Below, piece by piece: positions 1-64,000 of a stretch of DNA of 64,000 bases (positions are counted from its first letter, which is position 1; every line of letters begins with the position of its first letter). The notes under the pieces are model-generated. The model had not been told where the DNA came from. It searched no databases and saw only the letters and a list, made by a program, of their open reading frames with translations. The DNA is from Magnetospirillum sp. (lineage in GTDB: Bacteria > Pseudomonadota > Alphaproteobacteria > CACIAM-22H2): contig JAPZUA010000001.1 of assembly GCA_027532905.1 (NCBI GenBank), positions 1,237,950 to 1,301,949 of the forward strand. Direction: 5' to 3'. The position numbers were made by a program, and so were the translations under genes.

Positions 1-296
1 CCTTGGGCGACGCGATCGACGAAATCGCCGAACGCATCCGCGCCCTCGGGTTTGCCGCCCCCGGCAGCTTGACGCAGTTCAAGAAACTGTCGGCGGTCGA
101 AGAGCAGACAGGCACGCCGAAGGCCGAGAAGATGATCGCCGAACTGTTGGCCGACCACGAGACCTTGGCCAAGCTCGCGCGCGAGACCAAAGACATCGTC
201 GAGCGCGTCGGCGACGCGGAGTCGGGCGATCTCATGGTCGAACGCATGACCGAACACGGCAAAACCGCCTGGATGCTGCGCGCCCAGCTCGCCTGA
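1..296 (+). CDS. dps: Dps-family DNA-protection ferritin (3' part only)
   Basis: The window opens inside this gene; the frame is set by the codon at 3-5, and the last 97 residues are visible. Dps proteins form 12-subunit cages that oxidise and store iron and shield DNA in stress. The fragment starts in helix B, where the IDEIAERIR segment carries the Asp and Glu (residues 6 and 10 of the fragment) that serve as ferroxidase ligands in the family. It continues through helices C and D with no break. The N-terminal His ligand and the true start lie outside the window. The gene converges on pyk and its stop sits inside a small hairpin shared with the pyk stop. Confidence 0.88.
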   Translation, partial: LGDAIDEIAERIRALGFAAPGSLTQFKKLSAVEEQTGTPKAEKMIAELLADHETLAKLARETKDIVERVGDAESGDLMVERMTEHGKTAWMLRAQLA

Positions 297-310
297 GCTT
301 TCGGGCTCAG
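293..310. terminator. Hairpin across the dps and pyk stop codons
   Basis: CTGAGC (293-298) and GCTCAG (305-310) form a perfect 6-bp stem with a 6-nt loop. It contains the TGA of dps (294-296) and the stop of the convergent pyk gene (307-309). There is no clear T-run on either side, so this is a possible bidirectional terminator or barrier hairpin, not a canonical intrinsic terminator. Confidence 0.4.
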
Positions 311-1722
311 CTGATCCAGGCGATACGCAGAATGTTGGTTGCCCCCGGCGTGCCGAATGGCACGCCGGCGGTGATCGCGATCGTGTCGCCGGGATCGGCG
401 AAGCCTTCGGCCTTGGCGACCTCGCAGGCCTTTTCGACCATTTTCGTGAACGAGGCAAACTCGTCCGACACGTGCGTGTGCGTTCCCCAGCACAGCACGA
501 GGCGGCGTGCCGTGCGCCGATTCTGCGTCAGGCACAGGATCGGCGCTTCCGGCCGCTCGCGTGCGGCGCGCAAAGCCGTCGAACCCGACGTGGTGAAGGT
601 CACGATCGCCGCCGCCTTGATCGTGCGCGCGACTTGCGCTGCCGCCGCCGTGATCGCGTCCGACGCAGTCGCCTCGGGTGCCGAATGGTCGGCATCCATG
701 ATCGGGCGATACAAGGGATCGCGTTCGACGCGGCCGATGATGCGCTCCATCATCGACACCGCCTCGACAGGATGTTTGCCCGACGCAGTTTCGGCCGACA
801 GCATCACGGCGTCGGCCCCGTCATAGACGGCCGTCGCGACGTCGGAGGCTTCGGCGCGCGTCGGTGTGGGCGCTTCGATCATCGATTCGAGCATCTGCGT
901 TGCGACGATGACCGGGCGGCCGAGCCGGCGCGCGGTGCGCACGATGCGCTTCTGCAAGGCCGGCACGTCTTCGGGCGGCATTTCGACGCCGAGATCGCCG
1001 CGCGCCACCATCACCGCATCGGCCAATTCGACGATCTCCTCGAGCCGTTCGATGGCCGAGGGTTTTTCGAGCTTGGCGCACACGCCGGCCCGGCCTTGCA
1101 CGAGCTTTTTGGCTTCCGCCATGTCGTCGGGCCGCTGCACGAACGAAAGTGCGATCCAATCCACGCCCATCTCGAGCGCGAAATCGAGATCGCGCCGGTC
1201 TTTTTCGGTAAGGGCGGAAATCGGCAGCACCGTGCCCGGCACGTTGACGCCCTTGCGGTCGGAGATGGTGCCGCCGACCAGCACCTTGCAAAGTGCGTGC
1301 GTCGGCGAGGTTTCGAGCGCTTCGAGGCGCAGCTTTCCGTCATCGACGAGCAAATGCTGGCCAGGGCTGAGGGCTGCGAAAATCTCGGGATGGCGCAAGG
1401 GGGCACGCGTCTCGTCGCCGGGCGTGGCGTCCATGTCGAAGCGGAACGTCGCCCCCGCCGTTAGTTTCGCCGAGCCTGCCTTGAACGTGCCGACGCGCAG
1501 CTTGGGCCCTTGCAGGTCGGCAAGGATCGCGATCGGGCGGCCGGTTTTGGCTTCGAGCGCGCGCAGCTGGTCGTAGCGCTTTTTGTGGTCCTCGTGCGCG
1601 CCGTGGCTGAAATTGAGCCGGAAAACATCGGCACCGGCTTTGAACAAGGCTTCGATCGTCGCACTGTCGCTTGTGGCAGGCCCAAGCGTGGCGACGATTT
1701 TGGTGGCGCAGATGCGGCGCAT
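307..1722 (-). CDS. pyk: Pyruvate kinase
   Basis: Transfers phosphate from phosphoenolpyruvate to ADP in the last step of glycolysis (cytoplasm). The 471 residues match the usual bacterial length. Family landmarks are in order: FRLNFSHG near 34-41, AKLEK with the catalytic Lys/Glu around 216-220, ARGDLGVE (240-247), ATQMLESM (274-281), and SAETASG (309-315), which binds the phosphate and metal. The C-terminal allosteric domain is complete. It starts with ATG at 1722 and is followed on the same strand by no other close gene; its 3' end meets dps. All key motifs appear intact, so the enzyme should be active. Confidence 0.96.
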   Translation of the reverse strand: MRRICATKIVATLGPATSDSATIEALFKAGADVFRLNFSHGAHEDHKKRYDQLRALEAKTGRPIAILADLQGPKLRVGTFKAGSAKLTAGATFRFDMDATPGDETRAPLRHPEIFAALSPGQHLLVDDGKLRLEALETSPTHALCKVLVGGTISDRKGVNVPGTVLPISALTEKDRRDLDFALEMGVDWIALSFVQRPDDMAEAKKLVQGRAGVCAKLEKPSAIERLEEIVELADAVMVARGDLGVEMPPEDVPALQKRIVRTARRLGRPVIVATQMLESMIEAPTPTRAEASDVATAVYDGADAVMLSAETASGKHPVEAVSMMERIIGRVERDPLYRPIMDADHSAPEATASDAITAAAAQVARTIKAAAIVTFTTSGSTALRAARERPEAPILCLTQNRRTARRLVLCWGTHTHVSDEFASFTKMVEKACEVAKAEGFADPGDTIAITAGVPFGTPGATNILRIAWIS

Positions 1723-1764
1723 GCGGCGGTTCGCTCCGTGTCGGGCGGCCCTTTGCGACCGCGT

Positions 1765-3012
1765 TTATCGAATCACTATAGCGCGAAAATCGTTGACGTT
1801 GGTATGGGTGGGACCGGTCGTCACGAGATCGTCAAGTTTAACGAAAAATCCGTAGCCGTCATTGTCGGCAAGGCGCTCGGATGCCGACAAACCGAGTACC
1901 GCCGCGCGGACGAGCGTGTCGGGGGCGACGATGGCGCCGGCGTTTGCTTCGGTGCCGTCGATGCCGTCGGTATCGCCCGCAAGCGCCCACACGTCGGCAA
2001 GCCCATCGAGCGCCACGGCCAAGCCGAGGGCGAACTCCGCATTGCGCCCGCCGCGCCCCTGCCCGCGCACGGTAACCGTCGTCTCGCCGCCCGACAGCAG
2101 CACGCACGGGGCCGCGACAGGCCCGTGGCCCCCTTTGATGCGGCGCACGAGGTCGGCGTGTGCTGCCGCCACGTCGCGCGCTTCGCCTTCGAGATCGGGG
2201 CCGAGCGAATGCACGGCAAAGCCTGCCGCGCGCGCGATCTCGGCCGCACGGTCGAGCGACTGGATGGGTGCCGCAATCATGCGATAGGCCGCATGCGGCA
2301 GCGCCTTGGGCGTTTCGGCTGCGGGATCGTTGAGGCGTGCGGCGATTTCGGGTGCCGGCACGATGCCGTATTTCGCAAGGACGGCGCGCGCATCGCCAAG
2401 CGTCGTCGGGTCGGGCACAGTGGGGCCTGAGCCGATCGTCGAAGGATCGTCGCCGGGCACGTCCGAAATACCCAGCGTGAGCACGCGCGCAGGCGCGGCC
2501 GCGGCGGCAAGCCGGCCGCCCGAAATCGTCGACAGGTGTTTGCGCACCGTGTTGATCTCGACGATGTTGGCCCCCGATTTGAGCAGCGCCGACGTCAGCG
2601 CGCGGAACATCTCGAGCGCGATCGGCGGGGCCGGATTGCTGAGCACGGCCGAGCCGCCGCCGGACATCAACGCGAGCACCAAATCTTCGCGCCCGAGACC
2701 GCGCACAAGGTCCATCATGCGCGCCGCCGCCGCCATGCCGGCCGCATCGGGTACCGGGTGCGCGGCCTCGACGATCTCGATGCGCTTGCACGCGACGCCA
2801 TGGCCGTAGCGCGTGACGACGAGCCCCTCGAGCTTGCCTTGCCAATTGTCTTCGACCGCGCGCGCCATCGCGGCCGACGCTTTGCCCGCCCCCACCACCA
2901 CAAGGCGACCCTTGGGCGGCGGCGGCAGAAAGGCCGGAATGCGCAACGCCGGTTGGGCCGCCGCGATGGCGGCTTCGAACAACGACAAGAGAAGGCGGCG
3001 CGGGTCGGTCAT
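1765..3012 (-). CDS. Glycerate 2-kinase / hydroxypyruvate reductase-like (MOFRL family)
   Basis: A 415-residue protein of the glycerate kinase family once called hydroxypyruvate reductase (TtuD). Known members phosphorylate D-glycerate to 2-phosphoglycerate, feeding the pathway next to pyruvate kinase. Visible features are VVVGAGKASAAMA near the N-terminus, the glycine-rich MSGGGSAVLS segment, and a C-terminal MOFRL domain with GDTDGIDGTEA. The frame stays open upstream to 3270, but homology begins at the ATG at 3012, with MTDPRRLLLSLFEAA typical of the family. It lies just upstream of pyk on the same strand, so glycerate use and lower glycolysis may be co-expressed (inference). Kinase versus reductase activity cannot be decided from sequence alone; the kinase is more likely. 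Confidence 0.88.
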   Translation of the reverse strand: MTDPRRLLLSLFEAAIAAAQPALRIPAFLPPPPKGRLVVVGAGKASAAMARAVEDNWQGKLEGLVVTRYGHGVACKRIEIVEAAHPVPDAAGMAAAARMMDLVRGLGREDLVLALMSGGGSAVLSNPAPPIALEMFRALTSALLKSGANIVEINTVRKHLSTISGGRLAAAAAPARVLTLGISDVPGDDPSTIGSGPTVPDPTTLGDARAVLAKYGIVPAPEIAARLNDPAAETPKALPHAAYRMIAAPIQSLDRAAEIARAAGFAVHSLGPDLEGEARDVAAAHADLVRRIKGGHGPVAAPCVLLSGGETTVTVRGQGRGGRNAEFALGLAVALDGLADVWALAGDTDGIDGTEANAGAIVAPDTLVRAAVLGLSASERLADNDGYGFFVKLDDLVTTGPTHTNVNDFRAIVIR

Positions 3013-3069
3013 ATCTGCGACCGAGCCTAGCAGGTGCGCGCGGTTGGACGCTATACTCGGCCGCGAATC

Positions 3070-3864
3070 ATGAATCTGTTGCCGCTTCTCGAAGCCGACG
3101 AGCTTCCCGTTTTTTTCGCGCGCCCGGCCGAGCGGCCGACGCCGTTGGTTCTGCTGTGCGACCATGCCGGGCGCGACGTGCCGCGGGCCCTTGGCGACAT
3201 GGGGGTGCCGCGCGCCGACTGGGATCGCCATATTGCGTGGGACATCGGCGCTCTGGCCGTCGCCCAGCATTTGGCCAAGCGCTTCGGCTGCGCTTTGATC
3301 GAGAGCCGCTATTCGCGCCTGGTGCTCGACTGCAACCGCCGCACCGACGATCCGGGCCTGTGCCCGGCGGTCGCGGACGGCACGGATATTCCGGCCAACC
3401 AGGATTTAACGCCGGCCGCCCGCGCGCGCCGCGTGGCCGAATTGCACGCGCCCTACCACGACGCGATCCGCAGCGTGCTTGCGAATATGCGCGCGAGCGG
3501 CCACGTGCCGGTCGTCGTGTCGATGCATTCCTGCACGCCGGTGTTCAAGGGCTTTGCGCGGCCCTGGCATATTGGCGTGCTGTGGCGCTCGGACCCGCGC
3601 TTGCCCGTCCCCCTGATGGCGGCGTTGCGTAGCCGCGGCGACATCGAAGTCGGCGACAACCAGCCCTACGATGCGCGCGACGGCCACGGCTTCACGATGC
3701 GCGAACATTGCGAAGAAACCGGCTATCCGCACGCGCTGATCGAGATCCGCCAGGACCTCATCGACACGCAGGCGGGTACCGCCAAATGGGCCGCGATCTT
3801 CGGCGACGCGCTCGAGCCCCTGCTGGCGCGCAAAGAGCTGCGCCGCGTCGAGGTCTATGCGTGA
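3070..3864 (+). CDS. N-formylglutamate amidohydrolase family protein
   Basis: A 264-residue cytoplasmic hydrolase of the N-formylglutamate amidohydrolase (HutG-like) family. Characterised members release formate from N-formyl-L-glutamate; alphaproteobacterial copies outside hut operons are often of unknown substrate. Family signatures are LLCDHAGRDVP near 29-39, the SRYSRLVLDCNR segment, VVSMHSCTPVF with the conserved His, and IEIRQDLID near the end. The ATG at 3070 is preferred over an open extension because MNLLPLLEADE matches the family start. It ends in a GTGA overlap with the downstream ligase, so the two are probably translationally coupled. No other histidine-utilisation gene is near. 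Confidence 0.83.
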   Translation: MNLLPLLEADELPVFFARPAERPTPLVLLCDHAGRDVPRALGDMGVPRADWDRHIAWDIGALAVAQHLAKRFGCALIESRYSRLVLDCNRRTDDPGLCPAVADGTDIPANQDLTPAARARRVAELHAPYHDAIRSVLANMRASGHVPVVVSMHSCTPVFKGFARPWHIGVLWRSDPRLPVPLMAALRSRGDIEVGDNQPYDARDGHGFTMREHCEETGYPHALIEIRQDLIDTQAGTAKWAAIFGDALEPLLARKELRRVEVYA

Positions 3865-5009
3865 GCGAGCCCGCTTTCACGCTGGGCCTCGAGGAAGAGT
3901 ACCTGCTGGTCGACAAGCGCACGCGCGATCTTGCGCGCGATCCGCCTGCCGACCTTGTGGCGCGCTGCGAAGCCGCCCTTGCAGCCCAAGGCCAGGCAGG
4001 CCAAGTCAGTCCCGAATTTCTGCGCGCCCAGCTTGAAGTGCAGACCGGCGTGTGCCGCACGGCCGGCCAGTTGCGCGCCGAACTCGTGAAACTGCGGCGC
4101 GCGATCGTCGCCGTCACGGGCGAGGCAGGGCTTGCCCCCATCGCGGCTTCGACGCATCCATTCGCCGAATGGCGCGGCGTCGAGGCGACCGACAAGGATC
4201 GCTATCGCGCCCTCGAGCGCGATCTGCAGGGTGTCGGTCGTCGCCTCGTGATTTGCGGGCTGCATGTGCATGTCGGCATCGACGACGACGAGCTGCGCGT
4301 CGATCTCATGAACCAGATCGGCTATTTCCTGCCGCATCTGCTGGCGCTGTCCACGTCGTCGCCGTTCTGGCGCGGCGAGGATACGGGCCTCGCAAGCTAC
4401 CGCGTTGCGATCTTCAACGAACTGCCGCGCACGGGCCTGCCCGACCATTTCGAAAGCTACGGCGAATATCGCCGCCAGCTCGAAAGGCTGGTGGCGGCCG
4501 GCCTCATCGACGATGCCTCGAAACTCTGGTGGGATGTGCGTCTCTCCGCGCGCTTTCCCACGCTCGAGATGCGCATCACCGACATGTGCCCCTATCTCGA
4601 CGACGCGGTCGCGATTGCCGCTCTCTACCAGTGCCTGTTGTCGATGCTGTGGCGCCTCAAACGCCAGAACCAGCGCTGGCGCATCTATCCGCACATGCTG
4701 GTGCGCGAAAATCGCTGGCGCGCGCAGCGCTACGGCTTCGATGCGGGCCTCGTCGATTTCGGCAAGGACCGCATCGTCGATTTTGCGGGCCTGCTCGAAG
4801 AACTTTTCGAACTTATCGCCCCCGACGCCGCAAGGCTCGACTGCACGGCCGAAATCGCGAACGCGCGCACGATCCTCACGCGCGGTACTTCCGCCCATCG
4901 CCAGCGCCAGGCTTACGCGCTCGCATTGGCCGACGGTGCGGACCGGCACGAAGCGCTGGTCGCCGTGGTGGACGGGCTGATCGCCGAAACCGCGTCCGGT
5001 TTGTCGTAA
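3861..5009 (+). CDS. Glutamate-cysteine ligase family 2 (YbdK-like carboxylate-amine ligase)
   Basis: Member of the GCS2 family of ATP-dependent carboxylate-amine ligases; YbdK of E. coli has weak gamma-glutamyl-cysteine ligase activity. The 382 residues include LGLEEEYLLVD (8-18), the metal/ATP-binding GLHVHVGI (133-140), LPRTGLPDHF and LEMRITDMCP. The GTG start at 3861 overlaps the stop of the preceding N-formylglutamate amidohydrolase-like gene by 4 bp, the typical coupling in this genome. The true substrate pair is unknown. The neighbour suggests a glutamate-derived substrate, but that is inference. Confidence 0.85.
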   Translation: MSEPAFTLGLEEEYLLVDKRTRDLARDPPADLVARCEAALAAQGQAGQVSPEFLRAQLEVQTGVCRTAGQLRAELVKLRRAIVAVTGEAGLAPIAASTHPFAEWRGVEATDKDRYRALERDLQGVGRRLVICGLHVHVGIDDDELRVDLMNQIGYFLPHLLALSTSSPFWRGEDTGLASYRVAIFNELPRTGLPDHFESYGEYRRQLERLVAAGLIDDASKLWWDVRLSARFPTLEMRITDMCPYLDDAVAIAALYQCLLSMLWRLKRQNQRWRIYPHMLVRENRWRAQRYGFDAGLVDFGKDRIVDFAGLLEELFELIAPDAARLDCTAEIANARTILTRGTSAHRQRQAYALALADGADRHEALVAVVDGLIAETASGLS

Positions 5010-5061
5010 GGGCGCGACCGCCCTATATTGCGGCCACACACCCCCGCGCTGGAGACACGCC

Positions 5062-5367
5062 ATGGCCGCCGATCTCGATCCCAAGACCCGCACCGAGCTT
5101 GAAGCCGCCGCGTTTCGGCGTCTTGTGCAGCATCTGCAGGAACGCACCGACGTGCAGAATATCGACCTTATGAATTTGGCCGGTTTCTGCCGCAACTGCC
5201 TGTCCAAATGGTATCTGGCCGAAGCCCAGACGCGCGACGTGGCGCTCACCGACCCACAAGCGCGCGAAATCGTCTACGGCATGCCGTACGACGAATGGAA
5301 GGCCAAGCACCAAGCCCCGGCGGACGCCGCCAAACAGGCCAAATTCGCCGAGACACACAAGCACTAA
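5062..5367 (+). CDS. DUF1244 domain protein
   Basis: A 101-residue protein that I recognise as the DUF1244 family, common in alphaproteobacteria and some gammaproteobacteria and without a firmly assigned role. The typical NLAGFCRNCLSKWY segment with two cysteines three apart sits near residues 39-52, followed by GMPYDEWKAKHQ. It is predicted alpha-helical and soluble, with no signal peptide. A GGAG Shine-Dalgarno lies 8 nt before the ATG. The placement next to gapR and close to pyk recurs in alphaproteobacteria, which supports the call but does not reveal function. Confidence 0.85.
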   Translation: MAADLDPKTRTELEAAAFRRLVQHLQERTDVQNIDLMNLAGFCRNCLSKWYLAEAQTRDVALTDPQAREIVYGMPYDEWKAKHQAPADAAKQAKFAETHKH

Positions 5368-5369
5368 CG

Positions 5370-5408
5370 CTATCCACAGGCTGGGGAAGAAAAGTCCCTA
5401 GCGGGGAC
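5370..5408 (+). promoter_or_regulatory. gapR upstream region: near-DnaA box and short hairpin
   Basis: Between DUF1244 and gapR lies CTATCCACA (5370-5378), an 8/9 match to the DnaA box TTATCCACA. After it comes GTCCC (5394-5398) pairing with GGGAC (5404-5408). Either could regulate gapR or end DUF1244 transcription. A single near-match site occurs by chance fairly often, so this is only a candidate. Confidence 0.25.
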
Positions 5409-5458
5409 CCGCGCGAATCGGTAGCTTCGCGCGCTTCATTGCATATTGGAGACAGCAG

Positions 5459-5710
5459 ATGGCGGACGGCGGCGAAGTAGGCGGCATTGCAGCGGCGAAA
5501 CTCAAGCAGTTCGTCGAAAAGATCGAGCGACTCGAAGCCGAGAAAACCGACCTCGCCACCGATATCCGCGAAGTCTACGCCGAAGCCAAGGGCAACGGCT
5601 TCGACACGAAGATCATGCGCCAGGTCATCAAGCTGCGCAAAATGGAAGAGCCCGACCGCAAGGAACAGGACGAGCTGCTCGACCTCTACCGCGCCGCGCT
5701 GGAAATCTGA
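5459..5710 (+). CDS. gapR: GapR-family nucleoid-associated protein (DUF2312/UPF0335)
   Basis: Small (83 aa), highly charged alpha-helical protein matching the DUF2312 family. In Caulobacter crescentus, GapR binds AT-rich, overtwisted DNA ahead of replication forks and transcription and helps topoisomerases; it is widespread in alphaproteobacteria. Recognisable segments are LKQFVEKIERLEAEK, DIREVYAEAKGNGFD and IMRQVIKLRKME, which form the dimer/tetramer clamp helices. A GGAG ribosome site sits upstream of the ATG at 5459. It ends one base before the stop of the convergent DUF429 gene, with no terminator visible between them. Confidence 0.88.
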   Translation: MADGGEVGGIAAAKLKQFVEKIERLEAEKTDLATDIREVYAEAKGNGFDTKIMRQVIKLRKMEEPDRKEQDELLDLYRAALEI

Positions 5711-5711
5711 G

Positions 5712-6401
5712 CTAGCGCCAGACCGCCATTTCGATTCCAAAGCGGTCTTTGGACGGCACGGGCGGGAAGCTCTCGCCCTTACCGGCCGCGACGCGCAACG
5801 CGGCCACGCACACACAAGCCGCATCGATCACATCGTCGACCGCGACTTGCGCGCGCGGAAAGCGATCGAGCCATTTTTCGACGACGCCGAAACCAGCTTT
5901 GGCGAGTACTTCAAGCCGCGCTTGACGGCCCTCTGCGGAGCGCTTGGGCGCCAAGATGGGTGCCCCTGCCAGCCGCGCAAATCCCAATTCCGGATGCGCT
6001 TCGACGATACGGCACGGCGGCTGCCCGCGCAGCACCGCATCGAGCTCGCGCATTTTCGGGAACAGGTTGAAAGATTGTTTGGAAAGCCCGATCCCGTGCG
6101 CCTTGCGATTGGCATCGAGGGCCGCGCGATAGTCGGCTGCATCGAGGGCCGCACGGCACGGGGCCGAGAACACGCTCGAGCCTTTGCCCGGCAAAGCCGC
6201 ACGCGCGGCGCGCTCGCAATCGCGCCCGCCGGGCAAAGCTTCGTCCGCAAAACCCATCGGCATATCGACTGCGATCAAAGCGGGCTTCGCGTCGAATAGT
6301 TCCTCGAAGCGGCGCACGAAGCGCACGCTCTTTGTGCGCCCCTCGGCCCCGACCGCGACCCATCCGCCGCGACAGCCATCGACGCCGTAGACGAGGCTCA
6401 C
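5712..6401 (-). CDS. DUF429 domain protein (predicted nuclease-like fold)
   Basis: A 229-residue protein of the DUF429 family, with the family opening YGVDGCRGGWV and the acidic DMPMGFAD segment near 46-53. Also conserved is the EAHPEL region and a later VDDVIDAACVCVAALR segment. DUF429 proteins are thought to have an RNase H-like fold, but no enzymatic role is established. The GTG start at 6401 overlaps the stop of the indolepyruvate oxidoreductase by 4 bp, so it is probably the second gene of that operon. The frame is also open through the upstream gene, but the family start and the GTGA junction fix the start here. Confidence 0.8.
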   Translation of the reverse strand: MSLVYGVDGCRGGWVAVGAEGRTKSVRFVRRFEELFDAKPALIAVDMPMGFADEALPGGRDCERAARAALPGKGSSVFSAPCRAALDAADYRAALDANRKAHGIGLSKQSFNLFPKMRELDAVLRGQPPCRIVEAHPELGFARLAGAPILAPKRSAEGRQARLEVLAKAGFGVVEKWLDRFPRAQVAVDDVIDAACVCVAALRVAAGKGESFPPVPSKDRFGIEMAVWR

Positions 6402-9400
6402 TCCGCCGCCTGGGCCGTTGCGGCGGGGTTGCGGAAGTTTGCCAGCAGCATCGCTTCGTGCGCTTTGGCGCGGGTAAAATGGGCTTGTTTCACGTGGCCG
6501 TAGCCGCGGATTTCTTCGGGGATCGAGGCGAGACCCACCGCCGCCGCATGGTTGGCGGGCGTGAGGTTCGCAGCGATTTCGTCGAGTAGATTTTCGTAGT
6601 CGGCGATGAGGCGGCGTTCCGTGCGGCGCTCTTCCGTGCGCCCGAAAATGTCGAACGACGTGCCGCGTAGGAACTTGAACTTCGCGAGCACGCCGAATGC
6701 CGACAGCATCCACGGGCCGAAGGTGCGCTTCTTGGCGTGGCCCGTATTGGCGTCGATCTCGGCGATCATCGGCGGGGCGAGATTGAATTCGATTCGGTAA
6801 GCGCCTTCGAATTGGCGCGCCAAGGCCGCACGGAATTTTCCGTCGCTGTAGAGGCGGGCCACTTCGTATTCGTCTTTGTAGGCGAGCAGCTTTGCGTAGT
6901 AGCGCGCGACCGCGAGCGCCAAACCGATCTGGCCCGGCGTCTTGGTGCGCTCGGCCGCGTCGATCGCGGCAACGCGCGCGGCGTAGCGCTCGGCAAGGCT
7001 CGCATCCTGATAGCCCGTGAGATGGGCCACGCGGGCGGCCACGATATCTTCGAGCGTCGTGGCGATTTTGGCTTCGACCGGCATGGTGGGGGCGGCGGCT
7101 TCTTTGACGCGCGCGATGTCCACGGCCGCCAAACGGCCCCATTGGAAGGCGCGCTTGTTGGCTTCGATCGCGACTTCGTTGAGTTCGATCGCGCGCATCA
7201 GCGCTTCGAGCCCGACGGGGACAAGGCCCTTCTGCCAGGCAAAGCCCAGCATGAACGGGTTCGTCGCGATCGAATCGCCCATCAGCGCCGTGGCGAGTTT
7301 CGTGGCGTCCACCACGTCCATCGCACCCTGGCCCAACGCATGCGCGATCGTGTCCTGCATTTCCTTGTTCGGGAACGCAAGATCGGGATTGCGCGTGAAA
7401 TCGCCTGTGGGTGCTTCGTAGCTGTTGATGACGGCACGGCTCATGCCGATGCGCATCTTGTCGAGCGTTTCGGCGCCGGCGGCCACGACCACGTCGCAAC
7501 CGAGCAGCAGATTGGCTTCGCCTGCGGCAATGCGCACGGCGTGCAGATCGTCGGGCGAGCCCGCAATGCGGATGTGGCTCACGACCGCGCCGCCTTTCTG
7601 CGCCAAGCCCGCCATGTCGAGGATCGACACGCCCTTGCCTTCGAGATGGGCTGCCATGCCGACCAAGGCGCCGACCGTGACCACGCCCGTACCCCCGATG
7701 CCCGTGACCAGAATGCCGTAGGGCTTGTCGAGCGACGGCAGTTCGGGGGCGGGCAGCAGCGCGAACGGATCGGCCGCCCCGCTTGCGGCTTTGCTCTTGG
7801 CCTTGCGCACGCGCCCGCCGAGCACGTTCACGAAAGACGGGCAGAAACCCTTGGCGCAGGAAAAATCCTTGTTGCAGCTCGATTGGTCGATGGCGCGCTT
7901 GCGCCCGAATTCGGTTTCGACAGGGACGACCGACAGGCAGTTCGATTTGACCGAGCAGTCGCCGCAGCCTTCGCACACTGCATCGTTGATGAAGATGCGC
8001 TTGGCGGGATCGGGATAGGTCCCGCGCTTGCGCCGGCGGCGCTTCTCGGCCGCACAGGTCTGGTCGTGGATCAGGATCGTCACACCGCTCGTGTCGCGCA
8101 ATTCGCGCTGTACTTCATCGAGATCGTCGCGATCGCGAATCTCGACACCGGGGGCAAACGACGCGGCCCCGTATTTCTCCGTGTCGTCAGTCGTGATCAC
8201 GATGCGCGCAACGCCTTCGGCATGCAGCTGCTTGGTGATCTGCGGCACGGTCAACGGCCCGTCATGCGGCTGGCCGCCGGTCATCGCGACGGCGTCGTTG
8301 AACAAGAGCTTGTAGGTGATGTTGGCTTTGGCCGCGACCGCCGCCCGGATCGCGAGCGAGCCCGAATGGTAGTAAGTCCCATCGCCGAGATTCTGGAAAA
8401 TATGTTTGGTCGTCGTGAACGGCGCTTGGCCGATCCACGGCGTGCCTTCGGCCCCCATCTGCGTAAACGTCGTGGTCTCGCGGTCCATCCACAGCGCCAT
8501 GAAATGGCAGCCGATCCCTGCAGCTGCACGACTGCCCTCGGGCACTTTCGTAGACGTGTTGTGCGGGCAGCCCGAGCAGAAATAGGGGATGCGCTTGAAG
8601 CTATGGCCTTCGGGGGCCGCTTCCTTGGCTTCGATCAGCGCCACGCGTGCTGCCATACGCTCGGACCAGTAGAACGGCTTCAGGCGTTTGGCGATGACCT
8701 TGGCGATTTGGGCCGGATTGAGTTCGTAGGACGAGGGCAGGATCCATTCGCCCTTCTCGTCGAACTTGCCGATCACGCGCGGGCGCACGTCGGCGCGCCA
8801 ATTATAGAGCTGCTCTTTGATTTGGTTTTCGATGAGGGCGCGCTTCTCCTCGACGACGAGCACCTCTTCGAGGCCCTCGGCGAAGGCGCGCGCGCCTTCG
8901 CGCTCGAGCGGCCACGGCATCGCGACTTTGTAGACGCGCAAGCCGATGCGCGCGGCCAAAGCATCGTCAATGCCGAGATCTTCGAGCGCTTGGCGCACAT
9001 CGAGATAGCTCTTGCCCGTCGTCACGATGCCGAAGCGAGGGTTCGGGCTGTCGATGACGATCTTGTCGAGCTTGTTGGCGCGCGCGAACGCAAGCGCTGC
9101 GTAGACCTTATATTTCTGCAGCCGGTATTCCTGGTCGAGCCACGGATCGGGCCAGCGAATATGCACGCCCCCTTCGGGCATCTGGAAATCGGTCGGCTGC
9201 ACGATCTTGATGCGGTGCGGATCGACCGACACCGAGGCTGTGCTGTCGACCGTTTCGCCCGTGCATTTGAACGCGACCCAGCAGCCCGAATAGCGGCTCA
9301 TCGCCCAGCCATAGAGGCCCATGTCGAGAAATTCCTGCACGCTCGACGGGTTCAGGATCGGGATCATGGCCGAGACGAATTCGTGCTCGGACTGGTGCGG

Positions 9401-9880
9401 CAAGGTCGAGGATTTGGCAGCATGGTCGTCGCCCGCCAGCACCAGCACGCCGCCATGCGGCGAGGTGCCGGCCGCATTGGCGTGCTTGAACACGTCGCCG
9501 CAACGGTCGACGCCGGGGCCCTTGCCGTACCACATGCCGAACACGCCGTCGTATTTGGCGCCCTCGTACATATTCACTTGCTGCGTGCCCCACACGGCGG
9601 TGGCGGCGAGGTCTTCGTTCACGCCCGGCGTGAAATGGATGTGATGGTCTTTGAGATGGCGCTTGGCCTTCCACAAGGCCTGGTCGAGACCGCCGAGCGG
9701 CGAACCGCGATAGCCCGTGACGAACCCGGCCGTGTCGAGGCCGGCGGCCAGATCGCGTTCGCGCTGCATCAGCGTGAGGCGCACGAGCGCTTGCGTGCCG
9801 GTCAGGAACACGCGGCCCGAATGCGCCGTGTATTTGTCGTCGAGGGCGAGATCGAGCAGCTTGCCGGCGGCTGGGGTCAT
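6398..9880 (-). CDS. Indolepyruvate ferredoxin oxidoreductase, fused alpha-beta type
   Basis: A 1160-residue single-chain thiamine-diphosphate enzyme that oxidatively decarboxylates aryl- or branched-chain 2-oxoacids to acyl-CoA while reducing ferredoxin. Domains in order: a pyrimidine-binding domain (GFVTGYRGSPLGG, 52-64), CSGCPHN (435-441), the TPP/Mg2+ motif from GDG (499-501) to N528 and AMTGGQ (532-537), a ferredoxin-like segment with CEGCGDC (636-642) and further Cys near 648, 669, 675 and 680, then a gamma domain starting GIGGTG (727-732). The ATG at 9880 matches the family start; an open extension upstream lacks homology. It probably acts in aromatic or branched-chain amino-acid catabolism. 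The DUF429 gene overlaps its end. Confidence 0.93.
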   Translation of the reverse strand: MTPAAGKLLDLALDDKYTAHSGRVFLTGTQALVRLTLMQRERDLAAGLDTAGFVTGYRGSPLGGLDQALWKAKRHLKDHHIHFTPGVNEDLAATAVWGTQQVNMYEGAKYDGVFGMWYGKGPGVDRCGDVFKHANAAGTSPHGGVLVLAGDDHAAKSSTLPHQSEHEFVSAMIPILNPSSVQEFLDMGLYGWAMSRYSGCWVAFKCTGETVDSTASVSVDPHRIKIVQPTDFQMPEGGVHIRWPDPWLDQEYRLQKYKVYAALAFARANKLDKIVIDSPNPRFGIVTTGKSYLDVRQALEDLGIDDALAARIGLRVYKVAMPWPLEREGARAFAEGLEEVLVVEEKRALIENQIKEQLYNWRADVRPRVIGKFDEKGEWILPSSYELNPAQIAKVIAKRLKPFYWSERMAARVALIEAKEAAPEGHSFKRIPYFCSGCPHNTSTKVPEGSRAAAGIGCHFMALWMDRETTTFTQMGAEGTPWIGQAPFTTTKHIFQNLGDGTYYHSGSLAIRAAVAAKANITYKLLFNDAVAMTGGQPHDGPLTVPQITKQLHAEGVARIVITTDDTEKYGAASFAPGVEIRDRDDLDEVQRELRDTSGVTILIHDQTCAAEKRRRRKRGTYPDPAKRIFINDAVCEGCGDCSVKSNCLSVVPVETEFGRKRAIDQSSCNKDFSCAKGFCPSFVNVLGGRVRKAKSKAASGAADPFALLPAPELPSLDKPYGILVTGIGGTGVVTVGALVGMAAHLEGKGVSILDMAGLAQKGGAVVSHIRIAGSPDDLHAVRIAAGEANLLLGCDVVVAAGAETLDKMRIGMSRAVINSYEAPTGDFTRNPDLAFPNKEMQDTIAHALGQGAMDVVDATKLATALMGDSIATNPFMLGFAWQKGLVPVGLEALMRAIELNEVAIEANKRAFQWGRLAAVDIARVKEAAAPTMPVEAKIATTLEDIVAARVAHLTGYQDASLAERYAARVAAIDAAERTKTPGQIGLALAVARYYAKLLAYKDEYEVARLYSDGKFRAALARQFEGAYRIEFNLAPPMIAEIDANTGHAKKRTFGPWMLSAFGVLAKFKFLRGTSFDIFGRTEERRTERRLIADYENLLDEIAANLTPANHAAAVGLASIPEEIRGYGHVKQAHFTRAKAHEAMLLANFRNPAATAQAAE

Positions 9881-10034
9881 GATTTGCGTTTCCCGTCCCT
9901 GATTGCCGTTTGCATTGGTCGCGCGTCGGTCTTGGAAAACCGTACAGCGAAGTGCGGGTCCGCTCAATCGCCGCCGCAGCTTGCCGCAAAGAACGCAATC
10001 TCCAGCTTGGGTTCGTTCGATTTGCTTTCGCGTT

Positions 10035-10063
10035 GTTGCGCGATCCCGGCAGGTTCGCGCAAC
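10035..10063 (-). terminator. Hairpin downstream of trpE(G)
   Basis: GTTGCGCGA (10035-10043) and TCGCGCAAC (10055-10063) form a perfect 9-bp stem with an 11-nt loop, starting 24 nt after the trpE(G) stop. No T-run follows on the minus strand, so it may be a weak terminator or an RNA 3'-end stabiliser. The remaining bases up to 9881 should hold the promoter of the oxidoreductase; I could not pick out convincing -35/-10 boxes. Confidence 0.45.
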
Positions 10064-10087
10064 GACGTTTCGTCAGGCGGCCTGCGT

Positions 10088-12262
10088 TTACTTCTTTGCC
10101 ACAAGGTCTGCGAGTACGTTTTCGATCAGGATTCGCCCGATCTCGCCGCGCCCGGCCCAGCCCATCGACAGAATCGATTCGGGATGGAACTGCACGGCGG
10201 CGATCGGCAGCGTCTTGTGCTGCACGGCCATCACGATGCCGGCCTCGGTCTTGGCCGTGATGTCGAAGGCTTCATGCGGGAAGGTCGCCATATCGGCGTA
10301 GAGCGAATGGTAGGCGCCGACAGCGCACGGGCTGGGCAAATCCGCGAACAGGCCCTTTGCATCGTGCAGCACGTTCCAGCGCTTGCCGTGGCGCGGCTCG
10401 GGCAACACGGACAGCGTGCCGCCGAACGCCTCGACGGTCCCTTGCAGGCCCAAACACACGCCGAATTGAGCCACGCCCGCTTGCGCCAGCGCCTTTACCA
10501 AAGCGGGCACGCCGAATTGCTGCGGCGTGCCCGGGCCCGGCGAATGCACAACGAGATCAGGGGCAAGCGCCAGGATCTGGGCGGCCGAGAGCCCATGGCG
10601 ATAGGTTGAAACCGTCGCCCCCGTTTGGCGGAAGTAGTCGGCGAGCGTGTGGACGAAACTGTCTTCGTTGTCGATCAGCACGATCTTGCGCCCTGCCCGC
10701 GGCCCCGGCACTTGCGCCGTGTCTGCCGTCGCGGCGGCGGGCGGGGCCAGCACGCGGAACAATGCATTGGCCTTCAGATACGTCTCTTCGTTTTCCTCCG
10801 GGCCCGTCGAATCCCAGATCAACGTCGCACCCACGCGATAGCGCGCCATCTGGCGCTTTTTCATGTCGTCTTCGAGATGCACGGTGCGGATCGTAATGCC
10901 GGTATTGACGTCGCCATTGAGCAGCAAGGCGCCGACGGCTCCGCCATACCAGCCGCGCGGGGCCGTCTCCATCGCTTCGACGATTTCGACGGCCCATTTT
11001 TTCGGCGCACCCGTGAGTGTGACGGCCCACATATGGCTGATGAACGCATCGAGGCCCGTCACGTCGGCGCGCAGGCGGCCTTCGACATGGTCGACCGTGT
11101 GGAAGAGGCCCGCATAGGTTTCGATCTGGCGGCGGCCCAGGAGCTTGACCGAGCCCGGCTCGCAGATGCGCGATTTGTCGTTGCGGTCGACGTCGGTGCA
11201 CATGGTGAGCTCGACTTCGTCCTTCTCCGAATCGATCAGCGCTTTGAGCCGCTCGGCATCTTCCATGGCGTTGCGCCCGCGCCTTGCCGTGCCCGAAATC
11301 GGGCAGGATTCGACGCGCGTACCCTCGACGCGCACGAACATTTCGGGGCTCGTGCCCACGAGCCGGTCCGGCCCGAGCTGCAGATAGAATTCGAACGGCG
11401 ACGGGTTCACCTTCTTGAGTTTGGCGAACAGGCCCGACGGTGCGCCGGGGTACAAAGCATCGAACCTTCGCGACAGCACGACCTCGAAAATGTCGCCCAC
11501 GCGCATGCGCTCGCGCGCCGCATCGACCATCGCCCCGTATTGTTCGGCCGAAAGGTCGCTGGTGATTTCGGGCTTTTCGGTGGGTTCGACATAGCGGCGC
11601 TTCGGCACGGGTGCGTAGCAGCTGCGCGCCGCCCCTACCGTGGTGCGTTCGCCCCGCGAAAATTCGTAGTCGTAGCGGAACGCCGTCTCTTTGCGGCGAT
11701 CGACGATGTACATGCGATCGGGCAAAAACAGATGCAGCTCGCGCGCATCTTGGCCCCGCGCATGGTTGAGGGCGATCGGCTCGAACTGGAACAGAAGATC
11801 GTAGCCGAAGGCGCCGTAGAGCCCGAGGAACGCGTCGCCGATGCCGGCAAACTCGGCCACAATACGCCGCAGCGGCGAGAACAGCGACGGCTGCAGGCTG
11901 CGCTGCTCTTCCGGGAACGGTCCCAAGGCGGGCGCGATCTCGAGCACGCGTGAGCGCGCCGATTTCTCGACGCAGGCAAATTCGGCCAAGATCGGGTCGA
12001 ACAGATCGAGCAGGATTTCGCCGCGCGCATTCAGCGCCCGCAAAGTCAAACGACGCCCGTTGCCGACCAGTTCGAGCGGCGGATCGATGAAGCCGAATTC
12101 CCAGCGCGAATAGCGCCCCGGATAATCCACGCCCGACGAGAACAGCCCGCCGCGCGTGCGGTCGAGCTTTTCGGCGAAACCATCGAGGGCGGTTGCGTAG
12201 TCGAGCGGGCGCTTCACGCGCGCGACGACGAGGCCGGTTTTGGAGGCGAATTCGGTGCGCAT
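10088..12262 (-). CDS. trpE(G): Anthranilate synthase, fused TrpE-TrpG
   Basis: Makes anthranilate from chorismate and glutamine, the first committed step of tryptophan synthesis. The 724-residue chain fuses a TrpE domain (about 1-505; CPISGTARRGRNAMEDAERL at 320-339, CTDVDRND at 355-362) to a class I glutamine amidotransferase (about 525-715; nucleophile C603 in GVCLGLQ, H693 and E695 in FHPES). The fusion is typical of rhizobia and other alphaproteobacteria. The start is ATG 12262, with GAGG 7-8 nt upstream. A leader peptide with three Trp codons precedes it, so expression should respond to charged tRNA-Trp. The other trp genes are not in this window. Confidence 0.96.
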   Translation of the reverse strand: MRTEFASKTGLVVARVKRPLDYATALDGFAEKLDRTRGGLFSSGVDYPGRYSRWEFGFIDPPLELVGNGRRLTLRALNARGEILLDLFDPILAEFACVEKSARSRVLEIAPALGPFPEEQRSLQPSLFSPLRRIVAEFAGIGDAFLGLYGAFGYDLLFQFEPIALNHARGQDARELHLFLPDRMYIVDRRKETAFRYDYEFSRGERTTVGAARSCYAPVPKRRYVEPTEKPEITSDLSAEQYGAMVDAARERMRVGDIFEVVLSRRFDALYPGAPSGLFAKLKKVNPSPFEFYLQLGPDRLVGTSPEMFVRVEGTRVESCPISGTARRGRNAMEDAERLKALIDSEKDEVELTMCTDVDRNDKSRICEPGSVKLLGRRQIETYAGLFHTVDHVEGRLRADVTGLDAFISHMWAVTLTGAPKKWAVEIVEAMETAPRGWYGGAVGALLLNGDVNTGITIRTVHLEDDMKKRQMARYRVGATLIWDSTGPEENEETYLKANALFRVLAPPAAATADTAQVPGPRAGRKIVLIDNEDSFVHTLADYFRQTGATVSTYRHGLSAAQILALAPDLVVHSPGPGTPQQFGVPALVKALAQAGVAQFGVCLGLQGTVEAFGGTLSVLPEPRHGKRWNVLHDAKGLFADLPSPCAVGAYHSLYADMATFPHEAFDITAKTEAGIVMAVQHKTLPIAAVQFHPESILSMGWAGRGEIGRILIENVLADLVAKK

Positions 12263-12270
12263 GGCATCCT

Positions 12271-12388
12271 CACCAAGAATGGGCTGCGGCCCCAGCTTGG
12301 TGCCAAGGCGGCGAAACGGTCGGTCGATTACGGGAATCGGAAAGGGGAAATGGGTTGGCTGGCGCTTAGCGCCACCAAGCCTGCCAAC
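12271..12388 (-). promoter_or_regulatory. trp leader RNA secondary-structure region
   Basis: Read on the minus strand, the leader contains hairpin 1: TGGCGC (12369-12374), loop TAA, GCGCCA (12360-12365), extended by GTTGGC (12383-12388) with GCCAAC (12354-12359) across a bulge. It covers the Trp codons and stop of trpL. Three further segments compete: A = GCTTGGTG (12373-12380, within the Trp codons), B = CACCAAGC (12295-12302), C = CTTGGTG (12271-12277). B can pair fully with A or with C. C abuts the GGTGAGGA ribosome site of trpE(G), and the B-C stem is lengthened by TGGG/CCCA inside. No strong T-run follows, so control of translation initiation is at least as likely as transcription termination. 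Confidence 0.6.
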
Positions 12389-12416
12389 GGACGATGCGAA
12401 CCGCGACGCTTTCCAT
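12366..12416 (-). CDS. trpL: trpL leader peptide (16 aa, three Trp codons)
   Basis: On the minus strand, an ATG at 12414-12416 opens a 16-codon frame ending in TAA at 12366-12368 and encoding MESVAVRIVRWQAWWR. Three of the last six residues are Trp, two of them adjacent. It lies about 100 nt upstream of trpE(G) and its last codons form one arm of a GC-rich hairpin, the standard layout of a ribosome-mediated attenuator. No Shine-Dalgarno is visible before the ATG. In Sinorhizobium meliloti trpL is translated from a leaderless transcript, and this could be similar (inference). Three Trp in 16 codons by chance in exactly this place is very unlikely. Confidence 0.87.
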   Translation of the reverse strand: MESVAVRIVRWQAWWR

Positions 12417-12469
12417 AATCGGAACGCTAACAGGCAAGCTGGGGCGGAGTCCAGAACTTCAGGGGTCGG

Positions 12470-12493
12470 CAACTTGGCCCCACCCCAACTTGG
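12470..12493. repeat. Direct repeat in the trpL/epimerase divergent promoter region
   Basis: CAACTTGG occurs twice, at 12470-12477 and 12486-12493, 16 bp apart, between the divergent trp leader and the epimerase gene. The spacing of about one and a half helical turns would suit a dimeric regulator, but no binding family is recognised. Confidence 0.3.
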
Positions 12494-12535
12494 CGCGTGA
12501 TTTTGCCGGCCAAGGCGGCTAAAACGCCGTCCATC

Positions 12536-13510
12536 ATGAGCGTTCTTGTCACCGGGGCTGCCGGATTCATCGGATTTTCCGTCGCGCGCGCGTTGTTGGC
12601 ACGCGGCGAAAGCGTCGTCGGCTTCGACAATTTCGATCCGTACTACGACGTGGCGCTCAAAGAAGCGCGCGCCGCCGAGCTTGCCAAACATGCGGGCTTC
12701 CGCATGGTGCGCGCCGACATTGCGAGCGACGGCGCTTTTGCGGCAGCGCTCGCCGACAAGGCGATCGACCGCGTGGTGCATCTGGCCGCCCAAGCGGGCG
12801 TGCGCTATTCGATCACGAACCCCGAGGTCTATATCCGCACGAACATCGTCGGCCATTTCAACGTCGTCGAAGCGTGCCGGCGGCGCGGCGACATCAAGCA
12901 TCTCGTCTACGCCTCGTCCTCGTCGGTCTATGGCGGCAACACGAAATTGCCCTTCGACGTCGCCGACAAGATCGACCGGCCGGTCTCGCTCTATGCCGCG
13001 ACCAAGGCCGCCAACGAACTCGTCGGCCATTGCTACAGCCATCTCTATGCGTTGCCGGCCACGGGCTTGCGCTTCTTCACGGTCTACGGGCCGTGGGGCC
13101 GGCCCGACATGGCGCTGTGGATCTTCACCAAGGCGATCCTCGCGGGCCAGCCCATTCCGGTCTTCAACAACGGCCAGATGCGCCGCGACTTCACCTATAT
13201 CGACGACATCGTGGCGGGTGTGATCGCCGCCCTCGACCATGTGCCGCCCGCAGGGGCGAGCGCCCCGCACCGCGTCTACAATCTCGGCAACCACAAATCC
13301 GAGCCGCTGCTGCGCTTCGTCGAGCTCATCGAGCGCGCGACGAACCACAAAGCCATTCTCGATCTGCAGCCCTTGCAGGCGGGCGACGTGCCGGAGAGCT
13401 TCGCCGACATCGAAGCCTCGACGCGCGATTTGGGATTCGCCCCGCGCACGGCGATCGACGTCGGCGTGCCGAATTTCGTCTCCTGGTTCCGCAGCTACCA
13501 CGGCATCTGA
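12536..13510 (+). CDS. NAD-dependent sugar epimerase, UDP-glucuronate 4-epimerase-like
   Basis: A 324-residue extended short-chain dehydrogenase. It has the NAD-binding GAAGFIG (7-13), the FDNFDPYYD loop typical of UDP-glucuronate/UDP-galacturonate 4-epimerases, YASSSSVYGG near 125-134 and the catalytic Y153-x3-K157 in YAATKAANE. The TVYGPWGRPDMA motif is also characteristic of UDP-glucuronate epimerases. The likely product is UDP-galacturonate for cell-surface polysaccharide, made in the cytoplasm. The start at ATG 12536 is fixed by the Rossmann motif. It stands alone, divergent from trp and convergent with the hydrolase at 13530; no other polysaccharide gene adjoins it. Confidence 0.9.
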   Translation: MSVLVTGAAGFIGFSVARALLARGESVVGFDNFDPYYDVALKEARAAELAKHAGFRMVRADIASDGAFAAALADKAIDRVVHLAAQAGVRYSITNPEVYIRTNIVGHFNVVEACRRRGDIKHLVYASSSSVYGGNTKLPFDVADKIDRPVSLYAATKAANELVGHCYSHLYALPATGLRFFTVYGPWGRPDMALWIFTKAILAGQPIPVFNNGQMRRDFTYIDDIVAGVIAALDHVPPAGASAPHRVYNLGNHKSEPLLRFVELIERATNHKAILDLQPLQAGDVPESFADIEASTRDLGFAPRTAIDVGVPNFVSWFRSYHGI

Positions 13511-13529
13511 GGCAGCCGCAGGCGCGCGT

Positions 13530-14693
13530 TTACGACCCCGGTTCGCGCGGCGCGTAGCTGCGCAGCAACAGAGCACCCGTACCGCCTTTGCCGTCGGCCC
13601 AGCGCAAAATCGTTTGCCGCGTGCGCTGCTCGTGCTCGAGCGTGACTTTCTGGTGCGGCAATTCCGCGACGACATTGCGCCCATCGAGACGCGCCTGCAC
13701 GCGAAAGGTTTTGTCGAGCTTGTTCGAGCCGCGCGCGCTCATCAGATACACAAGCTCGTAGCCGTCCGCCGCTTTTTCAAGGGCGATGGCGGCGAGGTTG
13801 GGCCCGCTCCAAGCCCCCACCCAAACGCCCTCGTAGAATTTCCACCACTCGCCGGCCGGCAAGGCGGCCGGTTTCAGCGTTGCGGTCTCGGCCATCAAAT
13901 CGGGTGCAGCGGCCAAACCGCCCTGCCCGCAAGCGGCGGCACCCGCCGCGCGCGTGCGCAGCGGATCGAGAAACGCCGCCAAACAGACGGCGTAGATTTG
14001 CGTCATGGCGCTGGAACTCGAACCGCCATGACCGACAAGGATCGTCGAAGCGTCGTCCAAGGGCAGAAACGGCACGTTGCGTTTGGCCAGGATTTCGCGG
14101 GCGCGACGTCCGCGCTCGGGGCTTGCCAAGGCAAATTCGTCGGAAAAGGGCAGAATGGCGGCCGCTCGTTCGAATTTTCCGTCGGCCAGGGACGCATAGA
14201 GATGGTCGGTGCCCGCCGTCTCGGCGGCGACGGTACCGACGAGCGTCGAGGATACGCCTGTCCCCGGCGAGGACGGCACGATCGCATACACCTCGACGCG
14301 ACGCGCGGCTTCGAGCGCGATCGCACCGCCATAGCTTTGGCCCGCCAGGATCACGCGCGCATAGCCTTGCACCTTGGCACGCTGCACTTCTTCGACCGTG
14401 CGTGCGACATGGCGCAAACCGCCCGTGGTCCAGCCGCCGCCTTCCGACAGGCCGTCGCGCTTGATGCGGACGACGTCCCAGCCGGCGGCATGCAGCACGC
14501 GCACATAGGCGGGCGGCGGAGCGCGGGACTGGTCGTTGTTGCCCGAGAGTCCGTGGTTCCAGATGACGATGCCGCGGGCCGTTCCGGGCCCCTTGGGCGG
14601 CAGATCGTCGAAGCCTTGCACGACCTCGTACTGCGCAAAAGCCGGTGCCGCCGCGAGCAGCAATGCCGTCGCCAAACCCAGTATCCCCCGCAT
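13530..14693 (-). CDS. Secreted alpha/beta-hydrolase-fold protein
   Basis: A 387-residue protein with a signal peptide (MRGILGLATALLLAAAPAFA, predicted cut after residue 20). The N-terminal two-thirds look like an alpha/beta hydrolase: WNHGLSGNN oxyanion-type segment near 45-53 and nucleophile elbow GQSYGG (118-123, Ser120). A C-terminal region from about 285 (AGEWWKFYEGVWVGAWSG onwards) looks like a separate beta-rich domain. It should act in the periplasm on an ester or amide; the substrate is unknown. It is the last gene of a minus-strand run beginning with the acyl-CoA synthetase at 17566, so a lipid ester substrate is possible but unproven. Confidence 0.75.
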   Translation of the reverse strand: MRGILGLATALLLAAAPAFAQYEVVQGFDDLPPKGPGTARGIVIWNHGLSGNNDQSRAPPPAYVRVLHAAGWDVVRIKRDGLSEGGGWTTGGLRHVARTVEEVQRAKVQGYARVILAGQSYGGAIALEAARRVEVYAIVPSSPGTGVSSTLVGTVAAETAGTDHLYASLADGKFERAAAILPFSDEFALASPERGRRAREILAKRNVPFLPLDDASTILVGHGGSSSSAMTQIYAVCLAAFLDPLRTRAAGAAACGQGGLAAAPDLMAETATLKPAALPAGEWWKFYEGVWVGAWSGPNLAAIALEKAADGYELVYLMSARGSNKLDKTFRVQARLDGRNVVAELPHQKVTLEHEQRTRQTILRWADGKGGTGALLLRSYAPREPGS

Positions 14694-14720
14694 CGTTCTC
14701 CCCCGTATTCGAAGCCCCGC

Positions 14721-15254
14721 CTACAGCGTCAGCGCGAACTCCAGCGTTTCGGCCGGCTGCCCGCGCGCCGGTTGCGCGCGCAGCAGGCGCCCGGCCCGCC
14801 GCATGCCGAGTTTGCGCGCCACACTTTGCGAGGCAAGATTGTCGGGGTGCGTGCCTGCCGTCAAGCGTTGCAATCCCATGGTGCGCGCGAAATCGACGAT
14901 GCAGGACGCGGCCTCGCTTGCGTAACCCAGCCCCTGGAACGGGCCGCCGACCCACCAGCCCATGTCGGCCTCTTCGCCCGCCCCGTCGAGCCCGAGGCCG
15001 ATGGTGCCGATGAGGCCCGGCGCCTCAAGCCTTTCGAACGCGAAGGTCAGCGTGCGCGCATCGACGATGGCGCGGCGCGCATCGTCGACGAACTTTTCGG
15101 CGTCCGCGCGCGTGTAGGGATGCGGGATGTTGGCGGTCCAGCGCGCCAACTCCCAATCGCCGCACCAGCGCGCCAGGGCCGGCGCGTCGCCGTCTTCAGG
15201 TGCCCGCAGCACCAGGCGCTCGGTATAGAGCTTGAGTTCGAGCAGCTCGTCCAT
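14721..15254 (-). CDS. GNAT N-acetyltransferase (RimJ/RimL type)
   Basis: A 177-residue acetyl-CoA-dependent acetyltransferase. The opening ELKLYTERLVLRAPEDGDAPAL is typical of the RimJ/RimL branch, and WVGGPFQGLGYASEAASCIVDFA carries the acetyl-CoA-binding Q/R-x2-G-x-G/A-type loop. Later TAGTHPDNLASQSVARKLGMR is a hallmark of the C-terminal half. The family acetylates ribosomal-protein N-termini or small amines; nothing here shows which. It sits 15 bp after the BON lipoprotein gene in the same orientation, within the same probable operon. Confidence 0.87.
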   Translation of the reverse strand: MDELLELKLYTERLVLRAPEDGDAPALARWCGDWELARWTANIPHPYTRADAEKFVDDARRAIVDARTLTFAFERLEAPGLIGTIGLGLDGAGEEADMGWWVGGPFQGLGYASEAASCIVDFARTMGLQRLTAGTHPDNLASQSVARKLGMRRAGRLLRAQPARGQPAETLEFALTL

Positions 15255-15269
15255 GCGGGGCCGTTGCGG

Positions 15270-15827
15270 CTAGGGCCGGACCTGCACGTGGGAGACGACG
15301 CGGCGCACATTGTCGGTGCTGCGCGCTTCGGCCATCGCCTTGTCGAGTTCGGCCTGGGTATGCGCGCGGCCGAACAGATAGACCGTGCCGTTGACCGCCC
15401 GGTAGCGGAAATTGACCGAGCGCACGCCGTCGGCGGCGAGCAGCTTCACGCCGAGCTTCTGTTCGATCACGAGATCGTTGGCCGTGGCCCCGACCCCGCC
15501 CTCGCTCGTGACTTGGATCTCGTTGACGATCTGGCCCACGCCCTGGACCCCGCGCGCGATCGCCTCGGCGCGCGCTTTGGCGGGGGCGGTTGCGACCGCT
15601 CCGGTCAGCATCATGCGCGTGAGATACACATCCGTCGACACGTCGCGGAACAAGGCACCCGATTCGCCCGCGACCGCGCGGTTGAAGGCGATCAGGATGC
15701 GGTTGTCTTCGGTGATCTGCGAGGTGGTGCGGTCTTCGCTCGCAAGCCGTGCGACGGTCGAAACGCCGGGCGGGGCACCGCAGGCAGCGAGTGCCAAGGC
15801 CGCAAACACAATTAGTGCGTATTTCAT
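15270..15827 (-). CDS. BON-domain lipoprotein
   Basis: A 185-residue protein with a lipobox (LALAAC, Cys16), so probably anchored in a membrane on the periplasmic side. Two BON domains follow, roughly 34-105 and 110-183, each with the alternating beta/alpha pattern and a VNEIQV/VVSHVQV-type closing strand. BON lipoproteins such as DolP (YraP) guard outer-membrane integrity. The ATG overlaps the stop of the acyl-CoA synthetase (ATGA), so the two are coupled; a link between lipid handling and envelope maintenance is plausible. Confidence 0.88.
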   Translation of the reverse strand: MKYALIVFAALALAACGAPPGVSTVARLASEDRTTSQITEDNRILIAFNRAVAGESGALFRDVSTDVYLTRMMLTGAVATAPAKARAEAIARGVQGVGQIVNEIQVTSEGGVGATANDLVIEQKLGVKLLAADGVRSVNFRYRAVNGTVYLFGRAHTQAELDKAMAEARSTDNVRRVVSHVQVRP

Positions 15828-17566
15828 TTGTAGAGCCCCTCCAGAGCGTCGGCGTAAGCGTCGCGCACGGCGTGGCGACGGACCTTGAGCGTGGGCGTCA
15901 ATTGCGCGTTGTCGATGGCGAAGGGGGCGGATGCTACCACGAATTTACGCACGCGGTCCGGCAAAGCGAGTTTGGCGTTGGCACGCTCGACCGCGCGCGC
16001 CAAAGCCTCGCGCAAGTCGTCCGTACCGATCGCCTCTGCGTTCGGCACCAGAACGGCCGCGAGATACGGCTTGCCGTCGCCGACCACCATCGCCTGCGCG
16101 ATCTCGGGCTCGAGCAGCAACGTGCCCTCGACCTTCGTGGGTGCGATCATCTGCCCGCCGGAATTTTTGATGAAATCGCGCTTGCGGTCGGTGATGCACA
16201 GGCGCCCGGCCGCGTCGAAACTGCCGACGTCGCCCGTATGCAGCCACCCGTCGCGCACGGCGTTGGCAGTCCCGGCCGGATCGTTCCAATAGCCGGTCAT
16301 CACAAGTTCGCCGCGCACGAGGATTTCGCCGTCCTCGGCCAAGCGCACTTCGACGCCTTTCAAGGGCGGGCCGACCGTTTCCATGCGCTCCATGAAGGGC
16401 CGGTTGCACGCAACGACGGGCGCAGCCTCGGTGAGCCCATAGCCCTGCAGCACGCGCACGCCGAGCGCGTGGAAGAAGATGCCGATTTCGGGATTGAGGG
16501 CGGCCCCGCCCGACACAAACGCCTTCAACGATCCGCCGAAGCGCGCGCGCACTTTTTCGCGCACGAGCTTTTCGAGGATTGCGTCCAACAACCTGTCGAA
16601 CAGCCCGAGCTTTTCGCCGCGGTAGCGCCGCGTGCCCAGATCGAGCGTTGCGGCAAACAGCTTCTGGCGCAGCGGACTCGCCTTTTTGAGACCGCCCAGG
16701 ATGCGCTGGTGCAGCGCCTCGTAGAGGCGCGGCACGGCCGTCATCAAGGTCGGGCGCACCTCGAGCATGTTGGCCGAGAGCTTGTCCACGCTTTCGGCAA
16801 AATGGATCGTCGCCCCGATGCCGGTCGCAACCCCGACATAGACCGAGTGCGCATAGGCATGCGACAGCGGCAGGAAACACAAAAACCGCTCGTGCGTTCC
16901 GCCCAGCACCTGCACGAGATCGTCGGCCCCCATCGCGTTGCACAGGATGGCCCCGTGATGCAGCATCACGCCGCGCGGCAAGCCGCCGGTGCCCGACGTA
17001 TGGATGATGCAGGCAAGGTCGCTGCGGACGAGCCGCGCGGTCGTGGCATCGGTCGGGTCGGGCGTGTCTTTGCCGCGTTCCACCACATCGTTCCAGCCAT
17101 GCAGATCCACACCCGCATGCTGGGCGATCTTCGGCACGTCGATCGCCACGACGAAGCGGCAGTGCGGGCCCGCCGCGCGCGCGGCCGCCATCGCGTTCGT
17201 CGCAAGCTCTGCGGTCGACGCAATCACGCCGACGGCCGAAACATTGGCCAGGATGTAGCGATGGTCGGCAACCGTGTTGGTTGTGTAGGCCGGCACCGTG
17301 ATCGCACCCGCCGCCATGATCGCGAGGTCGGCCAAAAGCCATTCGGGCCGGTTTTCGGCGATGAGCCCGATGCGGTCGCCTGGTTTGACGCCCAACGCCG
17401 CCAAACCCTTGGCCAAGGCGCGCACCTTGGCGGCGGCGGCTGTCCAACTGATCGGGACCCATGCACCGTCGATCTTGGCGACGAGAAATGGGGCTTCGCC
17501 CAAAGCCGCAGCACGGTCGAAGAAAAGCCGCAGCAGATTGGGGCACTTGGCAAAATCGACGCGCAA
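15824..17566 (-). CDS. Long-chain acyl-CoA synthetase (AMP-binding family)
   Basis: A 580-residue adenylate-forming ligase that activates fatty acids to acyl-CoA. It has the ATP-binding loop HTSGTGGLPRGV (189-200), YGLTEAAPV in the middle, and GWLHTGDVGSFDAAGRLCITDRKRD before the C-terminal lid domain, with the IAPTKVEGTLL segment. Length and order resemble FadD15/AMP-forming long-chain synthetases of actinobacterial type. The start is TTG at 17566, chosen because GGGAGG lies about 6 nt upstream and no ATG gives a better N-terminus. It is the first gene of a four-gene minus-strand operon and is divergent from pepF. Confidence 0.9.
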   Translation of the reverse strand: MRVDFAKCPNLLRLFFDRAAALGEAPFLVAKIDGAWVPISWTAAAAKVRALAKGLAALGVKPGDRIGLIAENRPEWLLADLAIMAAGAITVPAYTTNTVADHRYILANVSAVGVIASTAELATNAMAAARAAGPHCRFVVAIDVPKIAQHAGVDLHGWNDVVERGKDTPDPTDATTARLVRSDLACIIHTSGTGGLPRGVMLHHGAILCNAMGADDLVQVLGGTHERFLCFLPLSHAYAHSVYVGVATGIGATIHFAESVDKLSANMLEVRPTLMTAVPRLYEALHQRILGGLKKASPLRQKLFAATLDLGTRRYRGEKLGLFDRLLDAILEKLVREKVRARFGGSLKAFVSGGAALNPEIGIFFHALGVRVLQGYGLTEAAPVVACNRPFMERMETVGPPLKGVEVRLAEDGEILVRGELVMTGYWNDPAGTANAVRDGWLHTGDVGSFDAAGRLCITDRKRDFIKNSGGQMIAPTKVEGTLLLEPEIAQAMVVGDGKPYLAAVLVPNAEAIGTDDLREALARAVERANAKLALPDRVRKFVVASAPFAIDNAQLTPTLKVRRHAVRDAYADALEGLYK

Positions 17567-17658
17567 TCGGACCTCCCATCGGCGGCGGCGCTTGGCGCGC
17601 CGCCTTTCCCGACATATATCGTAGTCTCGCCTCTCAATTCCAAGCCCGGGATGGATCT

Positions 17659-19443
17659 ATGACTGCCGCCGCGAAACTTGCCCCATCCGACACGCTGCCG
17701 GTGTGGAACCTTGCCGATCTGTTTCCGGGGCCGGACTCGCCGGAACTCAAGGCCGCCCTCGAAGCTGCAGTGGCGGACGCGCAGGCGTTCGAAAAGAAAT
17801 ACGCGGGAAAGCTCGACGGCCTGTCGGGTTCGGAACTGGGGGCGGCGATCCAGTCCTACGAAAAGCTCGACGAGCGGCTGTCGCGCCTCTCGAGCTATTC
17901 TGACCTCACCTATGCGGGCGACCAATCGGACCCGGCGATCGCCAAATTCTACCAGGGCATCCAGGAGCGCGTGAACGCAGCGGCAAGCCACACGCTGTTC
18001 TTCACGCTCGAGCTCAACCGGCTCGAAGAATCCGACCTTGCCCCCAAACTCAAGGAACCGGCCTTGCGCCATTATGCGCCGTGGCTGTCCGACCTGCGCA
18101 GCTTCCGCGCCCACCAATTGGGCGACGACATGGAAAAGCTGCTGCACGAAAAATACGTGGCCGGCAAAGCCGCCTGGACGCGGCTGTTCGACGAAACCAT
18201 GGCGGGCCTGCGCTTCGACGTGGACGGCAAGAGCCTCACCTCGGCCGAGGCGCTGCACTTGCTTTCCGACCGCTCGGGTGCGGTCCGCAAGACGGCCGCC
18301 AAAGCGGTGGGCAAGACGCTGGGGGACAATGCGCGGCTGTTCGCGCTCATCACCAACACGCTCGCCAAAGACAAAGAGATCGAAGACAAATGGCGCCGCT
18401 ACGCGGCCCCCATCTCGGCGCGCAATCTCGCCAACCGCGTCGAGGACGAAGTCGTCGACGCGCTGATGACGGCCGTGCAGCAATCCTATCCGCGTCTGTC
18501 GCACCGCTACTACGCGCTCAAAGCCAAATGGTTCGGCGTCGAGCAGCTCGATTATTGGGACCGCAACGCGCCCTTGCCGATGGCCGACGACACGAACGTG
18601 CCGTGGCCGGCTGCGCGCGACACCGTGCTCGAAGCCTACGGCGATTTTTCGACCGATCTTGCGGGCTTGGGCAAACGCTTTTTCGACAATCCGTGGATCG
18701 ATGCCGGCGTGCGCCCCGGCAAATCGCCGGGCGCCTTCGCGCACCCGACCGTGCCCTCGGCCCATCCCTATCTGCTGCTGAACTACCAGGGCAAAACGCG
18801 CGACGTGATGACGCTCGCGCACGAACTCGGCCACGGCGTGCACCAATTGCTGGCGGCGGGCCAAGGCCATCTCTTGGCCGATACGCCGCTCACCCTCGCC
18901 GAAACCGCCTCGGTGTTCGGCGAAATGCTGACCTTCCGCAAGCTGCTGGCGCAAGCATCCGATCCGCAGCGCCGCAAGGCGATGCTGGCCGGCAAGGTCG
19001 AGGACATGCTGAACACGGTCGTGCGCCAGATCGCGTTCTGCACGTTCGAGATGCGCGTGCATGCCGAGCGGCGCAACGGCGAATTGATGCCCGAGCGCAT
19101 CGGCGAAATCTGGCTCGACGTGCAGCGCGAAAGCCTGGGGCCGGCCTTGCGCCTGCACGACGAATACCGGAACTACTGGACCTACATTCCGCACTTCGTG
19201 CACACGCCGTTCTACGTGTACGCCTACGCGTTCGGCGATTGCCTCGTGAATTCGCTCTATGCGCGCTATCGCCAGACGCCCGACGGCTTTGCCGAGAAAT
19301 ATCTCGCGATGCTGCGCGCGGGCGGCAGCAAGCGGCACAAGGAATTGCTGGCGCCGTTCGGGCTCGACGCGTCCGACCCCGGCTTCTGGCGCCAAGGGCT
19401 CGGCGTGATCGAAGGCTTCATCGACGAACTCGAAACGCTGTAA
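17659..19443 (+). CDS. pepF: M3-family oligoendopeptidase F
   Basis: A 594-residue cytosolic zinc metallopeptidase that cuts short peptides. The catalytic zinc motif HELGH is at 388-392, with the downstream Glu in ETASVFGE about 25 residues later as the third ligand. YWTYIPHFVHTPFYVYAYAFG, typical of the PepF active-site wall, is present near 510-530. ATG 17659 matches the family start; the frame is open about 200 bp upstream, but that part lies in the divergent promoter. The length is normal for PepF. The ABC1 kinase follows 28 bp downstream on the same strand. Confidence 0.93.
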   Translation: MTAAAKLAPSDTLPVWNLADLFPGPDSPELKAALEAAVADAQAFEKKYAGKLDGLSGSELGAAIQSYEKLDERLSRLSSYSDLTYAGDQSDPAIAKFYQGIQERVNAAASHTLFFTLELNRLEESDLAPKLKEPALRHYAPWLSDLRSFRAHQLGDDMEKLLHEKYVAGKAAWTRLFDETMAGLRFDVDGKSLTSAEALHLLSDRSGAVRKTAAKAVGKTLGDNARLFALITNTLAKDKEIEDKWRRYAAPISARNLANRVEDEVVDALMTAVQQSYPRLSHRYYALKAKWFGVEQLDYWDRNAPLPMADDTNVPWPAARDTVLEAYGDFSTDLAGLGKRFFDNPWIDAGVRPGKSPGAFAHPTVPSAHPYLLLNYQGKTRDVMTLAHELGHGVHQLLAAGQGHLLADTPLTLAETASVFGEMLTFRKLLAQASDPQRRKAMLAGKVEDMLNTVVRQIAFCTFEMRVHAERRNGELMPERIGEIWLDVQRESLGPALRLHDEYRNYWTYIPHFVHTPFYVYAYAFGDCLVNSLYARYRQTPDGFAEKYLAMLRAGGSKRHKELLAPFGLDASDPGFWRQGLGVIEGFIDELETL

Positions 19444-19470
19444 TGGGATCGTTTTGATGGCACAGATCTG

Positions 19471-20820
19471 ATGGCAGGCGGCAGCGAATCCAACCGGCTC
19501 GGCGGGCGCATGGCGCGCTATGCGCGCGTGGGCACGGCCGTGGGCGGGCTTGCCGTGCGGCTCGGCGCCGAGCGCGTGCTGGGCGTGAAGATGGATCGCG
19601 AGCGCCATGCGGGCGAGTTGCGCGCGGCCTTGGGCGGCCTCAAAGGGCCGCTCATGAAGGTCGCCCAGCTCATGTCGACCATCCCCGATGCGCTGCCCGA
19701 AGAATACGTGGCCGAACTTTCGCAGTTGCAATCGAACGCGCCCGCCATGGGCTGGCCGTTCGTGAAGCGGCGCATGGCGGCCGAATTGGGGCCCGATTGG
19801 CAGAGCCGGTTTTCGTCGTTCGAGCGCGAGGCCGCCGCCGCCGCCTCGCTCGGCCAAGTGCATCGCGCCACCGCCAAAGACGGCACCAAGCTTGCCTGCA
19901 AGCTCCAGTATCCCGACATGGCCTCGGCCGTCGAAGCCGATCTGAAGCAGCTGCGGCTCATCTTCGGCGTCTATGAGCGCTACGACCCGGCCATCCGCAC
20001 GGGCCAAATCCATGCCGAATTGTCGGCGCGCCTGCGCGAAGAGCTCGATTACGGGCGCGAGGCGCGGCACATGGCGCTTTATGCGCATATGCTCGCAGGC
20101 GAGCCGCAGATCCATGTGCCCCGCGCGATCGCCGAGCTTTCGAGCACGCGGCTTTTGTCGATGACGTGGCTCGAGGGTGCGGGGCTGCTTACGCTCAAAG
20201 ACGCTCCCGTCGAACTGCGAAACCAGATTGCGATGAACATGTTCCGCGCGTGGTACGTGCCGTTCTACGGCTACGGTGCGATCCATGGCGATCCGCATCT
20301 CGGCAACTATGCCGTGCGGCCCGACGGCGGCATCAATCTGCTCGATTTCGGCTGCGTGCGCATTTTTCCGCCGCGTTTCGTGGGCGGGGTCATCGATCTC
20401 TACCGCGCCTTGCGGGACGGCGACACCGCCCTTGCCGTGCATGCCTACGAAACCTGGGGTTTCACCGATCTTACCAAGGTCAAGGTGCAGGCGCTCAATC
20501 GCTGGGCCTCGTTCATCTACGCACCCTTGATGGAAGACCGCGCGCGCCCGATCGACGAGACCAATTCGGGGGCGTATGGGCGCGACGTCGCCGAAAAAGT
20601 GCACAAGGAACTGCGCGATCTGGGCGGCGTGCAGCCGCCGCGCGAGTTCGTGCTGATGGACCGGGCAGCCGTGGGCCTGGGCTCGGTCTTTTTGCACCTC
20701 AAAGCAGAGGTGAATTGGCATCGCGCGTTCCACGGCCTCATCGAGGGTTTCAGCGTCGAAGCCCTTGCCGCCCGCCAGACCAAGGCGCTGGCCAAGGCCG
20801 GCGTGCCGGCGGCCGCGTAA
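19471..20820 (+). CDS. ABC1/UbiB-family atypical kinase
   Basis: A 449-residue member of the ABC1 (ADCK/UbiB) protein-kinase-like family, members of which support ubiquinone synthesis or lipid transport. The alanine-rich nucleotide loop AAAAASLGQVH (near 126-136), the ELDYGREA segment, HGDPHLGNY (catalytic loop) and LLDFGCVR (DFG-like) are all clear. The family's KxGQ motif reads KVAQ here (in LMKVAQLMS), so the usual Gly is Ala; this looks like a subfamily trait, not damage. No transmembrane tail is obvious at the C-terminus, unlike UbiB. It follows pepF, and no ubi gene is adjacent. Confidence 0.87.
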   Translation: MAGGSESNRLGGRMARYARVGTAVGGLAVRLGAERVLGVKMDRERHAGELRAALGGLKGPLMKVAQLMSTIPDALPEEYVAELSQLQSNAPAMGWPFVKRRMAAELGPDWQSRFSSFEREAAAAASLGQVHRATAKDGTKLACKLQYPDMASAVEADLKQLRLIFGVYERYDPAIRTGQIHAELSARLREELDYGREARHMALYAHMLAGEPQIHVPRAIAELSSTRLLSMTWLEGAGLLTLKDAPVELRNQIAMNMFRAWYVPFYGYGAIHGDPHLGNYAVRPDGGINLLDFGCVRIFPPRFVGGVIDLYRALRDGDTALAVHAYETWGFTDLTKVKVQALNRWASFIYAPLMEDRARPIDETNSGAYGRDVAEKVHKELRDLGGVQPPREFVLMDRAAVGLGSVFLHLKAEVNWHRAFHGLIEGFSVEALAARQTKALAKAGVPAAA

Positions 20821-20880
20821 GGCGCGCGCCGCAAAAATTCTTGCTTCCCGTGGGCGCGCCGCACGCCTAAATTGGCAATT

Positions 20881-21657
20881 GTGAAAAAACACGTTGTCGA
20901 TTCGATTGCTTTCGCCGGGGTTGATCTCAAACTCGACCGCCAGTCGCCACTGCCTTTGTACGTGCAGGTGCGCAGCCGCCTGCTTGCGATGATCATGGCT
21001 TGGCCCGACGAGCGCGAGCAGTTCCCGACCGAAGCCGCCTTGACCGAAATGTTCGGCGTAAGCCGCGTCACCGTGCGCGGGGCGTTGGCCGAGCTTGCGG
21101 AATCGGGCTATCTGCAGCGCCAGCGCGGGGCGGGTACGCGCGTGCGCGCGCACAAGATCGAAGAGAAGCTGAGCCTCGGGCGCAATCTCGCCAAAAAATG
21201 GATAAGCGGCGATCCGATGAAGATCTCGGTCGTGTCGTTTGCCACGATCGAAGCGCCTGAGAACGTCGCCGCAGCGCTCAAGCTTGCGTCCAAGACGCCT
21301 GTGCTGGCGATCAAACGTCTGCGCGCGATGAAGGTTACGCCGATCTCGGTCGATTGGCGCTACGTGCCGCCCGATTTGGCCAAAGGGATCACGCGCACCG
21401 ACGCGCGCACCGGCATTTTCGCGACCCTCGCGCGCAACGCAGCCCTCACGCGCGCCGACATGGAAGTGGAAGGCTGCAGTGCGAGTGCCGAAGAGGCCGA
21501 ATTGCTTCAGGTGCCCGAGGGGACGGCGATGCTGTCGCACAGTTTCGTCGTCTGCGACAAAGCCGACCGCCCGGTCGTGTTCGGCCGCTCGGTCGCGCGC
21601 GCCGACCTCACGCGCTACGCCGTCAAAATGGACCTCACGCCGGAAACGGTGGGGTGA
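20881..21657 (+). CDS. GntR-family regulator with UTRA ligand domain
   Basis: About 258 residues. An N-terminal winged helix (PLPLYVQVRSRLL, FPTEAALTEMFGVSRVTVRGALAELAESGYLQRQRGAGTRV) is followed by a UTRA effector domain typical of the HutC subfamily. GTG 20881 is taken as the start; TTG 20872 is equally open, and neither has a clear ribosome site, so a leaderless message is possible. It lies directly upstream of a five-gene Liv-type ABC importer on the same strand, across a 331-bp gap with repeated GGTAACC-like boxes. It is very likely the local repressor, sensing the transported solute or a product of it (inference). Confidence 0.87.
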   Translation: MKKHVVDSIAFAGVDLKLDRQSPLPLYVQVRSRLLAMIMAWPDEREQFPTEAALTEMFGVSRVTVRGALAELAESGYLQRQRGAGTRVRAHKIEEKLSLGRNLAKKWISGDPMKISVVSFATIEAPENVAAALKLASKTPVLAIKRLRAMKVTPISVDWRYVPPDLAKGITRTDARTGIFATLARNAALTRADMEVEGCSASAEEAELLQVPEGTAMLSHSFVVCDKADRPVVFGRSVARADLTRYAVKMDLTPETVG

Positions 21658-21988
21658 GCGAAGCGCCGACGTTAGTGGGCGCCACAGCTTGTTTTTTACT
21701 AGGAATATGCTCTATTTTGACCATCGCCGCATGCGGCGGGCGCTGTTTGACAGGTGAAGAAAAATTCTGGGGGAACCCCGACAAATATGGGCTCGCGCAT
21801 AGGTAACCCAAATTCGTCGCCGTGGTTACATCGGTGAAAAATCAATGGGATAAATAGGCTACCGTCGCGGATCGTCGCTCAAGGTAACCTATTGTTGGCC
21901 CCGCTGACGCGCTTGACGCTCGGGCGCGATGCGGGCTTCACTCGGGCTCGAAGCAAACATTCGCAAACTTGGCCGGGAGGCTGCCGCC
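21658..21988. other. Intergenic region between the GntR gene and the Liv-type operon
   Basis: The only gap over 300 bp. It is more AT-rich than its surroundings around 21690-21720 and 21840-21860. It holds a perfect 14-bp palindrome CGCCGCATGCGGCG (21725-21738) that could end the GntR transcript, although no T-run follows, and a short GGGG-AA-CCCC hairpin near 21770-21779. Beyond the GGTAACC-like boxes (listed separately) and the GGGAGG ribosome site at 21975-21980, I see no further gene or RNA. Confidence 0.5.
21802..21889. promoter_or_regulatory. Candidate GntR operator cluster (GGTAACC boxes)
   Basis: Two perfect GGTAACC palindromes (21802-21808 and 21883-21889) flank two imperfect copies, GGTTACA (21833-21839) and GGCTACC (21857-21863). 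An AT-rich GGATAAATAGG stretch between them (around 21847-21857) could hold a -10 box. Dyad boxes overlapping a promoter upstream of an importer and downstream of a GntR gene fit repressor control. Box identity is seen; function is inferred. Confidence 0.5.
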
Positions 21989-23224
21989 ATGACCCTCAAG
22001 ACAAGCGTTTCGCGCCGTGCCGTATTGGCGGGTGCCGCTGCCGGCTCTGCCGCCCTCGCCGCTCCGGCGATCGTTTCTGCGCAAGCCGGAACCTTGCGCA
22101 TCGGCGTGCTGCTGCCGCGCTCGGGGCTGTTGGCGCAGGCCGGCCAAAGCTGCCATCGCGGCGCTTTGGCCGCCCCCCGCGTGCTGGCCGAGCTCGGCTA
22201 CCGGGTGGAACTCGTGCATGTCGATACGGAATCGAACGCCGACATCGCGCGCACCCAGGCCGAGCGGCTCATCAACGACGGCGCGCATGTGCTCACGGGC
22301 GCTTTCGACAGCGGCCACACGCTGGCGATCGCGCAAGTCTGCGAACAGCGCCAGGTGCCGTTCGTCGTGAATATCGCGGCCGCCCCGCCGATCACGGAGC
22401 AGGGCCTCAAGTTCCTCGTGCGCAATTTCCAGACCGGGCCGCAGCTCGTGACCAACGGCTTGCGGCTCATCAACAACCTGATTGCGGCCACCAAGATCGA
22501 TCCCAAGCGCGCCGTGTTCCTGCATGCCAACGACACGTTCGGCCAGGCGCAGCGCAACGCGATGGATGCCATCTTTCCGCGCACGAACATGCCGTTCCAG
22601 CTCGTCGAGAGCATCGCCTACGATCCGCGCGCGCAGGATCTGTCGGTCGAGGTCACGCGCCTGCGCAGCCTGCGCCCCGATCTGGTGCTGGTCGTCACGC
22701 GCGCGTCGGACGCGATCAAGCTCGTGCGCGATATGGTGCGCCAGCGCTTCGAGCCGATGGGCATCGTGTCGCCCGGCAGCCCCGGCATGTACGACGAGGA
22801 ATTCTACCAGGCGCTGGGGCCGCTCGCCGATTTCCACGTCTCGAACCTGCCGTGGGTCAATCCGAAGTCGGCGATGACGCAAGCCCTCGAGCGTTCGTTT
22901 GCCGCCACGAATCCCGGCAATCGTTTTGCCGCCGACGGCTTCAATGCAGGCTTCACGTTCGAAGCCCTGCTGATCGCGGCCGACGCGTTCAAGCGCGCCG
23001 GCACCACGAGCGGCGTGCCGCTCATGGAAGCGATCCGCGCCACGAACCTCACCGAGCATGTGATGATCGGCGGACCGATCCGCTTCGACGAGAAGGGCCA
23101 GAACCCGAATATCGGTTCGGCCTGCGTGCAGAATCGCGGCCGCATGCCGGTCGTGGTGCTGCCCGAAGACTCCGCCACGATGGCGCCCGTGCTGCCGATG
23201 CCGGGCTGGCAGGGCCGCACGTAA
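21989..23224 (+). CDS. Liv-type ABC transporter substrate-binding protein
   Basis: A 411-residue periplasmic binding protein of the branched-chain amino acid / amide type (Peripla_BP_6). The N-terminus VSRRAVLAGAAAGSAALA with cleavage near AQA looks like a Tat signal. The mature chain opens LRIGVLLPRSGLLAQAGQ, the standard Liv/Urt/Ami receptor strand. The start at ATG 21989 is fixed by GGGAGG 8 nt upstream. It heads the importer operon. Liv-type receptors bind amino acids, urea, amides or aromatic acids; the pocket cannot be assigned here. Confidence 0.9.
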   Translation: MTLKTSVSRRAVLAGAAAGSAALAAPAIVSAQAGTLRIGVLLPRSGLLAQAGQSCHRGALAAPRVLAELGYRVELVHVDTESNADIARTQAERLINDGAHVLTGAFDSGHTLAIAQVCEQRQVPFVVNIAAAPPITEQGLKFLVRNFQTGPQLVTNGLRLINNLIAATKIDPKRAVFLHANDTFGQAQRNAMDAIFPRTNMPFQLVESIAYDPRAQDLSVEVTRLRSLRPDLVLVVTRASDAIKLVRDMVRQRFEPMGIVSPGSPGMYDEEFYQALGPLADFHVSNLPWVNPKSAMTQALERSFAATNPGNRFAADGFNAGFTFEALLIAADAFKRAGTTSGVPLMEAIRATNLTEHVMIGGPIRFDEKGQNPNIGSACVQNRGRMPVVVLPEDSATMAPVLPMPGWQGRT

Positions 23225-23241
23225 AGAATCGAACAACGGCG

Positions 23242-24111
23242 ATGCCGTTCGATTTCTACGTCACGGTTGCGGTCCAAGGCGTTCTGACGGGGCTGGTGTA
23301 CGGGCTGATGGCGCTCGGCCTGTCCGTCATTTTCGGCGTCGTGCGCGTGGTCAATTTCGCGCACGGCGAATTCGCGGTCGTGGCGATGTATCTGGCGTTT
23401 CTGGGTTTCGCCATATTCGGCCTCGATCCGATTCTGGCAATGCTGCCGATCGGGCTCGGCTTTTTCGGCCTCGGCTATCTGCTGCAGCGCCATCTCATCA
23501 ATCCGTTCGTCGGCCGGCCCGAGCACGAGCAGTTCATCCTGCTCGTGGGCCTCGCGATCGTGCTCGTGAACGGCTTGCTGATGCTGTTCGGGCCCGACAC
23601 GCGGCACGCCAATCTGCCCTACGGCTTCGACAGCTACGAAGTGGCGAACGTGCTGATCGACAAAGTGCGCGTCTATGCCGCCGCCGCCGCGTTGGTCGTG
23701 GCCGCCTGTCTGTTCGCGTTCTTCCGGTGGAGCCGCACCGGCATGGCGATCCGGGCGTGCGCGGACAATCTGCTCGGGGCCGCGATCGTCGGGCTCGACG
23801 TCAAGCATCTCTACGCGCTCACTTTCGGCCTCGGTATGGCGTGCGTGGGGGCGGCGGGCGCCTTGATGGTGGTTCTGGCCGACGCAACGCCGATGCTCGC
23901 CCCTGCTTTCACGCTGCTCGCCTTCACGATCGTGATCGTCGGCGGCATGGGTTCGATGGCGGGCGCTTTGGTGGGCGGGATTCTGATCGGCGTGTCGGAG
24001 GCGTTTGCCTCGTTCCTCGTGGCGCCCTCGGCCAAGAGCATGTTCAGCTTCGCGATCCTGATCGCGATCTTGGCGCTGCGCCCGCAAGGCCTGTTGGGCC
24101 GCAAACAATGA
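23242..24111 (+). CDS. Liv-type ABC permease, LivH class
   Basis: A 289-residue inner-membrane permease with about eight hydrophobic segments. The opening QGVLTGLVYGLMALGLSVIFGVVRVVNFAHGEF is the LivH signature, and the GGMGSMAGALVGGILIG loop near the C-terminus is the usual ATPase-coupling and exit segment. It starts with ATG 23242, 17 bp after the binding protein gene, and overlaps the next permease by ATGA. With the LivM-like partner it forms the membrane channel of this importer. Confidence 0.92.
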   Translation: MPFDFYVTVAVQGVLTGLVYGLMALGLSVIFGVVRVVNFAHGEFAVVAMYLAFLGFAIFGLDPILAMLPIGLGFFGLGYLLQRHLINPFVGRPEHEQFILLVGLAIVLVNGLLMLFGPDTRHANLPYGFDSYEVANVLIDKVRVYAAAAALVVAACLFAFFRWSRTGMAIRACADNLLGAAIVGLDVKHLYALTFGLGMACVGAAGALMVVLADATPMLAPAFTLLAFTIVIVGGMGSMAGALVGGILIGVSEAFASFLVAPSAKSMFSFAILIAILALRPQGLLGRKQ

Positions 24112-25100
24112 GCGTTTTTGCCCCGCTCAACGGCCGCGCCAAATTACTGCTGGCCCTGTTTGTTGTGGGGCTTGCGGCCGCACCGATAGCGGCCGACCGC
24201 TATCTTTTGTCGGTGCTGATCCTGATTTTCTACTTCGCCTATTTGGGCCAAGCCTGGAACATCATGATGGGCTTCGCGGGCCAATTGTCGCTGGGCCATT
24301 CGCTCTATGTCGGCTTGGGCGCCTACGTCGCGGCGGCCTTGTGGACCAAGTTCGGCATCGGCCCGTGGGCGGGCATGTTCGCCGGCATGGCCGTCGCGAT
24401 GGCGTTCGGTGCTGCGATCGGCTGGCTCGGCTTCCGCTTCGGCATTGCGGGCGTTTATTTCGCGTTGCTCACGATCGCTTTCGCCGAATTCACGCGCATC
24501 GCCTTCGACCATATGGACTGGACAGGCCGCGCAGGTGGGCTCTTCTTGCCCGTGCGCGCCGAGCAAGCCCATCAATGGTGGAACCTGCGCGGCGGACCCT
24601 TGCTGTTCTACTATCTGGCGCTGGCGCTGATGCTGGGGGCCTTGTGGCTGTGCGCAACCTTGCGCGCCGCGCGCATCGGCCATTACTGGCTCGCCGTGCG
24701 CGAGGACGAAGCGGCCGCCCGCGCACTCGGCATCGATGTGTTCGCGGTCAAGATGAAGGCGGTGCTGATCTCGTCCGCAATGGCGGCCGTCGGCGGCACG
24801 TTCTACGCCTTCTACTACAACAATCTCTTCCCGGCACAGATCTTCGACATGTCGCGTTCGATCGAGATGATCCTCGCCCCGATCGTCGGCGGGCTCGGCA
24901 CCTTGATCGGTCCGATCCTGGGCGCCTTCATCCTCACCCCGCTCGGCGAAGGCTTGATCGCCGCCACCGAAGAAGCGGGCTTGAGTGCGCCCGGCACCAA
25001 GGCCGTGTTCTACGGCCTCGCCTTGATGGCGATCGTGTGGGTCGCCCCCTCGGGCGTGTGGCCGTGGCTGCGCCGCAAACTCGGGCTCGAAACGCCGTGA
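24108..25100 (+). CDS. Liv-type ABC permease, LivM class
   Basis: A 330-residue inner-membrane permease. YFAYLGQAWNIMMGFAGQLSLGHSLYVGLGAYV is the LivM signature; a cytoplasmic loop with AVREDEAAARALGIDVFAVKMKA precedes the final helices, and GGLGTLIGPILGAFILTPLGE closes the coupling region. Start ATG 24108 overlaps the LivH stop and the end overlaps the LivG GTG start, so translation is coupled through the whole set. The paralogous permease pair is intact. Confidence 0.92.
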   Translation: MSVFAPLNGRAKLLLALFVVGLAAAPIAADRYLLSVLILIFYFAYLGQAWNIMMGFAGQLSLGHSLYVGLGAYVAAALWTKFGIGPWAGMFAGMAVAMAFGAAIGWLGFRFGIAGVYFALLTIAFAEFTRIAFDHMDWTGRAGGLFLPVRAEQAHQWWNLRGGPLLFYYLALALMLGALWLCATLRAARIGHYWLAVREDEAAARALGIDVFAVKMKAVLISSAMAAVGGTFYAFYYNNLFPAQIFDMSRSIEMILAPIVGGLGTLIGPILGAFILTPLGEGLIAATEEAGLSAPGTKAVFYGLALMAIVWVAPSGVWPWLRRKLGLETP

Positions 25101-25825
25101 GCCGTTTTCTCGAGGTCGCGCACGTCACGAAGCGCTTTCGCGGCCTCACGGCCGTCGACGATGTTTCGTTCGGTCTCGACAAGGGTGCGATCTACGCGAT
25201 CATCGGGCCGAACGGGGCGGGCAAAACGACCTTGTTCAATCTGCTCGCGGGCGTCTATGCGCCCGACACCGGCAGCATCGCCTTCGAAGGCAAGCCGATC
25301 GCAGGGCTCGCGCCTGAGAAGATCTGCCAAGCCGGCATTGCGCGCACCTTCCAGATCGTGCGGCCGTTTCCGGGTTTGAGCGTGCTCGAAAACGCCAAGA
25401 TCGGCGCCCTGCTTCGCCATCGCGATCCGGCGAATGCCGAACAAGCGGCGGGCGAAACGCTGCGCCGCCTCGATCTGTGGGACAAGCGCCGCCAGCTCGC
25501 GGCAAGCCTCACATTGCCCGACCGCAAACGCCTCGAGATGGCGCGGGCACTCGCAACGGAACCCAAACTCCTGCTGCTCGACGAGGTGATGGCGGGCTTG
25601 AGGCCCACCGAAACCGATCGCATCGTCGCGATCCTCAAAGCGCTGGCAGCCGAAAGCGGCCTCACCGTGCTGCTGATCGAGCATGTGATGCGTGCGGTGA
25701 TGGCGCTCGCCGAGCGCATCTTGGTGCTCCATCACGGGGCCGCGATCGCCGAAGGGGAACCCGCTGCCGTCGTACGCGATCCGCTCGTGCTCGAATGCTA
25801 TCTGGGGGCCGAAGCGCTCGAATGA
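25097..25825 (+). CDS. Liv-type ABC ATPase, LivG class
   Basis: A 242-residue ATPase with Walker A GPNGAGKTT (near 36-44), the LivG-specific GIARTFQIVRPFPGLSVLEN Q-loop region, and Walker B LLLLDEVMAGL. The ABC signature is replaced by LTLPDRKRLEMARAL, a degenerate form known in this LivG branch, and the usual D-E-P is D-E-V. The His switch is in LIEHVM. GTG start at 25097 overlaps the LivM stop. It should pair with the LivF-class subunit, whose signature is canonical. Confidence 0.92.
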   Translation: MSRFLEVAHVTKRFRGLTAVDDVSFGLDKGAIYAIIGPNGAGKTTLFNLLAGVYAPDTGSIAFEGKPIAGLAPEKICQAGIARTFQIVRPFPGLSVLENAKIGALLRHRDPANAEQAAGETLRRLDLWDKRRQLAASLTLPDRKRLEMARALATEPKLLLLDEVMAGLRPTETDRIVAILKALAAESGLTVLLIEHVMRAVMALAERILVLHHGAAIAEGEPAAVVRDPLVLECYLGAEALE

Positions 25826-26529
25826 TGCTCAAGGTCGAAACGCTCGATCTTTTCCACGGCGATGCGCAAGCGCTCGACCAAGTGTCGCTCGGCGTTGAAG
25901 CGCACAGCGTCGTCGCGATCGTGGGCGCCAACGGGGCCGGCAAAACCTCGCTGATCCGCACGGTCGCCGGCATCCACAAGCCCGCGCGCGGGCGCATTCT
26001 GTGGCACGGGCAGGATATTGCGGGCTGGCCGAGCCACAAGGTCTGCGAACTCGGGATCGGCCAAGTCGCCGAGGGTCGTCAAATTTTCCCCACGCTCACG
26101 GTGCGCGAGAATCTCGAAACCGGGGCCATGCTGAAGCGCGCCAAGGCCAAGCGCCACGCGAATCTCGAGCGTGTTCTGGCCCTCTTCCCGAAACTCGCGC
26201 AGCGTGAGCGCCAGGCAGCGGGCACGTTGTCGGGCGGCGAACAACAGATGCTCGCGATCGGCCGCTGCCTGATGGGCGAGCCGAGCCTCGTGATGTTCGA
26301 CGAGCCGTCGCTGGGCTTGGCCCCCGCCGTCGTCGGTGAGATGCTGCGCACGATCCGCACACTAGCAAGCGAGGGGCTCACGGTCGTGCTCGTCGAACAA
26401 AACGTCGCGGTCTCGCTCAAGCTCGCCGACCGCGCCTACGTACTCGAAAACGGCCGCATCGTGCTCGAGGGCACGGGGGCCGAGCTCCTCGCCGACGACC
26501 GCGTGCGCCAGGCGTATTTGGGGCTGTGA
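25822..26529 (+). CDS. Liv-type ABC ATPase, LivF class
   Basis: A 235-residue ATPase with Walker A GANGAGKTS, the LivF-specific GIGQVAEGRQIFPTLTVREN segment, canonical signature LSGGEQQMLAIGR and Walker B LVMFDEPSLGL. It starts at ATG 25822, overlapping LivG by 4 bp; a second ATG follows at once. It completes a full importer (receptor, two permeases, two ATPases) in five genes. Its stop lies in a 14-bp palindrome shared with the convergent TPR gene. Confidence 0.92.
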   Translation: MMLKVETLDLFHGDAQALDQVSLGVEAHSVVAIVGANGAGKTSLIRTVAGIHKPARGRILWHGQDIAGWPSHKVCELGIGQVAEGRQIFPTLTVRENLETGAMLKRAKAKRHANLERVLALFPKLAQRERQAAGTLSGGEQQMLAIGRCLMGEPSLVMFDEPSLGLAPAVVGEMLRTIRTLASEGLTVVLVEQNVAVSLKLADRAYVLENGRIVLEGTGAELLADDRVRQAYLGL

Positions 26530-26538
26530 GCGCTCACA
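26525..26538. terminator. Perfect 14-bp palindrome across two convergent stop codons
   Basis: TGTGAGCGCTCACA is a perfect inverted repeat containing both the LivF-class stop (26527-26529) and the TPR-gene stop (26534-26536). It has no loop, so as RNA it would form at most a small hairpin; as DNA it is a good dimer site. It may limit read-through from either side, but there is no T-run. Confidence 0.3.
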
Positions 26539-27799
26539 CTTTCGGCACGCTCGAATAGAGCGATACGAACAAGAATCGTTTGGCCGCTTCTTCGGGCGCA
26601 AACGAATCGTCCATCCAATTCATCGTCTCGGGCGAAAACTCGCGGAAGCTTCGCCACATTCCGTTGCGGCGCATATGGAGCCACGCCGCATGCAGCGCCA
26701 CTTGGTCGATCGTCCAGGTTGCTTGGCGGCTTTCGAGGAAATGACGGCAATAACCCGCCACCAGATCGGCATAGCGCAAGGAAGCTTGCGTATCGCCGAA
26801 ATAGACCAACGTCGCGAGCAGGCGGTTGGCAAAATCGTAGCGGATTTTTACATTGGCCCCGGCATCGACTGCCGCGAGATCGTCGAGCCAAGCGCGCGGA
26901 TCGCGCGTGGGGGCAAGATCGATGTCGCAGACCAGGATGGGTCGCCGATAGCGGCGCATCAGATGCGGCAGGACGAGAAAGCGCGCGCAGGAATAGTAGG
27001 TCTTGGCAGCGTAGAACGGATCGCCGTCGGCGGGTGCAAATCGCGCAAGGTCGGTCGTCTCGCGCGTGATCGCAAGATCGAGATGTCCTTGCGTGAGATC
27101 GCGCACCCGCGCAAGCCGCGCTTCAGATTCGGGCGTCGAATTCACGATGTGCAGATGCAAGCCAATGCCCGGCGCTTGGGCGGCCAGATTGCCCGCCAGC
27201 AGATCGACGAAGCGCGCCGCATAGCCCGCATCGGCCGCGGCAAAAAAGATGGGCGCGTCGCCGCCGATATAGCTGCCCTCAGGGGCGGAGCCTGAATCCG
27301 TCGACAAGCCGGCGAAAAACGCATCGTCGAGCCGGATCTGGCGCGCGATTGCCGAGAAATGCAGATGCGGATCGAGGCCCGGCGGATTCGGCAATTCGCC
27401 CCAGCGCGCGAAGGCATCGGCGGCGCCCGCGACGTCGTCGCACTCGGCGCGCGCGGTCCCGAGCCCGTACCACGATCCGCCGTCGCGGGGACCCAGCGCG
27501 GTCGCACGCATGAACGCTGCAACCGCCTCGGCCGGGCGCTCGAGATCGAGCAGCGCATTGCCCAAGCGCCGCTCGACGTCGCCCGCGCGCGGACTGAGTT
27601 CGAGCGCGCGCCGATAAGAGGCAACCGCCGCCGTCGCATCGCCGAGCCCGTGAAGTGCGCGGCCCAGCAGCGAATGGATGGGGGCTATCGTCGGCGCAAG
27701 CTCAGCCGCGTGCGCCAGAATCGCTCGTGCGGCCGCAAAATCGCGCCGCTTCACGCACGCCTCGCCCTCGCGCAGCAGGCTGTAGGCGTCGGACGACAA
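26534..27799 (-). CDS. TPR protein with C-terminal glycosyltransferase-like domain
   Basis: A 421-residue protein. Residues about 4-135 form tetratricopeptide repeats (AHAAELAPTIAPIHSLLGRALHG and two more copies with the A-x3-Y/F spacing). From about 170 the chain changes: an alpha/beta region with ILVCDIDLAPTRDPRAWLDDL near 295-315 resembles the D-x-D nucleotide-sugar site of glycosyltransferases. The start appears to be TTG 27799, since its stop-start junction with the upstream M20 gene is immediate and GAAGG lies just before it. No signal peptide. Substrate unknown; pairing with the amidohydrolase may be positional only. Confidence 0.65.
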   Translation of the reverse strand: MSSDAYSLLREGEACVKRRDFAAARAILAHAAELAPTIAPIHSLLGRALHGLGDATAAVASYRRALELSPRAGDVERRLGNALLDLERPAEAVAAFMRATALGPRDGGSWYGLGTARAECDDVAGAADAFARWGELPNPPGLDPHLHFSAIARQIRLDDAFFAGLSTDSGSAPEGSYIGGDAPIFFAAADAGYAARFVDLLAGNLAAQAPGIGLHLHIVNSTPESEARLARVRDLTQGHLDLAITRETTDLARFAPADGDPFYAAKTYYSCARFLVLPHLMRRYRRPILVCDIDLAPTRDPRAWLDDLAAVDAGANVKIRYDFANRLLATLVYFGDTQASLRYADLVAGYCRHFLESRQATWTIDQVALHAAWLHMRRNGMWRSFREFSPETMNWMDDSFAPEEAAKRFLFVSLYSSVPKV

Positions 27800-29032
27800 T
27801 CAGGCCTTCGCCGCGTCGAGGATCGCGTGCAGTAGCACATTGCAGCCCGCCGCAAGATCGCCGGGCTTGGCGTCCTCGACCTCGTTGTGGCTGATACCGT
27901 CGACGCACGGTACGAAGATCATCGCGGTGGGTGCTACGCGCGCCATATAGACCGCATCGTGCCCCGCACCCGACACGATCTCCATCGCCGGATAATCGAA
28001 CATCGCCGCCCCTTGGCGCACCGCATCGACCAAGCTCGGCGCGAACGGTGTGGGCGGGAAGTACCAGAAATCCTTGATATCGAGTTCGAGCCCTGCAGAT
28101 GCCGCGATCGCGGCACAGCGTTCTTTGAGGGCCGCATCCATACCCGACAGGCGCTTATCGTCCGGATGGCGGAAATCGACCGTGAAGAATACGCGGCCCG
28201 GAATCGTGTTGCGGCTGTTGGGCGAAGATTGGATGAAGCCAACGGTGGCGCACGCATACGGCTGGAATTCGAAGCCGATCGCGTTGACCGTCTCGATCAT
28301 GCGTGCGGCCCCCACCAGCGCATCCTTGCGTCGGCGCATTGGCGTGGGACCGGCATGCGCTTCCTGGCCGACGACCGTGACCTCGTACCAGCGCTGGCCT
28401 TGGGCACCTGTGACGATACCGATGGTCTTTTTCTCGGCTTCGAGGATAGGGCCTTGTTCGATATGTGCTTCGAAATACGCAGCCGTTGCGCGGCCGCCGA
28501 CGGGGGCAGCCCCGCGATAGCCGATCCGGTCGAGCGCTTGGGCGAACGACACGCCGTCGATGTCTTGCTTGGCGTCGACCTCGTCTGCTGCGAACACGCC
28601 CGCATAAACGCCCGAGCCCATCATGGCCGGCGAAAAGCGCGAGCCTTCTTCGTTGGTCCACACGGCCACTTCGATGGCGCGGTCGGTTTCAATCTTCGCG
28701 TCGGCCAGCGTGCGCAGCACTTCGAGGCCCGCGAGCACGCCGTACACGCCGTCGAACCGGCCGCCGGTGGGCTGCGTGTCGAGATGACTGCCGGTCATCA
28801 CGGCGGGCAGATCGGCGCGCTTGCCGGGCCTGCGCGCGAACATGTTGCCCACGCGGTCGATCTCGACCGTGCAGCCGACGGACTTCGCCCATTGCGCAAA
28901 CAGATCGCGCCCCTGCCGGTCGAGATCGGTCAAGGCCAAGCGGCATACGCCGCCCTTGGGGGTGGCGCCGATGCGCGCCATGTCCATAAGGCTTTGCCAC
29001 AGACGGTCGGAGTCGATTCGCAGATTTTTCAT
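27800..29032 (-). CDS. M20-family Zn amidohydrolase (N-carbamoyl amino acid hydrolase / allantoate amidohydrolase type)
   Basis: A 410-residue metal-dependent amidohydrolase of the hydantoinase/carbamoylase branch of M20. The metal site is visible as GSHLDTQPTGGRFDGVYGVL (near 82-101) and TNEEGSRFSPAMMGS (near 126-140), with further ligands in EAHIEQGP and the C-terminal GISHNEVED. Known relatives hydrolyse N-carbamoyl amino acids, beta-ureidopropionate, allantoate or ureidoglycolate. It is divergent from an IlvD/Edd dehydratase across 79 bp. The xanthine dehydrogenase cluster lies 14 kb away, so a ureide role is possible but not shown. Confidence 0.88.
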   Translation of the reverse strand: MKNLRIDSDRLWQSLMDMARIGATPKGGVCRLALTDLDRQGRDLFAQWAKSVGCTVEIDRVGNMFARRPGKRADLPAVMTGSHLDTQPTGGRFDGVYGVLAGLEVLRTLADAKIETDRAIEVAVWTNEEGSRFSPAMMGSGVYAGVFAADEVDAKQDIDGVSFAQALDRIGYRGAAPVGGRATAAYFEAHIEQGPILEAEKKTIGIVTGAQGQRWYEVTVVGQEAHAGPTPMRRRKDALVGAARMIETVNAIGFEFQPYACATVGFIQSSPNSRNTIPGRVFFTVDFRHPDDKRLSGMDAALKERCAAIAASAGLELDIKDFWYFPPTPFAPSLVDAVRQGAAMFDYPAMEIVSGAGHDAVYMARVAPTAMIFVPCVDGISHNEVEDAKPGDLAAGCNVLLHAILDAAKA

Positions 29033-29111
29033 GGTTTCTTTCTACCGGATCGATTGACGCGGCGGGAGAGGGCGTCGCATGCTGCTTCCAAAGAAGGTTG
29101 GGAGAAACAAG

Positions 29112-30842
29112 ATGGCCGTCAACAAGAAAAAGCCGGAAGAACTGCGCTCGCACCGTTGGTACGGCGCGCAAGACATGCGCTCCTTCGGGCACCGCTCGCG
29201 CACCAAGCAGATGGGCTTTTCGGCCGAGGATTATGCGGGCAAGCCGATCATCGCGATCCTCAATACGTTCAGCGACGCCAATCCCTGCCACCACCACTTC
29301 AAATCCCGCGTCGAAGACGTGAAGCGCGGCATCTACCAGGCCGGCGGCTTTCCGCTGGAGATGCCGGCCATGTCGCTGGGCGAGCCCTTCATGAAGCCCA
29401 CGACGATGCTCTACCGCAATCTTATGTCGATGGATGTCGAGGAATTGCTGCGCGCCAACCCGGTCGACGGCGTGGTGCTGATGGGCGGGTGCGACAAGAC
29501 CGTGCCTGCGATGCTGATGGGGGCGGCTTCGATGAACCTGCCCGCGATCTTCCTGCCCGCAGGGCCCATGCTGCGCGGCAACTGGCACGGCAAGACGCTG
29601 GGCTCGGGCTCGGACGTGTGGAAATATTGGGCCGAGAAGCGTGCGGGCAACATCGACGACAAAGCCTGGGTCGAAATCGAAGACGGCATCGCGCGCTCGT
29701 TCGGCACCTGCATGACCATGGGCACGGCCTCGACCTTGGCCTCGGCGGCCGAAGCGCTCGGCATGACGCTGCCAGGAGCCGGCTCGATCCCGGCGGCGGA
29801 TTCGAACCATCCGCGCATGTCGGCCGCCTGCGGGCGGCGCATCGTCGAGATGGTGTGGGAAGATCTCAAGCCCAGCGACATCATGACGACGGCGGCGTTC
29901 GAGAACGCCGTGATGACCGTGACAGCTCTCGCCGGTTCCACCAACTCGATCATCCATCTGATCGCGATGGCCGGGCGCATCGGGGCAGCACTCGATCTCG
30001 ACAAGTTCGACGCGCTCGCCAAGCGCGTGCCCGTGCTCGCCAATCTGCGGCCGAGCGGCAAATATCTGATGGAAGATTTCTACTATGCGGGCGGCCTACC
30101 GGCCTTGTTGGCCCAGCTCGAAAAGTTCCTGCACAAAGACTGCATAACCGCCAACGGCAAGACTCTCGGTGAAAACATCGCCGGGGCCGAGATCTACAAC
30201 GACGACGTGATTCGCACGCTTGCCAACCCGGCAGCGCCCGAAGGCGGCATTGCCGTGCTACGCGGCAGCTTGGCGCCGAGCGGGGCGGTGATCAAGCCGC
30301 CGGCAGCCGAGCCGCATCTGCTCAAACACCGCGGACCGGCGATCGTGTTCAAGAACTACAACGACATGGCCGCGCGCATCGACGATCCCAATCTGGGGGC
30401 GACGAAAGATTCGGTGCTGATCCTGCAAAGTGCGGGGCCGCTCGGGGCTCCGGGCATGCCCGAATGGGGCCAGTTGCCGATTCCCAAAAAGCTGCTCGAA
30501 GCGGGCGTGCGCGACATGGTGCGCATCTCGGATGCGCGCATGAGCGGCACCAGCTACGGCGCGTGCGTGCTGCATGTCGCGCCCGAATCGGCCCTTGGCG
30601 GGCCGCTCGCGCTCGTCAAAGACGGCGACATCGTTTCGCTCGACGTGCCCGCGCGCCGGCTCGATCTCGAGATTTCGGCCGCCGAAATGGCGGCGCGCAA
30701 AGCCGCTTGGAAGACGCCGCCCGAACATTATCCGCGTGGCTACGGCTGGATGCACCATCGCCATGTGACGCAAGCCAACGAAGGTTGCGATTTCGACTTT
30801 TTGCGCGGTACGGCCCCCATCCCCGATCCGGAGATTCATTGA
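29112..30842 (+). CDS. IlvD/Edd-family dehydratase, sugar-acid type (L-arabinonate dehydratase-like)
   Basis: A 576-residue iron-sulfur dehydratase that removes water from a sugar acid to give a 2-keto-3-deoxy acid. Cys59 (DANPCHHH), Cys127 (GGCDKT) and Cys200 (FGTCMTMG) have the spacing of the [2Fe-2S] ligands in Rhizobium L-arabinonate dehydratase, and MSGTSYG near 477-483 carries the catalytic Ser. Its early AQDMRSFGHRSR is typical of pentonate dehydratases, not of IlvD. ATG 29112 has a GGGAG site upstream. A TAXI-TRAP transporter follows within 80 bp, so this is probably one catabolic unit for an organic or sugar acid. Confidence 0.88.
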   Translation: MAVNKKKPEELRSHRWYGAQDMRSFGHRSRTKQMGFSAEDYAGKPIIAILNTFSDANPCHHHFKSRVEDVKRGIYQAGGFPLEMPAMSLGEPFMKPTTMLYRNLMSMDVEELLRANPVDGVVLMGGCDKTVPAMLMGAASMNLPAIFLPAGPMLRGNWHGKTLGSGSDVWKYWAEKRAGNIDDKAWVEIEDGIARSFGTCMTMGTASTLASAAEALGMTLPGAGSIPAADSNHPRMSAACGRRIVEMVWEDLKPSDIMTTAAFENAVMTVTALAGSTNSIIHLIAMAGRIGAALDLDKFDALAKRVPVLANLRPSGKYLMEDFYYAGGLPALLAQLEKFLHKDCITANGKTLGENIAGAEIYNDDVIRTLANPAAPEGGIAVLRGSLAPSGAVIKPPAAEPHLLKHRGPAIVFKNYNDMAARIDDPNLGATKDSVLILQSAGPLGAPGMPEWGQLPIPKKLLEAGVRDMVRISDARMSGTSYGACVLHVAPESALGGPLALVKDGDIVSLDVPARRLDLEISAAEMAARKAAWKTPPEHYPRGYGWMHHRHVTQANEGCDFDFLRGTAPIPDPEIH

Positions 30843-30918
30843 CGCACGGCAGGATTATCGTGTTCACTTGATTGCAGTGCCCCGCAAGAGGGCCGAAAAC
30901 GATCAAGGGAGAAACGCG

Positions 30919-31869
30919 ATGATCCGCCGCTTGGTTCCGCTGGCCGTCAGTGTCGGCGTTCTGTTCTGTGCGACTGCCGCTTCCGCCCAAACCGCCAACA
31001 GCTATCGCCTGATGACCGGGCCGCAAGGCGGGGTGTGGGTGCCGCTCGGTGGGGCGCTCAAAAATCTGTGGGAGAACGCGATCCCCGGCCTCTCGATCCA
31101 GACGCTGCCGGGGGCCGGTATCGCCAATGTGCGCGGCATCGACGAGGACAAGGCCGAGATCGGCTTCGGCAACTCGATTTCGACCGTGGACGGCGTAAAC
31201 GGGGCCGAGCCCTATCCGCGCAAGACCACGAATGTGTGCCAGCTCGCCTCGCTCTATCCGCAGTATTTCCAGGTCGTGGTCAACGAGGATTCCGGCATCA
31301 ACAGCCTCAAGGATCTCAAAGGCAAGGCGATCGCCGTGCAGACGCGCGGCAACACGGCCGAGATCATCACGCAGCACATCCTGCGCGTGGCGGGTTTGAG
31401 CTATTCCGACGTGCGCACCAACTTTCTGCCCTCCTACAACGACGCGGTATCGCTGCTGAAAGACGGCCATGCGCAGGCCTTCACGCTCGGCACCACGATC
31501 CCGGCCTCGTCGGTCATGGATCTCGCGACGTCGCGCAAGATCCGCGTGCTCGACCTCAAAGAAGCCGTCGAGCCGATGAAGAAAATCAATGCGGGCTACA
31601 CGGCCGTGACCTTGCCCGCCAACACCTATCCGGGCCAAACCCAGGCCGCCACGCAGATCGGCTATGCCGCACACCTCATCGTGTCGTGCAAACTGCCCGA
31701 AGACCGCGTCTACACGATGCTGCGCACGATCGCCGCCAATATGCGCGACCTGTCGGCGGTCAACAAAGCGATGGAAAACGTGACGCCGGCGATGATGGCC
31801 GAAGATATCGGCGTGCGCTTCCATCCGGGCGCGGTGCGCTTCTATCGCGAGGCCGGCGTGCGCATGTAG
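30919..31869 (+). CDS. TAXI-family TRAP transporter solute-binding protein
   Basis: A 316-residue periplasmic receptor with a Sec signal (LVPLAVSVGVLFCATAASA, cut near 23). The mature start YRLMTGPQGGVWVPLGGALKNLWE and the GAGIANVRGIDEDKAEIGFGNS segment are diagnostic of TAXI receptors. ATG 30919 is supported by AAGGGAG 8 nt upstream. TAXI receptors bind glutamate/glutamine, dicarboxylates or other organic acids and use ion gradients through a fused permease, which is the next gene. Its substrate is probably the acid dehydrated by the upstream enzyme or a relative (inference). Confidence 0.9.
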   Translation: MIRRLVPLAVSVGVLFCATAASAQTANSYRLMTGPQGGVWVPLGGALKNLWENAIPGLSIQTLPGAGIANVRGIDEDKAEIGFGNSISTVDGVNGAEPYPRKTTNVCQLASLYPQYFQVVVNEDSGINSLKDLKGKAIAVQTRGNTAEIITQHILRVAGLSYSDVRTNFLPSYNDAVSLLKDGHAQAFTLGTTIPASSVMDLATSRKIRVLDLKEAVEPMKKINAGYTAVTLPANTYPGQTQAATQIGYAAHLIVSCKLPEDRVYTMLRTIAANMRDLSAVNKAMENVTPAMMAEDIGVRFHPGAVRFYREAGVRM

Positions 31870-31908
31870 GCGAAACGACGGCGAACGGGCGGGGTCGACG
31901 AAAACACA

Positions 31909-33753
31909 ATGCAGAACATGAGCTATGCGCGCGCGGTGGCGCTGCTGGTCGGCGCCATCGGTGCAGCCATGTCGCTGTGGCATATGTGGGTGATCGTCGC
32001 GGCCCCGCCCGAAGCTTTGTTCTTCCGCGGCGGGCACTTGATGTTTGCGATGGTGCTCGTCTTTCTGCTCTATCCGCTGGCGGCCAAAGACGACGCAAAA
32101 ACGCCCGGCCTGCTCGATTGGCTGTGCATCGCGGGCAGCATCGTCTTCATCGGCTATCTGTGGGTCAATTACCGCTACCTCATCAACCGCATCCCCTACA
32201 TCGACGACCCGACGAGCATGGACAAAGCGATGGCCGTGCTGGCGATCGTGCTCGTGATGGAAGCCACGCGCCGGGTGATCGGCTGGGCCTTGCCGATCAC
32301 GGCGATGGCCTTCATGGGCTATTGCCTTGTGTTCACGAACATCTCGTTCGACGCGTTTCTCGACCAAACGTACCTGACCACCGAGGGGATTTTCGGCTCG
32401 ACCTTGGGTGTGTCGGCGGCGTTCGTCCTGATCTTCGTGCTGTTCGGCTCGTTCATGGAGCGCACGGGCACGGGCCAGCTCTTCATGGATTTTGCGCTCG
32501 CCTTGACCGGGCGGCAGGCGGGCGGACCCGGCAAGGTTTCGGTCGTGTCGTCCTCGCTGTTCGGCACGATTTCGGGCTCGGCCGTGGCCAACGTGATGGT
32601 CGACGGGCCGATCACGATCCCGCTCATGAAGCGCTCGGGCTTCAAGCCGCATTTTGCGGCCGGGATCGAGGCCGTTGCGTCCACGGGCGGCCAGATCATG
32701 CCGCCGATCATGGGGGCTGCCGCCTTCGTGATGGCCGAATATCTGCAGACGACCTATTTCCAGGTCACGCTGTGGGCGCTGATCCCGGCATTCCTCTACT
32801 ACGTCGCGTGTTTCGGTGCCGTCCATTTCGAGGCCAAGCGCGACGGGCTCAAGGGTCTCAGTGCCGCCGAAACGCCGCGCCTGGGCGCCGTGATGCGCGC
32901 GCGCGGCCACCTGTTCATCCCCGTGCTCGCCATCCTGGTCATGATGTTTTCGGGCTATTCCTCGCCGCTCGCGGCCCTGGTCGGCACGTTGCTGTGCTTC
33001 CCCGTGGCGCTGATGCGCAAGAACACGCGCGAAGGCTTGAGCTGGTGGCATGTGCTCGACGCCCTCATCGACGGAGCAAAAAACGCATTGTCGGTCGCCA
33101 TGGCGTGCGCATGTGCGGGCATCGTGATCGGCGTAATCGCGCTCACGGGCATCGGCATCCAGTTCACGCAATGGGTGCTGGTCCTCGCCCAAAACACGCT
33201 GCTGCTGGCCCTCGTGGTGACAGCGATGGCCGGCATCGTGCTCGGCATGGGCATGCCGACCACGCCCGCCTACATCATCATGGTGTCGCTGCTCGTACCG
33301 GCGCTCATGAAGCTCGGCGTGGTCGAACCGGCCGCACATATGTTTGCGTTCTATTTCGCCATTCTGTCGGCGATCACGCCGCCCGTGGCGCTTGCCGTGT
33401 TCGCGGCCGCGAGCCTCGCCAAATCCGATCTTTGGGCATCGGGCTGGGCGGCCGTGAAGATCGGTGCTGCGGGCTTCGTAGTCCCGTTCATGTTCGTCTA
33501 CGAACCGGCCTTGCTGATGATCGGCGACTGGGCCGACATCGCGCGCGGCTTTGCGGTGGCGTCGCTCGGCATCGCAATGCTCGCAGGCGGCTTGCACGGC
33601 TATTTCTTGCGCCGCTGCACGGCGCTCGAGAAAACCATGCTGCTTGCCGGTGCCGCCTGCGTCGTCTTCCCGAGTGCCGTTACCGACCTGACCGGCCTCG
33701 GCCTTGGGGCCGCGGTGCTGCTGATGCAGCGCCTGCGGCCCGCAGAGTCCTAA
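31909..33753 (+). CDS. TRAP transporter permease, fused small (4TM) and large (12TM) subunits
   Basis: A 614-residue inner-membrane protein with about 16 hydrophobic segments. The first four (roughly 1-100) correspond to the small DctQ-like domain; the rest is the DctM-like ion-coupled channel, with LFGSFMERTGTGQLFMDFA, GSAVANVMVDGPITIPLMKR and GMGMPTTPAYIIMVSLLVP conserved. DctQ-M fusions are the normal partner of TAXI receptors. It follows the receptor gene by 39 bp and ends exactly against the convergent GlcG-like gene. Confidence 0.92.
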   Translation: MQNMSYARAVALLVGAIGAAMSLWHMWVIVAAPPEALFFRGGHLMFAMVLVFLLYPLAAKDDAKTPGLLDWLCIAGSIVFIGYLWVNYRYLINRIPYIDDPTSMDKAMAVLAIVLVMEATRRVIGWALPITAMAFMGYCLVFTNISFDAFLDQTYLTTEGIFGSTLGVSAAFVLIFVLFGSFMERTGTGQLFMDFALALTGRQAGGPGKVSVVSSSLFGTISGSAVANVMVDGPITIPLMKRSGFKPHFAAGIEAVASTGGQIMPPIMGAAAFVMAEYLQTTYFQVTLWALIPAFLYYVACFGAVHFEAKRDGLKGLSAAETPRLGAVMRARGHLFIPVLAILVMMFSGYSSPLAALVGTLLCFPVALMRKNTREGLSWWHVLDALIDGAKNALSVAMACACAGIVIGVIALTGIGIQFTQWVLVLAQNTLLLALVVTAMAGIVLGMGMPTTPAYIIMVSLLVPALMKLGVVEPAAHMFAFYFAILSAITPPVALAVFAAASLAKSDLWASGWAAVKIGAAGFVVPFMFVYEPALLMIGDWADIARGFAVASLGIAMLAGGLHGYFLRRCTALEKTMLLAGAACVVFPSAVTDLTGLGLGAAVLLMQRLRPAES

Positions 33754-34179
33754 TCAGAAATCGGTCTTGGCACCCGCAAGTGCGGCAACGCCGGCCTTGG
33801 CGACTTCGAGATCCTGGTCGCCCGTACCCGAACCCACGCCAATGCCGCCGATCGTGTGGCCGTCGACGACGATCGGCAGGCCGCCTTTGACGTTCAGGAG
33901 CTTGCCTTGCGTGGCGATGGCAAGGCGAATATCGAGCCCTTCGGCCATGCCGCCGGTGGGTGCGCGGCTCGACGCGGCCGAGATCGCCTTACGCGTGGCC
34001 GAATCGACCGACAAGGGCTTCGCACCGTCCATGCGCGCAAAAGCCAGCAGATTGCCGCCATTGTCGACGATAGCAATGCATTGCGGCACGGCCATCGCGT
34101 CGGCCTTGGCCACGGCGGCGGCCAGCATCTTGTTCGCACCCGCATAGGTGAGTTTCAGAAACGCAACGACATCGGCCAT
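33754..34179 (-). CDS. GlcG/HbpS-family protein
   Basis: A 141-residue protein of the GlcG/HbpS (formerly DUF336) family. GlcG is encoded with glycolate oxidase in E. coli, and HbpS binds haem in Streptomyces; the general role is unclear, possibly cofactor or small-acid binding. Family features include VPQCIAIVDNGGNLLAFARMDGA, SVDSATRKAISAA and the C-terminal GGIGVGSGTGDQDLEVAKAGVAAL. It is soluble with no signal peptide. It converges on the TRAP permease with no spacer. The dehydratase/TRAP context fits a carboxylic-acid theme. Confidence 0.86.
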   Translation of the reverse strand: MADVVAFLKLTYAGANKMLAAAVAKADAMAVPQCIAIVDNGGNLLAFARMDGAKPLSVDSATRKAISAASSRAPTGGMAEGLDIRLAIATQGKLLNVKGGLPIVVDGHTIGGIGVGSGTGDQDLEVAKAGVAALAGAKTDF

Positions 34180-34278
34180 GCTTTGGGTCCATCCACACGA
34201 AAGAGAGAAAGCGACACGTGCGCGAGATTTGCCCCGACGCGCGGTGGCCGCACAAGCATTATTTCAAGGCGGCAGCAC

Positions 34279-34887
34279 TCACGTCTCGACGAGGTCGCGG
34301 AAATCCGCGTCGACGCCGAAGCCGATATCGACAAGATCGCGACGCACCACGTTGGCCCCCAAGAGGCGGGTACCAGCCGCCAAGCGGCGGTCCCAGCGCG
34401 ACTGCGCTTCGTCGGCGAACAGAATGAAGCCCTCGACGCCCGACTCGTTCGAGGCGAGCGGCATGCCGAGCGTTTCGATCGTCAGCGCCTCGCCGCTCGA
34501 ATAGACCTGGGTGATATCGGCGCGAAAACCCATCGGGCGGCCGATCACCATGTTCATGGCGCGCTGGGCATAACTGCGGCGGATGTCGGGCACGAGATCG
34601 TAGTAGTTGAGATTCGTCGGATCGAAGCCCATGCGGTTTTTGAGGTTCTCGCCGACCAGCCGAAAGATGCAGCGGTCGGGGGCTTCGATTGCGACCAATG
34701 CAACATCTGCCAGCATTCGCGCGATCGGCGACAGATCGAGGCTTGCTTTGGACGGAATGGCGCCGCCAGCAGCTGCCAGCAACTTCGCATAGCCCGAGGC
34801 CAAAAATTTGGCGGAGTCGGTGCGCAACAGCGGTGCTAAATCCGCAAGGGCAACAATTGTCGCGGGGGGTTTTTCGGTCCAAGCCAT
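34279..34887 (-). CDS. PAS-domain protein
   Basis: A 202-residue protein with one PAS-like sensor region (about 50-175). The segment RCIFRLVGENLKNRMGFDPTNLNYYDLV matches the small PAS_5-type domains common in Rhodospirillales, usually of unknown ligand. No output domain, HTH or transmembrane segment follows, so it may act by protein contact. The start is ATG 34887; there is no strong ribosome site. A strong terminator upstream (34934-34968) insulates it from the tetR-type gene. Confidence 0.72.
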   Translation of the reverse strand: MAWTEKPPATIVALADLAPLLRTDSAKFLASGYAKLLAAAGGAIPSKASLDLSPIARMLADVALVAIEAPDRCIFRLVGENLKNRMGFDPTNLNYYDLVPDIRRSYAQRAMNMVIGRPMGFRADITQVYSSGEALTIETLGMPLASNESGVEGFILFADEAQSRWDRRLAAGTRLLGANVVRRDLVDIGFGVDADFRDLVET

Positions 34888-34933
34888 CGGAGCGCACTCT
34901 ATCGTGCCGTTGTTTCTCTTCTATAGGGTGGCA

Positions 34934-34968
34934 CAAAAAGAAAAAGGCCGACGCAAAAAGCGCCGGCC
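34934..34968 (-). terminator. Intrinsic terminator of the TetR-family gene
   Basis: On the minus strand GGCCGGCGC pairs with GCGTCGGCC across a TTTTT loop (stem 34946-34968; one mismatch), followed by a T-run TTTTTCTTTTT (34935-34945). This is the clearest Rho-independent terminator in the window. It lies about 85 nt past the stop of the TetR-family gene and ahead of the PAS gene. Confidence 0.85.
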
Positions 34969-35004
34969 CAAAGTTGGGGAGAAACCTGTCCGCCAAGAAA
35001 CGCG

Positions 35005-35022
35005 GTGTTCGAGTATGAACAC
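35005..35022. repeat. Perfect inverted repeat GTGTTC-N6-GAACAC
   Basis: GTGTTC (35005-35010) and GAACAC (35017-35022) are exact inverted repeats separated by 6 bp, between the TetR-family stop (35052) and its terminator. It could be an RNA hairpin or a dimeric regulator site. No known consensus is recognised. Confidence 0.35.
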
Positions 35023-35051
35023 GGGCGTAAATCTTGCGACAACGGTTATAT

Positions 35052-35642
35052 TTAAGCAGTTTCCATGCCAACAGAGCCGCAGGCGGCACGCGCAACCTCG
35101 CAGGCTTCGGCCAGCTCCTGTGCCGAGGCCCCCGAGCGGGCCAGAACCGCCAGCCCCGGCACGCAGACCGCGAGCAGATTGCCGAGGCGCCGCGCGGTCT
35201 TGGGCGGCACAAACCGTTCCAGCGCCGTCGCGAACTGGGCGCGACCGGCCGCCGCAGTCGTGGCCATCAGGCGGCGCCAGCGCGGATCGTTGGCGCTCGC
35301 ATCGGCCAGAACGCAGGCAACCAGGCACCCGCGCGGCGTCGATTTGCCAGCAACGAGACGCAAAGAAGCGGCGAAAAAATCGGCAAGCGCGGCTTCCAAA
35401 TTGGGCGCTTGCGCCAGCACGCGCAGATTCGGCCCGGCATGCTTTTCCTGGTACCGCGCGATCGCTTTTTCGAACAGATCGGCCTTGTCGCCGAACGCGC
35501 CGTAGAGGCTCGGCCGGTTGATCTGCATCTCCCGGGTCAGCAGGTCGAGCGAGGCACCCTCGTAACCATACTGCCAAAAAACATTCATCGCCGCGTCGAG
35601 GGCGGCGTCGGTATCGAAGCTTCGCGGGCGGCCTGCCGGCAT
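35052..35642 (-). CDS. TetR/AcrR-family regulator
   Basis: A 196-residue repressor-type protein. The N-terminal HTH reads ALDAAMNVFWQYGYEGASLDLLTREMQINRPSLYGAFGDKADLF (about 13-57), the AcrR pattern; the rest is a helical ligand-binding domain (TetR_C), with two Cys in GCLVACVLAD. It is divergent from an SDR across 100 bp with two TACC-N4-GRTA dyads, one only 4 bp before its own start, consistent with autoregulation and repression of the SDR. TetR/SDR pairs of this kind often respond to small electrophiles or quinones; the inducer here is unknown. Confidence 0.9.
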   Translation of the reverse strand: MPAGRPRSFDTDAALDAAMNVFWQYGYEGASLDLLTREMQINRPSLYGAFGDKADLFEKAIARYQEKHAGPNLRVLAQAPNLEAALADFFAASLRLVAGKSTPRGCLVACVLADASANDPRWRRLMATTAAAGRAQFATALERFVPPKTARRLGNLLAVCVPGLAVLARSGASAQELAEACEVARAACGSVGMETA

Positions 35643-35646
35643 TTTG

Positions 35647-35708
35647 TACCTATCGGTAAAAATAAGCTTGACGCCGCAATGGCGCCTTCTTATTTATACC
35701 GAACGATA
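35647..35708. promoter_or_regulatory. Candidate TetR operators in the tetR-SDR divergent promoter
   Basis: TACCTATCGGTA (35647-35658) is a TACC-N4-GGTA dyad; TACCGAACGATA (35697-35708) is a near copy. In addition CGGTAAAAATAAG (35655-35667) and CTTATTTATACCG (35689-35701) are inverted repeats with one mismatch out of 13. The whole gap is thus nearly symmetric about its centre, as expected where one repressor controls both directions. Confidence 0.6.
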
Positions 35709-35742
35709 CATAATCCACCGATTTCCCGCAAGGAGAAAACTG

Positions 35743-36492
35743 ATGAAACGACTCGAAGGCAAAACCGCCTTGATCACCGGCGGCACCACCGGCATTGGCT
35801 ACGAAACCGCGCGCCGGTTTCTCGAAGAAGGGGCCAAGGTCGCGATCACGGGTCTCGACGCAGGCCGCTTGGCCGACGCCAAGAAGTCGCTCGGCGGCAA
35901 TGTCGTCGCATTGCGCGCCGATGCGGGCGACGTCGCCGCGCAAAAGAAACTGGCTACCGATGTCGCCGCCGAATTCGGTAAGCTCGACGTGCTGTTCGTC
36001 AATGCCGGGATCGGCCTGTTCGGCCCGTTCGATAGCTTTTCCGAAGCCGATTTCGACCGCCAGATCGGCGCCAATCTCAAAGGCCCGTATTTCCTGATCC
36101 AGGCCTTGCTGCCGCATTTCGGCGCCGAAGCCTCGATCGTGCTGAATACCTCGATCAACGCGCATATCGGCATGCCCAACAGCAGCCTCTATGCCGCCAG
36201 CAAGGCGGGGTTCCTGAGCCTTGCGCGCACGCTGTCGGGCGAACTGGTAGGTCGCGGCATTCGCGTGAACGCGGTGAGCCCTGGCCCCATCGCAACGCCG
36301 ATCTACGGCAAGCTCGGCCTGCCCGCCGACGTCGTTGCCGGCATAGCCGAAGGCATTCGCAACCAAGTGCCGCTTAAGCGCTTCGGCCAGCCGGTCGAAA
36401 TCGCCGATACGGTTGTGTTCCTGGCTTCGAACGAATCGCGCTTCATGCTGGGTGCCGAAATCATCGTCGACGGCGGCATGGCTACACTCTAA
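35743..36492 (+). CDS. Short-chain dehydrogenase/reductase (SDR)
   Basis: A 249-residue classical SDR with cofactor loop TGGTTGIG (12-19), NAG (87-89), and catalytic S137, Y150 and K154 in LYAASKAGF. It would use NAD(P)H to reduce or oxidise a small carbonyl/alcohol in the cytoplasm. The typical IVDGG ending is present. ATG 35743 has AGGAG about 7 nt upstream. The divergent TetR-family regulator and dyads in the shared promoter suggest induction by its own substrate. Substrate unknown. Confidence 0.9.
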   Translation: MKRLEGKTALITGGTTGIGYETARRFLEEGAKVAITGLDAGRLADAKKSLGGNVVALRADAGDVAAQKKLATDVAAEFGKLDVLFVNAGIGLFGPFDSFSEADFDRQIGANLKGPYFLIQALLPHFGAEASIVLNTSINAHIGMPNSSLYAASKAGFLSLARTLSGELVGRGIRVNAVSPGPIATPIYGKLGLPADVVAGIAEGIRNQVPLKRFGQPVEIADTVVFLASNESRFMLGAEIIVDGGMATL

Positions 36493-36495
36493 AGC

Positions 36496-38586
36496 CTACG
36501 CGGGCCTTACCCAAATGGCGGTGTCGTGGAACACGGCACCGCCGGCTGGGAAGCCCGGATCGGCGGCCGTGAGCGCGTTGATGCCGAGCCCCTCGGCATA
36601 AGCCCCGTTCGGCCAAATGCTTTCGACGACGACCGTGCCGCGCACGAGCCCGTCGAACGCTTTGGCCGCCACGCGCACATTCGCACGTGCATTGCCGAGG
36701 CGCACTTGCGCCCCGTCCGCGAGCCCAAGTTCCGCAAGATCTGCAGGATGGATCAACGCGGCAGGTGCGCCCTCGCGCGCTTGGCTGCCCGGCGTTTCGG
36801 TAAAGGTCGAATTCAAGAAGCTGCGCGCGGGCGCTGCCACAAGCCGGAACGGTTTCTCGGCGCTCGGCGCATCGAAGCCCATCTGGTCGGGCAAGCTCGG
36901 CATGCCCGCCCATTCAGGGCCGATCGCGGCCCAATCCGCCGTGAAATGCCATTTGCCGTCTTCATGGCCGAACCCGTCGAGAAAATGGCCGGTCTCGAAC
37001 GAGGGTGCGCAATCGTGCCAGCGCTTGGCGTGAATCTCGGCTGCACCCGGATGGCCCGAGGCCTTCAGCGTCCAGTCGATGAGCTCCCATTCGCTCATCT
37101 CGAAGCCCGGATGCACGGCACCCAGGCGCTTGGCCAATTGCTGCAACACCCAATGATTGGGCTGGCACTGCGCATAAGGTTCGACGATTTTGCGCGCGAC
37201 CTGCAGATAGGTGTGGCCGCTCGCCGTATAAAGATCGTCGTGCTCGAGGAAGGTCGTGGCCGGCAGCACGATATCGGCCTGGCGTGCGGTGTCGGTCAAA
37301 AACTGCTCGTGCACGCAAACGAACAGATCGTCGCGCCCGAAGCCGGCGCGCACCTTCGCTAGATCGGGGGCGACGTTCATCGGGTTCGTGTTCTGCACAA
37401 ACAGCGCCGTGACCGGCGGACCCGATCCGAGATCGGCAGGATTGCCCGTCAGCACCGCGCCGATGCGGCTCTGGTCGAGGACCCGCACATTCGGGTCGAG
37501 CCGGTCGAGCCCTTCGATCATCGTCTTGTCGAGCTTGTACAGGCCCGACTGCCCGTACATCGCCCCGCCGCCGCGATGCGCCCACGCCCCCGTGACGGCT
37601 GCAAGCGAGCTTGCCGCATGCATCGACGACGCCCCGTTGCGATGGCGCGCAAAACCGTAGCCCATGCGCATGTAGCTGCGCTTGGTGCGCCCGAACAGGC
37701 GCGCAAATTCGCGGATCGTGTCGGCCGGCACGCCGCAGATCGCGGCCGCCCATTCGGGCGTTTTGGCCGCGACATGCGCTTCAAGCTCGGCCGCGCCCTT
37801 CGTGTATTTAGCCATGTAGGCGCGGTCGGCAAAACCCTCGGCGAACAGCACATGCATCACGCCAAGTGCCAACGCCGCATCCGTGCCCGGCCGCACGATC
37901 AAGGCTAGATCGGCCTGCTGGGCCGTCCCGGTCATATACGCATCGACGACGACGAGCTTCGCACCGCGCTCTTTTCGTGCGCGCGCGATATGCGTCATCA
38001 CGTTGACTTGCGTCGAAACAGGATTGCCGCCCCACACGACCACCAAATCGCTGTCGGCGATCTCGCGCGCATCCACGCCGCGCTTGACGCCCGCCCCCGC
38101 CTTCCAGCCCGCATCGGGCAAGGTGATGCAGAAGGTCGAGTATTGGCGCGAATAACCCATCGTGTGGCGCAAGCGTTCGATGCCGTCGCGCTGCACGAGC
38201 CCCATCGTGCCGGCATAAAAATAGGGCCACACGGTCTCGGGCCCATATTTGGCCGAAGCCGCTTTCAGGCGCTCGGCGGTCTCGTCGAGCGCTTCGTCCC
38301 ACGAAATCGGCGCAAAAGCCGCAAGGCCGCCGCCCTTGGGGCCGATGCGGCGCAACGGCTGCGAGAGCCGGTCGGGATGGTGCTGGCGCTCGGCATAGCG
38401 TGCGACCTTCGCGCAGACAACGCCGGCCGTGTAGTCGTTGGCGCGCGCGCCGCGCACCTTGCCGATGCGGCCCTCGGCCAACAGCTCGACCTCCAGCGCG
38501 CACACGCTGGGGCAATCGTGCGGGCAGGTCGAAGAATGCCAGCCTTGCGAAAACGGGGCGGGCAAAACGGCACTTGAATCAGGCAT
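36496..38586 (-). CDS. Molybdopterin oxidoreductase (bis-MGD family)
   Basis: A 696-residue cytoplasmic-looking member of the DMSO-reductase superfamily. The N-terminal [4Fe-4S] motif is clear in STCPHDCPSVCALEV (Cys near 21, 25, 29) with a fourth Cys in AGVVCAKVAR. VVWGGNPVSTQVN, GYGFARHRNG, LFVQNTNPMNVAPD and DIVLPATTFLEHDDLY mark the molybdenum-cofactor binding core, and a C-terminal molydopterin-binding domain follows (LIHPADLAELGLADGAQVRL). No Tat signal is present. The start, ATG 38586, fits the family. There is no electron-transfer subunit beside it; substrate unknown. Confidence 0.88.
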   Translation of the reverse strand: MPDSSAVLPAPFSQGWHSSTCPHDCPSVCALEVELLAEGRIGKVRGARANDYTAGVVCAKVARYAERQHHPDRLSQPLRRIGPKGGGLAAFAPISWDEALDETAERLKAASAKYGPETVWPYFYAGTMGLVQRDGIERLRHTMGYSRQYSTFCITLPDAGWKAGAGVKRGVDAREIADSDLVVVWGGNPVSTQVNVMTHIARARKERGAKLVVVDAYMTGTAQQADLALIVRPGTDAALALGVMHVLFAEGFADRAYMAKYTKGAAELEAHVAAKTPEWAAAICGVPADTIREFARLFGRTKRSYMRMGYGFARHRNGASSMHAASSLAAVTGAWAHRGGGAMYGQSGLYKLDKTMIEGLDRLDPNVRVLDQSRIGAVLTGNPADLGSGPPVTALFVQNTNPMNVAPDLAKVRAGFGRDDLFVCVHEQFLTDTARQADIVLPATTFLEHDDLYTASGHTYLQVARKIVEPYAQCQPNHWVLQQLAKRLGAVHPGFEMSEWELIDWTLKASGHPGAAEIHAKRWHDCAPSFETGHFLDGFGHEDGKWHFTADWAAIGPEWAGMPSLPDQMGFDAPSAEKPFRLVAAPARSFLNSTFTETPGSQAREGAPAALIHPADLAELGLADGAQVRLGNARANVRVAAKAFDGLVRGTVVVESIWPNGAYAEGLGINALTAADPGFPAGGAVFHDTAIWVRPA

Positions 38587-38667
38587 GGCCGGAAGGTACG
38601 GGAACTGTCCGGGGCAGGCAAGACGCACGCCCGCCCTTTCCGTTTCGAGCAAAGCGAGGCCGCCTTC

Positions 38668-40077
38668 ATGTCCCAGTCCTGGATCGTCAGCCTGTCCGCC
38701 GGCGAGATCGCCGCCCGCGTCAAATCCGGGGCGTTGTCGGCGACGACGGTGCTCGAAGCGCATTTGGCGCGCATCGCGACCGAGAACCCGACGCTGAACG
38801 CAATCTGCACGCTCGTCGAAGACAAAGCGCGCGAAGCTGCATCGGCGGTCGATGCCAAGGTCGCGGCCGGCATCGATCCCGGCCCGCTTGCGGGCATTCC
38901 CATCGGCATCAAAGACGTGCACCAGACGGCCGGCATTCTAACGACATACGGCTCGCCGACGATGGCCGACAACGTGCCGACCCAAGACCACATCATGATC
39001 GCGCGCATCAAAGATGCCGGGGCCGTGATCGTCGGCAAGACCAACACGCCCGAATATGCGGCCGGTGCGAACACCGTCAACGCGCTGTTCGGCGCCACGC
39101 GCAATCCGTGGAACACGCAAATGTCGGCCTCGGGCTCGACCGGCGGCGGAGCCGCTGCCCTTGCCGCGCGCATGATTGCGCTGAGCGACGGCTCGGATCT
39201 CGGCGGCAGCCTGCGCACGCCCGCTTCCTTCTGCGGCGTGGTCGGCTTGCGGCCCACGCCGGGCTTGGTCCCGGTCTATCCGACCGCACGCGCGTTCGAC
39301 ATGCTGTCGGTCGCGGGGCCGATGGCGCGCAACGTCACCGACTGCGCCTTGCTGCTGCAGGCGATAGCCGGCGAAAGCCCGCGCGATGCGCGCAGCTTCC
39401 CGCTCGGCGGCCGCGATTTTCCCGCCGCCGTCGAAGGCAAAGTCGCGGGCATGCGTATCGCCTACGTGGCCGACTTCGCACGCATCGGCGTCGATGCGGA
39501 GGTCGAGGCGTTGTGCAAGGCGGCCGCCTACCAGATCGGCACCTGGGGTGCCCGCGTCGAACAGGCCGACATGGATCTCGCCTTCGGGCGCGAAGCCTTC
39601 TTGCAGTTGCGCGGCCAATGGATGGTGCATTCGCATCTCGACCGGCTGCATCTGGTCGAACGCTTCAATCCGAATCTCGCCGGCAACATAAGGCGCGGGC
39701 TTGCACAAGGCCCCACGGACATTGCGGCCGGCGAACATGCGCGTGCGCGCATGGTGCAGATCTGGGCCGATCTGCTTGAGACCTACGACGCCGTGTGCTG
39801 CCCGTGTTCGCCCGTGGCCCCGTTCCCCGTCGAGCAGAATTATCCCGAGACGATCGCAGGCAAAAAACTCACGAGCTATATCGACTGGGTCGCCCCCACC
39901 TTCCTCGTATCGATGGTGGGCTTGCCCGCGATCTCGGTGCCGTGCGGCATGACGGCTTCGCAGCTGCCGGTGGGCTTGCAGATCGTCGGTCGCCGCCATC
40001 GCGAAGAAGACATTCTGGCGCTGGCCCGCTCGGTCGAGCGCATGCGGCCTATGGGGTTTGCGCCCTCGCACGGCTGA
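38668..40077 (+). CDS. Amidase-signature family amidase
   Basis: A 469-residue amidase. The catalytic Ser-cisSer-Lys triad is K82 (GIPIGIKDVHQ), S157 (SASGSTGGGAA) and S181 (GSDLGGSLRTPA). The family hydrolyses aliphatic or aryl amides, or acts in tRNA amidotransfer; the sequence resembles stand-alone amidases, not GatA. GLPAISVPCGMTASQLPVGLQIVG near the end is also typical. Divergent from the molybdopterin enzyme, and its last 29 bp overlap the convergent glycosyl-phosphate transferase gene. Confidence 0.9.
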   Translation: MSQSWIVSLSAGEIAARVKSGALSATTVLEAHLARIATENPTLNAICTLVEDKAREAASAVDAKVAAGIDPGPLAGIPIGIKDVHQTAGILTTYGSPTMADNVPTQDHIMIARIKDAGAVIVGKTNTPEYAAGANTVNALFGATRNPWNTQMSASGSTGGGAAALAARMIALSDGSDLGGSLRTPASFCGVVGLRPTPGLVPVYPTARAFDMLSVAGPMARNVTDCALLLQAIAGESPRDARSFPLGGRDFPAAVEGKVAGMRIAYVADFARIGVDAEVEALCKAAAYQIGTWGARVEQADMDLAFGREAFLQLRGQWMVHSHLDRLHLVERFNPNLAGNIRRGLAQGPTDIAAGEHARARMVQIWADLLETYDAVCCPCSPVAPFPVEQNYPETIAGKKLTSYIDWVAPTFLVSMVGLPAISVPCGMTASQLPVGLQIVGRRHREEDILALARSVERMRPMGFAPSHG

Positions 40078-41044
40078 ACACGAAGCGCGCGTAAACCAGC
40101 TGCAGCGCAAACGCCGCAAGGAGGGCGAGGGCCACGCTGGTGGACAGGTACAAAGCTGCAAGCCCTTGCAAACCTGCAAAGCAGGCGAGCAACGCCGACA
40201 CGCGCCCGTGCGACACGCCGGACTGGTTCAGAAGCTGGTAAAGATGCCCGCGATGGGCGGCGAGCACGTTTTCGCCCGCCGCCGCCCGGCGTGCGGCGGT
40301 CAGCATCGTGTCGAACAGGAAATGCATGAGCAGCAGCGGAACCAGCCAGAAAAGCTGGCCGCTTGAGTCGGCATTGGCGGCGAGCACGCCGAGCCCCGCA
40401 AAGGCGAAACCCAGAAACTGCGAGCCCACGTCGCCCATGAAAACGCGCGCGCGCGGCCAATTGAGCGGCAGAAAACCCAAGCACGCGGCCGCAAGCACGA
40501 AGGCAAGCCCCGCAATGGCGTGATGCCCGTCGATCGCGAGCACGCAGCCTGCAAACAGGGCCGCAACCGCCCCCGTCGAGGCGGCCAACGCATCGAGCCC
40601 ATCCATGAAATTGTAGGCGTTGGTAAGGCCGACAAACCAAAGGAACGTGACCGGGCCTGCAAACACGCCGAGATCGACAGGCCCGATCCCCGGCACATGC
40701 ACGATCCCGAACACCGCCCCGCCCGCCATCGCCAGACCAGCTGCCAGAAACTGCGCGCCGAATTTGATGAACGCCCCTTGCGCGCGCGCATCGTCGGCAA
40801 GCCCGGCCACGGCTGCCACCAAGGCACCGGCGCCAAGCCCGACCCAGGCACTCTCCGCCCCCAACCACAAGCAGCCCGCCACGACGCCGACGACGAGGCC
40901 AATCCCGCCGCCGCGCGGGGTCGGCAGGATATGCGAGGAGCGCGCGTTCGGTTTGTCGACGAGCAGACGCAGGCGCGCCATCGCCGCAGCACCGGCAAGG
41001 CCACAGCCGAACGCGATTACAAAAGCGGGCCCGATTTCAACCAT
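40049..41044 (-). CDS. Polyprenyl-phosphate sugar-1-phosphate transferase (WecA/MraY family)
   Basis: A 331-residue integral membrane protein with about ten hydrophobic segments. It moves a sugar-1-phosphate, often HexNAc-P, from UDP-sugar to undecaprenyl phosphate, starting lipid-linked glycan assembly. Active-site motifs are TPRGGGIG, ADDARAQG, LTNAYNFMDGLDALA and MGDVGSQFLGF; the C-terminal HRGHLYQLL is WecA-like, not MraY-like. ATG 41044 is chosen over 41050 and an upstream extension because AAGGGG lies 7 nt before it. It is isolated, with no polysaccharide operon nearby; the UDP-sugar epimerase at 12.5 kb could share the pathway. Confidence 0.88.
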   Translation of the reverse strand: MVEIGPAFVIAFGCGLAGAAAMARLRLLVDKPNARSSHILPTPRGGGIGLVVGVVAGCLWLGAESAWVGLGAGALVAAVAGLADDARAQGAFIKFGAQFLAAGLAMAGGAVFGIVHVPGIGPVDLGVFAGPVTFLWFVGLTNAYNFMDGLDALAASTGAVAALFAGCVLAIDGHHAIAGLAFVLAAACLGFLPLNWPRARVFMGDVGSQFLGFAFAGLGVLAANADSSGQLFWLVPLLLMHFLFDTMLTAARRAAAGENVLAAHRGHLYQLLNQSGVSHGRVSALLACFAGLQGLAALYLSTSVALALLAAFALQLVYARFVFSRARAQTP

Positions 41045-41130
41045 CTGCATGCCCCTTGCTAGCCCGCGTCGCGCCGAGCCCGCAAGAACCTTGCGCAATT
41101 CCAGCAGAATCGCCTAAAATTTGGGCAGCT

Positions 41131-41162
41131 CAACCCGCAAATCCAGCGAGATCAACGGGTTG
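41131..41162. repeat. Inverted repeat upstream of the NitT/TauC-type permease
   Basis: CAACCCG (41131-41137) and CGGGTTG (41156-41162) are 7-bp inverted repeats in the 189-bp divergent gap. They could be half-sites for a regulator of the permease gene; no clear promoter boxes accompany them. Confidence 0.25.
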
Positions 41163-41233
41163 GAATCTGGAATGGCCGTTGCATCGCTTGGTCTTTCCGT
41201 CCGTGCACTCTTGGCTTTGCGAGTTCCCCCGCC

Positions 41234-42007
41234 ATGAACAAAGACAAAATGATCGTCTACGTGACCCCCATTGCGACGGTGGTGGGCCTGTTTGTGTTCT
41301 GGGAAATCGCCTGCATCGCCTTCAAGATCCCTGTCTTCATCCTGCCGCGCCCGAGCATCATTTTCGATACGCTCGTGCTGCGCTGGGGCCCGATCTGGCA
41401 CAACGCCGCCTTCACGCTCACCACCACGATGATCGGCTTCGGCATCGCGGTGGTCGTCGGTATGGCCATCGGCCTTTTGATCGGCGCTTCGCGCGTCGTC
41501 TATGCCGGCCTCTATCCGGTGCTGATCGGCTTCAACTCGGTGCCGAAAGTGGCCGTGGTCCCCGTGCTGGTGATTTGGTTCGGCATCGGTGCCGTACCTG
41601 CCATTTTGACCGCGTTCATGATCGCATTCCTGCCCATTGCCGTGAACGTCGCGACCGGGCTTGCCACGATCGAGCCCGAGATGCGCGACGTGCTGCGCTC
41701 GCTGGGCGCGCGCAAGATGCAGATCCTGTGGAAGGTAGGCATTCCGCGCTCGCTGCCCTATTTCTTCGCCTCGCTCAAAGTCTCGATCACGCTTGCCTTT
41801 GTGGGCTCGGTCGTGGCCGAAACCGTCGCCTCGAACGAGGGTATTGGCTATCTGATGATCGCGGCCTCCTCGCGCTTCGACGTGCCGCTGGTGTTCGCAG
41901 GGCTTCTGGTGATTGCCGTGATGGGCGTCGTCATGTATGCCGTGACGGTGCTGCTCGAGCAGCATTTCACCGGCTGGGCAACGCGCGGCCAAGAAGGCAC
42001 CACGTAA
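41234..42007 (+). CDS. ABC permease, NitT/TauC (SsuC) type
   Basis: A 257-residue inner-membrane permease with about six helices. The cytoplasmic coupling loop EPEMRDVLRSLGARKMQILWKVGIPRSLPYFF (near 145-178) is the classic EAA motif of the nitrate/sulfonate/taurine/riboflavin-precursor class. TTMIGFGIAVVVGMAIGLLIGASRVV is a typical core helix pair. No cognate ATPase or binding protein lies beside it, which is unusual; they may be elsewhere on the chromosome. A RidA gene follows 14 bp downstream. Confidence 0.88.
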   Translation: MNKDKMIVYVTPIATVVGLFVFWEIACIAFKIPVFILPRPSIIFDTLVLRWGPIWHNAAFTLTTTMIGFGIAVVVGMAIGLLIGASRVVYAGLYPVLIGFNSVPKVAVVPVLVIWFGIGAVPAILTAFMIAFLPIAVNVATGLATIEPEMRDVLRSLGARKMQILWKVGIPRSLPYFFASLKVSITLAFVGSVVAETVASNEGIGYLMIAASSRFDVPLVFAGLLVIAVMGVVMYAVTVLLEQHFTGWATRGQEGTT

Positions 42008-42021
42008 CAAAGGTTTTTCCG

Positions 42022-42369
42022 ATGACCGTCAAATATCTGAAGCCTGGCGCACGCATGAGCCAGGCGACTGTGCATGGCTCGACCGTCTATGTCGCAGGCC
42101 AAGTCGCCGCCGACCCCGTGGCGGACGTCAAGAAACAGACGCAACAGATCCTCGCCCAAATCGACGAGTTACTGGCGATGGCCGCGACCGACAAGACCAA
42201 GCTCCTGTCGGCCAATATCTGGCTTGCCGACATGCGCAGCTTTGCCGACATGAATGCGGTGTGGGATGGCTGGGTCGTTGCCGGCCACACGCCCGCGCGT
42301 GCCACCGTCGAAGCCAAGCTTGCCGGCCCGCAATATCTCGTGGAAATCGCGGTTATCGCGGCGATCTAA
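42022..42369 (+). CDS. RidA-family protein
   Basis: A 115-residue RidA/YjgF/UK114 protein. RidA hydrolyses reactive enamines and imines made by PLP enzymes and other deaminases. LSQ/ARMSQATVHGSTVYVAGQVAADP near 9-32, QTQQILAQIDELLAMAATDKTKLLSANIWLADM and ARATVEAKLAGPQYLVEIAVIA are characteristic; the conserved Arg that binds carboxylates is R93 or so in ARATVEA. The next gene converges and overlaps its last 17 bp. It probably supports amino-acid or nitrogen catabolism with its neighbours. Confidence 0.88.
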   Translation: MTVKYLKPGARMSQATVHGSTVYVAGQVAADPVADVKKQTQQILAQIDELLAMAATDKTKLLSANIWLADMRSFADMNAVWDGWVVAGHTPARATVEAKLAGPQYLVEIAVIAAI

Positions 42370-43183
42370 CGGAAGTCAATTCCGGTGCCGGGCGGACGGC
42401 TTCTGTGCTGGCCGCCCGGTGCTTCAAGAGCTGTGCGGCAACGCCGATCGCGATCGCGTGCGGATGTTTGTCGTCGATCTCGGGCAGTCCGATCGGGCAG
42501 ACGAGTTTTCTCCAATCGACGCCCTTGGCCGACAGGCGCGCTTCGAAGCGTTTGCGTTTGGAAGCCGAGCCGATCAGCCCGACGTAAGCAAGATCGCCGC
42601 GCCGCAAGAGCCGCTCGACGAGGATGAGGTCGAGATCGTGGCTGTGCGTCATCACAAGGGCGGCAGCCCCCGGCGGCACGTCTTTGACCGCATCTTCGAG
42701 CACGGACTCGACGAGCTTCGTGCAGTTGGCGGGGAGCGCGTCGGGGAACTGCTCGGGCCGCGCATCGGCGAGGACGGCGCGCAGCGGCAGGCCCGCCAAT
42801 TGATGCACAAGCGCCTTGCCCACGTGCCCCGCGCCGAAAATCCAGACGTTCCACGCGGCCGCCGCAAACGGCTCGAACAGCAGCGTAACCGAGCCGCCGC
42901 AGCATTGGCCGAGCGCCGGCCCCAGCGCGTAGCGCTCGATCTGCGGACGGGCCGCCGCATCGGCCAGCAACACGCGTGCTTTTTCGAGCGCTTTGAGCTC
43001 GAGATGCCCGCCGCCGATCGAACCGGTTTGACCGTCGGAAGTGACCAGCATTTTCGTGCCGCCCTCGCGCGGGGCCGAGCCTTCCGTTTCGAGGATGGTC
43101 ACGAGTGTCGTGCCAAACCCTTGCGCACGCGCGCTTGCAAGCGCGCCAAGCCAATCGTCGCTGGGGACTTGCAGCAGCGTCAT
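42353..43183 (-). CDS. xdhC: Xanthine dehydrogenase accessory factor XdhC
   Basis: A 276-residue protein of the XdhC family, which binds molybdenum cofactor, brings about its sulfuration and inserts it into xanthine dehydrogenase. The N-terminal domain has VTILETEGSAPREGGTKMLV and GGGHLE, and the C-terminal Rossmann domain has VWIFGAGHVGKALVHQL and MTHSHDLDL, then YVGLIGSASKRKRF. The ATG at 43183 overlaps the xdhB stop (ATGA), so it is the third gene of a coupled xdhABC operon. The 17-bp tail overlap with ridA is convergent. Confidence 0.93.
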   Translation of the reverse strand: MTLLQVPSDDWLGALASARAQGFGTTLVTILETEGSAPREGGTKMLVTSDGQTGSIGGGHLELKALEKARVLLADAAARPQIERYALGPALGQCCGGSVTLLFEPFAAAAWNVWIFGAGHVGKALVHQLAGLPLRAVLADARPEQFPDALPANCTKLVESVLEDAVKDVPPGAAALVMTHSHDLDLILVERLLRRGDLAYVGLIGSASKRKRFEARLSAKGVDWRKLVCPIGLPEIDDKHPHAIAIGVAAQLLKHRAASTEAVRPAPELTSVRSPR

Positions 43184-45474
43184 GGTGCGGCCGACGCAAT
43201 CGTCATCAGCACGCGCTCGGGCGTCGCCGGTGCGATCAGCATTGCTTCGCGGCCAGGCACTGCCGCCGCGACCGCATCCTGCAACGCGAAAAACGCGGCG
43301 TTGCCGAGCATCAAAGGCGGCTCGCCGACGGCCTTCGAACGGTGGATCGAATCTTCGCGGTTTTCGCCCGCCGCCCACAGGCGCGCGCGGAACTGGCGCG
43401 GCAAATCGCGCGCGATCGGGATTTTGTAGGTCGAGGGTGCGTGCGTGCGCAGACGCCCGCTCGCATCGAACCAGATTTCCTCGGTCGTAAGCCAGCCCAT
43501 GCCCTGCACGAAGCCGCCTTCGACCTGGCCCAAATCGATGGCGGGGTTGAGCGAGCGCCCGGCATCGTGCAGCAACTCGGCACGGTCGAACGCATACTCG
43601 CCGGTCAGCGTGTCGATCGTCGCTTCGACATAGGCGGCCCCGTAGGCGAAGTAATAGTAAGGGCGGCCCTTGGCTGTGGCTCGGTCGAAATGGATTTTGG
43701 GCGTGCGATAAAATCCCGTCGCCGACAATTGGATGCGCGCATTGTAGGCCTTCTGCACCGCCTCTTTGAACGACAGTGAGGCTGCGCCCACCTGCACTTG
43801 GCCGCCCGCAAACAGCACGTCCGATTCGGGCAGACCGGCCGCCCCCGCGAGATGCTGCGCGATGCGCGCTTTGATCGTGCGCGCGGCGGCTTGGGCGGCT
43901 TTGCCGTTGAGGTCGGAGCCCGCCGACGCCGCCGTCGCCGACGTATTCGGCACTTTGCCGGTGTTGGTGGCGGCGATGCGCACGGTCTCGAGCGGCACCG
44001 CGAATTCGTCGGCCACAATCTGGCAGATTTTGGTGTGCAGCCCCTGGCCCATCTCCGTACCGGCGTGGTTGAGCGCAATCGAGCCGTCGGTATAGACATG
44101 CACGAGGGCGCCCGCCTGGTTGAACTGGATCGCCGTGAAGGACACGCCGAACATCACCGGCGTCAACGCGAGCCCCTTCTTCAGCACGGGCGAATTCGCG
44201 TTGAACGCGTCGATAGCTTTGCGACGCTCGGCATAACCCACATCGGCGGCAAGTTCGGCCACGATTTTGTCGGCCACGAAGTCATCGACGCGCTGGCCGT
44301 AATGCGTGACGTCGCGCGGGGCCTGTCCGAAGAAATTGAGCTGGCGCAGGGCGAGCGGATCTTTGCCCAAGCGCCGCGCCACGCGGTCCACCACATGCTC
44401 GGCCGCAAGCATACCTTGCGGGCCGCCGAAGCCGCGAAATGCCGTGTTGGACTGCGTGTGCGTCTTGCACGAATAACCCGTCGCCGTCACATGCGGCACG
44501 AAATAGCAGTTCGTGGTATGGAAAAGGGCGCGGTCCACGATCGACGTGGTGAGGTCCGCCACATGGCCGCCGCGCGCGGCAAAGGAAATATCAAGGGCGA
44601 GCAGGCGGCCGCCGTCGTCGTAACCGACCTCGTAGCGCACGAGAAAATCGTGGCGCTTGCCGGTCATCATAAAATCGTCGTCGCGATCCACTCGGTATTT
44701 GACCGGCCGCTTCGCCGTGTAGGCCAGCACCGCCGCAATGCAGGCGATGATCGCAGGCTGCGTTTCCTTGCCGCCGAACCCGCCGCCCATGCGCCGCAAT
44801 TCGCAGGTGACGGCGTTGGCCGGCAGATCAAGCGCACCCGCCACCATCTTCTGCACTTCGGTGGGGTGCTGCGTGGACGACCAGATCGCCATCTCGCCGC
44901 CCTCTTGCGGCACGGCAAGGGCGATCTGCCCTTCGAGATAAAAATGGTCCTGCGCCCCATTGGCGAAAGTGCCTTTGAGGCGGTGCGGTGCGGCCGCCAA
45001 AGCCGCGGCCGCATCGCCGGTTTTCATCTGGTAGGGCTTGGCGACGTAGAATTCTTTGGCGAGCGCGTCTTCGATCGTCAGCACCGGCGGCAGATCTTCG
45101 TAGACGATGCGCACGCGCTTCGCTGCTTCGCGCGCGATCTTGATCGAACTTGCCGCAATCGCAACCACGGGCTGGCCGATATATTCGACGATACCTTGCG
45201 CCAAAAACGGCTCGCCCTTGTAGATCGGGCCAACCTCGTTTTTGCCTGGAATGTCGGCGGCCGAAATCGCCGCACCCACGCCCGGATAGGCGCGTGCGGC
45301 CGCAAGATCGACCGCTACAATGCGCGCATGCGCCTTGGTGCTCAGCACGCAATAGGCGTGCAAGGTGCCTTCAGGTGCACGAATATCGTCGATATAAAGC
45401 GCTTCGCCGGCGACCTGTTTGGCCGCACTGTCGTGTGCAATGGGTTTGCCGACGGTCTTGTACGTTTCAAGCAT
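43180..45474 (-). CDS. xdhB: Xanthine dehydrogenase, molybdenum-binding large subunit
   Basis: A 764-residue molybdopterin subunit that hydroxylates hypoxanthine and xanthine to uric acid. Conserved pieces include GEALYIDDIRAPEGTLHAYCVLST, GGGFGGKETQ (molybdenum-cofactor binding), AFRGFGGPQGMLA, NHAGTEMGQGLHTKI and, near the C-terminus, KAVGEPPLMLG, whose Glu is the catalytic base. The ATG at 45474 overlaps the xdhA stop by 8 bp. All motifs appear intact. It acts with XdhA as a heterotetramer in the cytoplasm. Confidence 0.95.
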   Translation of the reverse strand: MLETYKTVGKPIAHDSAAKQVAGEALYIDDIRAPEGTLHAYCVLSTKAHARIVAVDLAAARAYPGVGAAISAADIPGKNEVGPIYKGEPFLAQGIVEYIGQPVVAIAASSIKIAREAAKRVRIVYEDLPPVLTIEDALAKEFYVAKPYQMKTGDAAAALAAAPHRLKGTFANGAQDHFYLEGQIALAVPQEGGEMAIWSSTQHPTEVQKMVAGALDLPANAVTCELRRMGGGFGGKETQPAIIACIAAVLAYTAKRPVKYRVDRDDDFMMTGKRHDFLVRYEVGYDDGGRLLALDISFAARGGHVADLTTSIVDRALFHTTNCYFVPHVTATGYSCKTHTQSNTAFRGFGGPQGMLAAEHVVDRVARRLGKDPLALRQLNFFGQAPRDVTHYGQRVDDFVADKIVAELAADVGYAERRKAIDAFNANSPVLKKGLALTPVMFGVSFTAIQFNQAGALVHVYTDGSIALNHAGTEMGQGLHTKICQIVADEFAVPLETVRIAATNTGKVPNTSATAASAGSDLNGKAAQAAARTIKARIAQHLAGAAGLPESDVLFAGGQVQVGAASLSFKEAVQKAYNARIQLSATGFYRTPKIHFDRATAKGRPYYYFAYGAAYVEATIDTLTGEYAFDRAELLHDAGRSLNPAIDLGQVEGGFVQGMGWLTTEEIWFDASGRLRTHAPSTYKIPIARDLPRQFRARLWAAGENREDSIHRSKAVGEPPLMLGNAAFFALQDAVAAAVPGREAMLIAPATPERVLMTIASAAP

Positions 45475-46951
45475 AATGCACCGCGCGTACATCCGTTTGG
45501 GTTGCGGTTTCGAACCAGAAACGCTGCAGGAGATTGGCTGCAACCTTCAAGCGATAGGCAGCCGAGGCGCGCATATCGTCGATCGGTACAAAATCTTTCG
45601 CCAAAGCGGCACCCGCCGCCTTGGCGGTTTCGAGCGACCAGACTTGGCCGAGCAGAACGGCTTCGCATGCAGGCGCACGCTTCGGGATCGCCGCCATGCC
45701 GCCAAAGGCCGCGCGCGCCTGCACGATTTTCCCGTTAGCGATTTCGAGTGCCAACACGCCGCACACGGCCGAGATGTCGTCGTCGAGACGCTTCGAAACT
45801 TTGTAGGCCGCGAACAACGTGCCGGGCTTGGGCAGCGGCACATGCAAACCCGCCACGATCTCGCCAGGTGCGCGCGCGGTCTTGCGATAATCGAGGAAAA
45901 AATCGGCGAGCTTCAGGCGTCTTGTGCCCGCGGGTCCCAGCAATTCGATCTCGGCATCGAGCGCCAAGAAGATCGGCGGCCCGTCGCCGATGGGCGAGGC
46001 GTTCGCAATATTGCCGCCGACAGTCCCCGCATTGCGGATCGGCGGGCCTGCAAAGCGCGCCATGATTTCGTCGAGGCCCGGCCAAATCGCCACAAGTTCG
46101 CGCGCGGCGTTTGTCCAGGTTGCGGCAGCGCCGACCGTCAGATGGCTGGCGCTGCGCGAGACGGTCGCCAACTCGGCCACGCGCCCGAGATAGATGATCG
46201 TCTCGAGCGAGCGATGCGCCTTGGTCACTTCCAGGCCCAAATCCGTGCCGCCCGAGAGGATACGCGCGGCAGGATATTTGCCGAGCAAGTTTTGCAGCTC
46301 GGCGACGCTTGCGGGTGCGAAAAACCGATCGCGATAGGCAAGACCGGATTTGCGCGCGAGCTTTGCCAACGCAGCCAAAGTCGCGTCGCGTTTGGCATCG
46401 AACGCATCGGGGCGCGGGCTTTGGAACATGCGCCCGGCCGCTTCGAGGATCGAGCGGTAGCCCGTGCAGCGACAGAGATTGCCGCCAAGGGCCCGGTCCA
46501 ACGTTTCGCGCGACGGCGGCAACGGGCCGTCATAGTCGCGATAGAGCTTGAACAGGCTCATCACGAAGCCCGGCGTGCAGAAGCCGCATTGCGAGGCGTG
46601 CTGGTCGACCATCGCCTGCTGCACAGGATGCAGCGTGCTGCCCTGTTTGAGATCTTCGACCGTGAGGAGCTGGGTGCCATCGAGCGTGCCGACGAACTGG
46701 ATACAGGAATTGACCGAACGGTAGGCAAGCCCGCCCGCCGAATCGGGCTCGGCCAGCACCACAGTGCAGGCGCCGCAATCGCCCTCGGCGCAGCCTTCTT
46801 TGGTGCCGCAGCGCCCACCGGCCCCGCGCAACCATTCCAGAACCGTCAGGTTCGGATCGCAATCGGCGATCTCGACCGGCTGGTCGCCCAACAAAAATCG
46901 AATCGTGTCGCTCAAGCTCAAGCCTCGTTTGCCAATTGGACCCCAATCCAT
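45467..46951 (-). CDS. xdhA: Xanthine dehydrogenase, small FAD/[2Fe-2S] subunit
   Basis: A 494-residue electron-transfer subunit. The first [2Fe-2S] cluster uses Cys48, 54, 59 and 62 ([15 protein letters not shown]); the second uses CGFCTPGF and [11 protein letters not shown] dehydrogenase-type FAD domain follows ([32 protein letters not shown]). ATG 46951 is the only ATG; TTG 46915, preceded by GAGG and closer to the family start (DTIRF), is an alternative. It passes electrons from the molybdenum site to NAD+. It is first in xdhABC and divergent from queG. Confidence 0.94.
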
Positions 46952-47001
46952 GCAAGAATCCCACCGATCCGCGCCCTCTTGCAAGGCCTGCCGCAACCCT
47001 A

Positions 47002-48117
47002 ATGCCGAGCCCCGACGCGACCGCGATCCGCACCCAGGCCTTGACGCTGGGCTTCGATGCCGTCGGCTTTGCCGCCGCCACCGCTTTGCCGCAAGCAAAG
47101 GCCGGGCTTGCGGCGTTTCTGGCCGCCGGACGGCACGGCGACATGGGGTGGATGGAAACCCATGCCGACCGGCGGGGCGATCCCCAGACTTTGTGGGCGG
47201 AAGCAAAAAGCGTGATCGTGCTCGCCGCTAATTACGGCCCCGACCACAATCCGCTCGACGATCTATTGCACAAGGACCGCGCGGTAATTTCGGTCTATGC
47301 GCGCCATCGCGACTATCACGACACGCTCAAAAAGCGGCTGAAAGCGCTGGGGCGCTGGCTATGCGCTACGCAAGGCGGCGACTGCAAAGTGTTCGTCGAC
47401 ACGGCCCCGGTCATGGAAAAGCCGCTGGCGCAAGCGGCCGGCCTCGGCTGGCAGGGCAAACACACGAATCTCGTGTCGCGCGAATTCGGCTCGTGGCTTT
47501 TTCTGGGGGCCGTGTTCACCACGCTCGAACTTGCCCCGGATGCCGCCGACAGCGACCATTGCGGGGCTTGCTGTGCCTGCCTCGATATCTGCCCGACGGC
47601 CGCTTTCCCGGCCCCCTACCAGCTCGATGCGCGCCGGTGCCTTTCCTATCTCAGTATCGAATATAAAGGCCATATCGCGCGCGAATTCCGTGCTGCCATG
47701 GGCAATCGTATCTATGGCTGCGACGATTGCCTTGCCGTGTGCCCGTGGAACAAATTCGCCAAACCCACCGGCCTCGCTGATTTCCGCGCGCGCGCCGATT
47801 TGGCCGCCCCCACGCTCGCCAGTCTCGCGAAGCTCGACGATGCGGCGTTTCGCGCGCTCTTCTCCGGCTCGCCTGTCAAACGCATCGGCCGCGACCGCTT
47901 CGTGCGCAACGTGCTGATCGCGATCGGCAACAGCGGCAAGCCCGAGCTTGCAGCTTGCGCACAAGAGTTGCTCGACGACCCCTCGCCGCTCGTACGCGCG
48001 ATGGCGGCGTGGGCATTGCGTTGCCTGCTCGAAATACCCGTTTTCGCAGCCCTTGCGCGAACGCGACAGGTCTGCGAAACCGACGCCGCCGTGCGCGCCG
48101 AATGGGACCTGTCTTGA
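47002..48117 (+). CDS. queG: Epoxyqueuosine reductase QueG
   Basis: A 371-residue cobalamin- and iron-sulfur-dependent enzyme that reduces epoxyqueuosine to queuosine in tRNA. The two [4Fe-4S] motifs are plain: [17 protein letters not shown] and [16 protein letters not shown]. The N-terminal substrate domain and the HEAT-like C-terminal stretch ([23 protein letters not shown]) are both present. ATG 47002 fits the family. It heads a four-gene queuosine operon (queG, queA, tgt, queF). QueG is normally the last step, so here the operon places the end of the pathway first. Confidence 0.95.
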
Positions 48118-48127
48118 GGAATTGTTT

Positions 48128-50758
<2,631 letters not shown>

Positions 50759-50781
50759 AAAGAAAACGGGGAGAGACCATC

Positions 50782-51735
50782 ATGGCCAAGGCCTTTGCAT
50801 CGACCGCCGATCTCGAAGACAAGCGCGAAAGCTTCGTAAAGCTCGGCCCCAACGCCTATTGCCTGACGGCCGAGGGCGATCCCAATTCGGGCGTGGTCGT
50901 CGGCGACGATTGCTGCATGGTGATCGACGCGCGCGCCACGCCTGAGATGGCGCAAGACCTCGTGCGCTACATCCGCAAAGTCACCGACAAGCCGGTCAAA
51001 TACGTGGTGCTCACGCACTACCACGCGGTGCGCGTGCTGGGTGCGTCGGGTTACGGTGCCGAACACGTGATCGCCTCGCGCCCGACCTTGGAGATGATCA
51101 AAGAACGCGGCAAGCAGGATTGGAAATCGGAGGTGGGCCGCTTCCCGCGCCTGTTCCGCAATGCGGACAGCGTGCCGGGCCTCACATGGCCCACAATCGT
51201 GTTCGACAAGGCGCTCACGCTTTATCTCGGCAAACTCGAAGTGCAGATCCTGCAGCCCGGCGGCGGCGGGCATACGCGCGGCGACAGCGTGGTGTGGTTG
51301 CCCAAGGACCGCATCCTGTTTGCGGGCGATCTCGTCGAAGAGGGTGCGACACCCTATTGCGGCGATGCGCAATTGGCCGAGTGGCCCGCCACGCTCGACG
51401 CGCTTTTGGCGCTGAAGCCGCAGAAGCTCGTACCCGGCCGCGGGGCCGCACTCACGAACGCGGCCGCGTCGAAGAAAGCCATCGCGGGCACGCGCCTGTT
51501 CGTGCAGGAGCTTCTGGCGCACGCCAAGAAGGGCGTGAAGGCCGGAAAAACGCTGAACGCGGTCTATGCCGCGACCTACAAGGCGATGGCGCCCAAATAC
51601 GGCAGATGGGTGATCTTCGACCATTGCATGCCGTTCTGCGTGAGCCGCGCCTACGACGAGGCCAAGGGCCTTGCCCATCCGCGCATCTGGACGGCCCAGC
51701 GCGACAAAGAGATGTGGCGCGCCCTGCAGGGCTGA
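50782..51735 (+). CDS. Metallo-beta-lactamase-fold protein with atypical metal motif
   Basis: A 317-residue protein with the MBL fold outline: GVVVGDDCCMVIDARAT, VVLTHYHAVRVLGASGYG, GGGGHTRGDSVVWLP and ILFAGDLVEEG. The usual first metal motif HxHxDH reads H79-Y-H81-A-V-R84, so the Asp and His of the second zinc site are missing while the later His (GHTRGD) and Asp (GDLVEEG) remain. It may bind one metal or have changed chemistry. ATG 50782 has a GGGGAG site upstream; 23 bp follow queF, so it may be read with the que operon. Function unknown. Confidence 0.78.
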   Translation: MAKAFASTADLEDKRESFVKLGPNAYCLTAEGDPNSGVVVGDDCCMVIDARATPEMAQDLVRYIRKVTDKPVKYVVLTHYHAVRVLGASGYGAEHVIASRPTLEMIKERGKQDWKSEVGRFPRLFRNADSVPGLTWPTIVFDKALTLYLGKLEVQILQPGGGGHTRGDSVVWLPKDRILFAGDLVEEGATPYCGDAQLAEWPATLDALLALKPQKLVPGRGAALTNAAASKKAIAGTRLFVQELLAHAKKGVKAGKTLNAVYAATYKAMAPKYGRWVIFDHCMPFCVSRAYDEAKGLAHPRIWTAQRDKEMWRALQG

Positions 51736-51748
51736 AGCGGCCGTACCC

Positions 51749-52639
51749 GTGGAAGACCTGCTCGAACGCCTCGCCGTGCTGCGCGACGATCTCGCACCTG
51801 CCGAAAAGCGGGTCGCCGAGCGGACACTCGACCATCCGGAATCGATCGTGCGCATGCCGCTCAAGACGTTTGCGGCGGCAGCCAAGGTCAGCGAGCCCAC
51901 GGTGTTGCGCGTCGTGCGCGCCCTCGGCCTGTCGGGCTATCCCGAATTCAAACTGCGCGTGGCGCAAAGCCTCGTGCGCGGCCAGCCCTATCTGCATCGC
52001 GAGATCGCCCCCGGCGACGGGCCCGACGTGGTCGCCGCCAAAATCTTCGATTCGACCGTGTTTGCGGTCAATTCGCTGCGCGCCACGCTCGATGCGGCGG
52101 CCGTGCGCCGCGCCATCGACCTCTTGCACAAGGCCAGCCGCATCGAATGCTACGGCAACGGGCCGGCCAGCATCCTCGCCTTCGATGCGCAGCAGAAGTT
52201 CATGCGCTACGGCATTCCGAGCGTGGCCTATCTCGAGGGCCATCTGCAGACGATGGGGGCGGCCTCGCTCGCGCAAGGGGCCGTGGCGCTGTGTTTTTCG
52301 CACACGGGTGCCGTCAGGGACATCGTGCGCACGGCCGAAGCGGCGGCGGCCGCCGGCGCCAAAGTGATCGCGATCACGCGCGCGGGCAGTCCGCTGGCCG
52401 CCGCAGCCCACGTCGTCGTGCATGTGGCCGCACTCGAAAACACCGAACTCACGGCGCCGATGGTGAGCCGCGTCGCGCAAAGCGTCGTGATCGACATTCT
52501 CGTGACCGGCGTCGGCGTTGCCCTCGGCGCACCTGTCAACGAAAGGCTGCGGCGCATCAAAGACAGCGTGGCCGAGACGCGAATCCCGCCGCGCCGGGCC
52601 GCTACGCGCAAGCGGCGCCATATTCGCAAAACTACATAG
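51749..52639 (+). CDS. RpiR/MurR-family regulator (HTH plus SIS domain)
   Basis: A 296-residue regulator. The N-terminal HTH (MPLKTFAAAAKVSEPTVLRVVRALGLSGYPEFK, about 31-63) is followed by a SIS sugar-phosphate-binding domain (IECYGNGPASILAFDAQQKF, ALCFSHTGAVRDIV). These regulators sense phosphorylated sugars or sugar amines. GTG 51749 matches the family start. It leads a run of same-strand genes through 60118 (a mandelate racemase-family enzyme, transporter, SDR), making it the probable controller of that sugar-acid module. Confidence 0.9.
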   Translation: MEDLLERLAVLRDDLAPAEKRVAERTLDHPESIVRMPLKTFAAAAKVSEPTVLRVVRALGLSGYPEFKLRVAQSLVRGQPYLHREIAPGDGPDVVAAKIFDSTVFAVNSLRATLDAAAVRRAIDLLHKASRIECYGNGPASILAFDAQQKFMRYGIPSVAYLEGHLQTMGAASLAQGAVALCFSHTGAVRDIVRTAEAAAAAGAKVIAITRAGSPLAAAAHVVVHVAALENTELTAPMVSRVAQSVVIDILVTGVGVALGAPVNERLRRIKDSVAETRIPPRRAATRKRRHIRKTT

Positions 52640-52745
52640 AAACTTCCAAAAACCTCCCGCATACTTGCGCCACTACAAAAGAAAAAAAGCGGGAGGATCG
52701 GCCATCGTTGCCCCCAAAGCCCCATCTGCGGGCGCCATTGCGCGC

Positions 52746-53846
52746 GTGATCGCGCATCCGCTCAAATGCACGCTGCCAAAGACGCAGACCACGGGTGCGC
52801 GCGCCTTTCCCGAAATCGAACTCGTGATCGTCGAGATCGTCACGGCAGATGGTCTCGTCGGCTGGGGCGAGTGTCTCGGCCGCACCGGTTCGGTCGCCTA
52901 CGCCGCCATCGTCGAAAAACTCCTCGCGCCGCTTCTGATCGGCCGCGACAGTGCGGACATCGCGACCCTGCACGGCGAGATGCGCCGCGTTTTGTCGGGC
53001 CGCTCGGGCGGCATGCTGCTCGAAACGATCGCAGGCGTCGATATCGCCTTGTGGGACATCGCCGGCAAGCGCATGGGCGTGCCGGTGCATCGGCTGCTGG
53101 GCGGCCTATCGCGCCCGCGCGTGGCGGCTTACGCCTCCTCGATCAACTGGACCGACGATGCTGGGGCCGCCGAAGAAACGAATGCCGCCCTTGCCCTCGG
53201 CTTCCGCACGATCAAGGTCAAGATCGGCAAACCCGTGGCGCGGGCCAGAGCACGCATCGCCCAACTAGCCGCGTTGGTCGGCGACAAGGCGCAGCTCTTC
53301 GTCGACGCCAACTGGGCCTACACGCCCGAGGAAGCCGCCGAAGTCGCGCAATGCCTGCACGACCACGGCTATGCCTGGTTCGAAGAGCCGATCGTGCCCG
53401 AAGACATCGACGGTTATCGGCGCTTGCGCGCGCTCGGGCTCTGTCCGCTCGCGGCCGGCGAGAGCGATTTCACCGTTTGGCAAGCGCGCGAACTGATCGC
53501 CGAGCGGCTCGTCGATCTGATCCAGCCGGACGTCGCACGCTCGGGCGGCATTACCGAGACCCGCCGCATCGCCGAACTCGCTTTCGCCCACCATGTCGGC
53601 TACGCGCCGCATGTCGGCTGGTCGGGGGCGATCTGCGTCGCGGCGAGCCTGCATCTGGCGAGTGCGATGCCCGCCTTCCGCATTTTCGAGTGCATGGTGT
53701 TCGACAATCCGCTGCGCGACGCGCTGACCACGACGCCCATCGGCGACCGCCACTCGCTCGTCGACGGCACGCTCGAGGTGCCGCAAGGCCCCGGCCTCGG
53801 CGTCGAGGTGGATCGCAAAGCACTGGCCAAGTTCCGCACCCATTGA
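52746..53846 (+). CDS. Mandelate racemase / muconate lactonizing-family enzyme (enolase superfamily)
   Basis: About 366 residues of the mandelate racemase branch of the enolase superfamily, probably an acid-sugar dehydratase or epimerase. Metal ligands are D187 (FVDANW), E213 (FEEP) and E239 (AGESDF); bases are K157/K159 (KVKIGK) and H289 (APHVGW). The start is uncertain: GTG 52746 has no ribosome site, whereas a GGGAGG at 52690-52696 sits 7 nt before an in-frame ATC at 52704, which would add 14 residues. There is no ATG. It follows the RpiR regulator by 106 bp. The substrate is unknown. Confidence 0.87.
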   Translation: MIAHPLKCTLPKTQTTGARAFPEIELVIVEIVTADGLVGWGECLGRTGSVAYAAIVEKLLAPLLIGRDSADIATLHGEMRRVLSGRSGGMLLETIAGVDIALWDIAGKRMGVPVHRLLGGLSRPRVAAYASSINWTDDAGAAEETNAALALGFRTIKVKIGKPVARARARIAQLAALVGDKAQLFVDANWAYTPEEAAEVAQCLHDHGYAWFEEPIVPEDIDGYRRLRALGLCPLAAGESDFTVWQARELIAERLVDLIQPDVARSGGITETRRIAELAFAHHVGYAPHVGWSGAICVAASLHLASAMPAFRIFECMVFDNPLRDALTTTPIGDRHSLVDGTLEVPQGPGLGVEVDRKALAKFRTH

Positions 53847-53869
53847 ACCGCCACACAAGGAGTTTGCCC

Positions 53870-55159
53870 ATGGCACTCGCTCCCTCGACCTTCGGCCGTC
53901 GCGCGTTTCTGGCAGGCAGTGCGGCGACTTTTGCGGCCTTGCCGAGGTCGGCACGCGCCCAAGCGCGCACGCTGAACGCGTTCGGCCATCGCGTCCACCA
54001 AACGGTCGCAACCACAGGCCCCGGCGGCGATGCCACCGCCGCATGGCGCGCGCAATCGGGCTACGACATTTCCTGGGTGACGTTGGGCGACGTCAACGCG
54101 ATTCAGGAACGTCTGCTGCGCGAGGCGAGCCTCGGCGAAACGACGCTCGATTTGACGTACCTGCTGAACGGCCGCGCGGTGCCGCGAAATCTGCGGCTTT
54201 TCGAACCGCTCGACGCGTTTCAGCGCGAAGCGCCGATCGAGGATTTCGACGACATTTCCGCAGGCCTCGTCGCACCGATGCGCGTCGAAGGTGCACTCCA
54301 CGCCATCCCCATGCGCCACGCCACCAACGGCTTGGTTTGGAACGAAGCCATCCTCGAAGAGCGCGGCATCAAAGCCCCGCCCGCGACGTTCGAGGAATTC
54401 GTCGACGTCGCCAAGCGCCTGACCTACACGCGCGCCGACGGCACGCAAGTGGTGGGCTTGGCCTTCACGGCCGTGTTTGCGTCCAACTTCCTGTCGATCG
54501 CGCGCGCCTTCGACGGCGATTTCATGACCGGCGACATGCGCGTCGTCGCCGACCAGCCGTCGATGGTCAAGCCGCTCGAGGCGTTGGCCGATCTCTTCAA
54601 GGCCGGCGCCTTGCCGCGCAATTTTGCGGCCGTGAACAACGAAGAGATCACCACCTGGATGCAGCAAGGCCGGGCTGCGATGACGATCAATCCCTATGCG
54701 CGGCTGGTCAGCTACAACGATCCGGCGCAATCGCGCTATCCCGGCAAGATCAAGGGCGGCGCCATGCCGATGACCGCTGCACTTGTCGGCCGTACGCCAT
54801 ACGCCTCGACGACCGAATACTGGGCCTTCGCCATCCCGCGTAACTCGAAGAACAAGCGCGCCGCTTGGGATCTTGCGCGCGCATTGTCGGCACGTGCGGG
54901 AACCCTGGCTATGGTGCGCAACGGCAACGGCCCGGTGCGCGTTTCCACCTATTCCGAGTCGAGCTTCGCCGCCGCCTTGCCGCACGCGGCGGCCGAAGCC
55001 TTGGCGCTCAAGACCGCGCGCATCCATTTGCCCGCATTCGACAACCAGGCGCGCGCCCACGACGTGTTCGTCGAAGAATGCCAAGCGGCCGTGCTCGGTA
55101 TGAAGCCCGCCGAGCGCGCCATGGCGGACGCCACACGGCGCGTGCGCGCGATGCTGTGA
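53870..55159 (+). CDS. Sugar-type ABC transporter solute-binding protein (paralog 1)
   Basis: A 429-residue family 1 extracellular solute-binding protein. The N-terminus STFGRRAFLAGSAATF is a Tat-type signal, cut near ARAQA. The chain has the usual two-lobe receptor pattern: LFEPLDAFQREAPIEDF, NEAILEERGIKAPPATFEEFVDVAKRL, YWAFAIPRNSKNKRAAWDLA. AAGGAG precedes the ATG by 8 nt. It resembles the receptor at 58832 along its whole length, so the operon carries two duplicated receptors. Operon position suggests an oligosaccharide or acid-sugar ligand, but it is not proven. Confidence 0.9.
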   Translation: MALAPSTFGRRAFLAGSAATFAALPRSARAQARTLNAFGHRVHQTVATTGPGGDATAAWRAQSGYDISWVTLGDVNAIQERLLREASLGETTLDLTYLLNGRAVPRNLRLFEPLDAFQREAPIEDFDDISAGLVAPMRVEGALHAIPMRHATNGLVWNEAILEERGIKAPPATFEEFVDVAKRLTYTRADGTQVVGLAFTAVFASNFLSIARAFDGDFMTGDMRVVADQPSMVKPLEALADLFKAGALPRNFAAVNNEEITTWMQQGRAAMTINPYARLVSYNDPAQSRYPGKIKGGAMPMTAALVGRTPYASTTEYWAFAIPRNSKNKRAAWDLARALSARAGTLAMVRNGNGPVRVSTYSESSFAAALPHAAAEALALKTARIHLPAFDNQARAHDVFVEECQAAVLGMKPAERAMADATRRVRAML

Positions 55160-55902
55160 CGGTGCTCCCAGCGATGCGCGGACGCAACGCTCTGGTTACG
55201 GGCTCGACGCGCGGCATCGGCCGCGCGATCGCCGTTGCGTTTGCGCAAGAAGGTGCCGCCGTGTTTTTGCACGGGCTGGAGCGCGACAGCGCGCTGGAAG
55301 TGACTTTGGGCGCGCAATGCGCGGGCTTCGACGGGACCGATCTGGCGCTGCCCGACGGTGCGGACCGTCTCTTCACGGCGGCGGCAGCGGCGATGGGCTC
55401 GGTCGATATTCTGGTGCTGTGCGCGTCGGCCGAAATCCGCGAGATGTGGGACCGCGTGACGCCGGCGGCGGAAGCAACGCAGCTTGCCGTGAATTTTTCG
55501 GCCAGCGTGCGCTTGCTGTGCCGCGCGGTTCCGGCCATGTCGGCGCGCGGCTGGGGACGCGTGCTGGCGATCGGCTCGATTCAAGAAACGCTGCCCAACG
55601 CCGATTGCCTCGTGTATGTCGCAACCAAGGCCGCGCAGACGGCGATGATGCGCACGCTGGCGCGGCACGCAAGTGCCGACGGCGTCACCTTCAACACGAT
55701 CAAACCGGGGGCGATCGAAACCGACCGCAATGCCGCACGGCTTGCCGATCCGGCGTTTCGCGCAAGCGTCGTCGCGCGCATCCCGGCCGGCCGCTTGGGC
55801 CAGGCCGACGATTGCGCCGGCATCGCCGTTGCCCTGTGCGCGGACGGCTGCGGCTACGTGAACGGGGCCGAGATCGCCGTTGCGGGCGGGCTGGCGCTAT
55901 GA
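55156..55902 (+). CDS. Short-chain dehydrogenase (SDR) of the sugar-transport operon
   Basis: A 248-residue classical SDR: cofactor loop TGSTRGIG (15-22), NFSAS segment, catalytic S141, Y154 and K158 in YVATKAAQ. Start is taken as GTG 55156, which forms a GTGA overlap with the receptor stop; GTG 55162 and ATG 55174 are alternatives. It lies between the receptor and permease genes, so it probably oxidises or reduces the imported sugar or sugar acid, ahead of or after the mandelate racemase-family enzyme. Confidence 0.9.
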   Translation: MTVLPAMRGRNALVTGSTRGIGRAIAVAFAQEGAAVFLHGLERDSALEVTLGAQCAGFDGTDLALPDGADRLFTAAAAAMGSVDILVLCASAEIREMWDRVTPAAEATQLAVNFSASVRLLCRAVPAMSARGWGRVLAIGSIQETLPNADCLVYVATKAAQTAMMRTLARHASADGVTFNTIKPGAIETDRNAARLADPAFRASVVARIPAGRLGQADDCAGIAVALCADGCGYVNGAEIAVAGGLAL

Positions 55903-56792
55903 GGGGGTCGTTTACAGGGCCCGCGCGCGTGGCGCCGATCCATCTGGCGATGGTCGCCCCCGTCCAGGCCTTGCTGATCGGCGTCGTGTTCCTGCCCTCG
56001 CTCTACGTGTTCTGGCTGTCGTTCAACGAGTCGAGCTTCGGCAAAGCGCCCACCTATGTCGGGCTCAAGAACTACATCGAGGTTCTCGGCGATCCCTATT
56101 TCTGGCGCGCCTTCGGCAACACCGCGATCGTCATCAACATCGTCGTCTATCTGGAATTAGCGCTGGGCTTGGCGATCGCCTTGCTGTTTGCGGGCGGCGT
56201 GCCGATGCGCAAAGTTCTGATCTCGATCGTGCTCGCGCCCTACGCGATCTCCGAGGTCGCCGCAGTCGTGATGTGGCGTTTCATGCTCGATCCTTCGGTC
56301 GGCATGGTGAGCCAGACCCTTGCAGCCTTCGGCCTGCCCACGATCGAGTGGGCCGTGATCCCGTCCCACGGTCTGGCGGCCGTGTGCGCGCTGTCGGTTT
56401 GGCTGCATCTGCCGTTTACGTTCCTGATCCTCTACGCCGCTCGCTTGGCGATACCGGCCGATCTCTACGAAGCCGCGCGCATCGACGGGGCGACGGCCTG
56501 GCAGCAATTCCGCTACGTCACCTTGCCCACGCTCGTGCCTGCGATTCTGGTGGCGGTGCTGTTCCGCTACATCTTCGCGTTCCGCATGTTCTCGGAAGTG
56601 TGGCTCATCACCGGCGGCGGACCGGCGCGTTCGACCGAAGTGCTGGCCGTCTATCTCTATCAGGAGGCGTTCCGCTACAACGAGTTCGGCTTGGCGGCTG
56701 CGACCGGCTGGCTGATGGTCGTGGCGTCGGTCGTGCTGGCGACACCCTATCTCTACGTCGTCTACAAACGCACATTGGCCAACGATGCGTAG
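55899..56792 (+). CDS. Sugar-type ABC permease (MalF-like)
   Basis: A 297-residue inner-membrane permease with about six helices and the coupling-loop motif YEAARIDGATAWQQFRYVTLPTLVP (near 193-217), the EAA signature of carbohydrate-uptake CUT1 permeases. Start ATG 55899 overlaps the SDR stop by ATGA; its end overlaps the next permease by 8 bp. It pairs with the MalG-like protein. No ATPase gene lies in the operon, so a shared MsmX/UgpC-type ATPase elsewhere is expected (known for CUT1 systems; here inferred). Confidence 0.92.
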   Translation: MRGSFTGPARVAPIHLAMVAPVQALLIGVVFLPSLYVFWLSFNESSFGKAPTYVGLKNYIEVLGDPYFWRAFGNTAIVINIVVYLELALGLAIALLFAGGVPMRKVLISIVLAPYAISEVAAVVMWRFMLDPSVGMVSQTLAAFGLPTIEWAVIPSHGLAAVCALSVWLHLPFTFLILYAARLAIPADLYEAARIDGATAWQQFRYVTLPTLVPAILVAVLFRYIFAFRMFSEVWLITGGGPARSTEVLAVYLYQEAFRYNEFGLAAATGWLMVVASVVLATPYLYVVYKRTLANDA

Positions 56793-57615
56793 GCCCTGGC
56801 CCTTGCGCATCCTGCGCGGCATTGCCGTGGCGGCCGTCGTTTTCTGGTCGGCCTTCCCGATCGTGCTGGTGACGCTGTCGTCGCTGAAACCGTCGCGCGA
56901 GATCTTCGTGTTTCCGCCGGTCTGGCTGTTTTCGCCGACCTTCGAAAACTACACGGCCCTGTGGCGGCGCTGGCCCGATTTTTTCGCCAACCTCACCAAC
57001 AGTTTCATCGTCACGATCGGCGCCACGCTGGTCGCCGTGCTGGCAAGTGCCATGGCCGCCTATGTCCATTCGCGCAAACGCACGCGCTGGCTCGCCGGTG
57101 CGGCGTTTTTCATGATCTTCGTGCGCCTCATCCCGCCGATCGTGATCACGCTGCCGCTGTTCCCGCTCGTGAATCTCCTGCGCCTCAACGACACGCATTT
57201 TGTGCTGATCCTGCTCTACGCGACGTTTTTCGTGTCGATGGGCACGATGATCCTGAAATCCTTCGTCGACCAGATCCCGCGCGAATTGGACGAAGCGGCG
57301 ATGATCGACGGGGCGGGCGTGTGGGCGGTTTTCCGGCGCGTGATCGTGCCCCTGTCGACGCAAGGCATGGTCGCCGTCGCAGTGTTCGTCATCGTGTTCG
57401 CGTGGAACGAGTTTCTGTTCGCGTTCATCTTCACGACCACGACCGCCAAGACAGCACCGCTCGTGCTGTCGGAGATGACCGGGGCGGTCGACGGCGTGGA
57501 ATGGGGCGTTCTGTTCGCGGCAACCACCGTGCAGCTCCTGCCGATACTCGTCTTCGTCGTTCTAGCCCAGAAATACCTCATCGCCGGCCTTACTGCCGGC
57601 GCTACGAAAGGATAA
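56785..57615 (+). CDS. Sugar-type ABC permease (MalG-like)
   Basis: A 276-residue permease with about six helices. The cytoplasmic coupling motif is DEAAMIDGAGVWAVFRRVIVPLSTQG (near 171-196), and NEFLFAFIFTTTTAKTAPL is the MalG-type late loop. ATG 56785 is inside the preceding gene. The stop is followed within 3 bp by the next gene. It is the second membrane half of the CUT1 importer. Confidence 0.92.
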   Translation: MRRPWPLRILRGIAVAAVVFWSAFPIVLVTLSSLKPSREIFVFPPVWLFSPTFENYTALWRRWPDFFANLTNSFIVTIGATLVAVLASAMAAYVHSRKRTRWLAGAAFFMIFVRLIPPIVITLPLFPLVNLLRLNDTHFVLILLYATFFVSMGTMILKSFVDQIPRELDEAAMIDGAGVWAVFRRVIVPLSTQGMVAVAVFVIVFAWNEFLFAFIFTTTTAKTAPLVLSEMTGAVDGVEWGVLFAATTVQLLPILVFVVLAQKYLIAGLTAGATKG

Positions 57616-57618
57616 AAA

Positions 57619-58491
57619 ATGGACATCGCGCGCGCGTTGCGGCTGGCGAATCCGAAGCTTTCGCGCTTCGATCCGATGTCGCGCATCATCGCCTTCGACG
57701 ATTTCGACGACGGTTTCTGCGGCTGGACGCAGCTCGTGGGCAACTACGAGCACACGCTCGATTCGATGCTGCCGGGCTATGCCCAGCACACCCAGCCGCA
57801 GCTCTCCAACCTCGCCAATTGGGATTCCGGCACGCACGGATCTTTCGACGGCAACTACGCGCTAAAGATCCAGACGCGGCCCAAGAAGGGCGCGCAGAAC
57901 GTAGCGCTGAAGCGCCTCACCTTCCGCGAACCCGGCCCCATCCGCCTCGAATTCTATTTCACCTTCAAGCCCGAGGCGAACGAGCTGCGCCTGTCGGAGA
58001 CCGACGTGCGCTCGGTCGGCTTTCTCTACGATCTGCAGACCGGGTTCGAGAAAGGCGGGACGCGCGTGATGCCGCATGTGCGCTTCCTCAACGCCAGCGA
58101 CGGCACGCATCTGCAGAAATGGCAGACGAAATCGCGCACGACCGCGATCAAGCCGCTCGGCACCGAAGGCAAGACCGTCACGCACTACCATCTCGCACCG
58201 ACCGACTGGGAAGACCTGCCGGGCGGCGAGCAGAAGCTCTGCTACAACGAGATTCCGACCAAAGTGAACTGGCACTATGTACGCTACGATTTCGATCTGC
58301 GCACGATGCGGGCGATCTCGCTGCGCTGCAACGACCGCGAATGGGACATGTCGGGCGTGGCCCCTATCGTGATGCCCGCCATGCGCAATCTCTGGTGCAT
58401 GCTCAACATCTGCTTCTTTGCCGAAGCCGACACCGACAAACGCACGCTCTTCTACGTCGACTCGGTCTGCCTTTCGGGAGAATTCGCATGA
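57619..58491 (+). CDS. Uncharacterised jelly-roll-like protein (DUF6772-type, tentative)
   Basis: A 290-residue protein with no signal peptide or membrane segment, so predicted cytoplasmic. The alternating hydrophobic/aromatic pattern is that of a concanavalin-like beta sandwich: IIAFDDFDDGFCGWTQLVG, GSFDGNYALKIQTRPK, GPIRLEFYFTFK, WHYVRYDFDLRTMRAISLRC, RTLFYVDSVCLSG. I believe it is the family Pfam lists as DUF6772 but could not verify this. AAAGGA precedes the ATG by 7 nt. It sits among transporter genes with the MR-type enzyme. A sugar-binding or sugar-processing role is a guess; catalytic residues cannot be named. Confidence 0.6.
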   Translation: MDIARALRLANPKLSRFDPMSRIIAFDDFDDGFCGWTQLVGNYEHTLDSMLPGYAQHTQPQLSNLANWDSGTHGSFDGNYALKIQTRPKKGAQNVALKRLTFREPGPIRLEFYFTFKPEANELRLSETDVRSVGFLYDLQTGFEKGGTRVMPHVRFLNASDGTHLQKWQTKSRTTAIKPLGTEGKTVTHYHLAPTDWEDLPGGEQKLCYNEIPTKVNWHYVRYDFDLRTMRAISLRCNDREWDMSGVAPIVMPAMRNLWCMLNICFFAEADTDKRTLFYVDSVCLSGEFA

Positions 58492-58826
58492 TGCGCCAGT
58501 GTGTGACCGCCGTCGTTTCGCGCAACGAAACCTGGACGGGAGCTGCGGCCAGCGAACCCTACGAATGCGGCTGGGCGGGCGAAGCAATCGTGTGGCTGCG
58601 GTGCCTCGGCGCCAAAGGCAAGCTTGGCGCCGCGCGCGCGCGCGTGCAGATCTCGCCCGACGGCATGCGCTGGGTCGACGAAGGCACAAAGCTCAAATTT
58701 CCGGCCAAAGACGGGGCACTCACCCATGTGCGGGTCGCCCATTTCGGAAATTTTTTGCGCGTCGTGGCCGATCTGCCCAAGGGCACGTCGGCTAAGATTC
58801 TCTTCACCCTGACCCTGAAGGAGTGA
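58488..58826 (+). CDS. Uncharacterised small beta-rich protein
   Basis: A 112-residue protein of unknown function, soluble, with no signal peptide. It begins MMRQCVTAVVSRNETWTGA and shows strand-like segments (AIVWLRCLGAKGKLG, RARVQISPDGMRWVDEGT, HVRVAHFGNFLRVVADLP) that suggest a beta-sandwich. Its ATG overlaps the stop of the 290-residue gene by 4 bp and a receptor gene follows 5 bp later, so it is embedded in the operon and the two unknowns may work together. No family recognised. Confidence 0.6.
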   Translation: MMRQCVTAVVSRNETWTGAAASEPYECGWAGEAIVWLRCLGAKGKLGAARARVQISPDGMRWVDEGTKLKFPAKDGALTHVRVAHFGNFLRVVADLPKGTSAKILFTLTLKE

Positions 58827-58831
58827 TCGCC

Positions 58832-60118
58832 ATGAAACTCGACGGAAAACTCGGACGCCGCGCGGTTCTCGCCGGCGCGGCCCTCACGCTTGCAGCTCCC
58901 GCCTTGCGGGCCCAGACGCAAGCGCGCGTCAACATCTTCGCCCACCGCGTGCACCGCACCGTCGCCACGGGTGCGCAAGGCGGCGACATCACCGAAGCGT
59001 GGGCACGCGAAAACAACGCCGCGGTCGAATGGGTCACGTTCGACACCGGCCCGCTGCAGGACCGGCTGCTGCGCGAAGCCTCGCTCGCCGACAGCACGGT
59101 CGATATCGGCTTCATCCTGAACACGCAGGCAACGCCGCGCATCGCGACCCTGTTCGAGCCGCTCGACGATCTGATGCGCCAAGCGCCCATCGAAGAACTC
59201 GGCGACGTGTTTCCCGGCATGCTCGACGGGCTCAAGGTCGGCGGGCGCCTCTACGGCCTGCCGTTCCGGCATGCCTCGTCGGGGATGCATTACAACGAGA
59301 CTTTCTTCGAGGAGCGCGGCATCTCCGGCCCGCCGCGCACCATCGAGGACCTTGCCGAATTCGCGCGCCGCACGACGTGGTCGCGCAACGGCCAGCCCGT
59401 GGTCGGCCTCGTGCTGCCGGGCGTGACCTATCCCAACGTCATCGACATCGCGCGCGCCTGGGACGGCGAGTTCATCACGCCGGACATGCGCGTGGTCGCC
59501 AGCGAAAAGCCGATGGTCAACGCGATCACGCTGCTACGCGACCTGTTCGTGGCGGGCGCTTTCCCGCGCAGCTTCACCGCCATCAACACCGAAGACGTGA
59601 ATCTGTGGATGCAGACCGGGCGTGCGGCGATGGTCGTGAACTCGATGGGCCGCAACGCGATCTACAACGATCCGGCGCGTTCGCAGTTTCCGGGCAAGAT
59701 CAAGACGACGACGATCCCGATTTCGCGCGAATTCTCGAACAAGTTCGAGGTCGCACCGGCCAAGGTCGAGTTCTGGGGCATGGCGATCCCCAAAAACGCC
59801 AAGAACAAAGAGCGCGCCTGGAGCCTGATGCGCACGATGTTGTCGAAGGATTCGACGCTGCGCGCGGCCTTGAACGGCAACGGGCCCGTGCGCAACTCGA
59901 CCTACGACGACGCGCGCGTGCGTGCCCAACTGCCGTTCGCCGACGACGAACGCAAGGTGCTGCGCGTGGCGCGGGTCCCCATGCCCGCCTTCGACAACGC
60001 GCAGCGTGCGGCCGACTTCTTCAAGGAAGAAGCCGAAGCGGCCGTGCTCGGCATGAAGACGCCGCAGGCGGCGATGGACGATCTTACGCGGCGCGTGCGC
60101 CCGCTGCTGCAGAGCTAA
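58832..60118 (+). CDS. Sugar-type ABC transporter solute-binding protein (paralog 2)
   Basis: A 428-residue receptor with a Tat-type start (LGRRAVLAGAALTLAAP, cut near RAQ). Shared with paralog 1 are HRVHRTVAT, RLLREASLAD, LFEPLDDLMRQAPIEE, YNDPARSQFPGKIK, NGNGPVRNSTYDDARV and an identical AAVLGMK near the end. ATG 58832 is preferred to GTG 58823 because AAGGAG lies 8 nt upstream. It is the last gene of the operon, and its stop overlaps the convergent M14 gene by 3 bp. The duplication suggests two ligands for one channel, or redundancy. Confidence 0.9.
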   Translation: MKLDGKLGRRAVLAGAALTLAAPALRAQTQARVNIFAHRVHRTVATGAQGGDITEAWARENNAAVEWVTFDTGPLQDRLLREASLADSTVDIGFILNTQATPRIATLFEPLDDLMRQAPIEELGDVFPGMLDGLKVGGRLYGLPFRHASSGMHYNETFFEERGISGPPRTIEDLAEFARRTTWSRNGQPVVGLVLPGVTYPNVIDIARAWDGEFITPDMRVVASEKPMVNAITLLRDLFVAGAFPRSFTAINTEDVNLWMQTGRAAMVVNSMGRNAIYNDPARSQFPGKIKTTTIPISREFSNKFEVAPAKVEFWGMAIPKNAKNKERAWSLMRTMLSKDSTLRAALNGNGPVRNSTYDDARVRAQLPFADDERKVLRVARVPMPAFDNAQRAADFFKEEAEAAVLGMKTPQAAMDDLTRRVRPLLQS

Positions 60119-61116
60119 AGCAGCTCGGTATGTTCGACCGGCCGGCCGAGATGGGCGAGCACGTCGCCCATCTCGGCCGGTGCTGGTGCGCGGCGGCACA
60201 GCAAAATGCCGTCGGCCGAAAAGCGCACGATTTCGGGTGCGCGGTCCGGCCGCTCGAGATCGTGCAGACGGCCGGCGATGTCGCCCGCGCGCACGGTGTC
60301 GCCCAAGGTCGCGGCCGGCTCGAACAGGCCGCGGCCGGGCGCGCGCACGAAGTGCTTCGGTTCGACCGACAGGAACCGCACCGATGCCGGCGACGGCTTC
60401 GGCCCCACGAGACCGGCATAGCCCAAGAAACGTGAAATGCCGGCGCGTGCGATCGCGAGCGTCTTGGGCGTGAGTGCGCCCGCCCCGCCAAGCTCCGACG
60501 AAATCGCGATCTTGCCGGCATTGTGCGCAGCCGCCAGGAACGTGCCCTGGCTCTGCGGCTTCAGCACCACGCCCGCGTCGGAGGCGCCGAACGCCGCTAG
60601 CGCATCGAGTGTTTGCTTGCGCTGTACGGCTTCGCTCGGCAGGCGCGACCATGCGCACGGCAGATAGTCGAGCGTGCGCCCGCCCGAATGCAGATCGAGC
60701 ACGTAGTCGGCATGCGGCAGCAGCAGCCGCATCAGACCTTCGGCAATCTGCGACGTCGGTGGGCCGTCGCCGCGGCCGGGGAACACGCGCGCAAGATTGC
60801 CGCCGTCGATGGGCGATGTGCGCCGGCCGACGACCGCCGCCGGCAGATTGGCCGAAGGCACGAGGATGAGGCGCCCGGCGAGCGATGCCGGATCGAGGTC
60901 CCGCGCAAGATCGCCGAGCACGACTTGGCCTTCGTATTCGTCGCCGTGCACGCCCGCGACCGCAAGCACGGTCGGGCCGGGGCAGCCATTCAGCACGATC
61001 ACGGGTACGACGATCTGCCCATAGGCCGATTCGTCGTGCGACCAGGGCAGCCGCATGGCGCCGAAGGTCCGCCCCGGCCGGTCGAGCGGAATGTCGAGTT
61101 CGGCGGGTCCGCTCAC
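60115..61116 (-). CDS. Succinylglutamate desuccinylase/aspartoacylase-family hydrolase (M14)
   Basis: A 333-residue zinc amidohydrolase. Zinc ligands are H57 and E60 (VAGVHGDEYEG) and H143 (DLHSGG); SELGGAGALTPKTL carries the catalytic Glu region. Family members deacylate N-succinylglutamate, N-acetylaspartate, ectoine precursors and similar N-acyl amino acids. The start is GTG 61116, overlapping the PLP gene stop by 4 bp; no strong ribosome site. It is coupled to a PLP enzyme, so the pair may process an acylated amino acid. Confidence 0.88.
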   Translation of the reverse strand: MSGPAELDIPLDRPGRTFGAMRLPWSHDESAYGQIVVPVIVLNGCPGPTVLAVAGVHGDEYEGQVVLGDLARDLDPASLAGRLILVPSANLPAAVVGRRTSPIDGGNLARVFPGRGDGPPTSQIAEGLMRLLLPHADYVLDLHSGGRTLDYLPCAWSRLPSEAVQRKQTLDALAAFGASDAGVVLKPQSQGTFLAAAHNAGKIAISSELGGAGALTPKTLAIARAGISRFLGYAGLVGPKPSPASVRFLSVEPKHFVRAPGRGLFEPAATLGDTVRAGDIAGRLHDLERPDRAPEIVRFSADGILLCRRAPAPAEMGDVLAHLGRPVEHTELL

Positions 61117-62120
61117 GATGCCTCTCCGAAAGATGCCGCATTGACGAACAGGCCCGGTGCCCCGCCCGAATGCAAAAACAAAGGTGCGGCGGTGCGCGGC
61201 ATATGCCCGGCTTCGCATGCCGCGATCAACCCCGCCAACGCCTTGCCCGTATAGACCGGATCGAGCACCCAGCCTTGGCTGCGACCGGCCAAGCGCACGG
61301 CGGCGATCGCTTCGGGCGAAGGTTGGCCATAGCCCGGCCCGACCGCTTCGACCAGATCGAAGTCGGTTTCGGCAAGCGCCACGTCCAATCCCAGCATTGC
61401 TGCACCCTGGGCGGCTGCCGCGACGATCCAGGGGCGCAATCGCGAAACAGGCTGCTGCACCGACACGCCGAACAGACGCGGGCCGCGACCGCGCCATTTG
61501 AAGCCAAGGGCGAGCCCCGCCAAGGTCAGCGCGGAGCCGCACGCCACGACCATATGCGTGGGCGCGATCGCAGCTGCGTCGATTTGCGCCAGCACCTCGT
61601 CCGCCCCCGCAACCCAGCCCGCGACCCCCAACGAAGCCGAATCGCCGGTCAGTTGCACGATCGTGGGTCGCTTGCCGGCGGCGCGCGCGCGTTCGGCCAT
61701 CGCCTCGAGTTCGACGCGGATCGCGGGATCCCACGGATCGGTTGCGGCCGTGAACGCGACCTTGGCGCCGAAGATATGGTCGAGCAGCAGATTGCCTTCG
61801 CGTTTTGCCGCAGCCGACCCGCGCAGCAGCAATTCGCAGCCGAGGCCGAAGCTTGCGGCGGAACCTGCAAGCGCGCGGCAGAAATTCGACTGCACGCCCG
61901 CCGTCGCGATCACCGTGTCAGCGCCCTCGGCGCAGGCCGCCCCCAGGATCAGCGACAATTGGCGCAGCTTGTTGCCGCCGAAGGCCGTGCCGCTCAGATC
62001 TTCGCGCTTGACCCACAGAGCGGCCACGCCGAGAGATGCCGCCAAACGCGGTGCGGTCTCGATCGGTGTCGGCAGTCGCGCCAGATCCAGACGCGGCAAA
62101 GCGGCGAAGTCGTCGGGCAT
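61113..62120 (-). CDS. PLP-dependent D-cysteine desulfhydrase / ACC deaminase-family enzyme
   Basis: A 335-residue fold-type II PLP enzyme. K51 (GGNKLRQL) is the Schiff-base lysine and QSN (77-79) binds the substrate carboxylate; these positions match 1-aminocyclopropane-1-carboxylate deaminase. Relatives split D-cysteine, ACC or other D-amino acids to 2-oxo acid and ammonia. GCYG/GPGYGQP near 284 binds the substrate. It begins just 2 nt after a strong hairpin (62123-62145), with no ribosome site visible. It overlaps and is coupled with the M14 hydrolase. Confidence 0.86.
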   Translation of the reverse strand: MPDDFAALPRLDLARLPTPIETAPRLAASLGVAALWVKREDLSGTAFGGNKLRQLSLILGAACAEGADTVIATAGVQSNFCRALAGSAASFGLGCELLLRGSAAAKREGNLLLDHIFGAKVAFTAATDPWDPAIRVELEAMAERARAAGKRPTIVQLTGDSASLGVAGWVAGADEVLAQIDAAAIAPTHMVVACGSALTLAGLALGFKWRGRGPRLFGVSVQQPVSRLRPWIVAAAAQGAAMLGLDVALAETDFDLVEAVGPGYGQPSPEAIAAVRLAGRSQGWVLDPVYTGKALAGLIAACEAGHMPRTAAPLFLHSGGAPGLFVNAASFGEAS

Positions 62121-62122
62121 GA

Positions 62123-62145
62123 GGGCTGCGACTCTAGCGCAGCCC
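62123..62145. terminator. Hairpin between recR and the PLP-enzyme gene
   Basis: GGGCTGCG (62123-62130) and CGCAGCCC (62138-62145) make a perfect 8-bp stem with a 7-nt loop. It lies 6 bp after the recR stop and 2 bp before the next ATG. There is no T-run. It may limit recR read-through or affect translation of the PLP gene. Confidence 0.5.
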
Positions 62146-62150
62146 GCCCT

Positions 62151-62747
62151 TCAGCTCAAAGCCCGGCGCGCTTTGAGGGCGGCGAGCAGCGTGCCGTCGT
62201 CGAGATAATCAAGCTCGCCGCCAACCGGCACGCCGTGCGCCAGACGGGTGATCGAAACCGGCGACTCCTTCAAGCGATCGGCGATGTAGTGCGACGTCGT
62301 TTGCCCGTCGACCGTCGCGTTGAGGGCGAGGATCAATTCGCGCACCTCGCCGCGCGCACAGCGTTCGACCAAGCTCGCGACATTGAGATCCTGCGGCCCG
62401 CGCCCGTCGAGGGCCGACAGCGTGCCGCCGAGCACATGATAGACGCCCTTGAAGCCCATCGTGCGTTCGATGGCCCAGAGATCGGCCACATCTTCGACGA
62501 CGCAGACCAAGGCGCGGTCGCGCCGGTCGTCGGCGCACACGCTGCACGGATCGCGCGTGTCGAGATTGCCGCACACGCGGCACGAAACGATCGCGTCGGC
62601 CGCTTGGGTCAGCGCTGTCGCCAGCGGACGCAGCAGCAACTCTTTCTTTTTGAGGAGCTGCAGCGCCGCGCGGCGCGCCGAGCGCGGCCCCAGCCCCGGC
62701 AGCTTCGCCAACAGCCGCACCAACGCTTCGATTTCGGGACCGTTCAT
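62151..62747 (-). CDS. recR: Recombination mediator RecR
   Basis: A 198-residue DNA-binding protein that with RecO (and RecF) loads RecA at gaps. The helix-hairpin-helix ([19 protein letters not shown]), a C4 zinc finger at Cys56, 59, 68 and 71, and the Toprim domain ([16 protein letters not shown] ... [16 protein letters not shown]) are complete. ATG 62747. Its order after dnaX and ybaB is the standard conserved arrangement in bacteria. Confidence 0.96.
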
Positions 62748-62766
62748 GGCGACGAAACGCGCTTCC

Positions 62767-63090
62767 TCAGAAGGGCAGCTTCATGCCCGGCGGAAGATTG
62801 AGCCCGCCCGTCATTTCGCGCATCTGATCGGAAGTCACGGCATCGACCTTGGCGCGCGCATCGTTGAGGGCGGCGACCAGCAGATCTTCGAGCACTTCGA
62901 CGTCGTTGGGATCGACCAGGCTCTTGTCGATCTTGACGCGGCGCACGTCGCCCTTGCCGCCGAGCGTGGCCACGACCATGCCGCCGCCGGACTGGCCCGT
63001 CACTTCGAGGGCCGCCAGCTTCTCCTGCATCTCGGCCATTTTGCTCTGCATCTGCTGGGCTTGCTTCATCAGATTGCCGAGATTCTTCAT
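62767..63090 (-). CDS. YbaB/EbfC nucleoid-associated protein
   Basis: A 107-residue dimeric DNA-binding protein. The N-terminal [25 protein letters not shown] helix and [26 protein letters not shown] are the family hallmarks. It starts at ATG 63090, overlapping the dnaX stop by 4 bp, and precedes recR by 19 bp, as in many genomes. It affects nucleoid compaction and gene expression. Confidence 0.95.
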
Positions 63091-64000
63091 TGCTCGTACT
63101 CCTGTTCCATATTGTCCGGCACGATCCAGGTCTCTTCGCCATCCGACCCGAACAGATCGTCGCCCGCCTCGACCGGGGCGGGGGCCGCAAATTCAGGGAC
63201 TGCGGCCGCCGCCTCGTTGCCGCGCACGGCTTCGATGGCCGAGCCCTCGAACGCCGAAAGCACGGCCGCCACCAGCGGATGCTCGGCCGCCGCGCGCTTT
63301 TTGTCTTCGACGGCTTGGCTTGCCTGCTCGGCCAAGGTCGCGGCACCTGCCGCTTGCGTTTCCAGCGTCACAAGCCAGGTCTGGCCGGTCCATTCGCGCA
63401 GACGTTCGGCAAGCTGCGTGGGCAAGGTGAGATTGCGCGGCGCGTTGGGATAGGCGAACGACAAGCGCCCCGGCGCAAACGACACGAGCCGCACGCGACC
63501 ATAGAGTTCGCCGTAGAGCAGGCCCTCGCGCTTGGCCTGCACCAGCGCCACAAGTTCGGCAAAACTCTGCGGCTGGCTTGCGACCGCATCGGCCGCCGGT
63601 GCTTCGCGCGGCTGGATGGCTGCTGCGGTTGCCGTGCGCCCGCCCGCGATCGCGCGCGGGCCCCCGCCGTTCCCGCCGCCGCCGCCGGGGCGCGTACCCG
63701 CACCGCCATCGCCGCCGGCCTTGGTGAGTTTTTCGACAAGATCGCCGGGGCTCGGCAGATTGGCGGCGTAGGCCAAGCGCACGATCAGCATCTCGAGAGC
63801 GGCAAGCGGCTGCGGGGCCGTCTGCACTTCGCCAAGACCCTTGAGCAGAATCTGCCACGCGCGTGCGAGCACGGGCACGCCAAGCGCTTCGGCCATTGCC
63901 CGGCCACGCACGCGCTCGGTCTCGGGCAGGCCCGCCTCGTCGATCAAGGCAGGGGCGACTTTGAAGCGCGTCAGCGCGTGGGCGGTGCCCAGAAGATCCT
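63087..64000 (-). CDS. dnaX: DNA polymerase III gamma/tau subunit (3' part only)
   Basis: The C-terminal about 304 residues are visible; the gene runs off the window end at 64000. The first part (HALTRFKVAPALIDEAGLPE ... AWQILLKGLGEVQTAPQPLAALEMLIVRLAYAA) is domain III, the oligomerising part of the clamp-loader. A glycine-rich linker follows (residues coded around 63630-63720), then a tau-type C-terminal region. The ATPase motor is outside the window. The stop overlaps the ybaB start (ATGA). No frameshift signal for a gamma form was seen in the visible part. Confidence 0.94.
   Translation of the reverse strand, partial: DLLGTAHALTRFKVAPALIDEAGLPETERVRGRAMAEALGVPVLARAWQILLKGLGEVQTAPQPLAALEMLIVRLAYAANLPSPGDLVEKLTKAGGDGGAGTRPGGGGGNGGGPRAIAGGRTATAAAIQPREAPAADAVASQPQSFAELVALVQAKREGLLYGELYGRVRLVSFAPGRLSFAYPNAPRNLTLPTQLAERLREWTGQTWLVTLETQAAGAATLAEQASQAVEDKKRAAAEHPLVAAVLSAFEGSAIEAVRGNEAAAAVPEFAAPAPVEAGDDLFGSDGEETWIVPDNMEQEYEQ

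Follow-up and report, generated by a model that had tools for sequence, protein, structure and literature searches.

In Bacillus subtilis, the gene for YesU belongs to an operon for sugar use that also contains CUT1 genes. Among the GH16 glycoside hydrolases, an ExDxxE catalytic motif is conserved, and the C-glycoside deglycosidase has a small subunit that is β-rich. YesU has been described as a ConA-like jelly roll that was matched to the lectin VIP36, and that was shown to bind fucosylated glycans (PMC6120924). Relatives of the 290-residue protein considered here are labelled 'DUF6772 family protein' by NCBI, and a search of the open-licence literature retrieved no paper naming DUF6772, PF20562, or DUF6385.

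The window, i.e., the whole stretch of 64,000 nucleotides of Magnetospirillum sp. DNA that was analysed, contains an operon of the CUT1 importer type according to Pfam, with two BPD_transp_1 permeases and SBP_bac_1/8 receptors (Table 1). The original prediction described reading frames of 290 and 112 residues that overlap by 4 bp between a permease and a receptor gene, near an enzyme of the mandelate racemase family (MR/MLE, for mandelate racemase/muconate lactonizing) and an SDR. The ORF list and Pfam confirm this arrangement: the frames share the bases ATGA, and lie between permease B and solute-binding protein 2, downstream of the MR/MLE and SDR genes. We refer to the two products as DUF6772 and P2. 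Both are real genes, since frame and sequence are kept by relatives in 37 loci (apart from P2 at L035 and L037, where the locus is truncated on its 3′ side), and since four plasmid records carry a CDS annotation for each (seven records were found and five opened, one of these without annotation).

Table 1. Genes of the operon in the window (positions are those of the window)
Feature	Position	Strand	Remarks
Regulator gene, putative RpiR-type	51671..52639	+	ORF; start approximate; RpiR-type label presumed from reading
MR/MLE-type enzyme	about 52743..53846	+	PF13378 209.6 bits, PF02746 74.8 bits; start approximate
Solute-binding protein 1	53870..55159	+	PF13416 / PF01547; start inferred by reading
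SDR oxidoreductase	55174..55902	+	PF13561 128.7 bits
CUT1-type permease A	55899..56792	+	PF00528 48.1 bits
CUT1-type permease B	56785..57615	+	PF00528 54.1 bits
DUF6772 protein, 290 aa	57619..58491	+	PF20562; predicted ConA-like jelly roll; ATG start
P2, 112 aa	58488..58826	+	Partner of DUF6772; predicted eight-stranded β-sandwich; ATG start
Solute-binding protein 2	58832..60118	+	PF01547 68.6 bits; ORF opens at 58823, likely start 58832

The operon combines one permease pair with two solute-binding proteins, and two such proteins are kept in many loci. No ATPase gene was found among the importer operon genes (window positions 50000–60118; ORF list and Pfam). Elsewhere, the genome encodes at least three full-length proteins related to CUT1-type ATPases (51–56% identity), which does not imply that they have a role in this importer. 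For the MR/MLE enzyme, the best PDB match is 4ggb, which we take to be a galactarolactone cycloisomerase, and the best NCBIfam model is galactonate dehydratase at 205 bits, below its cut-off of 311. Convergent to the operon, on the minus strand at 60115–62120, are genes of the AstE/AspA type and the PALP type (PLP). Relatives of these occur at 7 and 8 of the 37 loci, respectively (Pfam on the L001 copies), and the two genes may therefore share the route of the operon.

DUF6772 and P2 form an obligate pair, which is new here. The 37 loci were obtained from 84 stretches in a scan of genome contigs that picks up only close relatives. The 37 genomes behind them contain 44 matches to DUF6772 and, in 36 genomes, 40 matches to P2; when coordinates were compared, P2 was located just downstream of DUF6772 in all 40 cases. 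The four DUF6772 matches that lack P2 (G761, G771, G774, and G780) are each ended on the 3′ side by the contig end. Four genomes (G750, G761, G775, and G776) carry a second set with a divergent P2 (60–69 bits); three of the divergent second DUF6772 copies can be aligned, with 37–40% identity to that of the window, and the fourth is fragmented. The distance from the DUF6772 stop to the nearest possible P2 start is −4 to +14 bp in 50/50 loci, with overlap in 35; for this count the nearest start was chosen, and the loci include four that duplicate others (L039–L042) as well as the window (L038). The pair was also found in the actinomycete Nonomuraea, and in further genomes from the class of a Spirochaetota MAG, twice in G789 and once in G850. 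In two closely related copies from the latter two genomes (L070 and L071), the order is reversed, with P2 first and the genes still adjoining. Another match from this class (G795) is a 32-residue piece that contains a stop, and no P2 was found beside the cut DUF6772 copy in G885. Overall, DUF6772 is sparsely distributed: among 398 genomes sampled across the phylum, 3 have a match, as have 3 among 385 sampled across the class (the genome of the window included in both), and 5 of 148 genomes from the class of the Spirochaetota MAG (the MAG and the 32-residue piece included). Adjacency thus survives duplication, change of transporter, and reversal of gene order, which is strong evidence for joint function. 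P2, the obligate partner, has so far been unnamed, and appears as "hypothetical protein" in the annotated plasmid records.

By sequence, the 290-residue protein is a clear full-length member of DUF6772, a named family without assigned function (PF20562, 425.1 bits, E value 1.6e-127, cut-off 27, model positions 2–283 of 284). The AlphaFold2 model, computed from 30 sequences, is rated good (pLDDT 86.5, pTM 0.89), and the fold that it predicts for the protein is the ConA-like lectin/glucanase fold, a two-sheet jelly roll. Foldseek matched the model to two legume lectins with an E value of 2.7e-6, and β-glucanase and GH16 chains are also among its matches, with TM-scores that are low (0.28–0.40 on the query, among the matches listed). 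With VIA-align, the best match is ERGIC-53 (PDB code 4ygb; Z 14.6, rmsd 3.0 over 174 residues), and many lectins fall within one Z unit of it; 782 of the 998 chains compared score Z 5 or more. The ExDxxE motif of GH16 has no invariant copy in the 30-sequence alignment of DUF6772 (A1). The nearest segment is E127-T-D129-V-R-S132, where neither E127 nor D129 is invariant. Candidates for a known enzyme by sequence were rejected, there being no credible PDB match (best E values 0.11 and 0.11; with profiles, 0.018 and 0.3), and no NCBIfam model matched DUF6772 or P2 at an E value of 0.1 or less. For a comparison with the polysaccharide lyase family PF14099, matches were obtained in 7 of 80 genomes, two of them above the cut-off, which was too small a number to build a profile.

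The AlphaFold2 model of P2, from 33 sequences, is rated very good (pLDDT 94.7), and predicts a small eight-stranded β-sandwich. Its fold matches are YomS (PDB code 6i5o; Z 11.1, rmsd 2.2 over 97 residues), XepA (PDB code 6i56; Z 11.0), and a phage capsid protein (Z 10.6). Against DUF6385 (PF19912), P2 of the window scores 22.3 bits, under the cut-off of 26.8, and is not counted as a member; its relative in L034 reaches 26.5 bits against the same cut-off, and all 33 P2 proteins match DUF6385 at an E value of 1 or less, the best at 6.2e-6. The shared folds show no function for either protein.

To judge by eye, DUF6772 and P2 lack an evident signal sequence, and neither looks secreted. The best 15-residue hydropathy mean in the first 45 residues is at most 0.99 for DUF6772 (n = 30) and 1.42 for P2 (n = 33), compared with 2.37 and 2.47 for the permeases, 1.07 and 1.95 for the receptors, and 1.87 for the MR/MLE enzyme, a crude check that separates poorly, as is seen from the receptors and the MR/MLE enzyme. 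The guesses of a jelly roll for the larger protein and a β-rich fold for the smaller are thus borne out by the predicted models and their fold matches, and the expectation that both proteins lack a signal peptide agrees with these admittedly crude observations.

DUF6772 is more conserved than most of its operon partners at the level of sequence. Its relatives are closer to the protein of the window than are those of the MR/MLE enzyme (22/22 loci), the SDR (14/14), P2 (31/31), and receptor 1 (21/21), and also closer than those of receptor 2 in 18 of 21 loci, permease A in 24 of 27, and permease B in 26 of 28. In this comparison, both proteins were aligned over 80% of the query, the best match per locus was used, the close kin L001–L003 were left out, as was the GntR regulator, whose row was based on a query from L006, and for receptors and SDRs the best match may be a paralogue of the true one. 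Across ten divergent DUF6772 members, 39 of 290 positions are invariant, of which 14 are charged (R22, D69, K83, R99, E111, K117, E119, R149, R155, K215, R222, D226, D243, and R275); N158, N210, W218, Y220, and N263 are likewise invariant. E111 and K117 should face the same side, since they alternate with Y113 and T115 on the predicted strand 107–118. P2 keeps P24, E26, W29, A30, W62, and R91 in a ten-sequence alignment, and its conservation is modest. The alignments are of chosen sequences (A1, n = 30; A2, n = 33; A7 and A8, n = 10 each). Conservation of this kind is commoner in enzymes than in lectins, though it is no proof.

The original prediction asked whether homologues always travel with CUT1 permeases. 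They do in 32 of the 37 loci; at four of the others (L028, L029, L033, and L037) the contig ends close to the gene on one side, and at the fifth, L034, no CUT1 permease match was found within about 10 kb on both sides. An MR/MLE gene is present in 26 of 37 loci, although in one of them a contig edge leaves just 99 bp of it; it was not seen in the other 11, several of which are cut. An SDR with at least 41% identity to that of the window occurs in 17 of 37. These and the following statements on gene context rest on the subset of neighbour genes that was scanned.

Within clade a of a tree of 41 rows, where transporter labels were assigned by hand and several long branches are of unsure place, a clade of seven rows (support 100/100) has exchanged its transporter. 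Its permeases are only 28–36% identical to those of the window in the five members measured, and the receptor is a different one; for a sixth member (L062) the evidence comes from annotation, and the contig of L028 ends before the permeases are reached. This clade has kept the pair, the SDR, and a GntR regulator, as well as, mostly, the MR/MLE gene. A Rhizobium plasmid cluster encodes UgpC, two permeases, a receptor, an SMP-30 lactonase, a KR/SDR-type dehydrogenase, FadR, an MR/MLE enzyme, DUF6772, and P2, and at L047 (7956–10153) a tandem of two MR/MLE genes directly precedes the pair, followed by an SMP-30 lactonase gene. The set of clade b consists of GntR, receptor, pair, permeases, aldo-keto reductase, and amidohydrolase, which presumably resembles L-fucose-type oxidative routes.

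Other loci depart further from the window. L034 (Algimonas, 3404–15511) contains genes for a sulfatase, a polysaccharide lyase, an epimerase-family dehydrogenase, a DHDPS-family enzyme, and an aldehyde dehydrogenase, with a putative TonB receptor gene, identified by reading, near the pair; the locus looks like one for breakdown of a sulfated uronate-containing glycan. The Nonomuraea locus (L058) has an MFS transporter, two β-lactamase-family proteins, and a LacI regulator. At L069, GH32 and Gfo/Idh genes lie upstream on the same strand as the pair, no CUT1 match was found among the called genes, and putative oligopeptide-type ABC genes, again from reading, are some 4–8 kb off. In L071, an apiosidase gene precedes the pair on its own strand, and CUT1 permease genes lie at a distance on the opposite one. 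In L070 (1322–9294), apiosidase, RuBisCO-like, BKACE, SBD_N/NBD_C kinase, and proline racemase-family genes are near the pair, a set that is reminiscent of apiose/isoapionate routes. The common denominator is carbohydrate use, neither one transporter nor one pathway.

The pair accordingly works with more than one importer, given the exchanged permeases, the MFS transporter of L058, the putative TonB-type receptor of L034, and the GH32 locus L069, where no CUT1 match was found. The view that the two proteins are tied to the transporter itself is not supported, and they are better seen as a module of cytoplasmic carbohydrate catabolism that consists of two obligately paired proteins and is found with several importers. 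The prediction was to be abandoned if either protein fell clearly into a known enzyme family with an unrelated role, or if homologues never co-occurred with such transporters; no known enzyme family was assigned, and the homologues mostly do co-occur with CUT1 transporters.

We propose, at an even chance, that DUF6772 and P2 constitute a cytoplasmic two-protein carbohydrate-processing complex that is probably catalytic. The suggestion of a functional unit is strengthened by the obligate pairing, which makes a physical complex likely, if still inferred, and catalysis is on balance the more probable of its possible roles. As products of overlapping genes, the two proteins would be parts of one complex, in which the jelly roll of DUF6772 would provide a carbohydrate site lined by invariant charged residues, placed on its concave face, and the β-sandwich of P2 would complete or stabilise DUF6772. 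A sugar, sugar acid, or glycoside would be taken up by whichever importer the species uses (CUT1 in the window) and then be acted on by the complex, which would most likely be an enzyme of the route to which the oxidoreductase, lactonase, and MR/MLE steps of the neighbouring genes belong. Of the original options of binding, presenting, or processing the imported sugar, conservation favours processing. In favour of the proposal we count the pairing, gene coupling, predicted folds, catabolic context, and conservation. Against it stand the lack of a homologue with known function and of a sequence match to a solved enzyme, the fold matches that are mostly to lectins and have low Foldseek TM-scores, the fact that conserved charges can serve binding or folding, the 11 loci where MR/MLE was not seen, the modest conservation of P2, and the glycosidase genes already present in L069–L071. 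The pathways encoded nearby also vary from clade to clade, so that no one step stands out as lacking.

A bolder form of this proposal, to which we give somewhat less than even weight, is that DUF6772–P2 represents a carbohydrate-active enzyme of a new class, cytoplasmic, made of two subunits, and built on a ConA-like scaffold. Its active site would be formed by jelly-roll invariants, with E111, K117, R155, N158, N210, K215, and N263 as candidates, and finished by the P2 sandwich through the P24, E26, and W29 stretch. The reaction might be cleavage of a glycoside or C–O bond, or a lactone or keto-acid step, in several sugar routes and at least two phyla.

The legume and ERGIC-53-type lectins that are the best fold matches suggest instead a non-catalytic, lectin-like complex in the cytoplasm, which would bind the sugar or sugar acid after import and serve the neighbouring enzymes or the regulator as a carrier, buffer, or sensor. 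YesU, as ConA-like, VIP36-matched binder of fucosylated glycans (PMC6120924), is a precedent for this. DUF6772 is, however, better conserved than the adjoining metabolic enzymes and has 14 invariant charged residues, and an obligate second subunit would hardly be needed by a simple binder, so that we consider this explanation rather unlikely. Still less probable, in our estimate, is a narrower version of the catalytic proposal, where the pair would supply a glycosidase or lyase activity otherwise missing inside the cell, and would cleave an imported glycoside ahead of the oxidative steps. Oligosaccharides are frequent cargo of CUT1 importers, GH16-type enzymes are found among the fold matches, and no glycosidase family was seen among the subset of clade-a neighbours that was scanned or in the four annotated plasmid regions. 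However, the GH16 motif is absent from DUF6772, and GH32 (L069), apiosidase (L070/L071), or polysaccharide lyase (L034) is already present where the pair occurs elsewhere. The position of the pair next to the permease genes, in the window and in many loci, would also fit a transporter accessory that stabilises or gates the transporter, or receives the ligand from it on the inner side. This we regard as highly improbable, and it was set aside, since the pair is retained where the transporter is exchanged within clade a or is of a different kind, as with the MFS transporter of L058, and where no CUT1 match was found (L034, and the called genes of L069).

With an obligate partner and a firmly catabolic setting, this domain of unknown function becomes a testable two-protein unit. 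If it is catalytic, sugar metabolism would gain an intracellular enzyme of lectin shape that requires a small subunit; if it only binds, it would be a lectin complex that is conserved and, for the cytoplasm, unusual. Either outcome bears on the role of lectin-like folds inside cells.

With respect to known systems, P2 shares its predicted fold with YomS and XepA, but these are prophage proteins, and sequence identity to YomS is 5%. The C-glycoside deglycosidase is, like the proposed complex, a heteromeric sugar-processing enzyme with a small subunit, and the CGDB model (PF19906) has 112 positions, as P2 has 112 residues. The large subunit of that enzyme has another fold than DUF6772, none of the 33 P2 proteins matched CGDB at an E value of 1 or less, and searches of 80 genomes and 14 controls yielded no CGDB sequence, a result that does not show absence. 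ERGIC-53, the legume lectins, and GH16 enzymes share the predicted ConA-like fold with DUF6772, which differs from such lectins and glucanases in having no evident signal peptide, no significant sequence similarity, and no GH16 motif, and in the presence of a second subunit. For YesU we know of no P2-like partner and no enzyme activity. A ConA-like jelly roll is nevertheless common to YesU and DUF6772, and the likeness so far seen between the two is one of fold rather than of sequence.
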